Shown here in pieces: positions 1 through 64,000 of a stretch of 64,000 nt of DNA. Made by a program: the position numbers and the translations under genes. This stretch comes from Dromaius novaehollandiae. Taxonomy: Eukaryota; Chordata; Aves; Casuariiformes; Dromaiidae. The DNA lies in NCBI RefSeq assembly GCF_036370855.1, contig NC_088113.1, forward strand, positions 16,760,501 to 16,824,500, read 5' to 3'. Numbering within the stretch: the first letter of the stretch is position 1; the number at the start of each line of letters is the position of its first letter. The notes below the pieces were generated by a model. It was not told where the DNA came from. It worked only from the letters and a program-made list of their open reading frames with translations, and did no database searches.

Positions 1-2821
1 GAAACTATAAATAAAAGATCAGAGTTCAGAAAGCTGTAATATATCAAAAGGGAGCCTAACTACATAAATAAAGTTGCAAGAAAATTGATAAAACAAGCGT
101 AACAGGGTAAGGAAAATATTTTAGGGAAGAAAAACGTGCATTTCTTTTGCCCTGCCAATCTGCTTATAAGCAGCACCATGTGCTTAGGCTCAGATTCTTA
201 TGCCTGAAGGTCTGGGCTGTGGGCCTGTAAAGTCATAAAACAAACCAATCATAAAACAAAATGTAGATCTGCAGAAAGTCAATAATCTGTAATGCTTCCC
301 TTTACACTGGATTATGATTCAGGTCCTCAAGCTAGTTTGAATACGCAGGACAAGTAATTACAGACAGAAATTAATTTAACTTGCAGAGGTTAATCAATAG
401 AGACCAAAGTAAGGTGCTCTGGTTATCATGGCCATTTGTGCTGTTTCATGAAAAATACCTCTAAGCAGAACAGGGTGCCGGAGCAGCTGTGAGCTACTGA
501 TAGCCCAGGGGTCCCGTGGGGATTCAGGCATTCGCAGCGGTAACCCTCACCACCAGTGGGGATGATCACTGTGTTGCCAAGATTGTTTAGGGTTTGGCTT
601 TTTGTTTTTAAACTGTTCATGAATTTCAGGAAAACATTTTATGCGCTTAATGCCAAACACTTACTTCAATGTAATTTGATGTAGTTCAAACGGGAGCAAG
701 TGAGGGGATGGACAGTCTGTATCTGATAGTCTACAGACTGGTGTAAGCAAAATCAGAGCCAGAAGCAGAGCTGGCTGCATATTTTTCAGTTTTAATATAC
801 CTAATTTCAGACTCACCACTTTAAATCATAGAAGAACACAATAAAAAGGGCAGGGAGGAGGATCTTTTTGTCTGATTGCCTTTTTTTTCTTTTTTTAAAC
901 TAGCCAACTTTATATGCAGACTGGGCATAAATGAATTTCACCAAAGCCGTTGCTGTGAGTTGATCGCAAAAATATCTAAGCAGTGAGAATTCACTTTTCC
1001 CACAAGATTTTTAATGCACCTTTTAGACTGGTGAATGGATGGAAACAGAAGATGAAGCTCGCTTACTGTGCAAGGTCACATCTGCACACGCCATAGCTGG
1101 AGGGCATACAGCTAATATCACAGCAATGTATTGCCACGGATTTATTATAAGGTCGTTATTGTCAGATGAGAGTCATCTGCCCTTTGCATGAAGTACTCCA
1201 GCATGGTTTTGGACTCTCTTCCAAGACTGGCCAAACCCAGTGGCTCACCGCATGTGACCCAAGGAGACTGCAGTTAGCACAAAACAGTTGCTGGCTGTGC
1301 AAACACCATTACACTTCCTACCCCTTCCTCCTCCCACTGCACAGAGCACAGCTCTGTTAGTCTGGCTCGTTCAGACTCAAAGACAAGACCTTAATTCCTC
1401 CCAGGAATCAGAGGCTTGGGCTTGCTGCTTTCATATGGCAAAACTGTGTTAGTTCAGAACAGTTTCTACCTTTATGAAAACATCTTAGGGAAGGAAGGCT
1501 AGAGGATGAAAAATGAAAAAAAATATTTAGAAAACAGGGGCTGGGAAGGAGTGAAAACAGGTCAGAACAGAAAATCTTTGCTTTTAATCAAACTCTACTT
1601 AATAAATATTGTACAGCCATCAATTATTAAAAGTATTCCACCTGACTCTCGATATCATTGCCTGTGCCCACCTGGCAAGCTGCAGCTATATAATCAGCTC
1701 TTGCAGGGGGTCCCTGCTTGCCTGTGTAGCTCAGAAGCTACTTAGGCTCAGAGCACAGCGAGTTTACTTCAGTAGCTGTTTTTCAGGATGAACAAACCAC
1801 CCAAGTGGCTAGCACTCTTCCCTTGACCTCTTCAGGCTCAGGAGAATGCCCTTTCCTAGCAAGCACCTTCATTCTCTTGGGTTTTCTTTAGCTGTCCCAT
1901 GCTACATGTCAAAAGACCGAAAAGGACTCCCGGGTTTATCAGTCCCTGCCCAACTATTTATCCAGAGAAATGAGGTGTCGAAACCTGACAGAAAAGCACT
2001 TGTGTCAAACAGCATTTGGGTGGTTTCCCACCAACCATGCCGTATTAGGACAACTCTGTAATGGCTTAATCTGAAGACAATTATAGAGTCCCAACTACAT
2101 GGGCAAGTAGTCAGCACCGCCCGAGGCCGTGGCCCTCATCTGTGGGAAATGCACTTTGGCAGAGAACTGTATTGAGGCAAATGGGAACCTGCCTGAAGAA
2201 TTAGCGTGTCGGTAAAATCAGTCTTCAATTCGAAAGAGGTTCCTCCAGTGTATTTAGTCCAATATTGTACAGAGATGTGACAGTTTTGTTTTTGTAAAAC
2301 TACACAAAATACTACTCTGCCAAGATGCAAACACCAAAATAAAAATGTAAATGCCTCACTGTTGAAAAAAGCCCTCAAAACTAAGACTGCATGGCTCACA
2401 GAAAAACAGCCACCGTCATTACTTGGAATGATCATATTCATTAAGAAAGTTAAATTGTGACTGAATTAATACTTAATTAGTTTTTCAGGAATTTGCTATA
2501 TTTAAAAATATAGAGAGCCCAGACCTTGAGACATTCCCTCCACATAGGGGCTGATCTGAGGCAGAGAGAAAAGGATGGCGTGAGAGGGTGTCTGCAAAAG
2601 CTGTATACAGGACAAGCCACACTGCAGCCTTATTGTTATTATAATTATCACAGGGAGTGGCTAGCACTCGTTAGAGGGAAAATCCTCCCCAAGAAAAGGT
2701 TAAACAACCCACTAGTAATAGTGCAAGGAAAGTTGTATTAATAGCCACCATACAGCTAACATGAAATCTTTTTGCAGCCTGTTTATAAAGGAAAAAAAAT
2801 TAAAAGAGAATGATAGGTGTG

Positions 2822-3240
2822 TGGAGACGCGAGTCTCGGGTGTACAAAGGTGATCGAAGTAGGAAACTCAGGGTTAGCAGCGCTTGCTAGGGGACCAGAC
2901 GCACTTTGCTCCTCTCCAAAATCTGCCACCAGGGTACCAAGTTAATCCATCCTACTGGACCGTGCTGGTGGTGGCACATCTTTCCTCTCCTCCCTGCTCT
3001 GGGGCCCTTCTGCATGGGCTGGTTCAGCCGCAGATGCCAGGGAGCGGGAGCAGCTCCGATCCCTCCTCCCAGCAGCAGCTGCCTTGCGGAGCAGCGGGGG
3101 CACCCGCTCCTCGCTCTGCCCTGGGGCGCTCACGCACGGCAGGTGCGTGGCAGAGCCTTGCACACTCCTTCCCCACGCGTGCAAGGACTCATCTCTCTCG
3201 CTGGTTGAATACGTGCAGGAAAACGCATCCAACATGACAG
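2822..3240. other. GC/CpG-richer islet in the PHACTR3 intron
   Basis: This stretch is clearly richer in G+C and CpG than the flanking AT-rich intron, with many CpG sites between about 3000 and 3180. It carries overlapping ORFs on both strands that have no recognisable domains. It could be an alternative promoter, an enhancer, or simply a GC-rich intronic patch. Confidence 0.3.
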
Positions 3241-6200
3241 ACCCCAGGGCTCAAAGGCAGCATTACCTGCCGACTCCTGTTGCATCTGCCACAGGGCAGA
3301 AAACATGCTACAAATGCCCCCCAAAAAAGATGGGGAGATCATTGGCACCCAGAGGCGGCCTATCCTAGCTTTGATGAAAAGTCGTGGCCAGCTTATACTG
3401 CTCTGCTTAGCTCCCCCACATCCCAGGGCTCGCTCAGCAGACTGAAAGCTACTCCGTAAGGAGGCGGGGATTTGGTAAAATTGAATCCTTTCCCAAGAAC
3501 ACAAAGACCTCACAAAGATTTTCTGTTGCAGCCTTGCACTTTGACAGTAAGAGAGAGTATATGTTGTACCACGATAAATCATAGCAATAAAGTCGAAACT
3601 AGATGTTCATGCCAATACGAAATGTTTTGTAATGTTTAAATTCTTAAAGTTCAAAAAGCTCAGTGTTTCCTATCCTAACTGAAATGTGCCTGCAACCTCT
3701 GTTTTGGATTTACACCATCATAACTAAACACAGGATCCCAAACTAAACTAAGGAGGGTCCTGAAAAACTTTAAAGAAGAGCACACAGAACATGGGGAATG
3801 ACATTTTTAAAATTCAGATCCTCTCTGCATTTTAGGATAAGTTTGCCTGTAGGTAATGCTGTGTCACGCTTTTTGGCATCATGTGACAAACCTGACATAC
3901 AGCCCCATTTAAAAACAAAAATTAGTAAAGTACTGTTTGCTGTGGGAAGTGAATAAATCCTGGTAGTAGGTCTGCAACTCTGTCTTTCCAAGCAAGCACT
4001 TTGCCACATTTTCCTCCTCTGTACAATAGGGATAACCACATAAACCAGCTCCTTGGAGTAGTATGAGATGTGCTGATGAAATAACCATAAAGTTATCCCT
4101 GTTGTTGTGACGAAGGGACTCTGAGTCTAACAGAGTGCATGTGCCACATTTCTGAGTTTTCAATGGAATTTCTCATTAAGCTCTTCATGCTGATGGCAGG
4201 AGTGGTTTTTGCATTGAAAAAAAAAATCAACAGATAACCTCAAGAGAGCTATAAAAAAGCAGGATGCGCATTCAGAGCATGCTGGGGGCAACAACCGCAT
4301 AGATCAGGTCAGCCTTGGTTAATAACGAGGGCAATCTGTAGGTCTAGCACCGTGCAGAAGAGTGCTGGGCTAACAATAGCATGTGCAAGAGAAACAGAAA
4401 ATAGCACAGCAGATGGTGACATGCTATCTGGAGGCAGGGATATCCCATCCTCTTGGAGACGCTGCGTGGGTGAATGACAGCAGAAAACTAGAAAGTATTC
4501 GCGTTGCCAGGGAGAGCGTTCCCAGAGAGATTCCTGCAATTTAATAGTAGGTGTGCAGTCATGCAGGGACTGTCTCTCCCAGAAGCATTTGCGAATTTAA
4601 GAATCACTTTCATTTAGTTTTTTCTTTAGGGATTACACAGCACCAAGAGACCACTATGTTTGCCTTGATTTACTTTGGCGATTAAGCAAGCTGCCCCTCA
4701 GCGTGAAGCCTGCATGCAGCCAGCTTGCAGAGCAGAGGCATGCCCTCTCCCGGTGGGGTTTGAAGCTGCTGGGTTAGCAAGCTCATACGGCTTGATACCA
4801 GCTACTCTTGGGTGAATCCTTGCTGTTGCTTTATGCAGCACCTTAAAGTGGCAAATATTTCTGCAAATAAGTATCTATTACTTTCAAAGTACTGCAAAGT
4901 ACTACTATGCAGGTTGCCAAAAGGTCCCTTATATATAAGGACAGGTTACAGGGAGCAGAGAAGTGTATTCTCCAGAGCTCACAGCGCATGGGGAAACTGT
5001 CCGCAGTTTGTATCCACAAGAAGCGTGGCCATTTTCAAATGCTTTTGCATTAATTGAGGGGGGTAGAGGAGAATTTACACATAGTCAGCAGAGGCAGGCT
5101 GACAAACAACAAGAACCAACATGGACTTTTTGTCTGCTCTCTGCAAATCCAGCTGTGGTTTCTTCCAGTGACCCAAATCCCACAGTGGTGCACTGCAGCA
5201 GCATCTGTTTGTAGGGCAACCGTTTATAGGTTAAGTGCACAGCATTGCAGGATCTTAAGACTAGCTGTAAAACAGTACACGTCCTATCTGAATTCAAGAT
5301 GTTTTGGGACACTGAGTGCCATTTATATAAAGCAGCTTTATTTGATGGACCCTGAAGCATAGCTCATGCTATAGTCCAACATCACATTTACACAGAGCAC
5401 ACATACATGCAATACTGCCTAACACTGTCCCTTAAAAAGCGATTGCTCCATCCTTTCAAGACTTGCCCTCACCTATTTATAAGTAATCTTTGTTGCAAAC
5501 CTCTGCAGCCAACAGGACTCCTGGACTAGGTCTCATGTAGCAGGGCTTCCCAAATTGTCTAATCACCTATTATGCAGGGTATGTAAAATTCTTGCTGAAT
5601 AAAACATGAAATGGAAAGGGAGGAACCACTGGCATCCTCTGTCTCTGCCCCTGTTCCCTCCTTGCCTGTGGTGGCAGAAATTGCGTTCCTGGCTGCCAAT
5701 GAAGACGAGTCATGAGCCTGCAAACACTTTGTCTCATACAAGGCTCAAGGAGGGCTGGCAACCCAGCCTCAGTGTCTTACTGTAAAAAAACTTATTGTGT
5801 AAAAATCACTATCCTGTAAACACCAAGGTGCATATTACTTTTCCACTAGGAGTATTAGGAAGTCCCTTGATTAAGTAAAGGTCCCTACACTGGCCTAAGA
5901 CATGCTTCTGGTCTGCAAGGGATCAACTTGGAAACTCCCTGTTGTTGCTCAAGCAATTTCTATCAGAGTTGTTTTGGTATCAGTTCAGCAGTGATGGAGG
6001 TCAACATATATTTTAATGCACAGCCCTGAGCCCTCAGCAGCCTTCGGTACAGGAGTTGCACTGGGAGTTGGCACCACTTGCACTGTTATTTGAAGAGCAT
6101 ATCTTTCAGCAGTGTTTCTTGCTGAGCTATATTTAGCTTGGATGATTTCCCCAAACCCGTTCCTTGCCCAGCTGCAAGGCAAGAAGAAGCAAGGACAAGT

Positions 6201-7560
6201 GCTTCTGCTCACACTGACATTGCCTCCGAAAGAAATGCTTGAACTACAGCCTGGGAGCATGTCTTTGGCTGGATAATCAGCTGTACTTTCATCACCCTAA
6301 TGACTAAATGCTGTAATTCTGTTGCAGACAGGACAGAGCCACTGCCTAGTAGCTATGTTAAACCACAGGCTGGGGGAGCAGGTAGAAGGGAGAGTGTGTG
6401 GCCAGAGGAGAAATCTTCTGCTCTGAAATAACCAGCTATTACATTTCCACCACAACTTAGGCATGTTAGTTCTTGTGTATTAACTAATAGCACAACTGAA
6501 AATTAAGACCCTTATGTTATGCCACAGCCCAGTCCTGTAGTATGCCATAACATCTTCCAACAGTCATCAACTGCATGTGGAGAGGCGTGAAAGCCTCCTG
6601 GAGGCGAGGGAAGGATGCTCGGCACCTTCACCAGCCTTTGCAGCAAGCCTCTGAACCAAGAGACAGGCTCTGCCATCCAGCTGTGTCCAGCTTTTCTTCC
6701 TCACTCATCAAGAAAACTATGAAACCAAGGGACAAATGCAGCAGAGCTTTCACAGATGGTGAAAATAGTGATTACCTTGTAGCCTTCTCCATCTGAGTCC
6801 TCTCACATAATTAGATACTGGCTCTGTTAGCATATTTTAGCCCACACAGAGCTTATCACTAAGTAACACTATGCAAGAGCAAACCTGTCACAAGGATGTA
6901 GGTCACTCAGGGACAGGGGGTTGTGGTATAAGGTCATGGTGGGCAAGTATGCAGTTTTATTCCAGCTGAAATCTGAACTCCCCATTGTAGGGCTTCTGTC
7001 ATTACAGAAATTATAATGATGGATAACTGTAATTGCCTGGGAGAGTGAGGGTCAACATAATTAACTGAACACTTGCTGATTTGCAGCCTTGAAATTCCAG
7101 ACAGAGCTAAAGGCCAAACAAATGAGTAAGACACGTAATTAAGGCACCACACTTGGCCTCTGCATACATTTAGTATCTTCTATTGGACACACACAGGCAA
7201 TTTTCTTATTTGGACGCAAAAATAGCTTATGGGGAAAAAGAGACACAAATATCAGGTGATTTTAAAACGGTAAAGTTTTTGCCCATAACTGGCAGAATGT
7301 ATCACACCAATCACTCTTTTCATACTGCTCTCTTGCCTCCTACCATCAGAGAATGGCAGCAACTGCTCTTATCCTATTACAGGAACTGCTGGCACGTCAC
7401 CCAGTTACCACTTTCTACATGCTCCAAAATTACCTTAGGGTTATAAAATAAGTTTGTGTGTCAGTGCCTGCCGTCTCATTTTGCACGGAGCAAAGACTCT
7501 AAAAGGCAAGTCCCTCCTACCAAGGATTTACTACTATCCATAATTGTACATTGTAAGCAG

Positions 7561-7583
7561 CACTGCACTGTCACAGTGCAGTG
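7561..7583. repeat. Perfect 10-bp inverted repeat with 3-nt loop
   Basis: The arms are CACTGCACTG (7561-7570) and CAGTGCAGTG (7574-7583), separated by TCA. They are perfectly complementary. The stem is too short for a typical microRNA precursor. Confidence 0.85.
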
Positions 7584-8158
7584 TGTGGGCGAGTCGAAGC
7601 CCTGGCACACACTCTCCTCGCAGCTACTTATAGGAAGGATGAAAATAAACTCCTTGTTGAATTGTGCACAATGTGCTGATAATAGAGATGCCAACTCAAA
7701 AAGCAGAGCATTTCCCTCCTGATGAGCAGGAGGCACAAGATTCTTTACGCGGAGACAGCACGTGGCCCTCCCCGTTCTCTTCCCTCTGCCTGTTCGTACA
7801 CAGGGCTGAGCTTGCCTGCAAGCGGGATCCCCCTTTCCCCCTAAAGCTCCCCAATTCCATCTGCAAAACTACCTGCCACAAGAGAAAAATCAATGCGACT
7901 GCTGCTGGCTGCAGCTCACTTACTGAAACCTGGATTGATTGCTCACTTGTCAGCACAGAGCCCATGGGCACATGCACGTGTCCAGCTCAGCCCTCTGCCC
8001 CCCTTTTTGAAAGATTATTAGTTACACATGGACCTAACTAAGGAAGAGCAGAGAAAGGATTCCAAAGTATGTTTTTTGGCCTCCACTACAAATGCAACAG
8101 AAAAGCAGTTTGAAGGCAACTATATTATACAGATGCTGTGTAACAGACACTGTGCAAA

Positions 8159-8191
8159 AATACATTCGGGAAGCAAAGGAATACATTCGGG
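8159..8191. repeat. Short direct repeat (12-bp unit, 21-bp period)
   Basis: The word AATACATTCGGG occurs at 8159-8170 and again at 8180-8191. It is probably a small local duplication in intronic sequence. Confidence 0.6.
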
Positions 8192-10291
8192 GGACAGATG
8201 AGGAGCCCCATGAACAAAGAGCACAGAATTTCTTGTGGTGAATCCTGCTGAACGCCTGCTGTGCCTGGAACAGAGCCTCTGCAGACTGGCCAGGAGAGCT
8301 AGAAAGGAGGGCCTGTGTCCTAGGGGCTGAAAGTCAGAGCCCCACACACATACGGGTGGGCTATACCTGTTCCCAGGTTGTCTCTGACCTGCTATTCTAT
8401 GCCCATACCTGCAATGCCAGAGTTGGCACACCTTTGCTGAGATACAGTCCCTGCAGTGGGCAGGGCAGAAGCTGCTAAGATTAACAACCTCCTAAATATG
8501 AGGACAGGGAACTTGGCAGGGTCTCCTGCTCGTAAGGCGTTTCAGTGCATTGCCTGATAGCAGCCTCTTGAATCCTAATCACAGGCCAGCCCTTTGACTG
8601 CTGAAGATTCAGTCACCTGTAACAGTCCAATATCATCGCCCTTGGTGTAAAGCTGGCCCTAAGACCATTCATTGCCTTGAATGTGACAGAGGCAATCTGA
8701 CTGTGTGAAGTAAATATCAATCTATTGATTGACAGTCCCAGCACATGTGAGAGTCATCAGGCCCACAAACATGTGCCCATGCTCCAGAGGGGACAAGCAA
8801 TTAGTGGTTTTCCCCTACAAGCTGGCTCCAGCACCTGCACATGAGCATGTGTCCAACATGTTACCAAGCTGGGTGTCAAACCAGCAATCCTGTGGTGGAG
8901 GGCTGCATCCCCTCCAAGAGATGAGCCAGTGGAGACTCTTTCCCACTGATCAGGCAGGTGGGGCAGTGCTCATTATCTCCTTGGGCAACCTGTTTTGCCA
9001 TGATTATGCATTGCACATGTGCATTAAGGGAAGCACATCAAGTCTCACCCCCTTCAGAGCCAGCAGAGAGCATTCATGAACCTCACAGGGCTCACATGGG
9101 CACACCGCATGGAAAGAAAAGCCAGCCTGAGGCCACGTGCAGGCTCTCAGCACTTGACATACTCCAGGAGCAGGGGGGCACATGGCCATGCCTGCATGGT
9201 CTCCGTGCAAACCACAGGTGACTGTGAGCTAATGGGCAAGGACCTGCTCCTCTCACCCTCAGGAATAACACTGCACAAGAAACCACAGCCAGCAAAGTGT
9301 TTGGCTTCCAACAGATCAGAACATATACATTTGTTCTGTTATCTGCTTGAACCCAAATTACCCACACAATTACTGGGGAAAAGAAAAAGATTTTGAAGTA
9401 ATCTGAAGAAAAAAAAAAAAAACACACCCAGAACCCCCTCAAAACTTCAAATAGCTGAAGAATGCTAGGAGTTAGAAGGCTTGCATCTGCTTTGCATGGA
9501 GCAATGGTAAAAAGTAAGCACTGTTACTTTCAAACTCTAGAAAGAGCAGTTCCCCACTGCCCCCTGGAATTTACAGTGACTGTTTTACCATTATGAGAAA
9601 ATATTCAGATTTTGACTCAACCCTTTGGTCTCTATCCAGACTCAGAGCATCACTTACACATATACAGCAAACTGTTTGAACTGTATCCAAGAGCCATTTA
9701 TAAAGAAGTGACACTGGTGCCTCCAGGTCTACTCAGTTTTCCTAAGCCAGCTGGAGTGGGCTAAACTGATCAAGCTCCCCTTACTTCTACTTTTAGCATC
9801 TTCTGGTGCAAGTTAGGGGGGAAGCACATTCTTAGACTGGATACTCAATGTAAATGACCATGGCAATATCAGTGATAGTCCATGCTTTTATACTATGGGA
9901 GATCAGGACAGAGATAGGACTTGCCTGCAAGTTATTTGAGAGTCTTCAAGAAAGGTTTCAAGATATGTCCTGAAATGGCTTGTTCCGTGGAAGTGCTCAG
10001 AGTGAGCGTTCTCTGCCTCAGTACAGTGCAAAAAACCCTAGGTTTTAATATCTCCTAAGAATACAACAGTATTAACTGAATGCTCTTTCCAGCAGCTAGA
10101 AATAGGTATCTAAATTTGATTCAAATGACAAGACACTATTACTGCAACATGACAGACGGTCCTTTACGTTAATTGTCCCACAGGAGTTTGTAGTCACCTC
10201 ACTAGACTAGCCAGCCCCCAGGGTGACGCATCTCAGGCTGAAGGAGCAACAGAAACACAAAGCAAAGGCCGGCGGGCCCCGCCGGACTCAC

Positions 10292-10332
10292 CTTTCCGCC
10301 GTCTTCCCCGTGCGGGGCCAGGCAGCCTCCAT
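10292..10332 (-). CDS. Possible minus-strand first coding exon in a CpG cluster (unidentified)
   Basis: On the minus strand an ATG in strong Kozak context (GGGCCATGG) opens 13 codons, MEAAWPRTGKTAE plus two bases. These run into an excellent splice donor (AAAG|GTGAGT at 10291 and below). The whole lies in an unusually CpG-rich patch (about 10225-10400) inside an otherwise CpG-poor PHACTR3 intron. I recognise no protein family and found no second exon. It may be the first exon of an antisense or nested transcript, or chance. Confidence 0.25.
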
Positions 10333-13192
10333 GGCCCAGGCGGCTCCTCGCAGTCCGTGTAGCAGCTTTATGCCAGCGTCAGGCCTCCACCTGGCTGAAC
10401 GTCCTTGCTTCTAAAGAGCCTGTAGTCTTCAGACCAAAGTCTTTTCCATGCAAAGCTGGTGGAGATCATCCAGCAAAGTCCACTAGATGCTCAGTTTTTA
10501 GCCTTCATGAAGGTTGCTCCTAGATTGGTGCCTGCTTCGTCCTCCAGAAGTGCACAGCCAGCTGCCCTGCTGTGATACAAAGTCTGCTTTTAGTCTGTGC
10601 TACTGGGGTTTGCTTTCTTTAAAGACACGAGAGATGCGAATGTTGCCTCTCTAGAGCCTCTGTCTCTACCACTTTATGACCTGCCCCTTGCAAACGAGTT
10701 GAGGGGAAGAAATGGGAGGCCACTTCCCAGGCCAAGCTCCCAGCCCCCCCTAGCCCATGGCAGTTTCTGAGCCACCTTTCTGCAGAATGGGACAGTCTCT
10801 TTTTGAAGAAAGGCACAGAGCTCAGCACAAGGGGAACTTCTTATTTTGAAAGTGGCAGGATTTTGTATTTTAACAGCTTGGGAGGAAAAAAGTAAAAAAA
10901 GAAAGAGCCCAGAAATAAACCTACAAAATACAACACTTGGAGTTCAGGAGAGCAAGTAGAGACTCACTGTGCCCAGAGTACAATTCCTCTACATAGAAGC
11001 ATGAGCCAGTCTAAAAAAATTCCTTGGTAAAAAGCCCCCTTAAAGAGGAACATGCTTTTTTTTGACAAAGGTAACCTGCAGCTACCCCTGCACTGTGCTG
11101 AGGTGGCAGGGGCCCATTTCCAGGGACACATTTGTGCTTAACTTACTCATAATCCAGGCAAAGGTGAGGTTCAAGGGGGCACAGCAGTGTCACAGAGGAT
11201 GGGCACTGGAGGAGCCTTCCCTCCTCTCCCAAGGACGCAGGAAGCACGGTGGGAACCGCCGGGTGGGCCAGGACCTGCTCAGCACCACTGCAGGCTGCAG
11301 TCTCCTCCCTCTTCGCTCACAGGCAGGGCCTCCTTGCACAGCCTCTGCAAACATCCACCGCACAAACTCCTGTTTCCTGGTACAGGGATGATTAAAGAAG
11401 CACAGCAAACTTGTCTTCAGCTATAGGAAAACCCCTCCTGCAAGAAGCCGCTCTTACACAACTTGCGATTCAGTGGAAAAGAACCAAGTTCCAGCACTCA
11501 GAGGCCAATTTCCTGCACAAAGCTGAAAGCAGACGAGCCCTTAAAGCCTTCGCTGGTCTGGCAGGGCCACGCTCCCAGCTGCATCCCCTCGTCACCATCA
11601 TCATCATCAGCTGGTGATGGAGGCCTCTGGAGTCGCTAACGCTTGCTAGCTCTCCATTTCCCTCTCACCTGTGAGTGCAGGGGCCTGCCAGGGCTTGGAC
11701 ACCGCGTGGGACCGTGCTCTCGCTGCAGACAAAGCAGATGAAAGGCAGATTTCCAGGCAGACACAAAGTTCTTCTGAAGAGGACAAATCATGTAACAGAT
11801 AGAAACAAAATGTCGCTGTATCTCGGTAACAGCAGACATCACTGGAGTTGTCACATCTCATCATTTTATGATGATCTTCACTGGGTTTGGTGTTTTCATT
11901 CTATCCCCAGCTTCTGAATTCCTGTTAGGACTTTTTAAGAAAGACTACTTCTAGTTTCATGGTTGTGATAAAAAGCTGGAAAATGTGGTCCATATCTCTG
12001 AAAAACACAAAATCAAAAATGTCATTCCCTCTCCTTCAGGTATAAGTGCGTATGTATCTGCATCTTTTCTTGCGTTTGCCTGTTGCTGTGGATAAAACTG
12101 AGGGTGTGCACAGACCTATGTTACTGTCTCTGAGCACCCACCGCATAGTTATCAGTGTCAAAAGGGAAATGAGATTTTAATAATTAACCACAATAAATAC
12201 TGTAACCTGTGCATATACATGTATGTATATAAAAATATATAGAGAATTCATATAAATATATATACTGCTTTAACCATTCTCAGTTAGGCTTTTAATCCCC
12301 TAGTTTACAGGGCCTCTGAAATCTAATGTACAGATTCTGGGAGAATCTATAAATCTCACACGGAAGCATTGTCATTAAGATACAGATAGAGGTATGCCAG
12401 CAGCAGGTCGGGTGGACCTTTCATTTGCAGATAAGCTCTCTGAGTAAGTCACTCTTCCCTGATTTATACTGTGAAAAGCACGTTAATCTCTTTCAAACAA
12501 AATCTAGCCAGAGAGTTGATTTCTGAGACATACAGGGAAATGAGGGAGGAGTGAAGGGGGTGATAGGAATTAAAAATACAAGTTCAAATCCTTTAGTAGG
12601 GCATTTCAGCATCATTCCCACTTCAGCTGGGATTATTGCAGATGGAGTATCTGGCCCATTACTCTGAAGAGAAATCCAGAGACCCAGAGAAAAATTTTAG
12701 GTGATAGCAAGTGTTAGGTAGGAAGGATGAGAGTTAGGGTATGGGTGTTCCCATGTACAAGAGCTCATGGTCTAAAGTTTACTGCCTTTTCTCCTGATAC
12801 GAATAAGGTAGAGTGGTTGATACCTTCCTGTTACTGATGATAAGAGCAGAATTTGGCCTTCACAGTGATCCAGGGAAATTAATTAAAAAAGGATAAGGAG
12901 TGGCATTCATATTTGGTGCTGTTGTTCTGATGATGTATGAGTACAGAGCTGATCCTGAAGGTGTATTTGGTCACGCTTAAAAAACATGGAGAAATTACAA
13001 TTAGATACTTTTACTGGTTCTTTCACAATCTGTTATTTCATTTTTCATCTCTTGTGTATTTGATAAATAGATTTTTTTTATAATATAACTTTATAATCAT
13101 TATTTTTATCTGGAGTAGAGGAATAACTATTGGAGCAATTTTTTTCAGTGTCATCCCTGTTTTGAGTATTTTTTTTTCTCTGGAACTTCAGG

Positions 13193-13330
13193 CTCCGGCT
13201 TTGTAACGGCCGTCAGAGAGGAGACAATAAGAATCCTTAACGTTGCGAGAATGCAGGCCAGAAAGCAGCATAACTCTTTCGGATCTGCTTGCTGGATTAT
13301 TACTTGAAAGCTAGCAAATGCAGCATGTGT
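13193..13330. other. CpG-retaining intronic segment after an acceptor-like pyrimidine tract
   Basis: A long T-rich tract ending in TTCAG at 13192 is followed by sequence with several CpGs (around 13207-13281) in an AT-rich neighbourhood. The reading frames are stopped early and do not match PHACTR3. It looks like a candidate non-coding exon or regulatory element, with weak support. Confidence 0.2.
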
Positions 13331-14090
13331 GTATGCCTAGGGGAGGGGCTCAATTACCTGAGATTCTCTGCAGACATTAGCAGTGTCTCATGGGGAAGTC
13401 TCATTTATTATGCAGAATAAAATCGCTATGGCACTGATCATATGATTTGAAGACTCAATCCTGAGGCAGCACTACTGAAAGGGGAGGTGAAACTGCATAA
13501 GACACTCTGTTCAGACAGCATGAGGCTGTGAGCAGCACACGAATTTTATGCACCAGGCAGGAGGATAGCTGCTGGATTGGTCTATTAGATGTGTAGTCGG
13601 GAAGTCACAGGAAAGCTTCATTTCTGGCAAGTCTGCATTTTGTCAGGATGCATCACTGGTGATACTAGAAAAAAAGGAAAGCTGCTGCTACGTGAGATTA
13701 AAAGATACAGACAGTGATAGCTACAGAAGATGACTATGAAACTCACTTAATAACCACCTTAAATACCCTCTCAAGAGTGAATTTAACTGCTGGATGGCAC
13801 TGGTTTCAACTGACTGTCTGGAAAGTATTGCAAAAAGGATGCATGTTATAAGAAAGCAGAGCACTGACAGCAGAGCAAACTAGAGGAGAACTTCTACCTG
13901 CATTGCTGACATTTGGGAAAAATAAAACAATAAAGTATCCTGTTGCCAAGATTCTTTTCTTTTTTCCTGAGTATTGGACAGGGATTTTGTATTTTCCCCT
14001 CTGAGGAAAACACCAACCAGAACTCAGAATACTGCAGACTTTCCAAAGAACAGGCATGGTACAAAATGTGATTTTGGTGTTTTTCCGCAG

Positions 14091-14146
14091 GCGACTCAGC
14101 CAAAGACCTGCTGTTGAGGAGCTAGAAAGAAGAAATATACTTAAAC
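14091..14146 (+). CDS. PHACTR3: PHACTR3 coding exon: RPEL repeat core
   Basis: This 56-nt exon runs from the acceptor TTTTTCCGCAG to the donor GTGAGT. It reads (K/)[18 protein letters not shown] with one base of the next codon. It contains an RPEL core, RPAVEEL, which binds monomeric actin. Confidence 0.95.
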
Positions 14147-17100
14147 GTGAGTATTTTTTTTCCTTACAGTATTTTTTTATATTTGTTTAGACCAGTGACT
14201 ACATTCCTATAACATATTCTTTTTCAACAGACAAATTCATTCATTCTTGGGATTATTTTCTGTACCTAAAAGTTTTCATTTTGTGCCTGACCTAGGTTTC
14301 AAATATTACAGGAATCAGAATTTACACTTTGATAAAGGCATGCAATTTATTACAGGAATACTCTAGGACTTGTCCAAATATAGGCTTTCACATATTTTTT
14401 ATAGTGAATACACTGTTCTGGATGTATGAGAAGGGAGTAGAGTCCAAGTTTCATGCAGTGCAATGAGAATTTGGACTGTAATTTTGCAAGAGTTGGACTA
14501 TCCTGGCAAACCAAACATTGAATACCATCAAGGCTAAAGAGGCGTGGACAAAGCATGCTTGCAGAGGTGTGATTTTCCTTGCACATACATTTAGTCATAT
14601 CATTAAATACCTTCCCAAAGACAAGCCAAAGAGAGATTATTTGGAGATATTAGAGCTTTTTGAGAGGGAATTCCAGGCCACTTATAGCTGTTTGCTGTTG
14701 GGGACTGTTGCTCAATGTCTTTCAAACAGATGCAAAGCAGAAACTTTTTTCCTAAAGACAGGTGTTCTTACCTGGGGATCAGACAGGGGATGAACATATT
14801 CCCTTTCCTTAGATGCGTCGGGAATCCTCTGAGTTAGGTGAAAGATAGAGAGCTTTGAAACTGTCTCCATATGGGTCTCAGATAGGAGAAAGGGGAAGGC
14901 CATCTGCTTTAAGGAAAACTATATTGCTGTTATTTTCATTATTTTCATGGTCTATTTGGTGTTGAAAGTCAAAAAAAGAATGTTGTGAAAAATAGTTTCT
15001 CATTGAACAAGCAGAAAACATAAAGCCATATATGTTTATGTCATACAAACAACACTGCCTTGGTATTTAATTCAGATAACTTTGTGTTACTTAAGATCTA
15101 AACTCTCAGAACTTAAGAGTGACATTCTTCATCCGAGGGTTTCTTCAGGTATTTGACAGGTGTTCAATACAGAACGTTGTTTTGACAATAGTTTAGTTAA
15201 ATAGGAAAGCAAAATTACTTTTCCCAAATGGTTTGCATTCAGGAAGTATTTTTTTCTTAATCATAAAATTATTTAGGAAATAAGCTTCTTCTGAAAGCAA
15301 GCAGTCCTAGACAGGTGACTACATTAGGCAAATGCCACTAGCTGAGAAGAAAGCAGCAACATAACCAAATGGTTTCAGATTACCCATTTTTTCTTTCAGT
15401 AGTTCATAGAAAAGACCTTATGCTATAGTCATAGAAGTTACTGGGAATTTCATTTCAATTTTAACACAAAGGAGTTCTATAGTCAACTTACTTATAAGAA
15501 TTTTACATACTCTTCTAACGTATACTTTGCACATGGTTAAATTAGGTGTATTTGACACATGCACATAGCTAAATGAGAAACAGGATATAATCTTTGAAAA
15601 GGTAAATGCGTGAACTTGGCCTAACTTCATCTACCAGAAGAAAGAAAAAGAATTAACCCAAGATTCTGAAACATGTGGGCCCAGATTTTTTAAGAGTCGG
15701 TGCCTAAGATCTCCTTCGAAATTCTGTTTCTTTGGGTTTTTTTGGATAAGGAAGAGCTGATCTCTTCTGAAAAAAAAAAAAAAAATCTGTTCCTTCATGT
15801 TTACTTTTTGAAGTATGCTGGTTACATCCTTAATCTGCGTTAAACTGACCAGCTTTAATAATAAAGAAGTTTCAATACATTCATATAATGAGCTTAGAGA
15901 GATAAAGCAGAAAGAGATAAAGCAGAATTAAAGATATGTCCTGAATGCCAGCTAAACATACTGGTCTAGATTTGTATCTTATTTAAAGACCTCCCAGCAT
16001 GGAGCAAATTTATTGACTTCAGCTCTGTTGCTCAGGCTTTATACAGGTTCAGCTGAGATCAGAAGCCACTTCTTTCTATTTAATTTATCTTTTCCATTAT
16101 ATAAAAAGCTAGGTATCTTATAAAGAACTAAGGTCATCACTTGGTTGTGTCAGTAGCAATCTTACAATGCTGGACAGAGGCAGTAACTCTAGACTCAGCT
16201 TTGAGTGAATTTGGAAATTAATATTCTCTCCTTTTATTAATAAGGATTTGACATTCTTATTATGGAATTTAAAAAGCACCTGGATTGTGTCTGACCTTGC
16301 AAAGCCATAGCTGAAAATACACTCCACAGAAATCACAATAATGTCCTCCAGGTTGTACAGTCGGTCCTAAGTTTCCTAACATTTTGATGTTCATAATACC
16401 TACTGCTAATGGAAGTAATGCTACCCCAAAAGATGTTTTAAGGACTAATAATTCATGTTTACACAAGCCTTTCAAAATGAGATGCAGATTCCAAGTGCTT
16501 AAGTGCTCCTATTACGTTATTTTAAAACAAATCTTATTAAGATTAAAATAAGTGATGGTTCTTATTTCCATCAGAGAGAGATTTCTGAGATAAAAGTAAT
16601 ATTTTAAAAGCAAATGTAAAGCCAATGCTTTGTTACAATTTTGTTGATCTTCGAAGTCTTCCCACTTTAAGTACAGAAACGTCGGTGATTCACCATAGAG
16701 CATAATAACCATATGAACTAAAATCAACACCTAGGTGTTCACATGTTCTTCCTTTCAACAGAAAGCTGATATTCACATTCAAGAAGGCAGCTTCTCTTAA
16801 ATTAGACTGTACAATTCCTGGTTCATTCTTAACACTAGGAATTGCTTCAGGGTCATGCACAGCTAAGAATTCCCTGAATAACTCACGGAGTAGCAAAATG
16901 AATTACAGTACTGCATATGTCACTTCATAATTGGGAGCATATCTCTGCTGAGATTTATAAAGCCAGCCCTCACTAATGAATGGCAGTATAGCGTAGGCAG
17001 AGTGGTGCTGATGGGAAAACCTCTCTGTTTTCCCTGTGTAATTATGCCTGAGCTCCGTAATGCCCTTGGTAGTATTTCTTACCAAATCTTGTTTTATTTT

Positions 17101-20100
17101 TCCTAAAAAAGTATTTCTTTTATTTCCACATTTGGCATTTCTTTAAGCTGGGAATAAGCTCCAAGCCTGAGTGAATGTCTCATAGAAAGGGGCCACTCTA
17201 TATGGTTTAGCATATTAAAATTTTCAAGAGCTGGTGTGGCTCCTGTTGGTTATTAAATCTCTTCGAAACTGGAGGTTAGGTCATAGGAAAGCTGACATTG
17301 GCACAAATACTTGGTCCTACTTGGAAAAGAAACTGTACATTCTAGCAGAGACCCAGAGAGACGTACTGAGCTAACAATATGGACAAGAAGTAGCTACTGA
17401 TTTCTCTGTGCTATAATTTTTATTGCATGGAACTTTGAAAACTACCGATCTTCCTCATGAAGAAAATCATCTTCTTTTTAATATTCTCTGCAGAACGAAA
17501 TGATCAAACAGAACAGGAAGAAAGAAGGGAAATCAAACAGAGACTGACAAGAAAGGTAAAATCTTGCAATACTTTCTATTAGTTTTAAAAGTTTAGCAAA
17601 AATAATAAGAAAGAACCTAGAGTAGTTACATCAATCATAGAGGTCATTATTACACAAACATGCCTTAACATGCCTTAAAAATACCTACCATCTCTCAGAT
17701 GCATGAGGAATGACAGAATATTTACATACAAACCTTAAATCAGCAAATGGATATTTGCTTGCATATTGCATATTTTGCAACTATATTGCAAGAAAGCAGT
17801 TCTTCATTCTTTGTAGCAATCAGTCCCAGAGCTGACTCCCTGCAATAAACTTCTCTTTGCATTTAGAATCAGAATTGTCAGAATCAGAATTAGATTGGTT
17901 ACTCTTCTGTTCCTAGGAATCCCTACTGGAATTATAAGCCAAATATTATGATAACTTGCTAAACTCAAATTGAAATTTTTACAATGGGACCAGTCCTGAA
18001 AACCTTAAACAGAAAATCTACCATTGACTGCCGTTGACAGCCCCTACAGTTTAATTCATTATGATTCCTTTACTTACTGCAAATGCATTTTATCAATTTC
18101 CAGGTTCGAGTATTTTCCTCCTTGGTCCATTACAGAGCCACTGTGCATTAGCCTGCAGCTCCATTTAAAACATTATTGCTCTCCTAACAATACTCTGAAG
18201 GACTGAATATTTCCCGGGAATTTATCAATTTCCAATAGGGTTTTTTTGTTTGTTTGTTTGTTTTTTTTTTTACATATACAGAAATATATACAAAGCTAAG
18301 ATGAGAAGTGCAAAATATTGCACATTTTATTGAAATGTCTGTTATTAACATTAGTTTTATTTTACAAAACTTCTTAATACAGCTAAACCAGAGACCTACA
18401 GTTGATGAACTAAGGGACAGAAAAATCCTGATTCGATTCAGTGATTATGTGGAAGTGGCTAAAGCACAGGACTATGACAGACGAGCAGATAAACCATGGA
18501 CAAGACTATCAGCAGCAGATAAGGTACTGACATAATTTAAATGAGCCATCATTGCTTTCTACCTGCTTTGTATATAATGATACATTAGATTCTGTATATA
18601 ATAGCGTAATTAAGCAATATTATATTGTATTAATGGCTAAGACATTTAACCTCTCCTCTGTACATGTTATGATTGGCTGTTATGCAGCAACCACACTGAC
18701 CAAGACATGCTATCATAAAAATGATTATTTTATAAATATTATATAAAATGCCTATTTAGCTAAATCAAAGTACCTAATATTTAAGAATCTGTGAAAGCAA
18801 CCCAGGATGTTCCTGTCCATTAGCAGTTGTTATTTAAACAATGATCTCATTTTTATAGCCCTGAATTTTTTGGCATTATTCACCAAAAGAGAAAATGTGT
18901 CTTCCCTTATGACTGTGCAATCCTATGGATATAGGTGACAACAGAATCCCGCCTCTCATACTTTGTGATAAGGCAAACAGTCTGGGTTTTATTCAGAAAT
19001 GATATGCACTGAAAATTGTATAAAAGCCCATTTACCAATTTCTGGGCAATCTTTCTTGATCTTTACTAAATTTTAACTGTAATCATATTAAATGCAAGAC
19101 AATAAGCACTGTGGTTTTATGCCCCTTTCAGAATTACTTTTAGGCAGAAGTGACCATGTCAGCAATCAGTAATGGATGATGAATAGGATCATATCAGCAA
19201 TCCATATAACCTAAATTTTCAGTGTCTCTACTGGTCATCATATGCCTTACTGTGCCCAGTACCTACTATTTCTACTTTACGAAACTCCTATTCCACTCTG
19301 CAAGTATAGTGTTTTATAATGCTAATAAATACAAAATTATTTGTTAACCCTCTTTCACTTTAAAATTTCTAGGCAGCAATTCGTAAAGAGCTAAATGAAT
19401 ACAAAAGTAATGAAATGGAGGTACATGCATCAAGCAAGCATTTGACAAGGTAAGTTTTCCAGCTATTTATTTCCATTGCCCGCTAAAAAACAGACTTTGA
19501 GTCCTGAATCTGCAGATTTGTTCTCACATGCGGAAGCAGGAGCAGAATATGCACAGGAAGCTTTATTTTAAAAGAAAATGGAAGCATTTCTCTCTCCATT
19601 CAGAATAAGGCTTCTCCGAAAAGATTTGCTTAGATTAGCATCTATGGAGAACCCCCCAGTCCTTCTCAAGAACATCAGTCAGCATGCTTCAATAAGATTT
19701 AAAAGCTATAACAAAAAATTAAATGTAGGATATAACACAGAAAAAAAATATGATGTGGTTTAAAGCAGATGAATAACTTCATATAGTATATGAAGATACT
19801 TGAGTTAGATATGTGAGAGTTTGCAGTCTCAGTATCACAAACATTGCAACTTCAGTGCTGATCAACACCAAATTCTTCATACTGTAGTAAGAGATACACA
19901 ACACCCATAAGCAAACACATAATTGATTTGCCCTACTGGATTCAGCCTGTAGATTTCAGTATCACTTGAATGTCAGTTCAGTCGCTATTGGAAGGAGTGC
20001 AACCCCACAAAACACACTCAACAGCAGTCTAGCAGAGAAGTCAGGAGAGAATACTGGCTGGGACACTTGTTGCTCCCCGAGTAGTTAGGCCACCATGAGG

Positions 20101-21476
20101 GTGGGTATGAATCTAGTGCTTGCAGAAAGCCTCATGTGCCAGCACTGATCACGGCTACTGTGTCTGTGGAAATCTAAATGCACATTCGTAACATGCATGA
20201 AAACACCAGGATTTTGCAAGAGGGAAAAACTGCAGGAGAGAAGCTGATTCCACAAGTATTAAGTTACTTGCACAAAGACCTTGTTACTTATAGAGAAGAA
20301 GTATTTAAATAACAACCAAGTATTTCCTATAATTTCTATTATGTCTCTTCAGCTAGTCCAGTTGGTCTTAAAACATAATTTTAGGAGTGGCTAGGAGCAC
20401 AGTCCACTCTTACCATATCTGTAAGCCCGCTCAGGTGAACTTGTTAAAATAAACTGCCTAACATAATACTAAAGGACTTGGTGTCCGGTCTCACCATCTG
20501 GAAGGCTCAACTTCGGCCACGCCTGGGGCCCTATTTCCATGTTCGTTTCTGAACACAGAATGAATCTGATTCTAATCGAGCTTTGGATGCTCAACGAAAA
20601 GATGATCTAGGCAAATAACCTTGAGTCATAAATGCAACATAGATTAATCTAAGTGTTATAATTATATAATTCTAGATTGTACATGCAACTGTCAGGGTTC
20701 TTTTGACATTACAGGGCTCAGGCTCAATATTTATGACAAAACATCACTGGACTGATAGAAAGAAATAGAGAAAAAAAGGGGTGGCGGCAGATTAAGTGCA
20801 GAAGTGAAAGCTGCCTTATCCAATTGAAATTACCCGACAAGTTTAATTAAGTGGATTAAAATAACATGTTTTGGAATTTGGTCTGGATATTAGAATTAAA
20901 CAGCCTTACAATTTACAATTAGTGCTAGAACATTACAAAAGGTTGGGGCTTTAATTACATATCTCAGCCAGAAGGATAAACCTACAGAGCAACAGTGCAT
21001 TTCTTCCAGACAGAATCTAAGAAAAGCGTGTATATTAAACTAACAGTACTTCATATTTTCCAAAGCATCAGTTCAACATTGCTTAGTTCTTATAAAATAA
21101 CAAGATCATGCTCAATAAAGATTGCTACTAACAACAACACACTGTGGCCTAATTCTTGAAACAAACGAACAAAAGCCCACACATATGGTTACATTTACAC
21201 TCTTAAGTAGATGCAAACTGATTAGACTTGAACCTGAGTACTGTAACTGCACTATAGCTGTGGCATACAAGTGAAAATTTATACTTGTAAAAATTAAGGC
21301 TTACAGTTGCTAATATTCTTCACTACTGTTAATGCATATTTAAACAAAATGCTTAAACAGCCATTATTTTTGTTAATCCAACATTAAACTGCTTTTAAAA
21401 ATTCTATCTTTTTGAAAATTTCACGAAGTGGTTTGAAAAATGTCTCTTCGTTTCTCCTAGATTTCACAGGCCATAG
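14091..21476 (+). CDS. PHACTR3: PHACTR3 C-terminal part (last five coding exons): phosphatase and actin regulator 3
   Basis: Joined exons 14091-14146, 17494-17555, 18383-18523, 19373-19449 and 21461-21476 give 116 residues plus a TAG stop, with all splice phases compatible. Phactr proteins bind G-actin through RPEL motifs and the catalytic subunit of PP1 through a conserved C-terminal segment, redirecting PP1 substrate choice. PHACTR3 (scapinin) is associated with the nuclear scaffold. Two RPEL-type cores are visible (RPAVEEL and RPTVDEL), followed by the PP1-docking elements LIRF (RVxF-like), the DYVEV stretch, the arginine/acidic [10 protein letters not shown] string and the terminal RFHRP. 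The N-terminus and first RPEL motifs lie outside the window. The paralogue call rests on remembered PHACTR3 sequence (for example NILKQRND and [10 protein letters not shown]) and on the adjacent SYCP2. PHACTR1 is the main alternative. Confidence 0.95.
14147..17493 (+). other. PHACTR3: PHACTR3 intron between RPEL exons
   Basis: This is a GT-AG intron of 3347 bp. It is AT-rich and contains a 16-A run at 15770-15785 and a short duplicated AGAGATAAAGCAG at about 15899-15926. No coding or RNA gene was recognised. Confidence 0.85.
17494..17555 (+). CDS. PHACTR3: PHACTR3 coding exon: inter-RPEL linker
   Basis: This 62-nt exon has acceptor TTCTCTGCAG and donor GTAAAA. It encodes the highly charged linker [20 protein letters not shown] after completing a split Gln codon, and ends in phase 0. 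Confidence 0.95.
18241..18271. repeat. (GTTT)n / poly-T simple repeat
   Basis: A short GTTT tandem run merges into a T tract inside the PHACTR3 intron 17556-18382, about 110 bp before the next exon. The rest of that intron shows only a small duplicated AGAATCAGAATT near 17875. Confidence 0.8.
18383..18523 (+). CDS. PHACTR3: PHACTR3 coding exon: last RPEL and PP1-binding segment
   Basis: This 141-nt exon encodes 47 whole codons. It carries the last RPEL core RPTVDEL, then [10 protein letters not shown] (the RVxF-phi-phi-type PP1 docking site) and [13 protein letters not shown] (the Arg and Trp contacts of the Phactr/PP1 holoenzyme). Splice sites are AATACAG and GTACTG. The intron downstream (18524-19372) holds nothing recognisable. 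Confidence 0.97.
19373..19449 (+). CDS. PHACTR3: PHACTR3 coding exon: C-terminal helix
   Basis: This 77-nt exon has acceptor TTTCTAG and donor GTAAGT. It encodes [20 protein letters not shown] and onward to a split Arg codon. It corresponds to the C-terminal helix that remodels the PP1 hydrophobic groove in the Phactr family. Confidence 0.96.
19450..21460 (+). other. PHACTR3: Last PHACTR3 intron
   Basis: This is a GT-AG intron of 2011 bp. Around 20380-20530 it has an LTR-like stretch: an AATAAA at 20448-20453 followed by a pyrimidine-containing, more GC-rich segment. No start, target duplication or coding part could be defined. The rest is unremarkable AT-rich sequence. Confidence 0.8.
21461..21476 (+). 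CDS. PHACTR3: PHACTR3 terminal coding exon
   Basis: The acceptor TTTCTCCTAG is followed by the completion of the split Arg codon, then FHRP and TAG (21474-21476). This is the invariant C-terminal end of Phactr proteins. Only 16 coding bases lie in this exon, so it is easily missed by ORF-based gene finding. Confidence 0.95.
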
Positions 21477-22195
21477 AAATTTTCTTCTGAGAAGAATCTG
21501 TCTTTACTTTTTGATATTGCTGCTGAACACATATCAGGGAATATAGAAGTGTTTCCCTAAAGTTCAGTCCAGGATACCTTGATGTTTATGTGCAAGAAGG
21601 ACTCTGCAGATGAAATCTCTGCAGCATTCACAGATGGAAACACCAGAGGATGTACTTCACTCTGAAACCAGAAGAGTGATGGCCTGTGGAATGGGAGGAT
21701 CTGCTGAAAAAGATTGAAGTAAAGCTACCTGAAGGAACCCACTATTCTCCTTTAACAATTGTTTTAAACTGTTTTGCAGTCTATCTTGGAAAAGGAGATG
21801 TGCATGTACAGGCTTTACCATTCCAAGGCCTCTGACATAAATGGACATGACACACTGTCATTCAGTATTATGTTGACAAGACATTTTGAACTTACCACAA
21901 TTAGTTTGTAAAACACTTATGTTCATGTTCTAAAAACTAATTTAATGTATTATAATTTCATTCTTTTTTATATAATGTCTAACAAACACAGCTGCAAGCA
22001 TTTTTGATTCCTGTTACTTTTGTTCTTTAATTAAATGACTACTTATTGCAGGAAATGAACACGTTTCTTAACGCTCTTTTTTTCCAGACTGTTGGGAAGG
22101 GAAGAAATTGCAATTGTTATGCTCCAGATATTGCTTCTTTACCAACACGGAGAGTCTTCAAAAGAATAAATAAGGATTCCCATCTTGTGGAACAT
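21477..22195 (+). other. PHACTR3: Probable PHACTR3 3' UTR
   Basis: Non-coding sequence follows the stop. The first AATAAA on the sense strand after the stop that has a GT-rich stretch behind it is at 22165-22170. A second AATAAA lies at 22617-22622. The exact cleavage site cannot be fixed from sequence alone. Confidence 0.45.
22165..22170 (+). terminator. PHACTR3: Candidate poly(A) signal of PHACTR3
   Basis: An AATAAA hexamer lies about 690 bp after the stop codon. It is followed within 40 bp by G/T-rich sequence suitable as a downstream element. The alternative hexamer at 22617 has a poorer downstream context. Confidence 0.4.
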
Positions 22196-25100
22196 TGATG
22201 TTTTGGACCAGATCCTAACTGGTATAACCAGTATAGAATGACAATCAAGTTAAGGATCTGGCCGTCTGAAGAATGACAGTTAAGTCCACTGTCATTGTCA
22301 TTAAAAACTACTAAATTTGACAACCATAGAGCAACTGCTAAGGTAAAAACGTATTTTCATGTTTAGCAAACAAGTTCCTACATTTTTAATAGTAAAAGTG
22401 TATATACAGTTGAAGGATTTCTTGAAAGTAGGAGGAAGAAAGTTGTTATGTGACAACAACAAAGCAAAGAGGATTTGTTGAGAAAAATGTAAAGCAAGAC
22501 ATTCTGATAATGCTTGACATCCAGAAGCATGAGTGTCCTGCTCAAAATATTACTAGAAGGAAAAAAAACAGAGAAGAAATACACTGATAATTGGTAACTG
22601 TGCCTGGTGAGACAGCAATAAAATGGTACATACACTCTTAAGGAAAAAAATTCTCTGCAAGAGTTTCAAATACTATCATTTAAAAAGTCTTTCAACAGTA
22701 AAATTTTACAAAGGCTCTATCTCTCCCAACTTTGTTCAAAGGATCTTTGAGAAGCATGAAAACAAGAAACAGGTATGTAAAATTGTTTGTATAGACGCCC
22801 CCACTAAATTGCTGCAAGATGGTGAATAGAATCAATACAAATAGTGGATGGACTAACTTTTGATTCTCTTCTGCTCAGTGTTGGAATGAAATAACAAATA
22901 CAGTGCTAAACTTTGCATAAAACTAATATATAAGAATGGAAGGTAAGCATATGCAGAGCAATATTGAAAATAAGGACAATTGTAGAAGAAATTGGTGAAC
23001 GATGGCAGGTGTGTTGCACAGGACCAACAAAGTTAACATTTATGGTTTAGCTTGCCCTCTAGGTAGCTGTAATTTTGTACAATTTTTTATGTTTGACTTG
23101 CGTGAATATCAGTCCAGCACTTGAATTACTCAATTACTTGATCCAAAGATTTTTTTCTACTTATAGCAATTTTATAACTTGTTAACTTTTTCTCAGAAAT
23201 ATGCATCATCATAACCAGCATTTCAGCATATGGTTTATTATATCTATCAACAAAATTGACTATTGTTAATAAAACATTTATTAATTTTAACAATAATATA
23301 ATGATAGCCCAGGTGTAAGATGTACAAAAAGGGTAAACAGAAAGCAGAGAAAAATATCTTAAGTGGAATAACATTTCTTTAGTTTGGGAAAGGTGGATGA
23401 CCCACTGTTAACAACAAACTAAGTTGGCACGGAGCTAGCACTTAATTTAGCAGTGATGCATAGACTCGCACTGATAATAAGTGTTGTATAAAATATTAAA
23501 ACAATGTTGAAAATACAATGAACAGAAAAATATTTTTAGGGTAACTTAGAGCAAAAGCAGTTTTTTAACTCCAAATGAGGCCTGTGAGCTATATTACTAA
23601 TACAACTTAACCATCTTGTAGTTACGCAGCAATATGCTTAACTTTGTCCTCAAGCTCTCCCTCCTTCACAAGAATCCTACCCTTCTTTCTACTTCAGTCT
23701 GGTAAGAGGCAGAAGACTGTGGCTGCTTCAGAGTCACACATGCTCACTGTCAGCTGGCTAGTGACAGCTTACTAGTGGGCAAAGCAATCAAGCAGTTTGG
23801 AGACTGCATGCAGTCACTGGGCCACATATTGTGCTGGCTTACTGTTGGAAGTTTGGATGGCGTTCACTGAAGGTATCTTTAGCTGTTCTCCCTATGTCGT
23901 TCTCTACCCAGCGGAAAGAAGAAACATCCTGGAGTGCTCAATTCATTTCACTTTGTCTGCTTTGAATGTCCCCTGGGGTCTCTCATCCACAGACTAAAAA
24001 ATGAGTAATCTCCCTGTGCTAAAATATGCCTTTGTGAATACTATCCCCCAGTATTTTTCATGTTCTTAATTTTGTTAAACTTCATTGTTACTAGCTAATA
24101 TTTTTAGAAGCTAAAAGGGCTGAGGTAAAGACTGATGGATGGACAGTGCAATTGCATACCTCCACTTCATCATGAGACTTTGCTAAAAATAGCAGTTGTA
24201 TTACTTTTCCGATATACCCCCAACAATAAGAAAAGAATTTGAGTGCACTTTTTAAAACCTTGCACAGTTAAGGGAAAATAGTATTTCATATACAGTTGAA
24301 CAATTCAATTAGACCAGTAGGATACCTTTAACATCTCATGAGGTCCATCTAGTGGAGATCACAAGTGCTCACAAGCTCAAAAAAGAAAGAAAGAAAAAAA
24401 AACAAACAGAAATGCACAGAGAGCATTTATGTAGTGGAATGAGTGGAACAAATTATTTTCTGGCAATTTCAATATAATCATGCCTAGAGAGAATATGGCC
24501 TTGTGGTTTTGAAGTTTAGTTCATAAGAAATAATTTGCATTTCTAACTATTTTTGTTTACAATGACCCATTTCCCATCAATTAAGCATAAGAACATCAAT
24601 TACTCTACATTCTACATCTGATGGGCAGTTCTCACACGCTCACAACTCTCTTGAGTCAGTGCACATGGGAAGAAAATCTGTCACATCCATTTCTGATCTA
24701 AGCAGATGCTTTTTAAAGATGGTACTTTGAATAAGATGAAAGTATTTTTTCATATAAAGTCATAGATTCAGGTAGGAAAGGGCCTCTGGAGGTCATTGGG
24801 TCCAATCCCCTGCTGAAAGTGAGGCCAACTTTGTAAAAACATTAGTGCTGAATTTAGACTGTAATCTATAGACTTTTTTTTTTTTAATTTACAGACAGTA
24901 TTGTCTGTACAATTTACAAATGAAGTAATACAGTTCAAAGATAAAAGGTTACTGTTAATTCAGAAATTGGTAATATTTCCCCTTTCCTTCAAGGAACTCT
25001 GTCAGGTTTTCTTTTTCCTTAAAATTGCTTTTTAAAATCATGCAGTTTTTCTTCTCTGAAAACAAACTTTATGAAATGGGTATTATCAGAAATAATGAAG

Positions 25101-26509
25101 GATATATCAAAGATTTATGGACCACTTGTGAGGCAGAGAAATTGCATGGGCAAGACAAGAAAGAATTAAGAAAAGGAAACTGATAAGTATCACCAAAGAT
25201 ACAGACAGTGGTTAGGCTCAGCAGGGAATTTCTACGGGATGTTTTGGAAAGGGAAAAAAAAAAAAAAAAAGTATACTGGGTTTGAAAGAAGTCAAGTCAA
25301 TAGCTACCAGAAAACATCACAAAAGGATGAAAGCCACTGCATTAGACTCTCTCAAAAATATGAGAAAATAGCCATACAGCATAATAGCTGTAGGCAAAAT
25401 TAGCTGGAATAAAAATATAGGAAAGTTTTGAAGAATTAATGACTGACAATGGTTTCAGTAACAGAGAGGAGACCAAAAAAAGGAGAGAAGAATGCTGAAA
25501 GTAAAGGCACCTGCATTGATAAAGAAAAGGAATATTAGGAATGTAGAAAGGAAACTGAGGAAAACCAGAAAAGTCCTGAGGGAGAGGGGCTAATGGAAGA
25601 AGTGACAGAAATACATATGATGTTAAAGACAACCAGAGGTCAAAATAAGCTGTAAAATGTAATGAAAAAATAAGGGCTGTAACACAACCAAGTTGTGAGG
25701 AACTGTTAGTTCAAAGTTGGATAATATATTATCTAGAGAACTGTGCGGTCATAAAATGAGCTACAGATGAGCGTGCAGCACCCTCTTCAGGCTCACTTCA
25801 AAAGCTTTGCTAGGGCAGTCCTGGCTTCAAACTACTAAGATGCTGGGATGTCCACCTGGAATCAGTGCCATGCTAAAAAGGCAGCTCTGCATCTGATTAT
25901 GTAGGCAAGCTCTAAAACATCCACATTCAATGAGTTAGTCTCTCCAACCATTACTTCTCCGTGATCAGCTGTAAATCCTTCTCTCCTCCCCCCGCTTCTT
26001 TAACAGAACTTAAATGAAAAATATTAAAGGTATTGTTCTAGACCTGAAGAATTTAAAGTGCATTTGCAGGATTGTAAATAAAAACTAAAAGGTTGCTTAG
26101 GAACTTTAAAATACAAGGTAGTTTGGTTTTTTCTAATGTAAAAGAAAATTAAGAGAAGTATTAGCTTAGAAGCTGCATGTTTTAGATATTCAGAAGAAAT
26201 ATCCTAGTTACTACCTGACAAGAGCAAATTATGACTCACAGGTTGTTCTCGTAGGAAATCTTCTGAAATCTAGGTATGTAGAACAGATGATATTAGTATG
26301 TAGGATATATTTCCAAGCTACAGATATCAGGCCATCTTGCCAGCTGTTGTCATACATGAAGTACTTGCTAAAAATAGATTTTCTGTGACTAGAATGCAAA
26401 AATGTATTACTGATTTAAAGCAAAATGGTAATAACATGGTTTTGTAAATACAAGACAGACAATATATATTTTTCCTGAAACATTTAATACAAATATTTGC
26501 AACATAGTT
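22196..26509. other. Intergenic gap between convergent PHACTR3 and SYCP2
   Basis: This AT-rich sequence lies between the two tail-to-tail genes. The only recognisable element is the CR1-like fragment near 24760. A 17-A run lies at 25254-25270. The short ORFs on both strands look random. Either 3' UTR could extend further into it. Confidence 0.7.
24757..24837 (-). mobile_element. Degraded CR1-type LINE 3' fragment
   Basis: Read on the + strand, the sequence shows TCATAGATTCAGGTAGGAAA, then a GGGCCTCTGGAGGTCATTGG-like stretch and CCAATCCCCTGCTGAAAG. This matches the general pattern of the reverse complement of the avian/reptilian CR1 3' end. CR1 copies are usually 5'-truncated. The fragment is short and diverged. 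Confidence 0.7.
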
Positions 26510-26529
26510 CAACCATACCCCTTTACAAT

Positions 26530-26535
26530 TTTATT
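26530..26535 (-). terminator. SYCP2: Candidate poly(A) signal of SYCP2
   Basis: An AATAAA lies on the minus strand (TTTATT on +), about 500 bp after the SYCP2 stop. G/T-containing sequence follows on the minus strand. An AATATA variant closer to the stop (26995-27000), followed by a very GT-rich tract, is a rival site. Confidence 0.35.
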
Positions 26536-26919
26536 TTCTCTTAGAAACGCCTACTGAAGTCTAATACCACAGATTAAGAGGATAGAGCTCTCATACTTCC
26601 TATTTGATCCCTAAGTAATTTATAGCTATATTCTGGATCAGACAAAAGAGGTCCTCTGTATACACAGACCCAAAACATGCATTGGAAGTGACTATTTTTT
26701 CTCTGAAAGTCAGGTAAATAAACTAAAAAAAGTTATTAATAGACTCCTTCAAAAATAGCACTTTGCTAAAAATCCAAAAATTTACATATCATATTGCATT
26801 TTAGCAGATTCAGTAAAATAATCCCAAATCTCTCTAATAGAAAAGAAATCTTATCTACAAAAGACTTTAATCTCATTAATGAGAACATTCTTCCATTACG
26901 ATAGTTTGCTTTGGGTTTA

Positions 26920-26948
26920 AAAAAACAAAAAACAAAAAACAAAAAAAC
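26920..26948. repeat. (A6C)n simple repeat
   Basis: AAAAAAC is repeated about four times on the + strand. On the minus strand it gives a TTTTTTG tract in the SYCP2 3' UTR region, which could act as a GU-rich polyadenylation element. Confidence 0.75.
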
Positions 26949-27037
26949 CCTAACCACCCCTAGGTGTTGAATTTCACATTTAAAAAAGTGTGTTTATATT
27001 CACCTTGAACTTCAGGTAAGTAACTGAAATCATTACA

Positions 27038-27109
27038 TTAGAATTTTCTGTCTTCTGATAGAAATAGTGTCTGCAATCCTCTGCGAACATTAAAGAGTTC
27101 CTCCTCTTG
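27038..27109 (-). CDS. SYCP2: SYCP2 coding exon 45 (terminal)
   Basis: The acceptor TTTTTGCACAG is followed by [16 protein letters not shown] and onward to a TAA stop at 27040-27038 (codons 1437-1460). It matches the end of the family (EEELLNVRRELM in mammals). The C-terminus is one to two residues shorter than in human. Confidence 0.93.
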   Translation of the reverse strand, partial: QEEELFNVRRGLQTLFLSEDRKF

Positions 27110-30100
27110 CTGTGCAAAAAGCATTACATTTATCACACACTTTAAATAATCTTTTTTTTTTTTTAAGTATCATAATTCTAGCATATAGTATGTTACTTCA
27201 GCATGAAATATGGCACTTTTCCTTTCCAGGTTAACATTCAGCATATTAAGACCCAGAACTAATATATCCATATCTATCTTAATTATCTCAATTAGATAAG
27301 TCTGAAGTGTAAAATGTCAGTGATATTTGCATTTTATCTCACTTGCACTTTTGATAGTGTATGAGAAACTAATTTTTAGTAAGTCAACGTGCAAACATCT
27401 ATGCTTATTTAAAAAATAATAAAAATGAAGATAACTTCATTTACCATTTCTTTAAGAAGTTTCTCTTGAAGTCCTTTCATGTCTTCTTTCATCAGATGCA
27501 TCTATAAAATGTACTTACACTGAATACTTTTTCCCTGCTCACAATCAGTAACACATTTTCAAGAAGGCAATTATATCCCTAAATGGTTTATAACTGACAG
27601 ATAGGGAGATGCACAACCATGCACCAGCCTGGGGAAAGAGAGGCCTGTGTCTAATTTGTGCTTTCTTGGATGATTAACAGTGGTAAACAAAGCCACAGAA
27701 TATAGCATAAACCTCACAGCAATTTTCCAAATAATTGCAGAAATCTTCTAATAGGTGAAATTTAGCCATAAAAGGCTGAATACTGCAACATTAGAGGATA
27801 TTTTATGACAATTAAAAACTACAGAAATACCTATGCATTAATGCAATGCTAGGGATAAAGACTTTTTTTTGGGGAAAAAAAGTTAATGCTGATATCTGTT
27901 AGCATAAAATGAAATAAAAAATGATCAAAACCAACAAAGAAATGAAAGCTTGTCATACCTCAGAAGTAAAAATATGTTCCTCGTAATCAACAGTGTGGTA
28001 GATGTTTTTTTCAAACGAAGTTTTAAGAATCTGAATTCTAAGGAAATAAAATGCAGTTCAAACTACTATGCTACATTCCATACACAACATGCATCCCTTC
28101 ATTTGTGGTGTATTAGTATTTAAAAGCACAGAAAAATATTATTGTCATTATTACTTCAGAATATTGCAGTAGATGCGTAGACACTTAGATGGATACTAAT
28201 TACACTTTTACAATTAGATAGCTTTTCTCATCTGATGAATGTTATCTCTTTTTTATGGAAGAGAACAATCACACAGAGAGTATTACTTGGCCTAATTCAT
28301 ACCTTGAATGGACACAGAGCACAAATCTAAAACCAGCATTAATCAAGTCTACTAACCTCTGTTGCTCATTTTTCGTGTATGTACTAAAAGTATGTGCATG
28401 TTTTTTCCAAAAACTCTAGAATGAAAAATATAAATAGAAGAAAATCAGTAGGAAACAAGGTTTTCTAAACAGAAGCTGACTGATATCTAATATGAATAAA
28501 TTAACTCGTTACCACAGACTCAGCATAGAATGGGTAGGGGTTATAGAGTCACCACAAATGCTTTAAAAAAAGGGGGGGGCAGAGAAGCAAGATAATAAAT
28601 GCATTTTTAATCAGAATTAATAACTTAAAGATTATATGAGAAAAAAAATCCTACTCTAACAACTGTTTTTTCCCATGATAAAATAATTACAGTACAAACC
28701 GAGAATTCTTTTTCCATATTTTTCAAAGACTGAGAATCTTTCTCAAAATTCTCAAGCTCCTCAATGATAGCAAAATGAAATTTGTCCAGCTGCCTGATCC
28801 TGTCAAAACAAAGTAAGTTACGTTTAGAAGGTATTTGTTGTATTTTAAATGTGTTTTAAAGTAAATCTTTTGTTATAGACCTGCATTCATGAAGCTGATA
28901 ATTCATTGTTGCCAAATGCTGGTGAGCAGCTCTTAATGATTGCTTAGTAAAATGATCCATTTTCCTCGAACGGCTCTAGGAGAATATTTTTTAGTATTAG
29001 TTTCAGATTTTTACTTTAAGAAAAACCTGTTAATATATTAAGTATTGTAATTATTTAGTATCACAGACAATACACTGAGCAAAACCAATCTTTATTGCAT
29101 TATCTCCTTATCCTTTAAAAAAGCTATTTATTAATGTTAATAAGTTCATATTTTGGTCAAAATTCTATCTATTTTAAGTAGAATACAAATTATTTGAAAA
29201 AATGATGTATGCTTTCTCTGGTTTTAGGACATCTAGCACGTGATGTGTGACTGCAGCTGTCTTACATGAGTGAAAGCATTATTTGGGCTCATATTTCCCT
29301 TTTTGTAAGCAAGTTAAATTCACGAATTATCACATTTGAAAACCAAAATACAGTACACACATTACTTTAGATAAATAAGCTTGTTTCTCACAAGGCAAGA
29401 TGAAATAAGGCAGATCTCAGAAAGAAAGAGTAAGTGATTATGTAGTAGGAATTGAAAAAGACTTAAAAAGCAATCCTAAGTCTGTAAATTCTTAAGCTTC
29501 TATGCACGTAACTATTTCCATGTTCTTTTAAGCAAATTCTGTAGCGTAACACAAGTTACTATTCACATGTACCCACACATACAATTAATATTGTACGTGA
29601 AATGTCTTGCCTGGATTTTCCTAGTAAATTCTGCTTGGAGCTTCTGACATATACCGATAGTTGAACAACCAGGTTCCCAGATGTCTCCATCCAAAACAGA
29701 CAGATCATTTACAGAGAAAGTAGATATGCTTTCAGACACTACAAATAAAATAAAATAAATAAAAATAAATCATACATAAAAGCATCCTGTCTGTAGTTAC
29801 ACCAGCAACCTCAATCAGCTATTGTAATATAAAGTTTAGTTTCACCAATTAAATGACTGAGACCCATTTCTATTTTCATATCGCATTTCAGACTTTTTAA
29901 ATAGAGACAGTTTCTAAGTATTTAGCATTTATCTTTTATTTTTTTTTATATGTAAAATGCTTTTTATGGTAACTATTTTTTATTAATACTTTTAAATTGT
30001 TATTTTAAACTTTTGCACAACTATACTTAAATATCAACTTTAACTCCACAACTAACCTCTGTAAGTAGTATTATCATCTGGTTTAAATAATTTTCTAGGC

Positions 30101-33100
30101 AGCAGCTTTGTTGTTCTGCTTCCTTTCTTTTCCTCCTCTTTGTTTGTTTCTGCTTCATCAGAATTGCTTTCTGTATCACTGTGGTACCTTCGTTTAAGAA
30201 AAGTTTGTATAGTTGGTCCTTTAATAAACATGAAGACAATGTTTAATATTAGGTTTATTTAAAAATAATGTTGCTGAAAGATAAAGAGGAGATTATTTTC
30301 CCTCCAGATCAAAAGTCTAGGAGCATGTGTCCTGGCTTTGGAGCTCCAGAACCACATAAAAATTAGCGAGCATTGCATTTATAGAGGGCATGTTGAATAG
30401 GCATGAGTAGTTGAGGTAAATCAACAACAGGATTTCAGTGGAACGCAAAAGTCTCTGGTCCACACAGGACTGACTCCTTAAACAAAAACATTCACACCAA
30501 GCCCTATTTTCCCAATAATCCCATTTCCCATTGTTTCAATAGCAGGGGGAGTATTTCTTGATCTAACTCTTCCTTAGAAAGCAACTGTATTTTGGAGGCA
30601 GATTTTCAGTTTACGTAGACAGTAGGGTATTTAAAGCAGTGCAAAAACATTAAGATTGATCTGAAAGAACATTAAGTATTAGGAATATTAAGTTAGAAAA
30701 GGAATAAAAATTGAGCAATAATGAAAAAATTAAAAGACTTTGGATTCAAAGGATTCAAAGACTTGAGCTATATTTGTATGCCAAAGAAATGCTTTTATTA
30801 AATATTACAGACACACATAGGAAGCCTTTTAGTCTTAAATTAAAGATTTGTACCAGACTCATGTATGGGGCCACAAGGTTCTTCACACCAGGACTGTACT
30901 TTACTTCCACTGGAAATGGATAACGGAGATGGTGGCAAACAATCCTAAAAGAAAGGTCAATGTATATTAGCTTCAAAGATAATAAGCACTTCAGAAGTCT
31001 TCATCAGAAATCCATGTTTATGCTGCTTTTCTTTAATCTACAAACATGCACACAACCATAGCAAGGAAAAGTTACTACATGAGTTTTATTCAAAAGGCAT
31101 ATCCTTACTAGGCAAGAGCAAAAAAGAACAAATCCTTCATCACATTAACAAGTAATGATAGCAACAAGTCAAATGACCAATAAAGTCCAACTGTTTCTTA
31201 GTGCAAAAATAAAAACATTCCTTAAAGGAGTCGTTAGTGCTTTTGTTTTCTTAGAATATTCATGAGAATTGGTTTGAAGATACAGCAGTTCATTTGCCAA
31301 TACTACAATAATTGCTATATTAAGAAGTACTTTAACGCTAAAACTGTGAGAGTACATTCGCACATTAAGAATTTCTGCATGAAGGTGCCACAGTTTTTTG
31401 ATTTGTGAAAACTATTATTAAAAATCAAAAATAAAATATTTATCTGTTCTTTAAGATATTAATTATAACTGGTCTTGTTGAGATACAACTCTTTCTTTAC
31501 ATACACAAGATGAATATTTTAAGATATGTAAGATATATTTTAATAATACAAAATATAAGATATAAACACAAACTAAGATAATTATAACAAATTTAATAAA
31601 AAACAAGATGACACCAACTGTAAAGTGAATAAAACACATGAAAAGCTGCAGCTCTTTTCAGAAGAATGTGGGATGTAGTAACATACTTCTTTGCTTTTGA
31701 TGATAGGTTTAGTGATATCTTGCAGTTTTCCTTCAACAGAAAGTTTCTCTGAAGAGCAGCGCCTAAGACTCAAATCTTCATTAGCATCACATGTTTCAGA
31801 TACAGATCCCTCTGCATGTTTTCCACTGAGAGTTTTATATGTGGTTACTGGAGTTAAGCTGAGCTAAAAATTAACAAACAACAAAACCATAATTGAAAAG
31901 AGATGTACAAAAGTGTACTACAGTTAATAGATTGAAGAACAATAACGAACTACTGTATTTAACTGAAAGATTAAAAACAGTAGCAGCAGGAAAAAAGAGA
32001 TAAACATTTAGCATGAAGAAAAAATATTTAAAATTCTTTGAAATTACAAGGGAAAAAAAGACACATTTCCACAAAGAAGTCCCACTATGAATATTGTCCA
32101 AGAAACAACATGAGGCACACTGCCAAAGCTTTTTTCTGTTTGCAGGAATTCCAAATGAATTCTGATTTACACTCTTTTGAAAATCCCATTCAGCATTCAT
32201 GCTGCACAACAGAATTCGCACAATTTCTAGTTAGCTCATACCGTTATAAGAAAAGCTTTGAACAACCGACAAATACTACCCAGATTCATTCTTTGAAATA
32301 TAAATCCTACTTTGCCAACGTTGTTTCTGAAAATTTGTACTACATGTACTCTATTTAATGCTCCCCTTCTGTGATACAAAATCATTCAAGAAGAGATCAG
32401 TGAAGAAAACATGGTATTCAGAGCTTTACTATGAAGATGGAGGGGGATGTGGGAAACCCATTTACAGCACTTTCAGATTATCCTAGCTTCTGCAGACCAC
32501 CTAAAATCCCTATACAATTTACAAGCTTCTGTTGGTGCAACTCAACCAATAGTAACCACATAAAAGTGTCAAGAAGTACATACTTGGCATTTTTAGAGAA
32601 AGTAAAATTTTGAAAGTATCACTTCGGTTATGTCCAGTGTATGGGTGGAACTCATGGTTACTTCCCAGCTTGAGATGTTTATATAATACACAGGACATTT
32701 TCAGCTAACACAACCCCACTTAAAAAAAAAAAAAAATACATGCAAGTGAATGATCATTCCGTTGATTAGAAATAAACACATCATGGTGGGAAAAAGTGTT
32801 TTTTATTTCCTCCTGGTTTTTGAAATAACATCATTATTTATTTCTTCAATCATGAGCAAGCAGTTTTGATGGGATATAATTGAAAATTTTGCCTTATGGA
32901 TATTTCACACGTCAAAGCTGTTTTTTGCTTGCTTCCATTTTGATAAAGTGTGCTATGCGTATTAATGAAAGAACCTTTTTCATCACATAACTATCATCTC
33001 CTGAGCAAGTGACTCAGATTGATCTGTTCTTCTACAAGACTGGCCTAACTGCTCTGCAAGAAATGGTCTGTTAAAATTATATTAAACAGAGTGAGTCAAT

Positions 33101-36100
33101 ATCATCCACTACTCAAATTCAGATCAGTTTTGGACAAAAAATACTTTAAGAAAAAGCTATTTCAAGACTCAGCTTAATGGAACAACTTCATTTAAAATAC
33201 AAATACTGAAATAATAGCAGAGTAGCTTTATATTCTTACCAGAGATGCGGCAGTTAAAACAGATGAGAAACTTTTACTTCCAAATGTTAACTTTTTAACA
33301 ATATCGCGAGGGGACTGATTTAGATGAATAGCTTGAATATTCTTTTTTGGTGGACAGAAGTTGCTGGGAGAGATTCCTTTCCCAAAGTTTAAAGTTTCCA
33401 TTTTTCCTGGTGTTGACTCCTGAAGCCCAGGTGATCTTTCACTAGAAATGTGCTCTGGAGTAAAGTCTCCCTCTGATATTCTTTCAGCACCTAGAAAACA
33501 GTTGCTTAACTATGAGCACGAGGAATGAAAGGAAAAATCATATGTTAAAGCCCCATATTGCTAATCATCCCTACTCTAGGTATTTACAAGTCTCAGATGT
33601 GCAAAATTTGACTCTACTGGATGGTGGTATTGTTCTTGCCATACTTAAACTGTTTGCACCCTCCTCACTATTTTAGCAGCTACCAGATTAACTCTAACAG
33701 CCTACTTTCACTTACGTATTGCACTTCTGCACTATGCTGATGTCAAATAATTGTACAAACCTATAGGAATGTTAGCGGTATCTTAACACATTTTCTTAAA
33801 TTACGTGGTATACACATTGAATTAGGGGTTTTTCATATTTTAAAAGCATGAAATAAATACAAATTTATATTACTGTGATAATCCTCCTTTAGCCTCCAAC
33901 TTTCTATACAGTGTCTCCAAAAACTACAGGCAAAATACGTACATCTCATTGCCTCAAGAGATGCAGGACTTTCAGATGAAGGCATTTCAATTTCTTTTTG
34001 ATTTGCAGAATCCTTTGATTTAATAAATGCTTTATGTGTATAGTCTGCTACTCTCTTTTTTGGCTCCATAGATAAAACATTCTGCAGTTTCTTCTGCTGA
34101 TTATCATTTTTGTTTTGCCCATGTATATGTTCCTATTAAAATACATGTATAAAAAGATTATCTTCAAATATACAAAAGTGTATAAATAGGTAAAGAATCT
34201 GTTATCTACATGTACAGTTGAACAAACAGAAGGCCCCAAAAGGAATATCATTAGAAGCATTTAAATTCCCAAGGATATCAGATATTCTAATGTTAAAAAG
34301 CATTTAATTTGTATAATTCAGTATCCAAATTTCTACTCTTATGAATTTCTTTACTGTTGGAGACAATTACTGGTGCTTCAGGAATTAACCAGTGAAGTTT
34401 ACAGACTTTTCCATACGTATTACAAGGGTATGCTAAAAGAATGAAAATGTTTTAGCGCCCTGTGTCATTGCTTAGTTTATTAAAAAAAACCCAACTATTT
34501 AGATATTTACCAAGTGTATGGACATACTCATCCTCTCTGAAGCCAACATTTTCTTTTTAAACAAAATAGGCATAGTGTTATCAAAAATCACATCATCTCA
34601 AAGAACACACCTAGATTGACTAAAATCTCCCATTAGCATAGGCATTTTCAAAGTTTTTTAAACAAAGGACACAGTAGTTCTTTGGAGCAGAATAAATTTC
34701 ATAAATAGAAACTGAAATAACAGTATTTGACTTAAGGCTTAGACTACTATTTAGTACTGGTTTCCTCTGGCAGGTAACTACTCATAATTAAAATGGAGGG
34801 TACTAGAAACTGTAAATACCATAGAAAATTCAGTTCAACCCGTTCACGTTGGGCACTCGAAGAGTACTAAATTTCAGAATATACTTTGGAAGACACCGCA
34901 GAAGTGGGTTTTTAGGAATATAGTGCAACCATTTACCTGTGCTTTTGTTTTCTCTTTCTTAGAGGTGCATGCTGAAGACTTCCCTTCTGACTCTGAACTT
35001 GAAGGTTCCTTGTAATTTTTTGCTAAGACAGCTCTTCGAGATCGTTTTGGTCTGGTGGTTTGTTCCATCATTTCATCAGTTCCAGGACTTGGTTTTTTAC
35101 ATTTGGTTATCTTTGGAAGAATAAAAATGTCTTCAATTTATATCAGAATAACTACAAAAATAAATGGCAGGTAACTGTTTAATTACTTGAAATCCAGTAT
35201 TTCAAAACAACTAAACACAGTATTTTCAATTCTTGTGCTTTTTACATAATATAGAAGATCAAATATCACTGCAGTCTATCTGCATTGAATTTAATGGACT
35301 TACACAAGGGAAAAATACAGCAAGTAAAATTGAATGGCTGACAAACTACGGGTTAATTTATTAGTGAAAACATTGTTTTCCTTATTCTCCAGACTAAAAC
35401 AAGCTAGACTAGTAAATCAAACAAATGGAAGTGTCAGCTGTGATAAGCAAAAGGTCAAAAACACAGCCTAGAAAACCAGCAGATTATGTCAATGAGTTAA
35501 ATGAGAAGTTATAGAATAGGGATTATTACGGTACAAATATTTCCATGGATCTCTGTTGGCAGTTCTTCAAAAGCCCTGAAGCTTTTCAACATTGCACTAA
35601 GCATACAAACATGAATTCCTCATTTAATTTTGCCCTACTCCAGATGAAATTCATTTTGCATGAAAAAGCAAAAATTCATCTACATACACGCATCCAAGCT
35701 CAGCAGGAGAATACCTAGGTTTCTCCGAAGAAGTGTCTAAATTGCTGGAAAGACCAACCTCCTAAAGACCTCTCGGAGAGGTAGTGTAATCTATACAGAC
35801 TATGCTAGATGAGCACCTCCTTCCACAGACTGTTGAAGGGAACAGCAGGAAGTGCTAAGTACTTGCATCAATAGCACAAAGGTGAGGTGGTGGGAATAGC
35901 AGCAGCACTCCCTGCCTCCTGTGTAACAATATGAGAAATTTAAGATTTGTGTTTTAAGTCTTTATTGAGCTTTGGCAAAATTTAAATTTTGCAAGCTGAG
36001 AGAGTGCCCAATCATCAGCCTCCTAAGCATTCTGGGAAGATTCTTAGTGTAGATACGACAGCGCAGTCAGGAATACAAGACTCAACAGAGGGCAAAGAGT

Positions 36101-39100
36101 CAAAGTAAAGGCCAGCTTTCAGCTGGAGTAAAGCTGAAGTGGGTTTCCAAACCCTGCTCTCTAAAATATGAATACATTTACATTAGACTGTAATTAGACT
36201 TCAGTTCAATAGAGCAAAACTAGAAAAACCCTGCCTAGCGAGTGGGAACCAGCATCCTTGATAGTCTCCTCCAAACTGATTACTTTAGTGACTAGGCTAG
36301 AATCGGTTTTCCTTTCTCTCTGTCCCCCTTCTATATCATAACTGCTGCCACTCTCTCTATGCAGTGGTCAACTTTCAGAAAAGGAGCAAAACACATTCTC
36401 ATCAAAAGTACCTCAGGGACCTGAGGTTAGAAGGGATGCAAGATTTGAGTACAAAGCCTCTCAGATTAGGAGGGATTAAACCTCTTCCTCCTACTTTCTG
36501 AAAGTACTCTACACAAAACATATGCTTTCCAAGCCTTCACATCTCCAGCGACAGTCTGTCAGTGACTTCCCGGGGTTCTGTTGCTGCCTATCTAAACCTA
36601 TGCAGCAGTGGGACCCTACCTCTTCAAAACAGGCACTTTGAACATACACGACTAGATCTGGGGAAATTTCATATTATGAGACACATTTAGTAAGCAGACT
36701 AAATCAATATTGGGTACTTATGTGTTTGAAACTCTCTTCTGCTTTGATTTAAAGGGACTAGACACCACCATCAGTACCTACACACAATGACGATATCTTC
36801 GTATTCACAATTTATATTGAATGCATATAAATAGTGTTAAATTACTAAAATTAAATACTGTGGCTTACAACCATCTACAAGCATCTTCCATGAAGATGTT
36901 TATAATCACTTGTAATTTATTATACTCAACTTCAATAGGCTTACATATTTTGCTATTATTATTTTTTATTAATATAATCCTTAACATTTTTCTCTTCAGA
37001 GTTGTAGTACATGTTAACTATATTCATTAAAAGAAATTATAGTTTCAAAGCTATTAAAATGCAATTAAGCATATTACCCAAATTAAAATCCTCACTGAAA
37101 GGCTAACGGCATACTCAGAGTAGATGGCTATTAAGCAGTAAATAGTCATAATCAATAATTTTAAATAATAAAACTTACAAAAGCACCGAAGTACAATAAT
37201 TATTCTAACTCACAGCTAGTATTATCACTGAAATACGAGCTAAATACTACATAAAAAGAATATACTACCTGAAAAGAACTAACTGGATTTAGTAAATGAT
37301 TTGAAATAAGCATGGAGAAATTGCATACATATATGCAAAATAATAATAATAATAAAACAGTTCCTGTGGTAAGTTATTTTGAATATCTACTACAAGTTAA
37401 GTTGCAATTTTATATTTACCTTTTTCTTTTTTGTATTTTCTCCTTTAGATGAATCCATCTGGCATTCAGGTCCAGAGAATTTATCTGCTGTTACAATAAA
37501 GTATTAGAAGAAGCAGATGTTTGACATTTACAGTTTTAGCAGTAAGATTATGGAGTCACTTTTATTCCCACAAACCTGTTGATTCAGTAAACTGCTTTCA
37601 GTTCATTAAGTAAAAGCTTTTTCTTAAAACCACCACCTCAATCCCCTGCCCCCCAAAACTTTTCCACATTGAAAAATACAGATTTTTTGGAAATTAACAT
37701 TCATAAGCGATAAGGAAAACTAATTCTAAAATTCCTTGTGTTTAGAGATAAGACAACAAAAACACATTGTATATTCAACAGCACATTACTAGCTGTACAG
37801 CTAGTAACTGTGGATAAATTTAACACGGCACTCTTAAGGAATAAGAAGAATGTCTTACTTTTTTCTGTGCTTATTGATTTCCCTAAGTTTTTACTTCTAC
37901 AGTAATCAATTAACTGTGGTTTAGATTTCCTATTTGATTCTTGTAGCCAACTGATGTCGGTCTTGCTCTCATCACCTCTGTAGTCTGTGTCTGTGTCACT
38001 GAAGAGATGCTTCTTGTTTCGATTGTTTTTAGGCTATAAAAACCAAAGGATCATTTAAGAATATACCTTTCATTAACATATGTGGTATTTAAAGGCAGGA
38101 AGAACAGATAAACCGACCTACAAAAATCTGAGCCTTACTTTTTTTTCTCCTTTCACTTCAGCGCTAATTGTACTTTCATCTGGATTCCTTAAGAAAAAAG
38201 AAAACAAAAGAAAAAATACCGCTGAAGAAAACATCAAAACTGTTAAATATTTTTTCTAAATCTTTCTGCTATTCATATACATGGATTAAGGATTTAAATA
38301 AATCTATCCACTTTTCTTCCCCTCCCACATCCGTTTTAGGAATATCTGTTCACCTTAAGTCTTAAAGGAATAACTTATTTTCTAGAGACAAGCAAGGACA
38401 CACAGTAACAATACAACTATCCTCTTGCAGGCTGGTCATTAATGAAAAAATAATCCCGTTTTCAGGAGGTTATATCCCTGTAGTATTCCATGAAGAGAAC
38501 TAAAGCTGTCTTCTTCATGAAACACACTATTTCATTTTTATTAGGCTATGGTAAGTTTCCCACAGAAAAACTTTGAAATAACCCACGGCAACTATATTAA
38601 AAGTGATAACATCTTGACATTGTCATCACTCGTACATTCCCTGGACTGGCATAATGGAATGCTGGGAAATACAGATGATATTGTTCTGGATGACAATCGG
38701 AGAGGACCAGGACGCAATATAATATCCCTACCCCGTTTTGGTTGGATTTGTATTAACACTCAGTTCAGTAACATGCAATTCTTGGACCTGAAAATGTAAA
38801 AAACAAGTGAGAAACCACTAAAAATTTTCATTCAAGACACCTTTTAAACAAACTTCGAATGATAGTTAATTTCTATCTTGGAAATTATTCAAGAGAAGAG
38901 CTGATAATAAAAACCAACAGGAACTGACTGAGGCTCTCATATCTCAACTCAATAGATTAGTTTCCAATCACTTTGTTCACTGCCTTCTTCCACTCAGCAA
39001 GCTCTTCTCAGCAATAAAAAGCACAACTTTGCCTTTTGCTTTTATCTTTACTAAATTTTCATTTTAACATCTGAGCAGAAATGTCTTCAGAGGGAGAAGG

Positions 39101-42100
39101 AAAGGCAATTTTTACTATTTCTAGGATAACAGATTTACAATACTTATCATAACATACGCTCTTTTATTCTTAGTTCAAGAAAACATTGTAAAAGATTTAA
39201 ATGGCCAGAGCTTTAGGATAGTCTATATCATTATACATTTGAAAATTATGGAGCTATTTACATACAGAAGCCAAGGATATGACAAACTTACTCCAAGCTT
39301 TATTGTAGGCTCATCAAACCCACTGATGTTAAAGTTGTAGACATCATCCCTGTCAAATAGGCACAGAGAACAATTTTGTGAGTGAATTAATGAACATCTC
39401 TCAAAGTTGGGTAAGGATAATTGGAAATTTTGTTTGAAATTGTTTCAACTACTCACACAACATGACCTGCAGTTATATTAAGAAAAGTAGTAGTTTTCAG
39501 GTTTCTGTTCTGAACTTTTTCCTATACATAAATCAAAAATTACTCATATGTTGGATTTGGACTTATGCATTCAAACATACTGTCATCTCAGAAAGCAAGT
39601 CTTTCAGCATAAACATATGAAAATACTAGCTGATGTTCAGACACTCTCACACTTAATTAGCAATAATACAATAAGGCAAAAAGAAGACAAGAGCTGGTAG
39701 AAACTAAAATGAAATGTAAATTTTCATCCTTTAAGGATATTAAACTCATGGCATTTTTCCCCAAATGTATTAGGAATCATCGCTGTGCCACAGCTATATC
39801 CCATTTAAGGATCCTATAGTCTCACTTAATCCAGTTTTGTTTACAACATTATCTTTCTCCTAAGTATTCAGCATTGTTATATTCAAAAGGAAAGACTCCA
39901 CACTCATAAGTAAAGAGATTCAATTATATAGTATTTAACTAGGAATTAATTTGTGTTTCTCTCGCTAATAGCTGCCCATATAAATATTATTCCAGATAAA
40001 ATATTTTTAATAAATATTTGTGTTAAGTATATACATCTTATGCCATACTTAACCATAACTTCTACAGAAATATTTAACATTCAGTGATACTTATTAACTT
40101 TTGCTTTACATCCACTAGCTGCCACCATATTTTTTACTTTTTACATTCCAGCATTTGTGAAGCATTTTTGCATATTTCTAATTAAAAAAACACAACAAAA
40201 GCAATAATTTAAGTATACCTTATAGACACTGAAATGGGACTTATGTAAGTGTGGTCTAAAAGAAATAAGGATACATTTTGTTAAACAGTAATTAGAATAT
40301 ATGCATTAAAACACTGCTTATATACATAAAAGTCTTCTAAAAACAATTATCCTTGTGTTGATAGCATAGCCTAAAAATGAATCTTAAATATTAAACCCTG
40401 AACGCTTTATGCTTTGACTTTACATGAGAAAAAAGCCTTTTCACATTTCAATACTGTATAACTGATTTTTCAGAACAACTCATACAAGTCTAAATTATTT
40501 CATCTCATTTTTCCCTCCACTATACCCGAACGCTAAAGGGTAAAAAGGCACCTAAAGACAAATTTAACAGGTAGTCAGGCATTGTAGTACAAAAACAAGT
40601 GGCTTAATAGGGATTTTCAGAAGCATTCATGAGATCAAGCCCTTTCATTTTTGTTCTAGAAAAATTAATCCCAGATCACACAGTTACGCTGCATGTCCTG
40701 CCTGTCTTGAAATCCCTATCCAAAGCCCTTAAAAGGCGATGCAGTCCAACAGCCACTCTATTCCTCTGCACCCATTTACAATGAAACTGTAAAGGAGAAT
40801 GTGTAGTAACTGTATATACAGAATATCTCAGAGAATCAGTTCCTGTAAGGTAAAACTGATTTCTTTTCTTTACGAATATGTTAAAGTGTTCACCAGTCAA
40901 CTTTTCAAGGAGGAGAGAACTAAGAACTTTGGATCATCAGAAAAATGAAGACTGAATACAAGTTTGAACCTCAAACTGAAATGAGAGGATGGAGACACCC
41001 TCACTGGTGCACACATCGTGCAACATCCATCAAGTGTCCCAATTAAATTCTTCCCATGAAAAGTGCTATCAGTGAGTGGATGAGTGGAAGAACACTGAAC
41101 AGAATTTCTGACAACCCCTGCAGTGATCTCAGCTACTGGGACTACTAAACAGACTGCTAGTCTCCTACGCTTTGGTAGGACGAGGTTTACCAGAAGCGAA
41201 CAAAGAATTCTGATGAAAGCAGAATGTGAAATACCTGTAGATAGAAGAGTAAGTCATACACAAAGCCACATGCACAAACACAAGAAGAGTAAGCACAAGA
41301 GTAAACAGTTAACATCATACCTGCTATAACCTGACGAGTCTCTTGATTTGCTTTTATCGTCAATCTTTTGTTTATATCTGTCACTGATGTTACTAATTAG
41401 TAATTTTGTTGCTTCTTTCATTTCCTTAGACTTTGTTTTCTGTAACAATATTTTGTAAGACTTAACTTTGAACCCATTCAGTAGAAGGACAAAGCTGCAA
41501 CAGGACTGCAGTTTCCCAACAATCATCTAATTTCACTAAACAGTCTTACAGAAGTACTAAATCACATTCCTTTGGGAATGACTGCTCACTCTATGGGGAA
41601 TGTAAGGGAAAATAAAATAAGGAGTTAGTTTTTTGGGGGTTCTTTTGTTTTTTTTTTTTTTCTTTTTAAGAGAGGTAATTTTAAGTCACAGTGAAAAAGT
41701 AAACACTTGTACTTGACATTATTTAATTCATTCTATATTAGTGGAAACTCAGTGTCAGATAAGTTTCTAAGTAAAATATATCTTCAGAATTTTGAAATAC
41801 TGAAAATTTGGCACTTTCCTTAATTATAAGTGAAAGAAATGAAGGTAAGAAACTCACCATCTTTGACTGTTTATAATTTGCAGTCTCTTTTCTAAAGAAA
41901 ATACCAGCTTCCTCTTTCATATCCTTGTATTTTGTAAAATCAGAATTCAAAGATGTTTCAGACACTCTAGCTGAAAGAAATGTTTTAAATTATGTTTCAG
42001 CAGTAGTTGAAATATTATTCCCTTCTGTACTTAACACTTTCTGTTCAAAATGATTAAAATTGTTTGACTGCTACACAGTATTTTGTAATTTTCTGCCCTC

Positions 42101-45100
42101 ATTGTATCCATTTCATTTTTTTTCCTTTTTTCTTATTTCTTTGTTTTTCTGGAAAGGTACTTCCAAAAATTGAATAAAAAGCTTTTTGTTTCACAGCTCT
42201 TTCACTAAGAATAGAAACTAATATGTAGAGGAAAAGAAAAGGACTGGGTTAAAAAGTTATCTGAAACATTTTTAGCATTAACAAAACATGAACATAACCT
42301 GGATGGGATGTATGCCCTGATGACGGATTTAGCTTTTGCTTGTCACAGGTCGTTATATTAGTCTCAGGAACAGAGCATGCTCGTTTTTTCCATATTTTTA
42401 TTTTATCAGAAGAGCTTTCCAAGAGACCAGGCAATCTAACAAAAATAATACCATCTTATCAACAAGAAATTGCAGAAAGTAGTCTTAATTACAATAAACT
42501 TGAATCATAAAATAGGAAAAGAGTGATAGCTAGTAGATACCAATACATGTTATGTTGGTATCTAAGCCTGCTATCATTCTTCAATTAACCAAGACATTGT
42601 GAAATGGCAAACCTTAAACAAAGAAATAAGATATATTTTTAAATCAATATCTAAAAGGGAACAGTATCCAATGACCACCATTCGAGTTGACCCTAGCTGT
42701 ATGCCTGTGATGCATCTATAGGAGTTACAAATAGATGAAATTTGCACTACCTTTTTAAGGTACAGTTCACTTATACATAAACCCATGTGCCATTTGTATT
42801 TTATCTTCTGATATCGTCTGAAAGAATTACTCTGCTTGTTACTACAAAATGTTGCTTGAACTTGATTTAACTCCTACTATGATCTTGTTAGCAATCAAAG
42901 AATTATTAAATCAGTGAATCTGTTCATAAGACCACAGAAAAGCTATGTTCATGAAGTAGTCTTATCAACTATACAAATATTACTATTTTGATGCCATATA
43001 TTTCAAAATAAAAACAAACACAAACCCCCACATAAGAAAGTGACCTCACTTACATAGCCAACAGTTCTTAATACAGCTGTCAGGGAAGACAAGACAATTA
43101 AATTCTAGAATTTTCTAAAACTATCCATCAAAATTTCAACTCTAGCAATACTTAAACATACTGCTCTCAAAAATAATAAATTTCTCGTAACAGCAGTTAT
43201 TTTGGTTTCTTTTCCAATACTTACAAAGAAGATTTGTTGCATCTCCCTACTGGCTGAGAATCAGGAACAATATCTAATACTTCATCTAAATGAGATATTA
43301 ATTTGGTATCAATCATTATTACAAAAGAAACGGACAAAAGTAAAAAACATTAAATAAGGACTATCAACACTTGCAAAGTTACTTGCCTGAAGTTTGCCTT
43401 TGACTGGCCTCATGTTCTGTCTCATGTAGCATTTCTAAAACTTCTTCAGCACACATTTGCTATAAACATAGTAGGACAATACAAAGAAAACATACTGGCA
43501 GGGGACTATACACAGTATAACTTCTTAAGCTTGTATTTTCCCTAATAAAATACAAAATTATTTTTTCAGTTCACAGAAGTACTGATTTTGATACCTTTTC
43601 AGGTAGTTTTGCCTCACTTCGGGTTTTTGACTTCCTGATACTCTGTTGTGTTTCACAAAACTCATTGTCTAGCACACACCTCTGTCTACCCTAAAAAGGG
43701 CAATAAATAACAGTGACATTTACAATCCATAAAGGCAAAAGAGTAAATTTTGTACTAAATAATACTTGAAATATTCTAAACTAAACATTTTATTTATTAC
43801 AGCCTTTTTCTAAAACATGGCAATACCAAGAAAAATGTTTTGTAATCCAATAATCAGGAATTTGACCCTGATCTGACCCCAAGACAGTTGGAAATAGAAA
43901 TAAAATCAAAGTGTTAGTCTGAAATCTTTGTTGAACCAGAACAGGGGGGGGAAAAAAAAAAAAAAAAGCTGCAGTTATTCGGTGACACGTATGTAGCTTT
44001 GTTAGAGTTCAGTGAACGCACTGATCAAAAATGCACTAAAACCAATGAGTGTATAAATGCTGGAGACATTTAGAATTTCACAACTATAGCTGACTGTATT
44101 ATATTTTCTTTAAAAGTATTTCAGCGTTGCACAGTGAATTTGAGATTCCACGTACACACCAATATGAAATTGTACAGGGAGGAATAACTATGGTTGTTTT
44201 TTCCCCCCACTTTCTGCAGTAATATTATTCTGAGTAAAAGACTTAGCTACAGATGATGTGCATACTCCAGTAGCTTCTTGATACAAATTCTTTGTTTTGG
44301 TCTCATTTATTGCATTAACGTTAGCCCTTTCAGAAGAGCTCATCATTTGCAAAGGCAACTTAAATCGTCCTTTACAGGGCGTGGCTGGAGATGAAAAAAA
44401 GGAAAAAAAAAAAAAGACACACAGAGACATATTAGAATTCTACTATTTGTTCCACTACAATTATTGTGCTGCCTGTGACATCAATATGTGATGACCACAT
44501 CTATGAGAACAGCATGACCACATTATTCCATAAACTTTAAAAAAGTTGGCTAGCAGTGGTATCAACTCATTATGTATCTGTAACAATTCTATTGATTTCA
44601 ATTAAGTTATATGGAGGTTAATGAGCCAATAATAGATTGTGGATGTCCAGAGGCCAGCAATGCTTTTTGCAGCCTGTCACTGATAGAAAAGTTGGTCACT
44701 TATTTAAAGATTTGACTATATTTTTGTTGGGACAGACTGTCTGACAAGTTCCAAATAAAAGCCAGAGTAGTTCTCTGTCTTATTCCACCCTAATTTGCTC
44801 TAATTTCCATCATCTAATAGCCTTAATTTATATGTGCTATGTTAGTATATGAGACTAAGGATACTGGTGCATTTGAGATTGTGTAAGAAATTTAAGTTTG
44901 CGAGTCACACTGTTCAACCACCAATTCCATCTCCAGCCTATAATGGCTTTTTTCCTACGAATTGCTTCATTGTAGAAAGTGTTACAAATCTGTCAGAGTA
45001 GGACCATTTGTAGAAAAGCAAGGACTCCCACTTGTGGTAAAAAGGCTCTTCTCCTTATCCCTTCCTCTATGAAAACTGCTGTTAAAGTCAACATCAGTAG

Positions 45101-48100
45101 CACCGGACCCATGGCTCACACCTGCAGTGGATACTGCCTTGCCTGCCAGCCATATAAGCAACTGGCCTTTGAAGAAACACACAGTTTCTATGCAACTGGA
45201 ACAATAAGTGACTCATGTTTGTGTAGTCTTGTCAAATATATGAGAGTAAAATGCAATTGATAGATGTATACACAGGAGAAAGTAGATTTCCCCATGTATC
45301 TGTCTGCTATAAAAGCAATCACTACTGAGAATTTTTTAAACTAGGAACATTTGGCTGTCATGAGGAGCGAGATGAAAACACACTTGTTTTGGGTCTTCTA
45401 ACCAATTGCTTCTATCTGATGAACTACTCAAGCTTGCTCTAGCACTAGCAGCTGACTCTCTGATAGCCAGCAGAGCAAATATGTGGCTTTCAGCTGGCTG
45501 GAATGCATTTGCAGCTGCTATTCTGCATCATGTTATGGAAAGGTAGCAAGTAGACTAGTTGAAAAATGTCAAGACTAAAGCATCTGCTGGGGAGATTCTG
45601 AGTTCTGTTCTCCCCTTCGTTCCAGGTCTGCAATGGATTACAATTCATGCTTGTATTATGTTCATCTCCATCAGCCATTTGCATAGATGTCACCTAACAG
45701 TACATATTATCTCATGTAGAAACTAATTAACAATGCATTTTTCAAAGACTATTTATAGCATACTTTTACCCTGAAAGTACTCGTCAACTTACATGTACCA
45801 AAAAATTCCAGTGGACTCCTTGTAGAAAGTCTTGTAGTTCCAGGAATAACCACTGATGCTTCAGACACTTTCCTTTTACAAGACGTGATTATCTTGAAGC
45901 ACAAAACAAACAAACAAAAAACTTAATATACTGCCTTAAGAACGACAAACAAGATTTCAGAAAATCTACTTCCAGGAGTCTTTTGACTCTTTTTGTTATT
46001 GGGATGTCAATTGCTATTGATGCACACAATTTCACCATGACACATGAGTTATTAAATAATCAAAACTAAAGGCTTTCAACTGAGACCAGTGATTTTTCTT
46101 TTTTAAATTAGTTCAGTAAGGGACAAATCCTGTCCCTGGTTAACAAACCAAGTAACTGGGATGATTTCCAGGAGTCTTCACAAAGTTATCCCATAGGCTG
46201 TAAACCAGCAAAACGTCAGGGACAGGTTTACTAGAGACCACTACCAGCAAGGCATGCATCGCATGCCTGTTGCATGACAGAGAAGATAAAGCAATGCTAT
46301 GCACCCTCATCTTTTCCCCCATCCCTAGCATATCTGTAGGTAGTCCTGGTACAACTGTGCTACATCTATAACTTTACAGCTTTAGAGCTATGTCACAAAA
46401 GAAATAGCAGGCTTCATGAATTTTACTACTTCCACAATTTAGATCAAAGAATCACGTAAGCATAGAAGCAGTCCCATGAAACTGATGTGAATAACCAGGA
46501 TATAGAATTCATCTTGACAACCTCATCAGAGCTTCTTTCGTAAACACCAGTTTCAGTGAACACCATGCCTATAGGACTTACCTCTAATTACAACTATTAC
46601 TATACCTGATCATTAACAAGGCTATAATAGACTTATTCATATCATAAAGATACAAGCATGTCTTGAAATACTGTAAAGAGAATTTTTAGAGCATAATGGT
46701 CTATTAAATAAAATTAACAATTGCTTTTTATCATGCTTATTTTGAAACTGTAACATTAATAACAGTGAGAAACCTTTTTTTGAAAAAGGGATTTATATAG
46801 CTTTGAGTCAAGTAATAAAAATTAAAACCTGCATAATTATATTCCAATTGTAAAATAACAAAAAAGTCATTTTTATTGTTGGGGACCAAGATAGAATGAT
46901 GCTGTGCAAGACAGCAGAGAATCTTTAAAGCAGAAAGTAATGATGTGGTAACTAAGATTTGTGGCCAGAATGTGTGCACGAGAGTTGCCAGCGATCATGT
47001 GCCTTCCTGCCTATGTGCCAGCAGCTGCGGTGGGCCTGTCCTGCCCACCTGCCAGGGATCAGGAGATGTCTTCCTACCTATCACAAGATGCCAGAATGCT
47101 CAGGAGATACTTGGAGGAGTGGCTGGGCTTGATTGCTATATAACCAGCCATTGTGTTTTCAATTAAGGATCTTTTGCACTACCCTACCTCAGGTCTGTGT
47201 CGTCATATGCCACATTTTATATCATAAAATACAAGAGAGATTTAAATTTACTTGTATTTCTGAGGTAGTCCCTTCTGTTTTGATAACCCTACTCTCACCT
47301 TGGAGGAAGCATCTTTGCACATGTCTTCAGTGTGCTTTTTATTCAGAGTCCTCAGGGATCCAGGAAGTTGCTGGTTTTTGGACTCCCTGAATTTCTCTTC
47401 CACTTCACCTTTTTCCTCCAAACCTGGTGACAACTGACTTTCTGGTACCAGAACCTATGTAATATTTTGCAGAAAAAGAAAAAAGTACTAAATATTTCCT
47501 TCTCTCTCTATATATACACATACACACACATGCACACACAGACATATAGGATACATTTTAGACATACATACACATACATATATATAAAAACTTCTTTACC
47601 CTAAGTATCACTTTCTGCACTACAGATTTGGATAGGTACTTTACTGCTCATATATATCTATTTTGAAAAACATCCAACTGTTACTTTGGCTAACAAGAAC
47701 AGGCTACAAGATCACATTTGATTTACATAAAGAACTTCCTTTGTGTATATTTCTCTGACGGACTATGATCTGCATATTTTTTTCTGATTCTCTTCACAGA
47801 GATGCAAACTTGATACATGCATACTTACCAGAAGTTACTTAACAGTAATTATTAGCATCTTAAAAGATCAATCAATAGATTGATCTTAGTTATTAACCAG
47901 AATAAACTTAAAAATAATGCAAATAAAAAAACTATCCCAGCATACTGAAGTATAGTACCTGTGACCCACTTTCATCGAAAACAACATGTACAGTTGTTTT
48001 GGCAACTGATGTAGATTGCTTCTTATTAAATCCCTATAAAGTGAAAAATCATCAATGTAGAATATAAACTTTGCTCATTTTATTAAACAACAATCACAAA

Positions 48101-51100
48101 GGAAATTTTTAAGTCACAGAACGTAAATGTCTGAAATCAGGATAAAGGAGAAAAGAAATTCTGCAAGTTGTCAGCAGCTGCATTCCTCATGAGCTCCTCA
48201 GTCAGGAAGAGCTGAAGGCAGACTGGTTGCCACAAGCAGTAAGGAGTAAGCTGTGGTTGGCTAAAAATTTTTGAACTAATGTTTTTCATCTTAGAATTCC
48301 AGTCCATTGCAATTATCCCTTTAGTCTTGCATGGCAGTTCTGAAGAAGACCGACCAAAACCAGCTCAAAGTATTCCCAAAGGTTAGGGCATTGATTTGAG
48401 ATGTGGAAGATCCAGTTTCAAGTCTTTGATTTGAATGGGTCTTTCCCAATTGTTCTTATCAGAGCTTCTTCAGCTTCCCACAAATAGCATTAAGTGGGCC
48501 AAAGGAGGAGTCTGATATTATAGTGGTTAGCATGGGAGACTAAAGTTTGGCTTAACTCCCTGACCTGAATCAGGGAGGTGGAGAATGAGAAGATGTAACA
48601 GAAATTAAACCAATGCTGAAATCAATCCAAAATTCCTAAGTTAGTTCATAAGAGTAGTGAGCATGTTAGACATTCAGCCTGCAGTGAGTCAGTTCTGAAA
48701 GAGTTTGCATTTGTAAGCATCTACTTCGCATGCAAAACTTGACATTAATCTATCGTGTTGCCTTTACAGCCCGTAAAGGGAGGTTTCATTTAAAATTAAT
48801 TCCTATAGCAATTCATTTTACATCTTTTTATGCATCTGAAGATTAACATATTGAGGGTAAATGCTGTTCTGCAGTGGCCATGGTAGTCAGGAACTGTAAA
48901 TAAACACACATCAATAAAATAGTCACATTTATATGGCAAGAGACATTCATTTTCAGTGAATAAAAAGAAAAAAAGCTATTAGAAAAGGTGTTTAAATCTT
49001 ACCTTATGTTTATTTACCTTACCTTACATTTATGTACTCCATAAATCTTTCTGGTTACATCTTTGATTTCCAAGATTGAATCAAAATATAAAAAAAATTT
49101 CTCTCCTCCTTGATCTCCCACACTCATCGGGCTTTTGAGACTTATTGTTAATAATTTCTTTGAATCTTTTTCTGAACAAAAACAATATTTTAAAAGTACT
49201 TTCATTAGAATGTAATAACACTTATGTGTAATGTTTTAATGGTAATTTTGCTTTTCTAAGAATTAAGTCAGTACTCTAGGATTTTAACAATTTGAAAAAC
49301 CAAGCTATTGTATAACGTACAATAGATTACATTCATGAGTGTCTGTACCTTCAAGGCTATACTGTTCTACCTCTTCTTCTGGTATAATGACAGTTTCCCA
49401 TTGATGATCCTTATATAAAAAAATGTATTTTTCAGATAAAAATTTGTACTATATTACAATTAATTTAAGTGCAAGTGATCACAAAGCTATTCAATGAGGA
49501 CAAGTTTTCAACTTTTTAAAGCCTCTGTTAGAAGAGGTGACAACGAATATATGCATCATTTATAACAGAGAATGACATTTCAAAACAGTTCTGGTAGAAA
49601 TATTCATCTAAACAATTGAGTCTCATTCATGAGAGCTACTACTACAACTTTGTAAATACCTTCTTGCACACACGTGCAATTATATGCTAAGTTGTTTGTA
49701 AAAATAGTATTAGAAAGTCATTACTTTGAAATTGTTTGATTTAAGTATGTCTAAAAAAAGAAAAAAACCCCACACCCCAACAAACAAAACCCCATAAACC
49801 TAACAATGTAACAGCAACATCAGTATAGCTGCAAATAAAACTTCCACATTTAATGTGGGGAAGCAAATCTGATATACTTGAAAAAAAATCTACTGCATCA
49901 GAAGAATCCAGTATGATAGACAAAATTAGCTTACAGCATCAACTGCTGACACATAGAAAGATATACTTCTACTACCAATGTTAAAATCTATCCAAAATTC
50001 TTCAAGATTTTCATCCAATGGCATCAGTAGCTAAAACACAAAAAGGTAACATGTAAGAGCAAGACATAAGAACAAAAATTTATACCAGCTAACATGCAGT
50101 TACGTCTTCGTGTTACAGTCTGAGCAAACTTTAAATACATAGACATCTTTATATGCTTGAAAATAATCCTTGTCTCGTTTATTCTTTTTTTTTTTTTCTT
50201 AGCTAGAAGACAAAAGCATACTTCAGCTGCATGAATTAAAATTGGTGCATACACAATTAGGTCTGTAACTTACCTCATATTTATCAAGACTTGCTGATAA
50301 ACATGGATATGTAAAAACTCTGTAAGGAAATGATATTTTGTCAAACACTAAAATCCTGTAAATAAGTTTTGCGTACCTGAACAGAGCAACTGGATTGTGC
50401 TTTCAATACAAGACTTGTAACATTTAGAGACTAGGAGGTGAGGGCAATCAAGAACTGTCACTTGATTGCACTTCCTCCCCCCCAAAAGATGACATAAATA
50501 TATCCTTACAATTAAAGCAGAAGCACAAGTCTCAAATCTCAATACTATGTTCATAGTTCTGGTTTATCTGCTGGTATTTTAAGAATAGTGTTATAGTAGG
50601 TATCCAAACTGAATATATGTTTGATGAGTAGAGATCACACAATCCCTTTGCTGTCGTGACATATAATGACATACAATGACATAAGTAAAATGTACAGCAG
50701 ATGATCATATAGACTCAAAGAAAGCTCACAGCTTCCTCTTCCTTTTTAGGTCCCTCTTCCCTAGCAGATATTCTCATTAATACTCTCATTGATCATTAGC
50801 TCAATGTCAGTACCCTAAGTTAACGAAAAAAGGAACATATACCAACAGATTACTAGCTATTTTTAGATGAAACATATCTATTGAAATTAATTAACCTCAG
50901 AATTTTGCAGCACACCTAAGCAGAATGCAAAAAACTATCCCTATTTATAAATGTTTATTAGAGAAATTGTAGCCTAGGCTTTGTATTGTTTAAGAACTTT
51001 GTCAAATGAATGTTTTTTGTTTAATGACAAATTCTTTCATACTGTTACATTAGCTAATAATCTATAACATAACTCCCATACTTAGGGGAAACATTTATGT

Positions 51101-54100
51101 ACTTAACATTTAGATAGAGAAGACAATACCATTGGCTATGTGCCAAAAGACAGTATTACTCAATTTATTTACTATTTAATATTTTAAATAGTACCTTGAC
51201 TTTACACCACAGCAAAATTAGTCTTTTCTGTTTGTACTACTATAATTCAGAGTTTAGAGAAAACAGATTTTTTGATAAAAAGGTCATCCCTGATTAATGG
51301 CGATCGGGTACAACATGAAAACATACTGGCTTTAAAATTTCTGCTTTACCTTCTTTTGTCTCCAAGCATGCCATTCACCTGGTTCAGAAATTTTCTGCAG
51401 TCCTATTGAAACACAAAGAAGTTTCTTGAAGAAATATAACATTAAAGTTTACTTCCTTGGAAACAGATTGCATATGACTTACTGTTTCAAACTCAGAATC
51501 TTTAATTCCTTTAAATGCATTGGACACAAACTCCATGGAAAACCACTGGCATGCCAGTTCTCCTCTTTGTTTTTCTGATGTCATTCTGCATAAAGCTTCT
51601 GTAATGGCTACTTGCAGGTCATAGTCTGCAGGTTACAATACATTTTACAGAAACAGGAACTTTAGAGATGTCTACAGCATAAAACATTTTACAGAAATAG
51701 TACTTTCAGAGATGCTACTGATTTGAAAAAAGTTACATAGAAGAAAGTGGTATTAGCAGCACTGGATTTTTCATATTACATATCACATATCCAGATACGT
51801 AACCCATAATGGATAAATAAAGAATTAAAGAAATAAGGATGACTAAACAATTTATTTTTCAGAAGTAAACTTCATCCTAGCTATCAAGGAATGTTAAAGT
51901 AACACTACGTATATAAGAGATAAGAAGTTTCCAACTTTCTAATCCCTGAATCTGGAGACTGTTGGATACCACAGTGATCTCTTTTCCAGATGGCAGATTA
52001 TTTTCATGTAATATTTGCATTTTTCAAAGGACTATAGTTACAACACTCTCCAACTTTAAGTGTCTTTTCAGGCTTTTTAATGGATGAGAGAAGAAGCTCA
52101 ATACTAAATTGTTTAAGTCCTGTGCTCACCTCCGGCATCTAAAATTCTTCTCCCCATATCACACCTGCAAAATAAACAACATGTTCGATCAAAATATGAC
52201 AGCAATACAAAGTACAGAGGAAAAGTTAAAGTACAGGCTTTCAATGCATGAGATGAAACCCTGATTTCACTAAAATATTGGACTTCAAAGGGATAAGGTT
52301 TTTTTACCTGCTAAGCAGCAGCAGTATTTCTGGTTTAAGACATTAGTATTTGAAAAAATGTAACTAAGAAATACACAGATAGTTTGGGAGATGCAGTTTA
52401 AAATAACCCTGTCTCCTTCCTCTTCACAAACAGCATTGTTAATCCATGCAATATGAATTATAAAGAAGAGGGAAATCTTCATTCCTATTCCTTCCCTTTC
52501 ATTCACATTAAGTGTTAGGACCCCAGTAAGTCACCAGTTTCATGCCTATTAGAATGACCAGTGGAAAAACCCATATCTTAGAATTAAGAAAAAGCAAAAC
52601 AAACAAAAAATCTCCCTCATAAATCAAAGGAAACCTTTATGTGACATGAAGAGGAACATATATTCCAAGTTCATGCAAAGCCTTCTGGAGTCAACTGACC
52701 CAAAAGTAACTATAACAACTTATTTCACTGAGATGGCCTCCTGGTACCAAACACTGCTTGCCTCCTTTTCCCCACATTTCACACATCTGAAAGCACCTTT
52801 GGGGAAGTAAATCACCTGATATATACAAATATAAACAAATGCTATCAAAACTTTTCCAAAACTTTCTGTAAATAGCCTGTCCTTCCAGCGAGTGATTCAC
52901 TGTGCCTCACCAGGAGCTCTGAATAAGAGTTTAATGATTTTAAGACAATTTGGATCAGGTGAAGCCTAACTCAGATTGAGAAAGAGACAATTTAGGTTTT
53001 TAAAGGGAGAATAACCTCTTTATAAGAACAACTGCCAAGAGGCACTACCACCAGCTACCCAGCTGCAAATGCAAAAAATGTCTTAAACAGCAACCTATCT
53101 ACAATCATTATAAATAGCCTCAGTCAAAACTGTCTTCCCAGCAACATAAACAACATAATCATATAAAAAAATCATACTGAAGATTATTTACATGACAAGC
53201 AACATTTCCTTTGCAGAAAATAGCTTTTTCCTGGCATCTCGAGGCATGTTGTCAAGCATTAAATTAAGTTTTCTTACTACCTAAGAAAAATGAGAAAAGG
53301 GAGTAGGTTAAATATAATGTAAATTGTTACAGTTTAAGTTCTTCTCTAACTACATTTTGGGCCTATGTGGCATATTTGATAAATATTAAAAAAGTAACAT
53401 GTTTAAATAATCGCAAGACAAGAAAAGATAGTAAGAGGTAGATCTGATCTTAAATTGTAATTATCCTAATAAACTACCTCAACTAACATCAATAAATTAA
53501 TGTAAGTATAAGTTGTTAACGGGTTATGTTTCTTACTTGCAGATACAAACATGGAAACAAGTTTTCAGTGCTAAAGTGGTATCTGCAGTTGATTGCTGGA
53601 CTAAAGTGTACTTTAAATTTGCATTAAAATGCCTCTACTTTGAGCACATAGCCCTCATTGAAGGCTTCTTTTCGCAACTTTACCTTTCTTTAAAGGGGGA
53701 CAGAGACCTGAAAATGTGATGTTACTAAAGTAAATAGGAGAAATTCACAGTATGCTAGAGGTATAGGAATTTTTAAGGAATTTATACCAACAGTCTTAAA
53801 GCTATTCATAGCAATTGTAATAGCTAAATAAAAGCATTGGAAATAATATGCCCTATCTCCTCAGAATCCTACTATCACTGTTATGTAACTTATTGTCCAA
53901 AATGAAAATTTAGGTCAGTAAGCTGAAAGTAGTTCATACAAATGACAACAAAAACACTCCCAGAGAAACATTAAATGAACCCTCTAAATACTAAAGCACT
54001 AGAATATTCTCCTTTCTGTAGCAAAGGTACACTTAAAATATTAACCAGCTTTACAAAGTCTGTTAGAACACTAACCAAAAAATTACTACTTAGAAAAAGG

Positions 54101-57100
54101 AATATTTACCTCCTGCTGAACGTAAATATTAATTCTTACATCAGCAATAAGGGTACACGCTCTCAGTACAAAGTTTTCTAGTATTTGCATTTTACCTAAC
54201 GAACAGTGGGGAGAGGGGAAGGAAAAAAAAGAAAGAAAGAAAGAAAGAGTTATCAAAGTGCGTGAAGGGTAGTTCCTCAGCAGCATTGGCAAACAGATTC
54301 ATTTTCATTTAGAAATAAAATATAGTATGCTTTCCTTTCCATACACAATTACTCATATTTAAAAACAAACATTTTAAACTTCATAGCTCACATGTAAAAC
54401 AGAAGAATTACTGCAACTCATAGTAAATATAGATCTTTTTAATGTTTCTATCTCTGTGCATCATATTCGGAAAGCACAAGTCCCCTCTGCATGAGATACA
54501 CTCAAATCAATTCTATAACTCAGCTCTCTGAAATATAATTCAGACCCTGGAATTGTACCTTCCCAAGGACAAGGAAATAAAACTTTCATTGTGACTGCGA
54601 TGGCATAAAGGTCTGCAGTGACTTTCTACCACTAGTGCTACACTGAAGGATAACAGGAGTGCGATCCTACAATAACAAGGTCAAAAAAAGAAACAAGGAC
54701 TACTGGCTAGTGACTACAGTAGTTTAAAAACACTGTACTTTTTAAGAAAAACTCTGTTTAAATGCTGTCACTGAGGAGACTAGACTCTCTTTTTTATACT
54801 GATACAAGCAAGTTATTTTTAAAAGACAATCCGTCGGTACAAAAAAACTCAAACAATCAAAGGTACAGCTGACATTCAAGCTTGTTTCACGGGAATCAGA
54901 AATAACACAGTCCTTTGGCTTGTGCACAGAATAAGCCTTCTTAAGAATAAGTCCTTTTCTGTCATTGCCTGAAGCACATAGATATGGTATATCTACATTA
55001 AATCAAGAAACTTTGTACCACCCTCAATTATATACGTAGAACTGTTCTCAAAACTAGCTTGCTTTTAGATGGCTCCATGACTGTTCTTGCACTACTTGGG
55101 CGTTCCCACAACAAATCTAGTAGCTGTGAATTTTTAGAATGCATGATTCCACTGGACTTCATTTTATTTTTAAGACCAGCTTATTTGACAGTAATTGAAG
55201 TAATGTTAACAATAATAACTTTAAGGTGTTCTAAAGAGACATTTTTAATACCATATCTAGCGTTTACATTTTTAAACTCACCTTCAGGACTGGTATCATA
55301 TATAACCTACAATCAAAAAAGACATTTTGACACTGTAAATATTAAGACATAAAAATCAGGTAATGTGTATCTAAAACAGGTAATCAAAAAGCATTTAATA
55401 TTTTACAGTTGCTTCATCCCTTAGGTAGGGCCGTAAGAGCCCTCTTCTAACACCAACTCTGGTTTCCTGAAATCATATTTCAGTTAAATTGCAGGAATTG
55501 TTTCCCCAATAATAAAAACATTTTTGCAGACTTTTATTTAGGAACACGAGAAGTCTCGTGGACCTTAGAAACTTTAGACAAAAGCTTGCAGGATTAGGAT
55601 ACAGCATACCACCAACTTATGCAATAAAAATTAGACTGAGATGGATTTTTTTTGTTTTTTTTATTAAACACCTATAAGATCTGATGAGTATGAATGAGTA
55701 ATAATGAATATGAATAGTGCCAAACTATTTATCCAAAAAGACTTGTAACATATTTCAGAACTCAGTGTAACATTAACTGTACAAGGAAATTAAATAGAAA
55801 CAAGTTTGAAAGTCTTTTTGTTGCTAAACTACTAATAATTTTCACAAATACATGCTCAGTGTATTTTATTATTAACATATTTTTACCAGCAACATGTCAA
55901 AGAAATCTTCAGCTAGACTTGTAAGCACTTCATTTTTCTCGTTTCCTCTAAGGATCAGAACTGCTTTTACCTTTTCAAACCAACTGACCATGTAAAGGGA
56001 AAATAAAAGTAAATCAATCTTAATAGCATGAAAAAAGGACAATGGTTTGTATTATGTTTTGTATACCTCATATAAGCTTACTTAAGATTAGAAAAGCACG
56101 GTTATCAGATTCCTGAGTGTACTTTAGTGCCAAACTGAAATTTTGCACACTGACTAAATAAACATAGGTGATCTTAATCTAACGCGAGTCACTTCTGCAG
56201 CTGACTTCTGAACACAAACACTGAAGGTCCACTTTTGCAACTACTCTCACAGACAAAAGAGCTGAAAATGGATGCTGGCTGAATGTAATCATGAAGACAT
56301 CACATCTTTTATTTATTTTTCTTTTCTTTTCAAATAAAAGCACTTCAGAAGGCAATTCAGCAATAATCATCTCTGGATACTGTCATTAATTTTGTTCAGT
56401 GAAATCTTTGGTGAAGGCAATAAGGAAGTGATCTATATTTTTCAGTATATTTATTATACTAAGCAACAAATAATTAATACCTTTAATATAAACATTGAAA
56501 TAGCACAAAATAATTAGAATAGTGCTATAATCGGTTGAAAGAGAACATACAATGCTGCCATTGTATTAACACAAAATTTATTAAATTGCACCAGAAAAGT
56601 CCAAATCATGATCAGAAAGCAGTGTAGTATGCTCATATAAAAAGAGATAATCACTTACTCTATCTGCTATAAGCATATTTAAATTAATTACACATTGCAC
56701 AACATGTGAAACTTCTACTGTATTAGAGGAGCACCACTTTATAAGGAGTTGCTCCTCTGTCAAAGGACATTTAGATCCGATTAATGTTTTTTGAAAAACT
56801 GGAAGAAATTCTTAATTCAGAAATAATTGAAGAGCAAACTGAATACCAAGCTATTCAGCACTAAAGCATTATTTAGCTATGCTTCATTAACTTCTTTTTT
56901 TTAGGTTACATATGCTTTATGGTTATACTTATCCTTTCAACAAGGCCATATTTCATCATTGCTGGGAACCCATCTTCGCCTGCTATGCTGATCTTTTTCC
57001 CACATTTCTGAAAAGAACTTAGTAAAGTTGAAATGTTTTTGATTTCTTGTTTGTCAAGTTCCTAAAACAGAAGTGATAATACAAGCTTTAATGTATGGTT

Positions 57101-58132
57101 CTGGAAGAATCTATACTTAATTACCTAGATGCCTTTTTGTTCTCAAAGCCACCTGAATTACTCCTTGAAATAGAGGTTTTCTTCTTAAATTTTATTTTTC
57201 AATTGAACTGCTTGTATAAACCAAGCCAACTGAAATGGTATATATTTTTTGACTATTACAGGAACAGCATAAACCTCTGATGTAACGATTACATTACCCG
57301 GCACAGAAGCTTGTCTAATTTGTTGACAAACTGTTTGCTGCATTTATGAGAGAGATTTTCACAGTCTTTTGTTTGCAGAAAATGTTCTAATAATTGGAAA
57401 TCTTTTTTCCTTGTAGCTTCATCAATTAGTTTTTCCAGCTGTCAGAGTAAAAGAAAATAGAGTAACTGTATTTCTGTATGGTCAAGATTTGATATAAGTT
57501 TTTATGTAGTTATTTGCTGGACTCTAAGCAAACATATTGAATCATAAAACCACTGCATGTAAAAACTGAAGTACAGAACACTATATCCAACAGATTCATC
57601 ATAGAAACACTTGTTCACTGAGTTTTTGTTATTTGCTATCTTTCCCTAACTGGACAGTTTTTCTTTCCTCATATTACAAATAGGTGCTTGCTTCATTGTG
57701 TTAATACCCCTTCCTTACTACATTTAATATTTTGTGTTTCTAAGTTATCTATCCATGAGTTCAAAAGAATCTAATATACCTAATAACAACTCCTTCCTTT
57801 CTCATCTGTTTTGCTACTTTGTTCTTTTTAAACCAGTTATAAACCGATTTTAACATTTTTGATCCTAGGTACCATCCCAACTGATTCATGAATATCAATT
57901 GCATATCTTTTATTTTTATCAATAATAATTTTCAACTCCTCTTGCTTTTTATCCAGCTTAGCACTGATACAGTCAATGAAAAAATTCTTCTCACCACATT
58001 CTTTGCCATACTGCAATTTTTACTTCTCATTAAATACTAAAAGAGGTTCTTTAAGCTAGTAGTAATTAAAACAATCAATAATCATTTTCTTACTTTAGAA
58101 GTACATACCTTCATATCATTCCTTGCTGCCAT
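27038..58132 (-). CDS. SYCP2: SYCP2, synaptonemal complex protein 2 (complete coding region, 45 coding exons)
   Basis: SYCP2 is a meiotic chromosome-axis (lateral element) protein. It forms filaments with SYCP3 through its C-terminal coiled coil and recruits HORMAD proteins. Forty-five phase-compatible exons assemble into 4380 nt (1459 residues plus stop; the human protein has about 1530). Order: residues 1-280 form the armadillo-like N-terminal domain (for example [16 protein letters not shown] and KGIKDSEFE). Residues about 283-394 form the Spt16M-like/PH-like domain ([23 protein letters not shown]). Around 395-420 is the region matching the HORMAD closure motif. A long low-complexity Lys/Ser-rich middle follows. 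About 1310-1459 is the coiled-coil region ([23 protein letters not shown]). The start is chosen from a strong Kozak context (CCAAAATGG) directly before the exon matching LEKLIDEA. Intron 3 is AT-AC and intron 20 is GC-AG. The middle is about 100 residues shorter than in mammals around exon 23. The paralogue SYCP2L lacks this neighbourhood. Confidence 0.95.
27445..27501 (-). CDS. SYCP2: SYCP2 coding exon 44
   Basis: This 57-nt phase-0 exon encodes [19 protein letters not shown] (codons 1418-1436), part of the C-terminal coiled coil. Acceptor CATTTTATAG, donor GTAAAT. Confidence 0.93.
27959..28037 (-). CDS. SYCP2: SYCP2 coding exon 43
   Basis: This 79-nt exon encodes [20 protein letters not shown] and onward (codons 1391-1417). 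Acceptor TTCCTTAG, donor GTATGA. It aligns with LHLLKTSLAKSVF of the mammalian protein. Confidence 0.93.
28357..28415 (-). CDS. SYCP2: SYCP2 coding exon 42
   Basis: This 59-nt exon encodes [19 protein letters not shown] plus a split Arg (codons 1372-1391). It aligns with DFWEKIFQKFSAYQKSEQQ in mammals. Acceptor CATTCTAG, donor GTTAGT. Confidence 0.92.
28700..28799 (-). CDS. SYCP2: SYCP2 coding exon 41 (coiled-coil core)
   Basis: This 100-nt exon encodes [20 protein letters not shown] and onward to EKEFS (codons 1338-1371). It is the most conserved part of the SYCP3-binding coiled coil. Acceptor TTTGACAG, donor GTTTGT. Confidence 0.96.
28881..28975 (-). CDS. SYCP2: SYCP2 coding exon 40
   Basis: This 95-nt exon encodes [20 protein letters not shown] and onward (codons 1307-1338). 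It matches the mammalian FTTQSWKTAQQHLRTMN region at the start of the coiled coil. Acceptor TTCTCCTAG, donor GTCTAT. Confidence 0.93.
29366..29415 (-). CDS. SYCP2: SYCP2 coding exon 39 (predicted, divergent)
   Basis: An exon here is required by phase: exon 38 ends in phase 1 and exon 40 starts in phase 0. This 50-nt segment has a good acceptor (CTTTCTTTCTGAG), an open frame [17 protein letters not shown] and donor GTAATG. It is the only phase-compatible candidate I found between 28976 and 29654. Similarity to the mammalian YETYERLNSEFKR segment is weak. Confidence 0.55.
29655..29738 (-). CDS. SYCP2: SYCP2 coding exon 38
   Basis: This 84-nt exon encodes [20 protein letters not shown] and onward (codons 1262-1290), matching SESVSSLSTNDFSIPWETW in mammals. 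Acceptor TATTTGTAG, donor GTATAT. Confidence 0.9.
30057..30218 (-). CDS. SYCP2: SYCP2 coding exon 37
   Basis: This 162-nt exon encodes [20 protein letters not shown], an acidic/lysine stretch and [12 protein letters not shown] (codons 1208-1262). It matches the mammalian GPTQHLSRKRIYIEDN...LLPKKLCKIEDAD segment, including a bipartite basic (NLS-like) character. Acceptor TTATTAAAG, donor GTTAGT. Confidence 0.92.
30854..30944 (-). CDS. SYCP2: SYCP2 coding exon 36
   Basis: This 91-nt exon encodes [20 protein letters not shown] and onward to [10 protein letters not shown] (codons 1178-1208). It matches KTWFDMPCDATHVSG weakly but collinearly. Acceptor TTCTTTTAG, donor GTACAA. Confidence 0.88.
31687..31863 (-). 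CDS. SYCP2: SYCP2 coding exon 35
   Basis: This 177-nt exon (codons 1119-1177) encodes a Ser/Thr/Lys-rich low-complexity segment beginning [20 protein letters not shown] and ending IKSKE. Acceptor AATTTTTAG, donor GTATGT. It is assigned from open frame, phase and position. Sequence conservation in this part of SYCP2 is low. Confidence 0.85.
31864..33239 (-). other. SYCP2: SYCP2 intron 34
   Basis: This is a 1376-bp GT-AG intron. It holds a 14-A run near 32719 and no recognisable exon or repeat. Confidence 0.85.
33240..33490 (-). CDS. SYCP2: SYCP2 coding exon 34 (largest)
   Basis: This 251-nt exon (codons 1035-1118) begins [20 protein letters not shown], matching IEKITEKDFTQDYDC in mammals, and ends [13 protein letters not shown]. 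Acceptor TTTTCTAG, donor GTAAGA. Several SP sites suggest proline-directed phosphorylation, but this is inference. Confidence 0.93.
33943..34132 (-). CDS. SYCP2: SYCP2 coding exon 33
   Basis: This 190-nt exon (codons 972-1035) begins [20 protein letters not shown] and ends with [12 protein letters not shown], aligned to SGSPSSIEVTR in mammals. Acceptor TTTTAATAG, donor GTACGT. Confidence 0.93.
34937..35110 (-). CDS. SYCP2: SYCP2 coding exon 32
   Basis: This 174-nt phase-0 exon (codons 914-971) encodes [20 protein letters not shown], then [20 protein letters not shown]. It matches the basic RLPRKATKTKKNYKDLSNSE stretch of the mammalian protein. It is rich in basic residues and likely contains nuclear-localisation signals. 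Acceptor TTCCAAAG, donor GTAAAT. Confidence 0.94.
35111..37419 (-). other. SYCP2: SYCP2 intron 31
   Basis: At 2309 bp this is the longest intron within the coding region. It contains a short (AAT)n microsatellite at about 37338-37356. The segment at about 35690-36620 is less AT-rich than the rest but matched no repeat I know. Confidence 0.8.
37338..37356. repeat. (AAT)n microsatellite
   Basis: About five to six AAT units lie within SYCP2 intron 31, 65 bp from exon 31. Confidence 0.85.
37420..37487 (-). CDS. SYCP2: SYCP2 coding exon 31
   Basis: This 68-nt exon encodes [20 protein letters not shown] and onward (codons 891-913), low-complexity and lysine-rich. Acceptor TTGTAACAG, donor GTAAAT. 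Confidence 0.9.
37859..38033 (-). CDS. SYCP2: SYCP2 coding exon 30
   Basis: This 175-nt exon (codons 833-891) encodes [20 protein letters not shown], then [20 protein letters not shown]. It matches [37 protein letters not shown] in mammals, the best-conserved block of the middle region. Acceptor TTTTTATAG, donor GTAAGA. Confidence 0.96.
38139..38187 (-). CDS. SYCP2: SYCP2 coding exon 29
   Basis: This 49-nt exon encodes [16 protein letters not shown] after completing a split Gly (codons 816-832), aligned to NHDELKSSVKTKDKK. Acceptor TTTCTTAAG, donor GTAAGG. Confidence 0.88.
38732..38787 (-). CDS. SYCP2: SYCP2 coding exon 28
   Basis: The acceptor ATTTTCAG opens [18 protein letters not shown] plus two bases (codons 798-816), aligned to IQEFQATAKEACADR. 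The donor is set at GGG|GTAGGG because it is the only GT before the in-frame TAG that leaves the phase required by exon 29. Confidence 0.82.
39292..39349 (-). CDS. SYCP2: SYCP2 coding exon 27
   Basis: This 58-nt exon encodes [19 protein letters not shown] (codons 778-797), matching NDVYNFNLNGADDPIIKLG almost residue for residue. Acceptor TTTGACAG, donor GTAAGT. Confidence 0.96.
39457..39521 (-). CDS. SYCP2: SYCP2 coding exon 26
   Basis: This 65-nt exon encodes [20 protein letters not shown] and onward (codons 757-778), matching EKVQKKSYRKLKTTFVNVTSE. The GTGAGT donor at 39456 is preferred over an upstream GTCATG because only it keeps the phase and length of the alignment. Confidence 0.93.
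40219..40255 (-). CDS. SYCP2: SYCP2 coding exon 25 (microexon-like)
   Basis: This 37-nt exon encodes [12 protein letters not shown] after a split Arg (codons 744-756). It is supported by phase, a good acceptor (TTCTTTTAG) and donor (GTATAC), and position. Similarity to the mammalian NKPVVQLSK segment is weak. Confidence 0.75.
41321..41439 (-). CDS. SYCP2: SYCP2 coding exon 24
   Basis: This 119-nt exon encodes [20 protein letters not shown], then [19 protein letters not shown] (codons 705-744). It matches the mammalian KSKGKEFTNVAESLISQINKRYKTKDDIKS block. Acceptor TTGTTACAG, donor GTATGA. Confidence 0.94.
41640..41668. repeat. T-rich simple tract
   Basis: A run of T with few interruptions lies in SYCP2 intron 23. 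Confidence 0.8.
41858..41970 (-). CDS. SYCP2: SYCP2 coding exon 23
   Basis: This 113-nt exon (codons 667-704) encodes [20 protein letters not shown] and onward to YKQSKM. The mammalian protein has roughly 140-150 residues between the flanking conserved blocks, against 38 here, so this is a contracted region. Acceptor TTTCTTTCAG, donor GTGAGT. Confidence 0.88.
42299..42435 (-). CDS. SYCP2: SYCP2 coding exon 22
   Basis: This 137-nt exon (codons 621-667) encodes [20 protein letters not shown], then [20 protein letters not shown]. It matches LPGVLDNICGNKIHSKWACWTPVTNIELCNNQ in mammals. Acceptor ATTTTTGTTAG, donor GTTATG. Confidence 0.94.
43225..43285 (-). CDS. SYCP2: SYCP2 coding exon 21
   Basis: This 61-nt exon encodes [20 protein letters not shown] (codons 601-621), matching SELQDVIPDSQAAEKRD. 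Acceptor CTCATTTAG. It is preceded by the short GC-AG intron 20. Confidence 0.94.
43387..43459 (-). CDS. SYCP2: SYCP2 coding exon 20 (GC splice donor)
   Basis: This 73-nt exon encodes [20 protein letters not shown] and RQTS (codons 577-601). It ends with TCAG|GCAAGT, a textbook GC donor. Using the nearby GT instead would create AAA TGA and stop the frame. Confidence 0.9.
43595..43690 (-). CDS. SYCP2: SYCP2 coding exon 19
   Basis: This 96-nt phase-0 exon encodes [20 protein letters not shown] and onward to LPEK (codons 545-576), aligned to GRHRRDNIDKH. Acceptor CCTTTTTAG, donor GTATCA. Confidence 0.9.
43944..43967. repeat. G8-A16 homopolymer junction
   Basis: Eight G are followed directly by sixteen A on the + strand, in SYCP2 intron 18. 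Confidence 0.9.
44266..44384 (-). CDS. SYCP2: SYCP2 coding exon 18 (3' boundary uncertain)
   Basis: The acceptor TTCATCTCCAG is followed by [20 protein letters not shown] and onward (codons 505-544), matching RRRRIKPPLQMTSSAEKPS. A phase-0 donor is needed. GGA|GTATGC (exon end 44266) is taken. TCT|GTAGCT (end 44251) would add five residues and cannot be excluded. The frame stays open to a TAG near 44170. Confidence 0.82.
44385..45792 (-). other. SYCP2: SYCP2 intron 17
   Basis: This is a 1408-bp GT-AG intron. A pyrimidine run (T-rich on the minus strand) directly precedes the exon 18 acceptor. The central part, about 44900-45700, is less AT-rich than its surroundings and could be an old unidentified repeat. 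Confidence 0.8.
45793..45892 (-). CDS. SYCP2: SYCP2 coding exon 17
   Basis: This 100-nt exon encodes [20 protein letters not shown] and onward to SPLEFFGT (codons 472-505), matching TPSKRKMSEASMIVSG...RSPVLFSNTS. Donor ACAT|GTAAGT is chosen over an upstream GTACAT to keep the phase. Confidence 0.94.
46871..46876. repeat. Left target-site duplication of the solo LTR
   Basis: TTTTAT is identical to the 6 bp at 47215-47220 on the other side of the TG...CA element. Confidence 0.75.
46877..47214 (+). mobile_element. Solo LTR of an endogenous retrovirus
   Basis: This 338-bp element starts TGTTGGGG and ends GCCACA (TG...CA ends). It is flanked on both sides by the identical 6-bp duplication TTTTAT (46871-46876 and 47215-47220). 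Inside it are a TATA box (TATATAA, 47137-47143), a poly(A)-signal-like AATTAA (47161-47166) and a following R/U5-like segment rich in pyrimidines, all in + orientation. No internal viral genes are present. It lies in SYCP2 intron 16, antisense to the gene, and ends 84 bp short of exon 16. A 6-bp duplication is typical of class II (beta-like) elements; the family itself is not identified. Confidence 0.8.
47299..47454 (-). CDS. SYCP2: SYCP2 coding exon 16
   Basis: This 156-nt phase-0 exon (codons 420-471) begins [20 protein letters not shown], matching ILVPESQISPVGEELVSLKE, and ends MCKDASSK. Acceptor ATTACATAG, donor GTGAGA. Confidence 0.95.
47505..47590. repeat. Compound (TA)n(CA)n microsatellite
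   Basis: Alternating TA and CA dinucleotides with interruptions lie in SYCP2 intron 15, just upstream (in gene sense) of exon 16. Confidence 0.85.
47959..48033 (-). CDS. SYCP2: SYCP2 coding exon 15 (closure-motif region)
   Basis: This 75-nt phase-0 exon (codons 395-419) encodes [20 protein letters not shown] and ESGSQ, aligned to SIRKQGISVAKTSLHILFDASGSQ. By position this is the segment that in human SYCP2 acts as the HORMA-domain closure motif recruiting HORMAD1/2. Acceptor CTTTATAG, donor GTACTA. Confidence 0.95.
48381..48590 (+). repeat. Two-unit tRNA-like (SINE-type) ancient repeat
   Basis: Unit 1 (48381-48450) has a box-A-like GGTTAGGGCATTG and a box-B-like AGTTTCAAGTC. Unit 2 (48521-48590) has TAGTGGTTAGCATGGGAGAC and ACTCCCTGACCTGAATCAGG. 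The two units align loosely with each other and with the general tRNA-derived repeat pattern of amniotes. They lie in SYCP2 intron 14 (48034... to 49022 side), between exons 15 and 14. They are too degraded to be a functional tRNA gene. Confidence 0.4.
49023..49171 (-). CDS. SYCP2: SYCP2 coding exon 14 (end of PH-like domain)
   Basis: This 149-nt exon (codons 345-394) encodes [20 protein letters not shown], then [20 protein letters not shown]. It closely matches ESKKLLTIILKNTVKISKRE...LLYFDASLEITNVTQKIFG. The donor site is repeated (GTAAGGTAAGGTAAAT); only the first GTAAGG keeps the phase with exon 15. Confidence 0.95.
49349..49409 (-). CDS. SYCP2: SYCP2 coding exon 13
   Basis: This 61-nt exon encodes [20 protein letters not shown] (codons 325-345), matching DHQWEAVTVPEEKVQIYSIE. 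Acceptor TTATATAAG, donor GTACAG. Confidence 0.96.
49935..50030 (-). CDS. SYCP2: SYCP2 coding exon 12 (start of PH-like domain)
   Basis: This 96-nt phase-0 exon (codons 293-324) encodes [20 protein letters not shown] and [13 protein letters not shown]-type sequence, matching [27 protein letters not shown]. Acceptor GTGTTTTAG, donor GTAAGC. Confidence 0.96.
50274..50319 (-). CDS. SYCP2: SYCP2 coding exon 11
   Basis: This 46-nt exon encodes [15 protein letters not shown] after a split Arg (codons 277-292), matching VFTFPCLSAFLDKYE. Acceptor CCTTACAG, donor GTAAGT. Confidence 0.96.
50320..51349 (-). other. SYCP2: SYCP2 intron 10
   Basis: This is a 1030-bp GT-AG intron. A small threefold repeat of TGACATA-type words lies at about 50658-50682. 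Nothing else was recognised. Confidence 0.85.
51350..51402 (-). CDS. SYCP2: SYCP2 coding exon 10
   Basis: This 53-nt exon encodes [17 protein letters not shown] plus a split Arg (codons 260-277), matching [17 protein letters not shown]. The intron to exon 9 is only 80 bp. Confidence 0.97.
51483..51625 (-). CDS. SYCP2: SYCP2 coding exon 9
   Basis: This 143-nt exon (codons 212-259) encodes [20 protein letters not shown], then [20 protein letters not shown] and KDSEFET. It is the best-conserved part of the N-terminal armadillo-like domain. Acceptor AACCTGCAG, donor GTAAGT. Confidence 0.97.
52130..52164 (-). CDS. SYCP2: SYCP2 coding exon 8 (35 nt)
   Basis: This very short exon encodes [11 protein letters not shown] flanked by split codons (200-212), matching SSMGERILDAG. 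Acceptor TTTTGCAG, donor GTGAGC. Confidence 0.95.
52165..53191 (-). other. SYCP2: SYCP2 intron 7
   Basis: This is a 1027-bp GT-AG intron with no recognisable exon, repeat or RNA gene. Confidence 0.85.
53192..53280 (-). CDS. SYCP2: SYCP2 coding exon 7
   Basis: This 89-nt exon encodes [20 protein letters not shown], then FSAKEMLLV (codons 171-200), matching IIKKMNAMLDKMPQDARKILSNQEMLIL. Acceptor TTTTCTTAG, donor GTAAAT. Confidence 0.95.
54110..54195 (-). CDS. SYCP2: SYCP2 coding exon 6
   Basis: This 86-nt exon encodes [20 protein letters not shown] and INIYVQQE (codons 142-170), matching KKQVVESFVPRICSLVIDSRVNICIQQE. Its acceptor pyrimidine tract includes a (CTTT)n microsatellite. Confidence 0.95.
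54196..55281 (-). other. SYCP2: SYCP2 intron 5
   Basis: This is a 1086-bp GT-AG intron that contains the microsatellite at its 3' end. No other element was recognised. Confidence 0.85.
54214..54249. repeat. (GAAA)n microsatellite next to exon 6 acceptor
   Basis: GAAA units on + give (CTTT)n plus a T run on the SYCP2 sense strand. They end about 20 nt before the exon 6 acceptor. Confidence 0.85.
55282..55306 (-). CDS. SYCP2: SYCP2 coding exon 5 (25-nt microexon)
   Basis: This microexon encodes VIYDTSPE plus one base (codons 134-142), matching VIHDVSDE. Acceptor GATTGTAG, donor GTGAGT. It is too short for ORF-based detection but is required by both phase and alignment. Confidence 0.93.
55887..55991 (-). 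CDS. SYCP2: SYCP2 coding exon 4 (starts after an AC acceptor)
   Basis: This 105-nt phase-0 exon (codons 99-133) encodes [20 protein letters not shown] and onward to EDFFDMLL, matching MVAWFEKSKDIIQ...EDLVDLLL. The exon begins directly after TTTTCCCTTTAC, that is, an AC 3' splice site. Donor GTAAAA is canonical. Confidence 0.93.
55992..56932 (-). other. SYCP2: SYCP2 intron 3, an AT-AC intron
   Basis: This 941-bp intron reads GAAAGG|ATAAGTATAACC at its 5' end and TTTTCCCTTTAC|ATGGTCAG at its 3' end (minus strand). AT-AC removal joins GLVER to MVSWFEK, exactly collinear with mammalian GLIQK-MVAWFEK. The GT four bases into the intron combined with either nearby AG gives a stop within a few codons. 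ATAAGT lacks the U12-type ATATCCTT and there is no clear TTCCTTAAC branch site, so this resembles the rare U2-dependent AT-AC class. Confidence 0.85.
56933..57061 (-). CDS. SYCP2: SYCP2 coding exon 3 (ends at an AT donor)
   Basis: This 129-nt phase-0 exon (codons 56-98) encodes [20 protein letters not shown], then [20 protein letters not shown] and VER. It matches ELNKEDIHNVSAILVSVGRCGKNISVLGQAGLLTMIKQGLIQK. Acceptor TGTTTTAG. The 5' splice site after it is ATAAGT. Confidence 0.95.
57298..57438 (-). CDS. SYCP2: SYCP2 coding exon 2
   Basis: This 141-nt phase-0 exon (codons 9-55) encodes [20 protein letters not shown], then [20 protein letters not shown] and LDKLLCR, matching LEKCIDDALRKNDFKPL...KCSKQFFHKVDNLICR. 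Acceptor CTCTGACAG, donor GTAATG. Confidence 0.97.
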
Positions 58133-58153
58133 TTTGGCAATTCATCTATTCAG
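58109..58153 (-). CDS. SYCP2: SYCP2 exon with start codon (coding part 58109-58132)
   Basis: The acceptor TTGTTGTGCAG (58154 and above) is followed by 21 nt of 5' UTR and then ATG GCA GCA AGG in a strong Kozak context. The eight codons MAARNDMK end at donor GTATGT. An out-of-frame upstream ATG (58143-58145) in poor context opens a 9-codon ORF ending in TGA at 58116-58118, inside this exon. No in-frame upstream ATG was seen. Confidence 0.85.
58116..58145 (-). promoter_or_regulatory. SYCP2: Overlapping uORF at the SYCP2 start
   Basis: An ATG 13 nt upstream of the SYCP2 start, in another frame and with a T at -3, encodes nine codons (MNCQNGSKE) and stops 12 nt inside the main coding sequence. 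It could lower translation modestly by leaky scanning. Confidence 0.5.
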
Positions 58154-59265
58154 CTGCACAACAAGAGAATAATCATCACTTGACCAAAAATCAATTCATT
58201 AACATAGACTTCCAGAAAATTTTAAAACCAGTTTTGAAAACATAGTGTCAAAAATTAACCAGGCAAAATTTTACAAATTCCAAAATTTGTCAGAAGTACA
58301 AGTACTTAAGGAATTAACCTGCCATAGAATATAAGGAAACGTCCTTACATGCAATTGGTTAAAAGAAGAAAAGGCTAAATCAGCTTTGTCAGCAGAGGCA
58401 GAGGAGGTTCTGCAGTAGACTTTCATTATACAGAAATACAAATGCAGAAAAGGGGCAAGTAGCAAAACAGCAAAGCATACTGCCAACATGAGGTTATTCA
58501 GACAAGGTAAGTTAACAGCCAAACGTAAAGAACTGCAGAAGGGCCTCATTATAAAATGGCAGATGAAATCACTTAAGAAAACTGTAATGAAGCATATAGA
58601 GCAAAAGCCATCCTAATTACATCTATAGTGATGGGCTTTGAGGCAACTATTACCAGTAAAGAGCAAGCTCTTGGGATTACAGTAGTTAGTTTTCTGAAAA
58701 CATCAGTTTAATGCTCAGGAGCAGAAAAAATTATTTTCAGAATTAACAAAGCAAAAACATTTTTATGCTGTGTATAAATACATGTACATCTTGAATACCT
58801 CGTGCAGTTCTAGATTCCCCATCCCAGTAACTCTATAAAGTAGAAAAAGCACAGAAAGGAGAAATAATGATTAAACATACAGAGCAGCTTCCATACAAGT
58901 GATGGGGAAACTCAGAATAGATCCTGCATTCATAAGTAACACAAAAACAAGGAACACACGGTGATTTTTATGCTTTCCAACACAAGAATGGAACAGACTT
59001 CACTGAAGCCTTTACTATCACCTCACAATTCCCTGCCTGGTCAGGGAAATCAGGAAAGAAAAACAAAAACTCTCTTTCCAGGTGCCTCCTTGTCAATGAG
59101 GGAGAGACACACCCATCCATCCTCAAGACACACACAGCCAAAAGCATCTTCCCCAAGAGCCTGGCTACTGAGAGGAAAACTCCCCGCGCACCGCCCCGAC
59201 CGGGGAGCGGCAGGCCGCAAGCAGCCCCTCAGGGCCATGGCGCACCTCAGCGCAGCTCCCCTCAC
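58154..59265 (-). other. SYCP2: Probable SYCP2 intron in the 5' UTR
   Basis: The start-codon exon has an acceptor. A good minus-strand donor (GGCG|GTGAGG, GT at 59264-59265) lies in the CpG island, so a non-coding first exon ending at 59266 is likely. Between them no coding exon was recognised. Confidence 0.5.
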
Positions 59266-59770
59266 CGCCCGGCACGCGACACTCTCCTCCCCGCCGGAGC
59301 GAAAGAGGCGCCAATTCCCACCGGCCAATCACGTCCAGGCACGAAGGCTTCCAGCCAATCAACGCCCTCGAGCGCTTCCCGGGGGCGGGACGGGCGGGGC
59401 AGCGTGGAGCGGCTGCTCCTCCTCCCTCCGCTCCCTCGTGCCGTCGCCCCCAACCAACCAGCTGCTGCGGAGGGGGCGGTGCTTGGCCGAGGCTGCGCTG
59501 GAAGGGGGGGAGGCGGGCCCCGCCCCGGCGGCTGTGGCGCCTCCCTCCAACCGCCACAACGGCCCCCGCAGCGGGGGAGCGCGAGCCCGCCTCAGCGAGC
59601 GGCGGGGCTGGGGAAGCCCGCGAGGCGCCGCCCGGCGCTTCCGCCGGAGGAGCCGTGGCGCAGTCGGGTGCGAGGCTACGTGACTGCGGAAGGGCAGGAA
59701 CAGCCCCCGGCAGAGGGGAGAGGCCCGTCCCGGGGTGTCAGTAGTGCCCAGTGCCCCGCGTTGCCGAAGG
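59180..59770. promoter_or_regulatory. CpG-island promoter, probably bidirectional (SYCP2 leftward)
   Basis: G+C and CpG density rise sharply over about 590 bp. It contains three CCAAT motifs on + (59311-59315, 59325-59329, 59355-59359) and GC boxes (GGGCGG at 59383-59388, GGGCGGGGC at 59392-59400, and a GGGGGCGG near 59474). There is no TATA box. SYCP2 points left from here. In mammals FAM217B starts rightward from the same region, but no FAM217B coding sequence is seen in this window. Confidence 0.85.
59266..59345 (-). other. SYCP2: Candidate SYCP2 non-coding first exon
   Basis: It is bounded at the low side by a consensus donor (GTGAGG on the minus strand). The 5' end (transcription start) is a guess, placed near the CCAAT boxes. 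Confidence 0.25.
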
Positions 59771-62700
59771 GCTGCGCAGATGGCTGTTTGCGTAGGACCG
59801 CTAATGTTCTGCCTGTTTCATACTACAAGAGGTCTTTATTGACACCAATATTTAAAAATGGCATTGCTTAGTGTGGACAAGAGTTACTGGACATGCATTT
59901 GATAAACGAATGTACATCATTCAAAACGCTGTAATTCAAAACCATTTTCACTACCATCAAGAGCAGGTAGAACAGTTACCAAAACCACAGAACTGTTAAC
60001 TGATAAGGGGCCTGTATTGACATTCATGGTCTTTATTATACACAGGGAACTGGCTGGCATGCTTAAATGAAGTCCAACAGTTGGATTAATACCAACTGTA
60101 TTGTAAATAATGCCACTAATTTTCTAAAAGGAGAAGAAATACCATAAATGACAAAAAATGCTGTACAGAAACTGTTCAAAATATCACCAGATGTCACTAT
60201 AATTCAAGTAAATGACAATTGCCATGAGAATTTACGTGTCTCTCCTATGAAGTCAACTCCTCAGCAAAGATGAGTACTGAGCATTTGGCTGGAGGCATAT
60301 TCACCTGAAAGGATTAACTGCAGCATTAACTGCTATCACACTTTCTGTTGGGATAGCTTTATTAAAAGATACATGGGTGGTTTGAAGCACATCTCTAGAA
60401 GTACAGCTTTATTGAGAAACCTCCTAGGGACAGCATTTTGCAGGAGAAGCTTTGAGCCTCAGAAGTTTTCTAGAAAACTCTACTGAATTCTATTTTCACT
60501 GTATGAAGCAGAAGTAAATAAAAGCTAATTTAATGCTTTCCCTTATGAGTCACAGTAGAGTACACACATGCTCAGACTATCCCCAGACTTGTATCTTTTA
60601 AAGAAAACAGCCTTCCTCATTCCAAAACAAAAGTCAGCCATAAAGAAAGGGAGGAGAACTCGACCATACACTTTCCCTCCCGCACCAGGTACATGCATCT
60701 TTGCTATTATAATTATGTCTGACATGACTGAGAGGCTACTCTATGTTCATGTCTAATTCTTTAACATTTGTTTTGTTTAGCAGAGAGAGAAAAAAGGTCA
60801 ACAGAAAGCAGACTTTTCATTCAGTTTTGCATTAAACAGACTGGAGAAAGCAACAAAAGCCATCAGTTCTCCTCTGCACGTACAGCTAGAAGGGCTTGCA
60901 CAAAATGCTGGCAAATACCTTTCCATTTCCATATCCCAGCATTCCCATTTAAAATGTTCAGTGGCCCTTCTGCAGGCAATTCCTTTGGAAGGGATTATTT
61001 GGGCATAAAAAATGCTTAAAAAGTGCAGAGAAAAAGGAAGCAAAATTGTCTTTAGGACTATGTACAGGAACTCCTTCTTCACTATAGTAGCACAAATATT
61101 TAACTTCATTAGAGATACTGAAAAATATCATAAAAGTCAATATAATCAATCTTCAGCACAGCTGCTGTTGTATGTACAACTAAGAAGGGTCAAAAGCGTT
61201 TATGGCAAATAGTTTTAATATCAAGTATCAGCAGAAATAGTTGCAGGTCTGAGATCACAAGCAGAAGGCCAAATCGGGAAAGAAGCTAGTTCTAACATTA
61301 GACTCATGCTGAGAACTGAGTAATCATTTAAACTTGCTGTTCTCTGTCTTTAACAGGCAAAGCTGGAAAGTATGTGCAAGTGTTAAGCACTGAAGAAACA
61401 TTAAATTAAGTACTGTAGCTGCAATAGAGTATTAGCATGTTACTAGAAGTTAGAATCTAATTTTTTTCTTTGTAAAATACAGAAACTATGAATTTGAAGT
61501 TACATGTAAAAATAACATCTGTATTAGAAATAACACTAACTACCTGTAAGATAAAGCCGACTGTTGGATGTTCACAGCTAAAGCCATGTCAAAGTCTTGA
61601 AAACTCAGCTCAGCAAAATAGTATTGATATTTTTATTGCTGGTTATCTAGATATATGGAGATCTTAGATGACATAAAGGAATTAGAATATCCTGCCCTTA
61701 AATACTCTGAATTGTGGTGTTTTTTTGATATGTCTGCCTGCACACTCATACAATACATGCTAAAATAAATTCACGTTGTTTTCAAGTGATTTGTTAAAAT
61801 CAAAGATCGCTATTTTTATCCCTTGCTGGTCTCCTAGCTAGTCTACACAATAATTACCATATTTATTTCTAGGTGATGCTTAATATTGTATCTTAGTGGA
61901 TAAAGTAACGACAATGAAGGCAGCACGGCTAGTTCTGATTCAGATCAATAGTATAGGAAAAGAGTGGCACTCTCCTTTATGCATCAACATGCATATATAT
62001 TTTTATATATAATATATCACATTATCTGTGTACTTTATAATAAAAATTACACTGAAATTCTAAAACAACTTAATATAAACACGCTGGTGCATTTAATCTG
62101 CTATTTGCAATAACCATCTTTATCCCAAACAAACAGTAACTAGTAATATGTCTGTATTATGTCTTCGAATGAAATATTTCAATTTTCCATTAAAAAGAAA
62201 CCTCACAACAGATTATTCAAATCTTGAACTGTATCAAATAACTGCTCAGCATTGAAGGAGATGCATTTCAGATAGAGGATAAATCAGAATTCACATTTAA
62301 GAATTACTACAAGTTAGGGTCAGTTACTGTAGATATGAACAGTCTCTTAACATACTTTAGGTAGATATATTTTAATGAAACCTGTGACTGAAAACAACAT
62401 GGTCTGAAAGGAGACAAAGACTGAAGCAACAGAAACAAGAAGAACAAAATGAGGAAAGAATAACACAATTGGACGGTGAGGCTTAGAAATTAAAGAGTTA
62501 AGAGTCTGTAGCACAGTTTTGGGAAGTGTTGTTAGAGACTCTCTTCCTTGCAACCATATTAAAATCAACTGGCAGATTGCCTTTTTCAGCATCAGATTTT
62601 AATCCTATAGCTGCTATATGCATAGAACTTGAAGGTGAAATGACAGCAAATTCCCTGTAAGCATGGTCATTTTTGTGGTTATACAGACTAATCACTAATT

Positions 62701-64000
62701 TTTTCAAGTGCTGGTCATTTTCTAGCAATTATTGAACCCACCCACCATATTTTCTAAGCTGGATACATTACTCTGTAGGCAGTAACTCAGCACTGAGTTG
62801 CCTGATGACCAGTACTGTCTAGCAGGAATACTATTAAGCAAAGACAACAAAAAACAGTGGAACACTTCTATGACAATCTCTTGTATTAAAATAGCAATAA
62901 TTTTATTATTGTTTTTAAATGAATTAAGCACTTCACAATTTTACAACTCTCCACTAAAACAAAATGACCTTTTGCCTAATATATGTGCTTTACTGACATA
63001 TTGCATAATGTATTTTATTCTGGACAAGACATTTAATCAGTTAAGACAACTCCTTCTCATTTACACAGATTCCAAGTGTTTAAAAAACATGGCTGAAAGA
63101 GCCCTGAAATTGTGGACTACTACACATTCATTTATTGTATGACTATAATAAATACAGGGTTTTTTTTAAAGTGCATTATATGACAGTAACCTCTGTGAAG
63201 AAGTAACTATTACAAAATCCTGGTTATAAGGGAAGTGCTCAGTTTGAACACAGTGCAAGGAGTCAAGTTGCCCTGAGCTTTTATAAAGGTGGTCATAAGT
63301 TTACCATCATGATAGGTACCTGTTACCACTACTTAATGGCTTACTATCTTTTTTGTCAACTAGAATCCTTTTGATTTTCACTGTTGAGTGAAGGGAAAAA
63401 TGAGTGCAAATTTCATCTTTCATGTAACAGGAGTCAGTTCTAATGTGTGAATATTAACAATTTAGGATCACTTTAAAGAAAAGCTTTTTCATATACTGAA
63501 TTGAGAGATTGCTCTCAGTTCTATTATGTTAGGCCTGCTTAACTCGGAGTCAGCAATGCCAAACAACTGATTTAGTAACAGCTACTTTCAATTCTTCTCC
63601 AGCAGTGCAAGACAAGCAAAGAGATAAAAGGCAATCTTGGAATAATACTTTAATACTCAAGATTTTGCATGTGCAAATGCTCTGAGAGGTTGCAGAAGGA
63701 AGACAATACAAGCCAAGCTTATATTGCTGAGCCATTCAGTTCTGCCCTCTCTCTGACACTGTGATATACATGACATTAACCTTTAAACCGATAGCCATGG
63801 CTTTACAAAATCTGTCTCTGTCTGCAACAACACTAGGATTTTGATGTTTGCTAGCACATGAATGATTCTCTCCCAGAAGATGGCCACAGGGTATTTCTAC
63901 CAATAAGTCAAGTATCGTATTGGGTTCCAGCAACATCCATGGTAAATTGGTGTTCAGTACAAGTCTCAGATTTTTAATGGTGTGCTGGGAGGCAATTCAG
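59771..64000. other. No gene recognised right of the CpG island
   Basis: This is AT-rich sequence with random-looking short ORFs on both strands. One AATAAA on + lies at 60517-60522. It may be an intron of a rightward gene starting in the CpG island (FAM217B by synteny), but no exon of that protein was recognised. No RNA gene or intact mobile element was recognised. Confidence 0.6.

Follow-up and report, generated by a model that had tools for sequence, protein, structure and literature searches.

The third intron between coding exons of SYCP2 in the emu, Dromaius novaehollandiae, is in all likelihood a genuine and conserved AT-AC intron, whose excision is most likely the work of the major (U2-type) spliceosome. 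The direct basis for the AT-AC intron is its sequence, the reading frame, agreement with the NCBI emu protein, the fit of the donor to U1 and the missing U12 signals; the type of spliceosome in emu and the branch point we infer. As a discovery the intron is ordinary, because it is very probably the orthologue of an AT-AC intron already reported in human SYCP2.

The SYCP2 gene and its exon 3/4 junction

Coordinates are given in Table 1 and refer to the window, that is, the whole 64,000-nucleotide stretch of DNA analysed, unless another sequence is named. A sequence-only reading of the window had assigned the gene to SYCP2, and the assignment holds: the peptide joined across exons 3 and 4 matched the Pfam family SYCP2_ARLD, an armadillo-like domain, at 2.1e-46, it aligned with 5iwz_A (a solved SYCP2 chain, presumably of mouse) without a gap at the exon 3/4 junction, and further matches were found along the gene. 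The NCBI emu SYCP2 protein (P0008), a model in which homology may be part of the basis, equals the spliced translation of the window over its first 141 residues and has exactly the same exon 3/4 junction. The region adjoining SYCP2 upstream (58936-59871) is G+C-rich and carries long overlapping frames on both strands; it is probably a CpG-island-like promoter region of SYCP2 rather than a gene.

Read on the minus strand, the intron begins ATAAGTATA and finishes CCCTTTAC. Exon 3 runs as ...CTTGTTGAAAGG to 56933 and is followed by ATAAGTATAACC from 56932; on the acceptor side the intron reads ...TTTTCCCTTTAC to 55992, exon 4 opens with ATGGTCAGTTGG from 55991, and the joined exons encode GLVER|MVSWFEK. 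AT plus AC at these fixed places would be met by chance with p ~0.004 (from dinucleotide frequency), and TAAGTAT at +2 to +8 with p ~2.4e-4 (from the base frequencies of the gene region).

Table 1. Features of emu SYCP2 in the window, and the corresponding intron of the gene taken for emu SYCP2L
Feature	Coordinates	Strand	Remark
SYCP2 coding extent in the window	27047..58132	-	ATG at 58132; final match to a mammalian SYCP2 ends at 27047
SYCP2 coding exon 1 (MAARNDMK)	58109..58132	-	GT donor
SYCP2 coding exon 2	57298..57438	-	AG acceptor, GT donor
SYCP2 coding exon 3, last residues GLVER	56933..57061	-	spliced translation
SYCP2 AT-AC intron, third between coding exons, 941 bases	55992..56932	-	equals the NCBI emu SYCP2 junction
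5' splice site ATAAGTATA	56924..56932	-	+2 to +8 wholly U1-complementary
Candidate U2-type branch region TTGATTTAC	56009..56017	-	motif match only
Pyrimidine-rich tract and 3' splice site TTTTATTTTCCCTTTAC	55992..56008	-	17/20 last bases pyrimidine
SYCP2 coding exon 4, first residues MVSWFEK	55887..55991	-	spliced translation
SYCP2 coding exon 5 (25 bases, VIYDTSPE)	55282..55306	-	
SYCP2L intron, 1,208 bases	L009 4588..3381 (C2:101031380-101032587)	-	after GLVQK, before MVSWFER

Alternative junctions were enumerated as all in-frame joins between a last exon base from 56995 to 56861 and a first exon base from 56150 to 55931, and were scored against the 5iwz segment and an alligator protein (P0003), which its source names '2-like' yet which shares 67% identity with emu SYCP2. 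This gave 9,900 donor/acceptor pairs, 6,319 of them with a stop. The top score, 481, was reached gap-free and only by the AT-AC junction at 56933/55991, with termini where the sequence-only reading had put them (56932/55992), and by its register shifts TA-CA and AA-AT. These three registers yield the same mRNA and are indistinguishable by sequence; in emu the position of the splice thus carries a two-base ambiguity. AT-AC had also been called the sole option that both keeps the frame and matches the family gap-free. It is the gap-free best, but it is not the sole option that stays open: the 30 in-frame GT-AG pairs tested include 10 without a stop, all of which alter the length of the product by insertion or deletion. 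The best GT-AG pair (56942/56018) scored 434 with six added residues, and the best GC-AG pair (56916/55983) scored 447 with three.

As a control, nine other SYCP2 introns with clear anchors were treated in the same way against a mammalian protein. An equal-length GT-AG solution existed for all nine, 0 to 8 under the unconstrained best; in the same scheme the GT-AG solution for the AT-AC intron lay 21 under the unconstrained best and was of unequal length. The unconstrained best was a non-GT-AG dinucleotide pair in 4/9 controls, so the junction score is a supportive but imperfect guide and is not decisive. A search of the emu genome with the spliced 133-residue peptide found no processed SYCP2 copy that would confirm the junction; its seven matches fell on three exons of SYCP2, on two of SYCP2L and, weakly and with stops, on two further places.

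Protein models of orthologues

Emu SYCP2 residues 1-141 were used as the query for orthologues, and 120 of the 123 matches found were listed; they belong to birds, turtles, alligator, squamates, two mammals and a caecilian. Among these 120 the exon 3/4 junction is gap-free in 93, carries an insertion in 21 and is incomplete in 6. Exon 4 opens with M in 84 of the 93 gap-free models and with IIN, IID, IIS or VVN in the other nine, where the I-type starts look like the product of a GT donor forced four bases into the intron. All 21 insertions have Y immediately before exon 4, which implies that the preceding bases are TAC or TAT and not AG. In a search with a 133-residue fragment (6 matches), the duck and grouse models continue as ISIT and the gecko model ends ISI, which fits read-through of a ATAAGTATAAC-like intron start. 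This evidence shows the intron ends indirectly because it comes from protein models and not from DNA; it suggests AT-AC introns in SYCP2 and SYCP2L of other birds, turtles and crocodilians.

An apparent translated intron before exon 4 (NLLLFSLY and LTDSFNFY are examples) is present in public gene models, namely P0022, P0027, P0042 and 18 further models of SYCP2, and 45 of the 120 SYCP2L models listed. It probably arises because gene predictors avoid AT-AC ends, and the SYCP2 and SYCP2L models that contain it are likely annotation errors. Public models of both genes in many birds are probably wrong at the exon 3/4 junction.

These observations bear on two accounts that would do away with the AT-AC intron. 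Emu SYCP2 could have an ordinary GT-AG or GC-AG intron together with a small change in the protein (for instance 56942/56018, or 56910 or 56916 with 55983), as the 10 open in-frame GT-AG pairs and the GC-AG pair adding three residues would allow, and as the odd junctions of some annotated avian models, with inserted words like NLLLFSLY, might be read. Every such junction, however, changes the number of residues within a conserved domain where 93/120 listed orthologues show no gap, none is used by the NCBI emu protein, and U1 pairing is weak at the GT donors (-2.4 kcal/mol for 56942, -1.3 kcal/mol for 56910); we regard an ordinary intron here as highly improbable. We give even less credence to the idea that the sequence or its assembly is in error, or that this individual carries an ordinary intron in a broken allele. 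The junction was read in a single emu genome, which favours such an account, but the error would have to affect both ends at the same time, and similar ends are visible in SYCP2L and in protein models from other birds.

Splice signals, spliceosome type and the human intron

The SYCP2 donor matches TAAGTAT at +2 to +8 in 7/7 positions, with G at +5, and its duplex with U1 was calculated at -9.4 kcal/mol, compared with -14.5 for the U2 consensus and +1.0 for the U12 consensus. Its agreement with the U12 donor ATATCCTTT is 4/9, and it is not close to RTATCCTTT, which upholds the earlier description of the donor as U1-compatible rather than U12-like. Duplexes with U11 (SYCP2 donor -2.1, U2 consensus -5.4, U12 consensus -4.8 kcal/mol) failed to discriminate between the types and were excluded as support.

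Within the last 45 bases no TTCCTTAAC-like branch site was found about 8-20 bases from the 3' end. The best word (7/9) is TCCCTTTAC, the last nine bases of the intron, which abuts the 3' splice site and is unfit as a U12 branch site because it leaves no spacing; the second best (6/9) is at -26. Two yUnAy words, TTGAT (A at 56014) and TTTAC (A at 56010), begin at -26 and -22 within TTGATTTAC, ahead of the pyrimidine tract, a weak criterion for the U2 type. There is no AG in the last 27 bases of the intron. What would be looked for in a U2-type AT-AC intron was found, namely the termini at a gap-free junction, a U1-compatible donor, and a degenerate branch site with a pyrimidine tract. Splicing by the major spliceosome is likely because U1 pairs from +2 to +8 and no U12 branch site is properly spaced. 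In such a mechanism U1 would pair with UAAGUAU at +2 to +8, U2 would select a branch point of the yUnAy type some 19-23 bases before the intron ends, and the G usual at the first and at the last intron position would be replaced by A and C, respectively. The suggestion made in the sequence-only reading, that inefficient splicing could be regulatory, gained no support from these results.

We take codon 100 of human SYCP2, which begins at c.298, to be the M of MVAWF, and in the alignment this M stands opposite the residue with which emu exon 4 begins. In PMC11353295 a human variant, c.298-3dup, adjoins a splice site of an SYCP2 intron that is called U12-type. PMC8280824 (text and legend of Fig 5E) instead names human SYCP2 intron 5, together with TAF2 intron 1, among 'major (U2-type) AT-AC introns' and includes it as such in RT-PCR under depletion of CENATAC, a minor-spliceosome factor. 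The sequence-only reading had missed this named human intron. From c.298, the human protein and the gap-free alignment we infer that human intron 5, the intron at c.298 and the emu intron share one position; the species differ, but the gene and the AT-AC termini are the same, and by c.298 the codon boundary probably is too.

A rival reading is that the minor spliceosome splices this AT-AC intron. AT-AC termini are common among U12-type introns, the last nine bases of the emu intron agree with TTCCTTAAC in 7/9 positions, and PMC11353295 labels the human intron U12-type. The donor, at 4/9 to ATATCCTTT against 7/7 to U1, and the U12-like word set against the 3' end without spacing, with the next best at 6/9, speak for the other type. 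In PMC8280824 human intron 5 is of the major type, and depletion of CENATAC is stated to have drawn a response from 0/85 introns of the major AT-AC or related kinds. Introns that the same paper gives as U12-type AT-AC, such as IPO5 intron 21, share the terminal dinucleotides of the emu intron, but U12-type introns have a U12 donor and a properly spaced branch site, neither of which was found here. We consider minor-spliceosome splicing very unlikely. The two papers disagree, and the emu sequence sides with the major type; that a bird has the orthologue also points to the unusual human SYCP2 intron being old.

The paralogue SYCP2L and the age of the AT-AC state

Two weak matches on contig C2 led to a candidate emu SYCP2L (L009). 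The start of this gene is up to 92% identical to SYCP2L proteins from other bird species, and the gene is taken here for emu SYCP2L. At the place homologous to the SYCP2 AT-AC intron it has an intron that starts ATGAGTATA and ends CAATTTTTAC (ATGAGT...TTTTTAC). The AT-AC junction was the best and gap-free, with a score of 268 common to three register shifts, and the best GT-AG junction scored 228 with ten added residues; the donor agrees with U1 in 6/7 positions (duplex -6.6 kcal/mol). A search found 251 SYCP2L proteins, and in the 120 listed the junction is free of gaps in 67, carries an insertion in 48 and is incomplete in 5. The end of the intron can be read in 45 of the 120, ending in Y in 44 and in H in one, and its start can be read as MSII, MSMI or ISII in five. 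Emu SYCP2L most likely has an AT-AC intron at the same place as SYCP2, with less certainty than for SYCP2 itself because SYCP2L also has an open GT-AG alternative that carries an insertion. We found no report of an AT-AC intron in SYCP2L in a literature that was mostly open-access and lay outside supplementary lists.

If the emu SYCP2L intron is correctly read, the AT-AC state probably predates the duplication. We think it probable that this state has a single origin, earlier than the split between SYCP2 and SYCP2L, and was retained in both genes afterwards. The fertility gene pair could then be used to test what makes such introns persist, and AT-AC rules would have to be applied in judging splice variants at these sites (c.298-3dup is one). 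The U2-type AT-AC introns that sodium-channel genes contain, intron 21 of SCN4A among them, resemble the SYCP2 intron in their termini and, according to PMC2831892, all have G at +5; their gene family is unrelated to SYCP2 and a separate origin is likely. The same paper proposes that these introns persist, as in a trap, because both ends must change at once. An AT-AC state older than the duplication would be the pattern that this model predicts, and SYCP2/SYCP2L would, if the reading is true, join the sodium channels as a second gene family in agreement with the 'trapped' model.

The intron of SYCP2L just upstream of the AT-AC one (L009 4808..4709, minus strand; AAAG|GCGAGT ... TTTTTCCAG|GAG) looks like a GC-AG intron.
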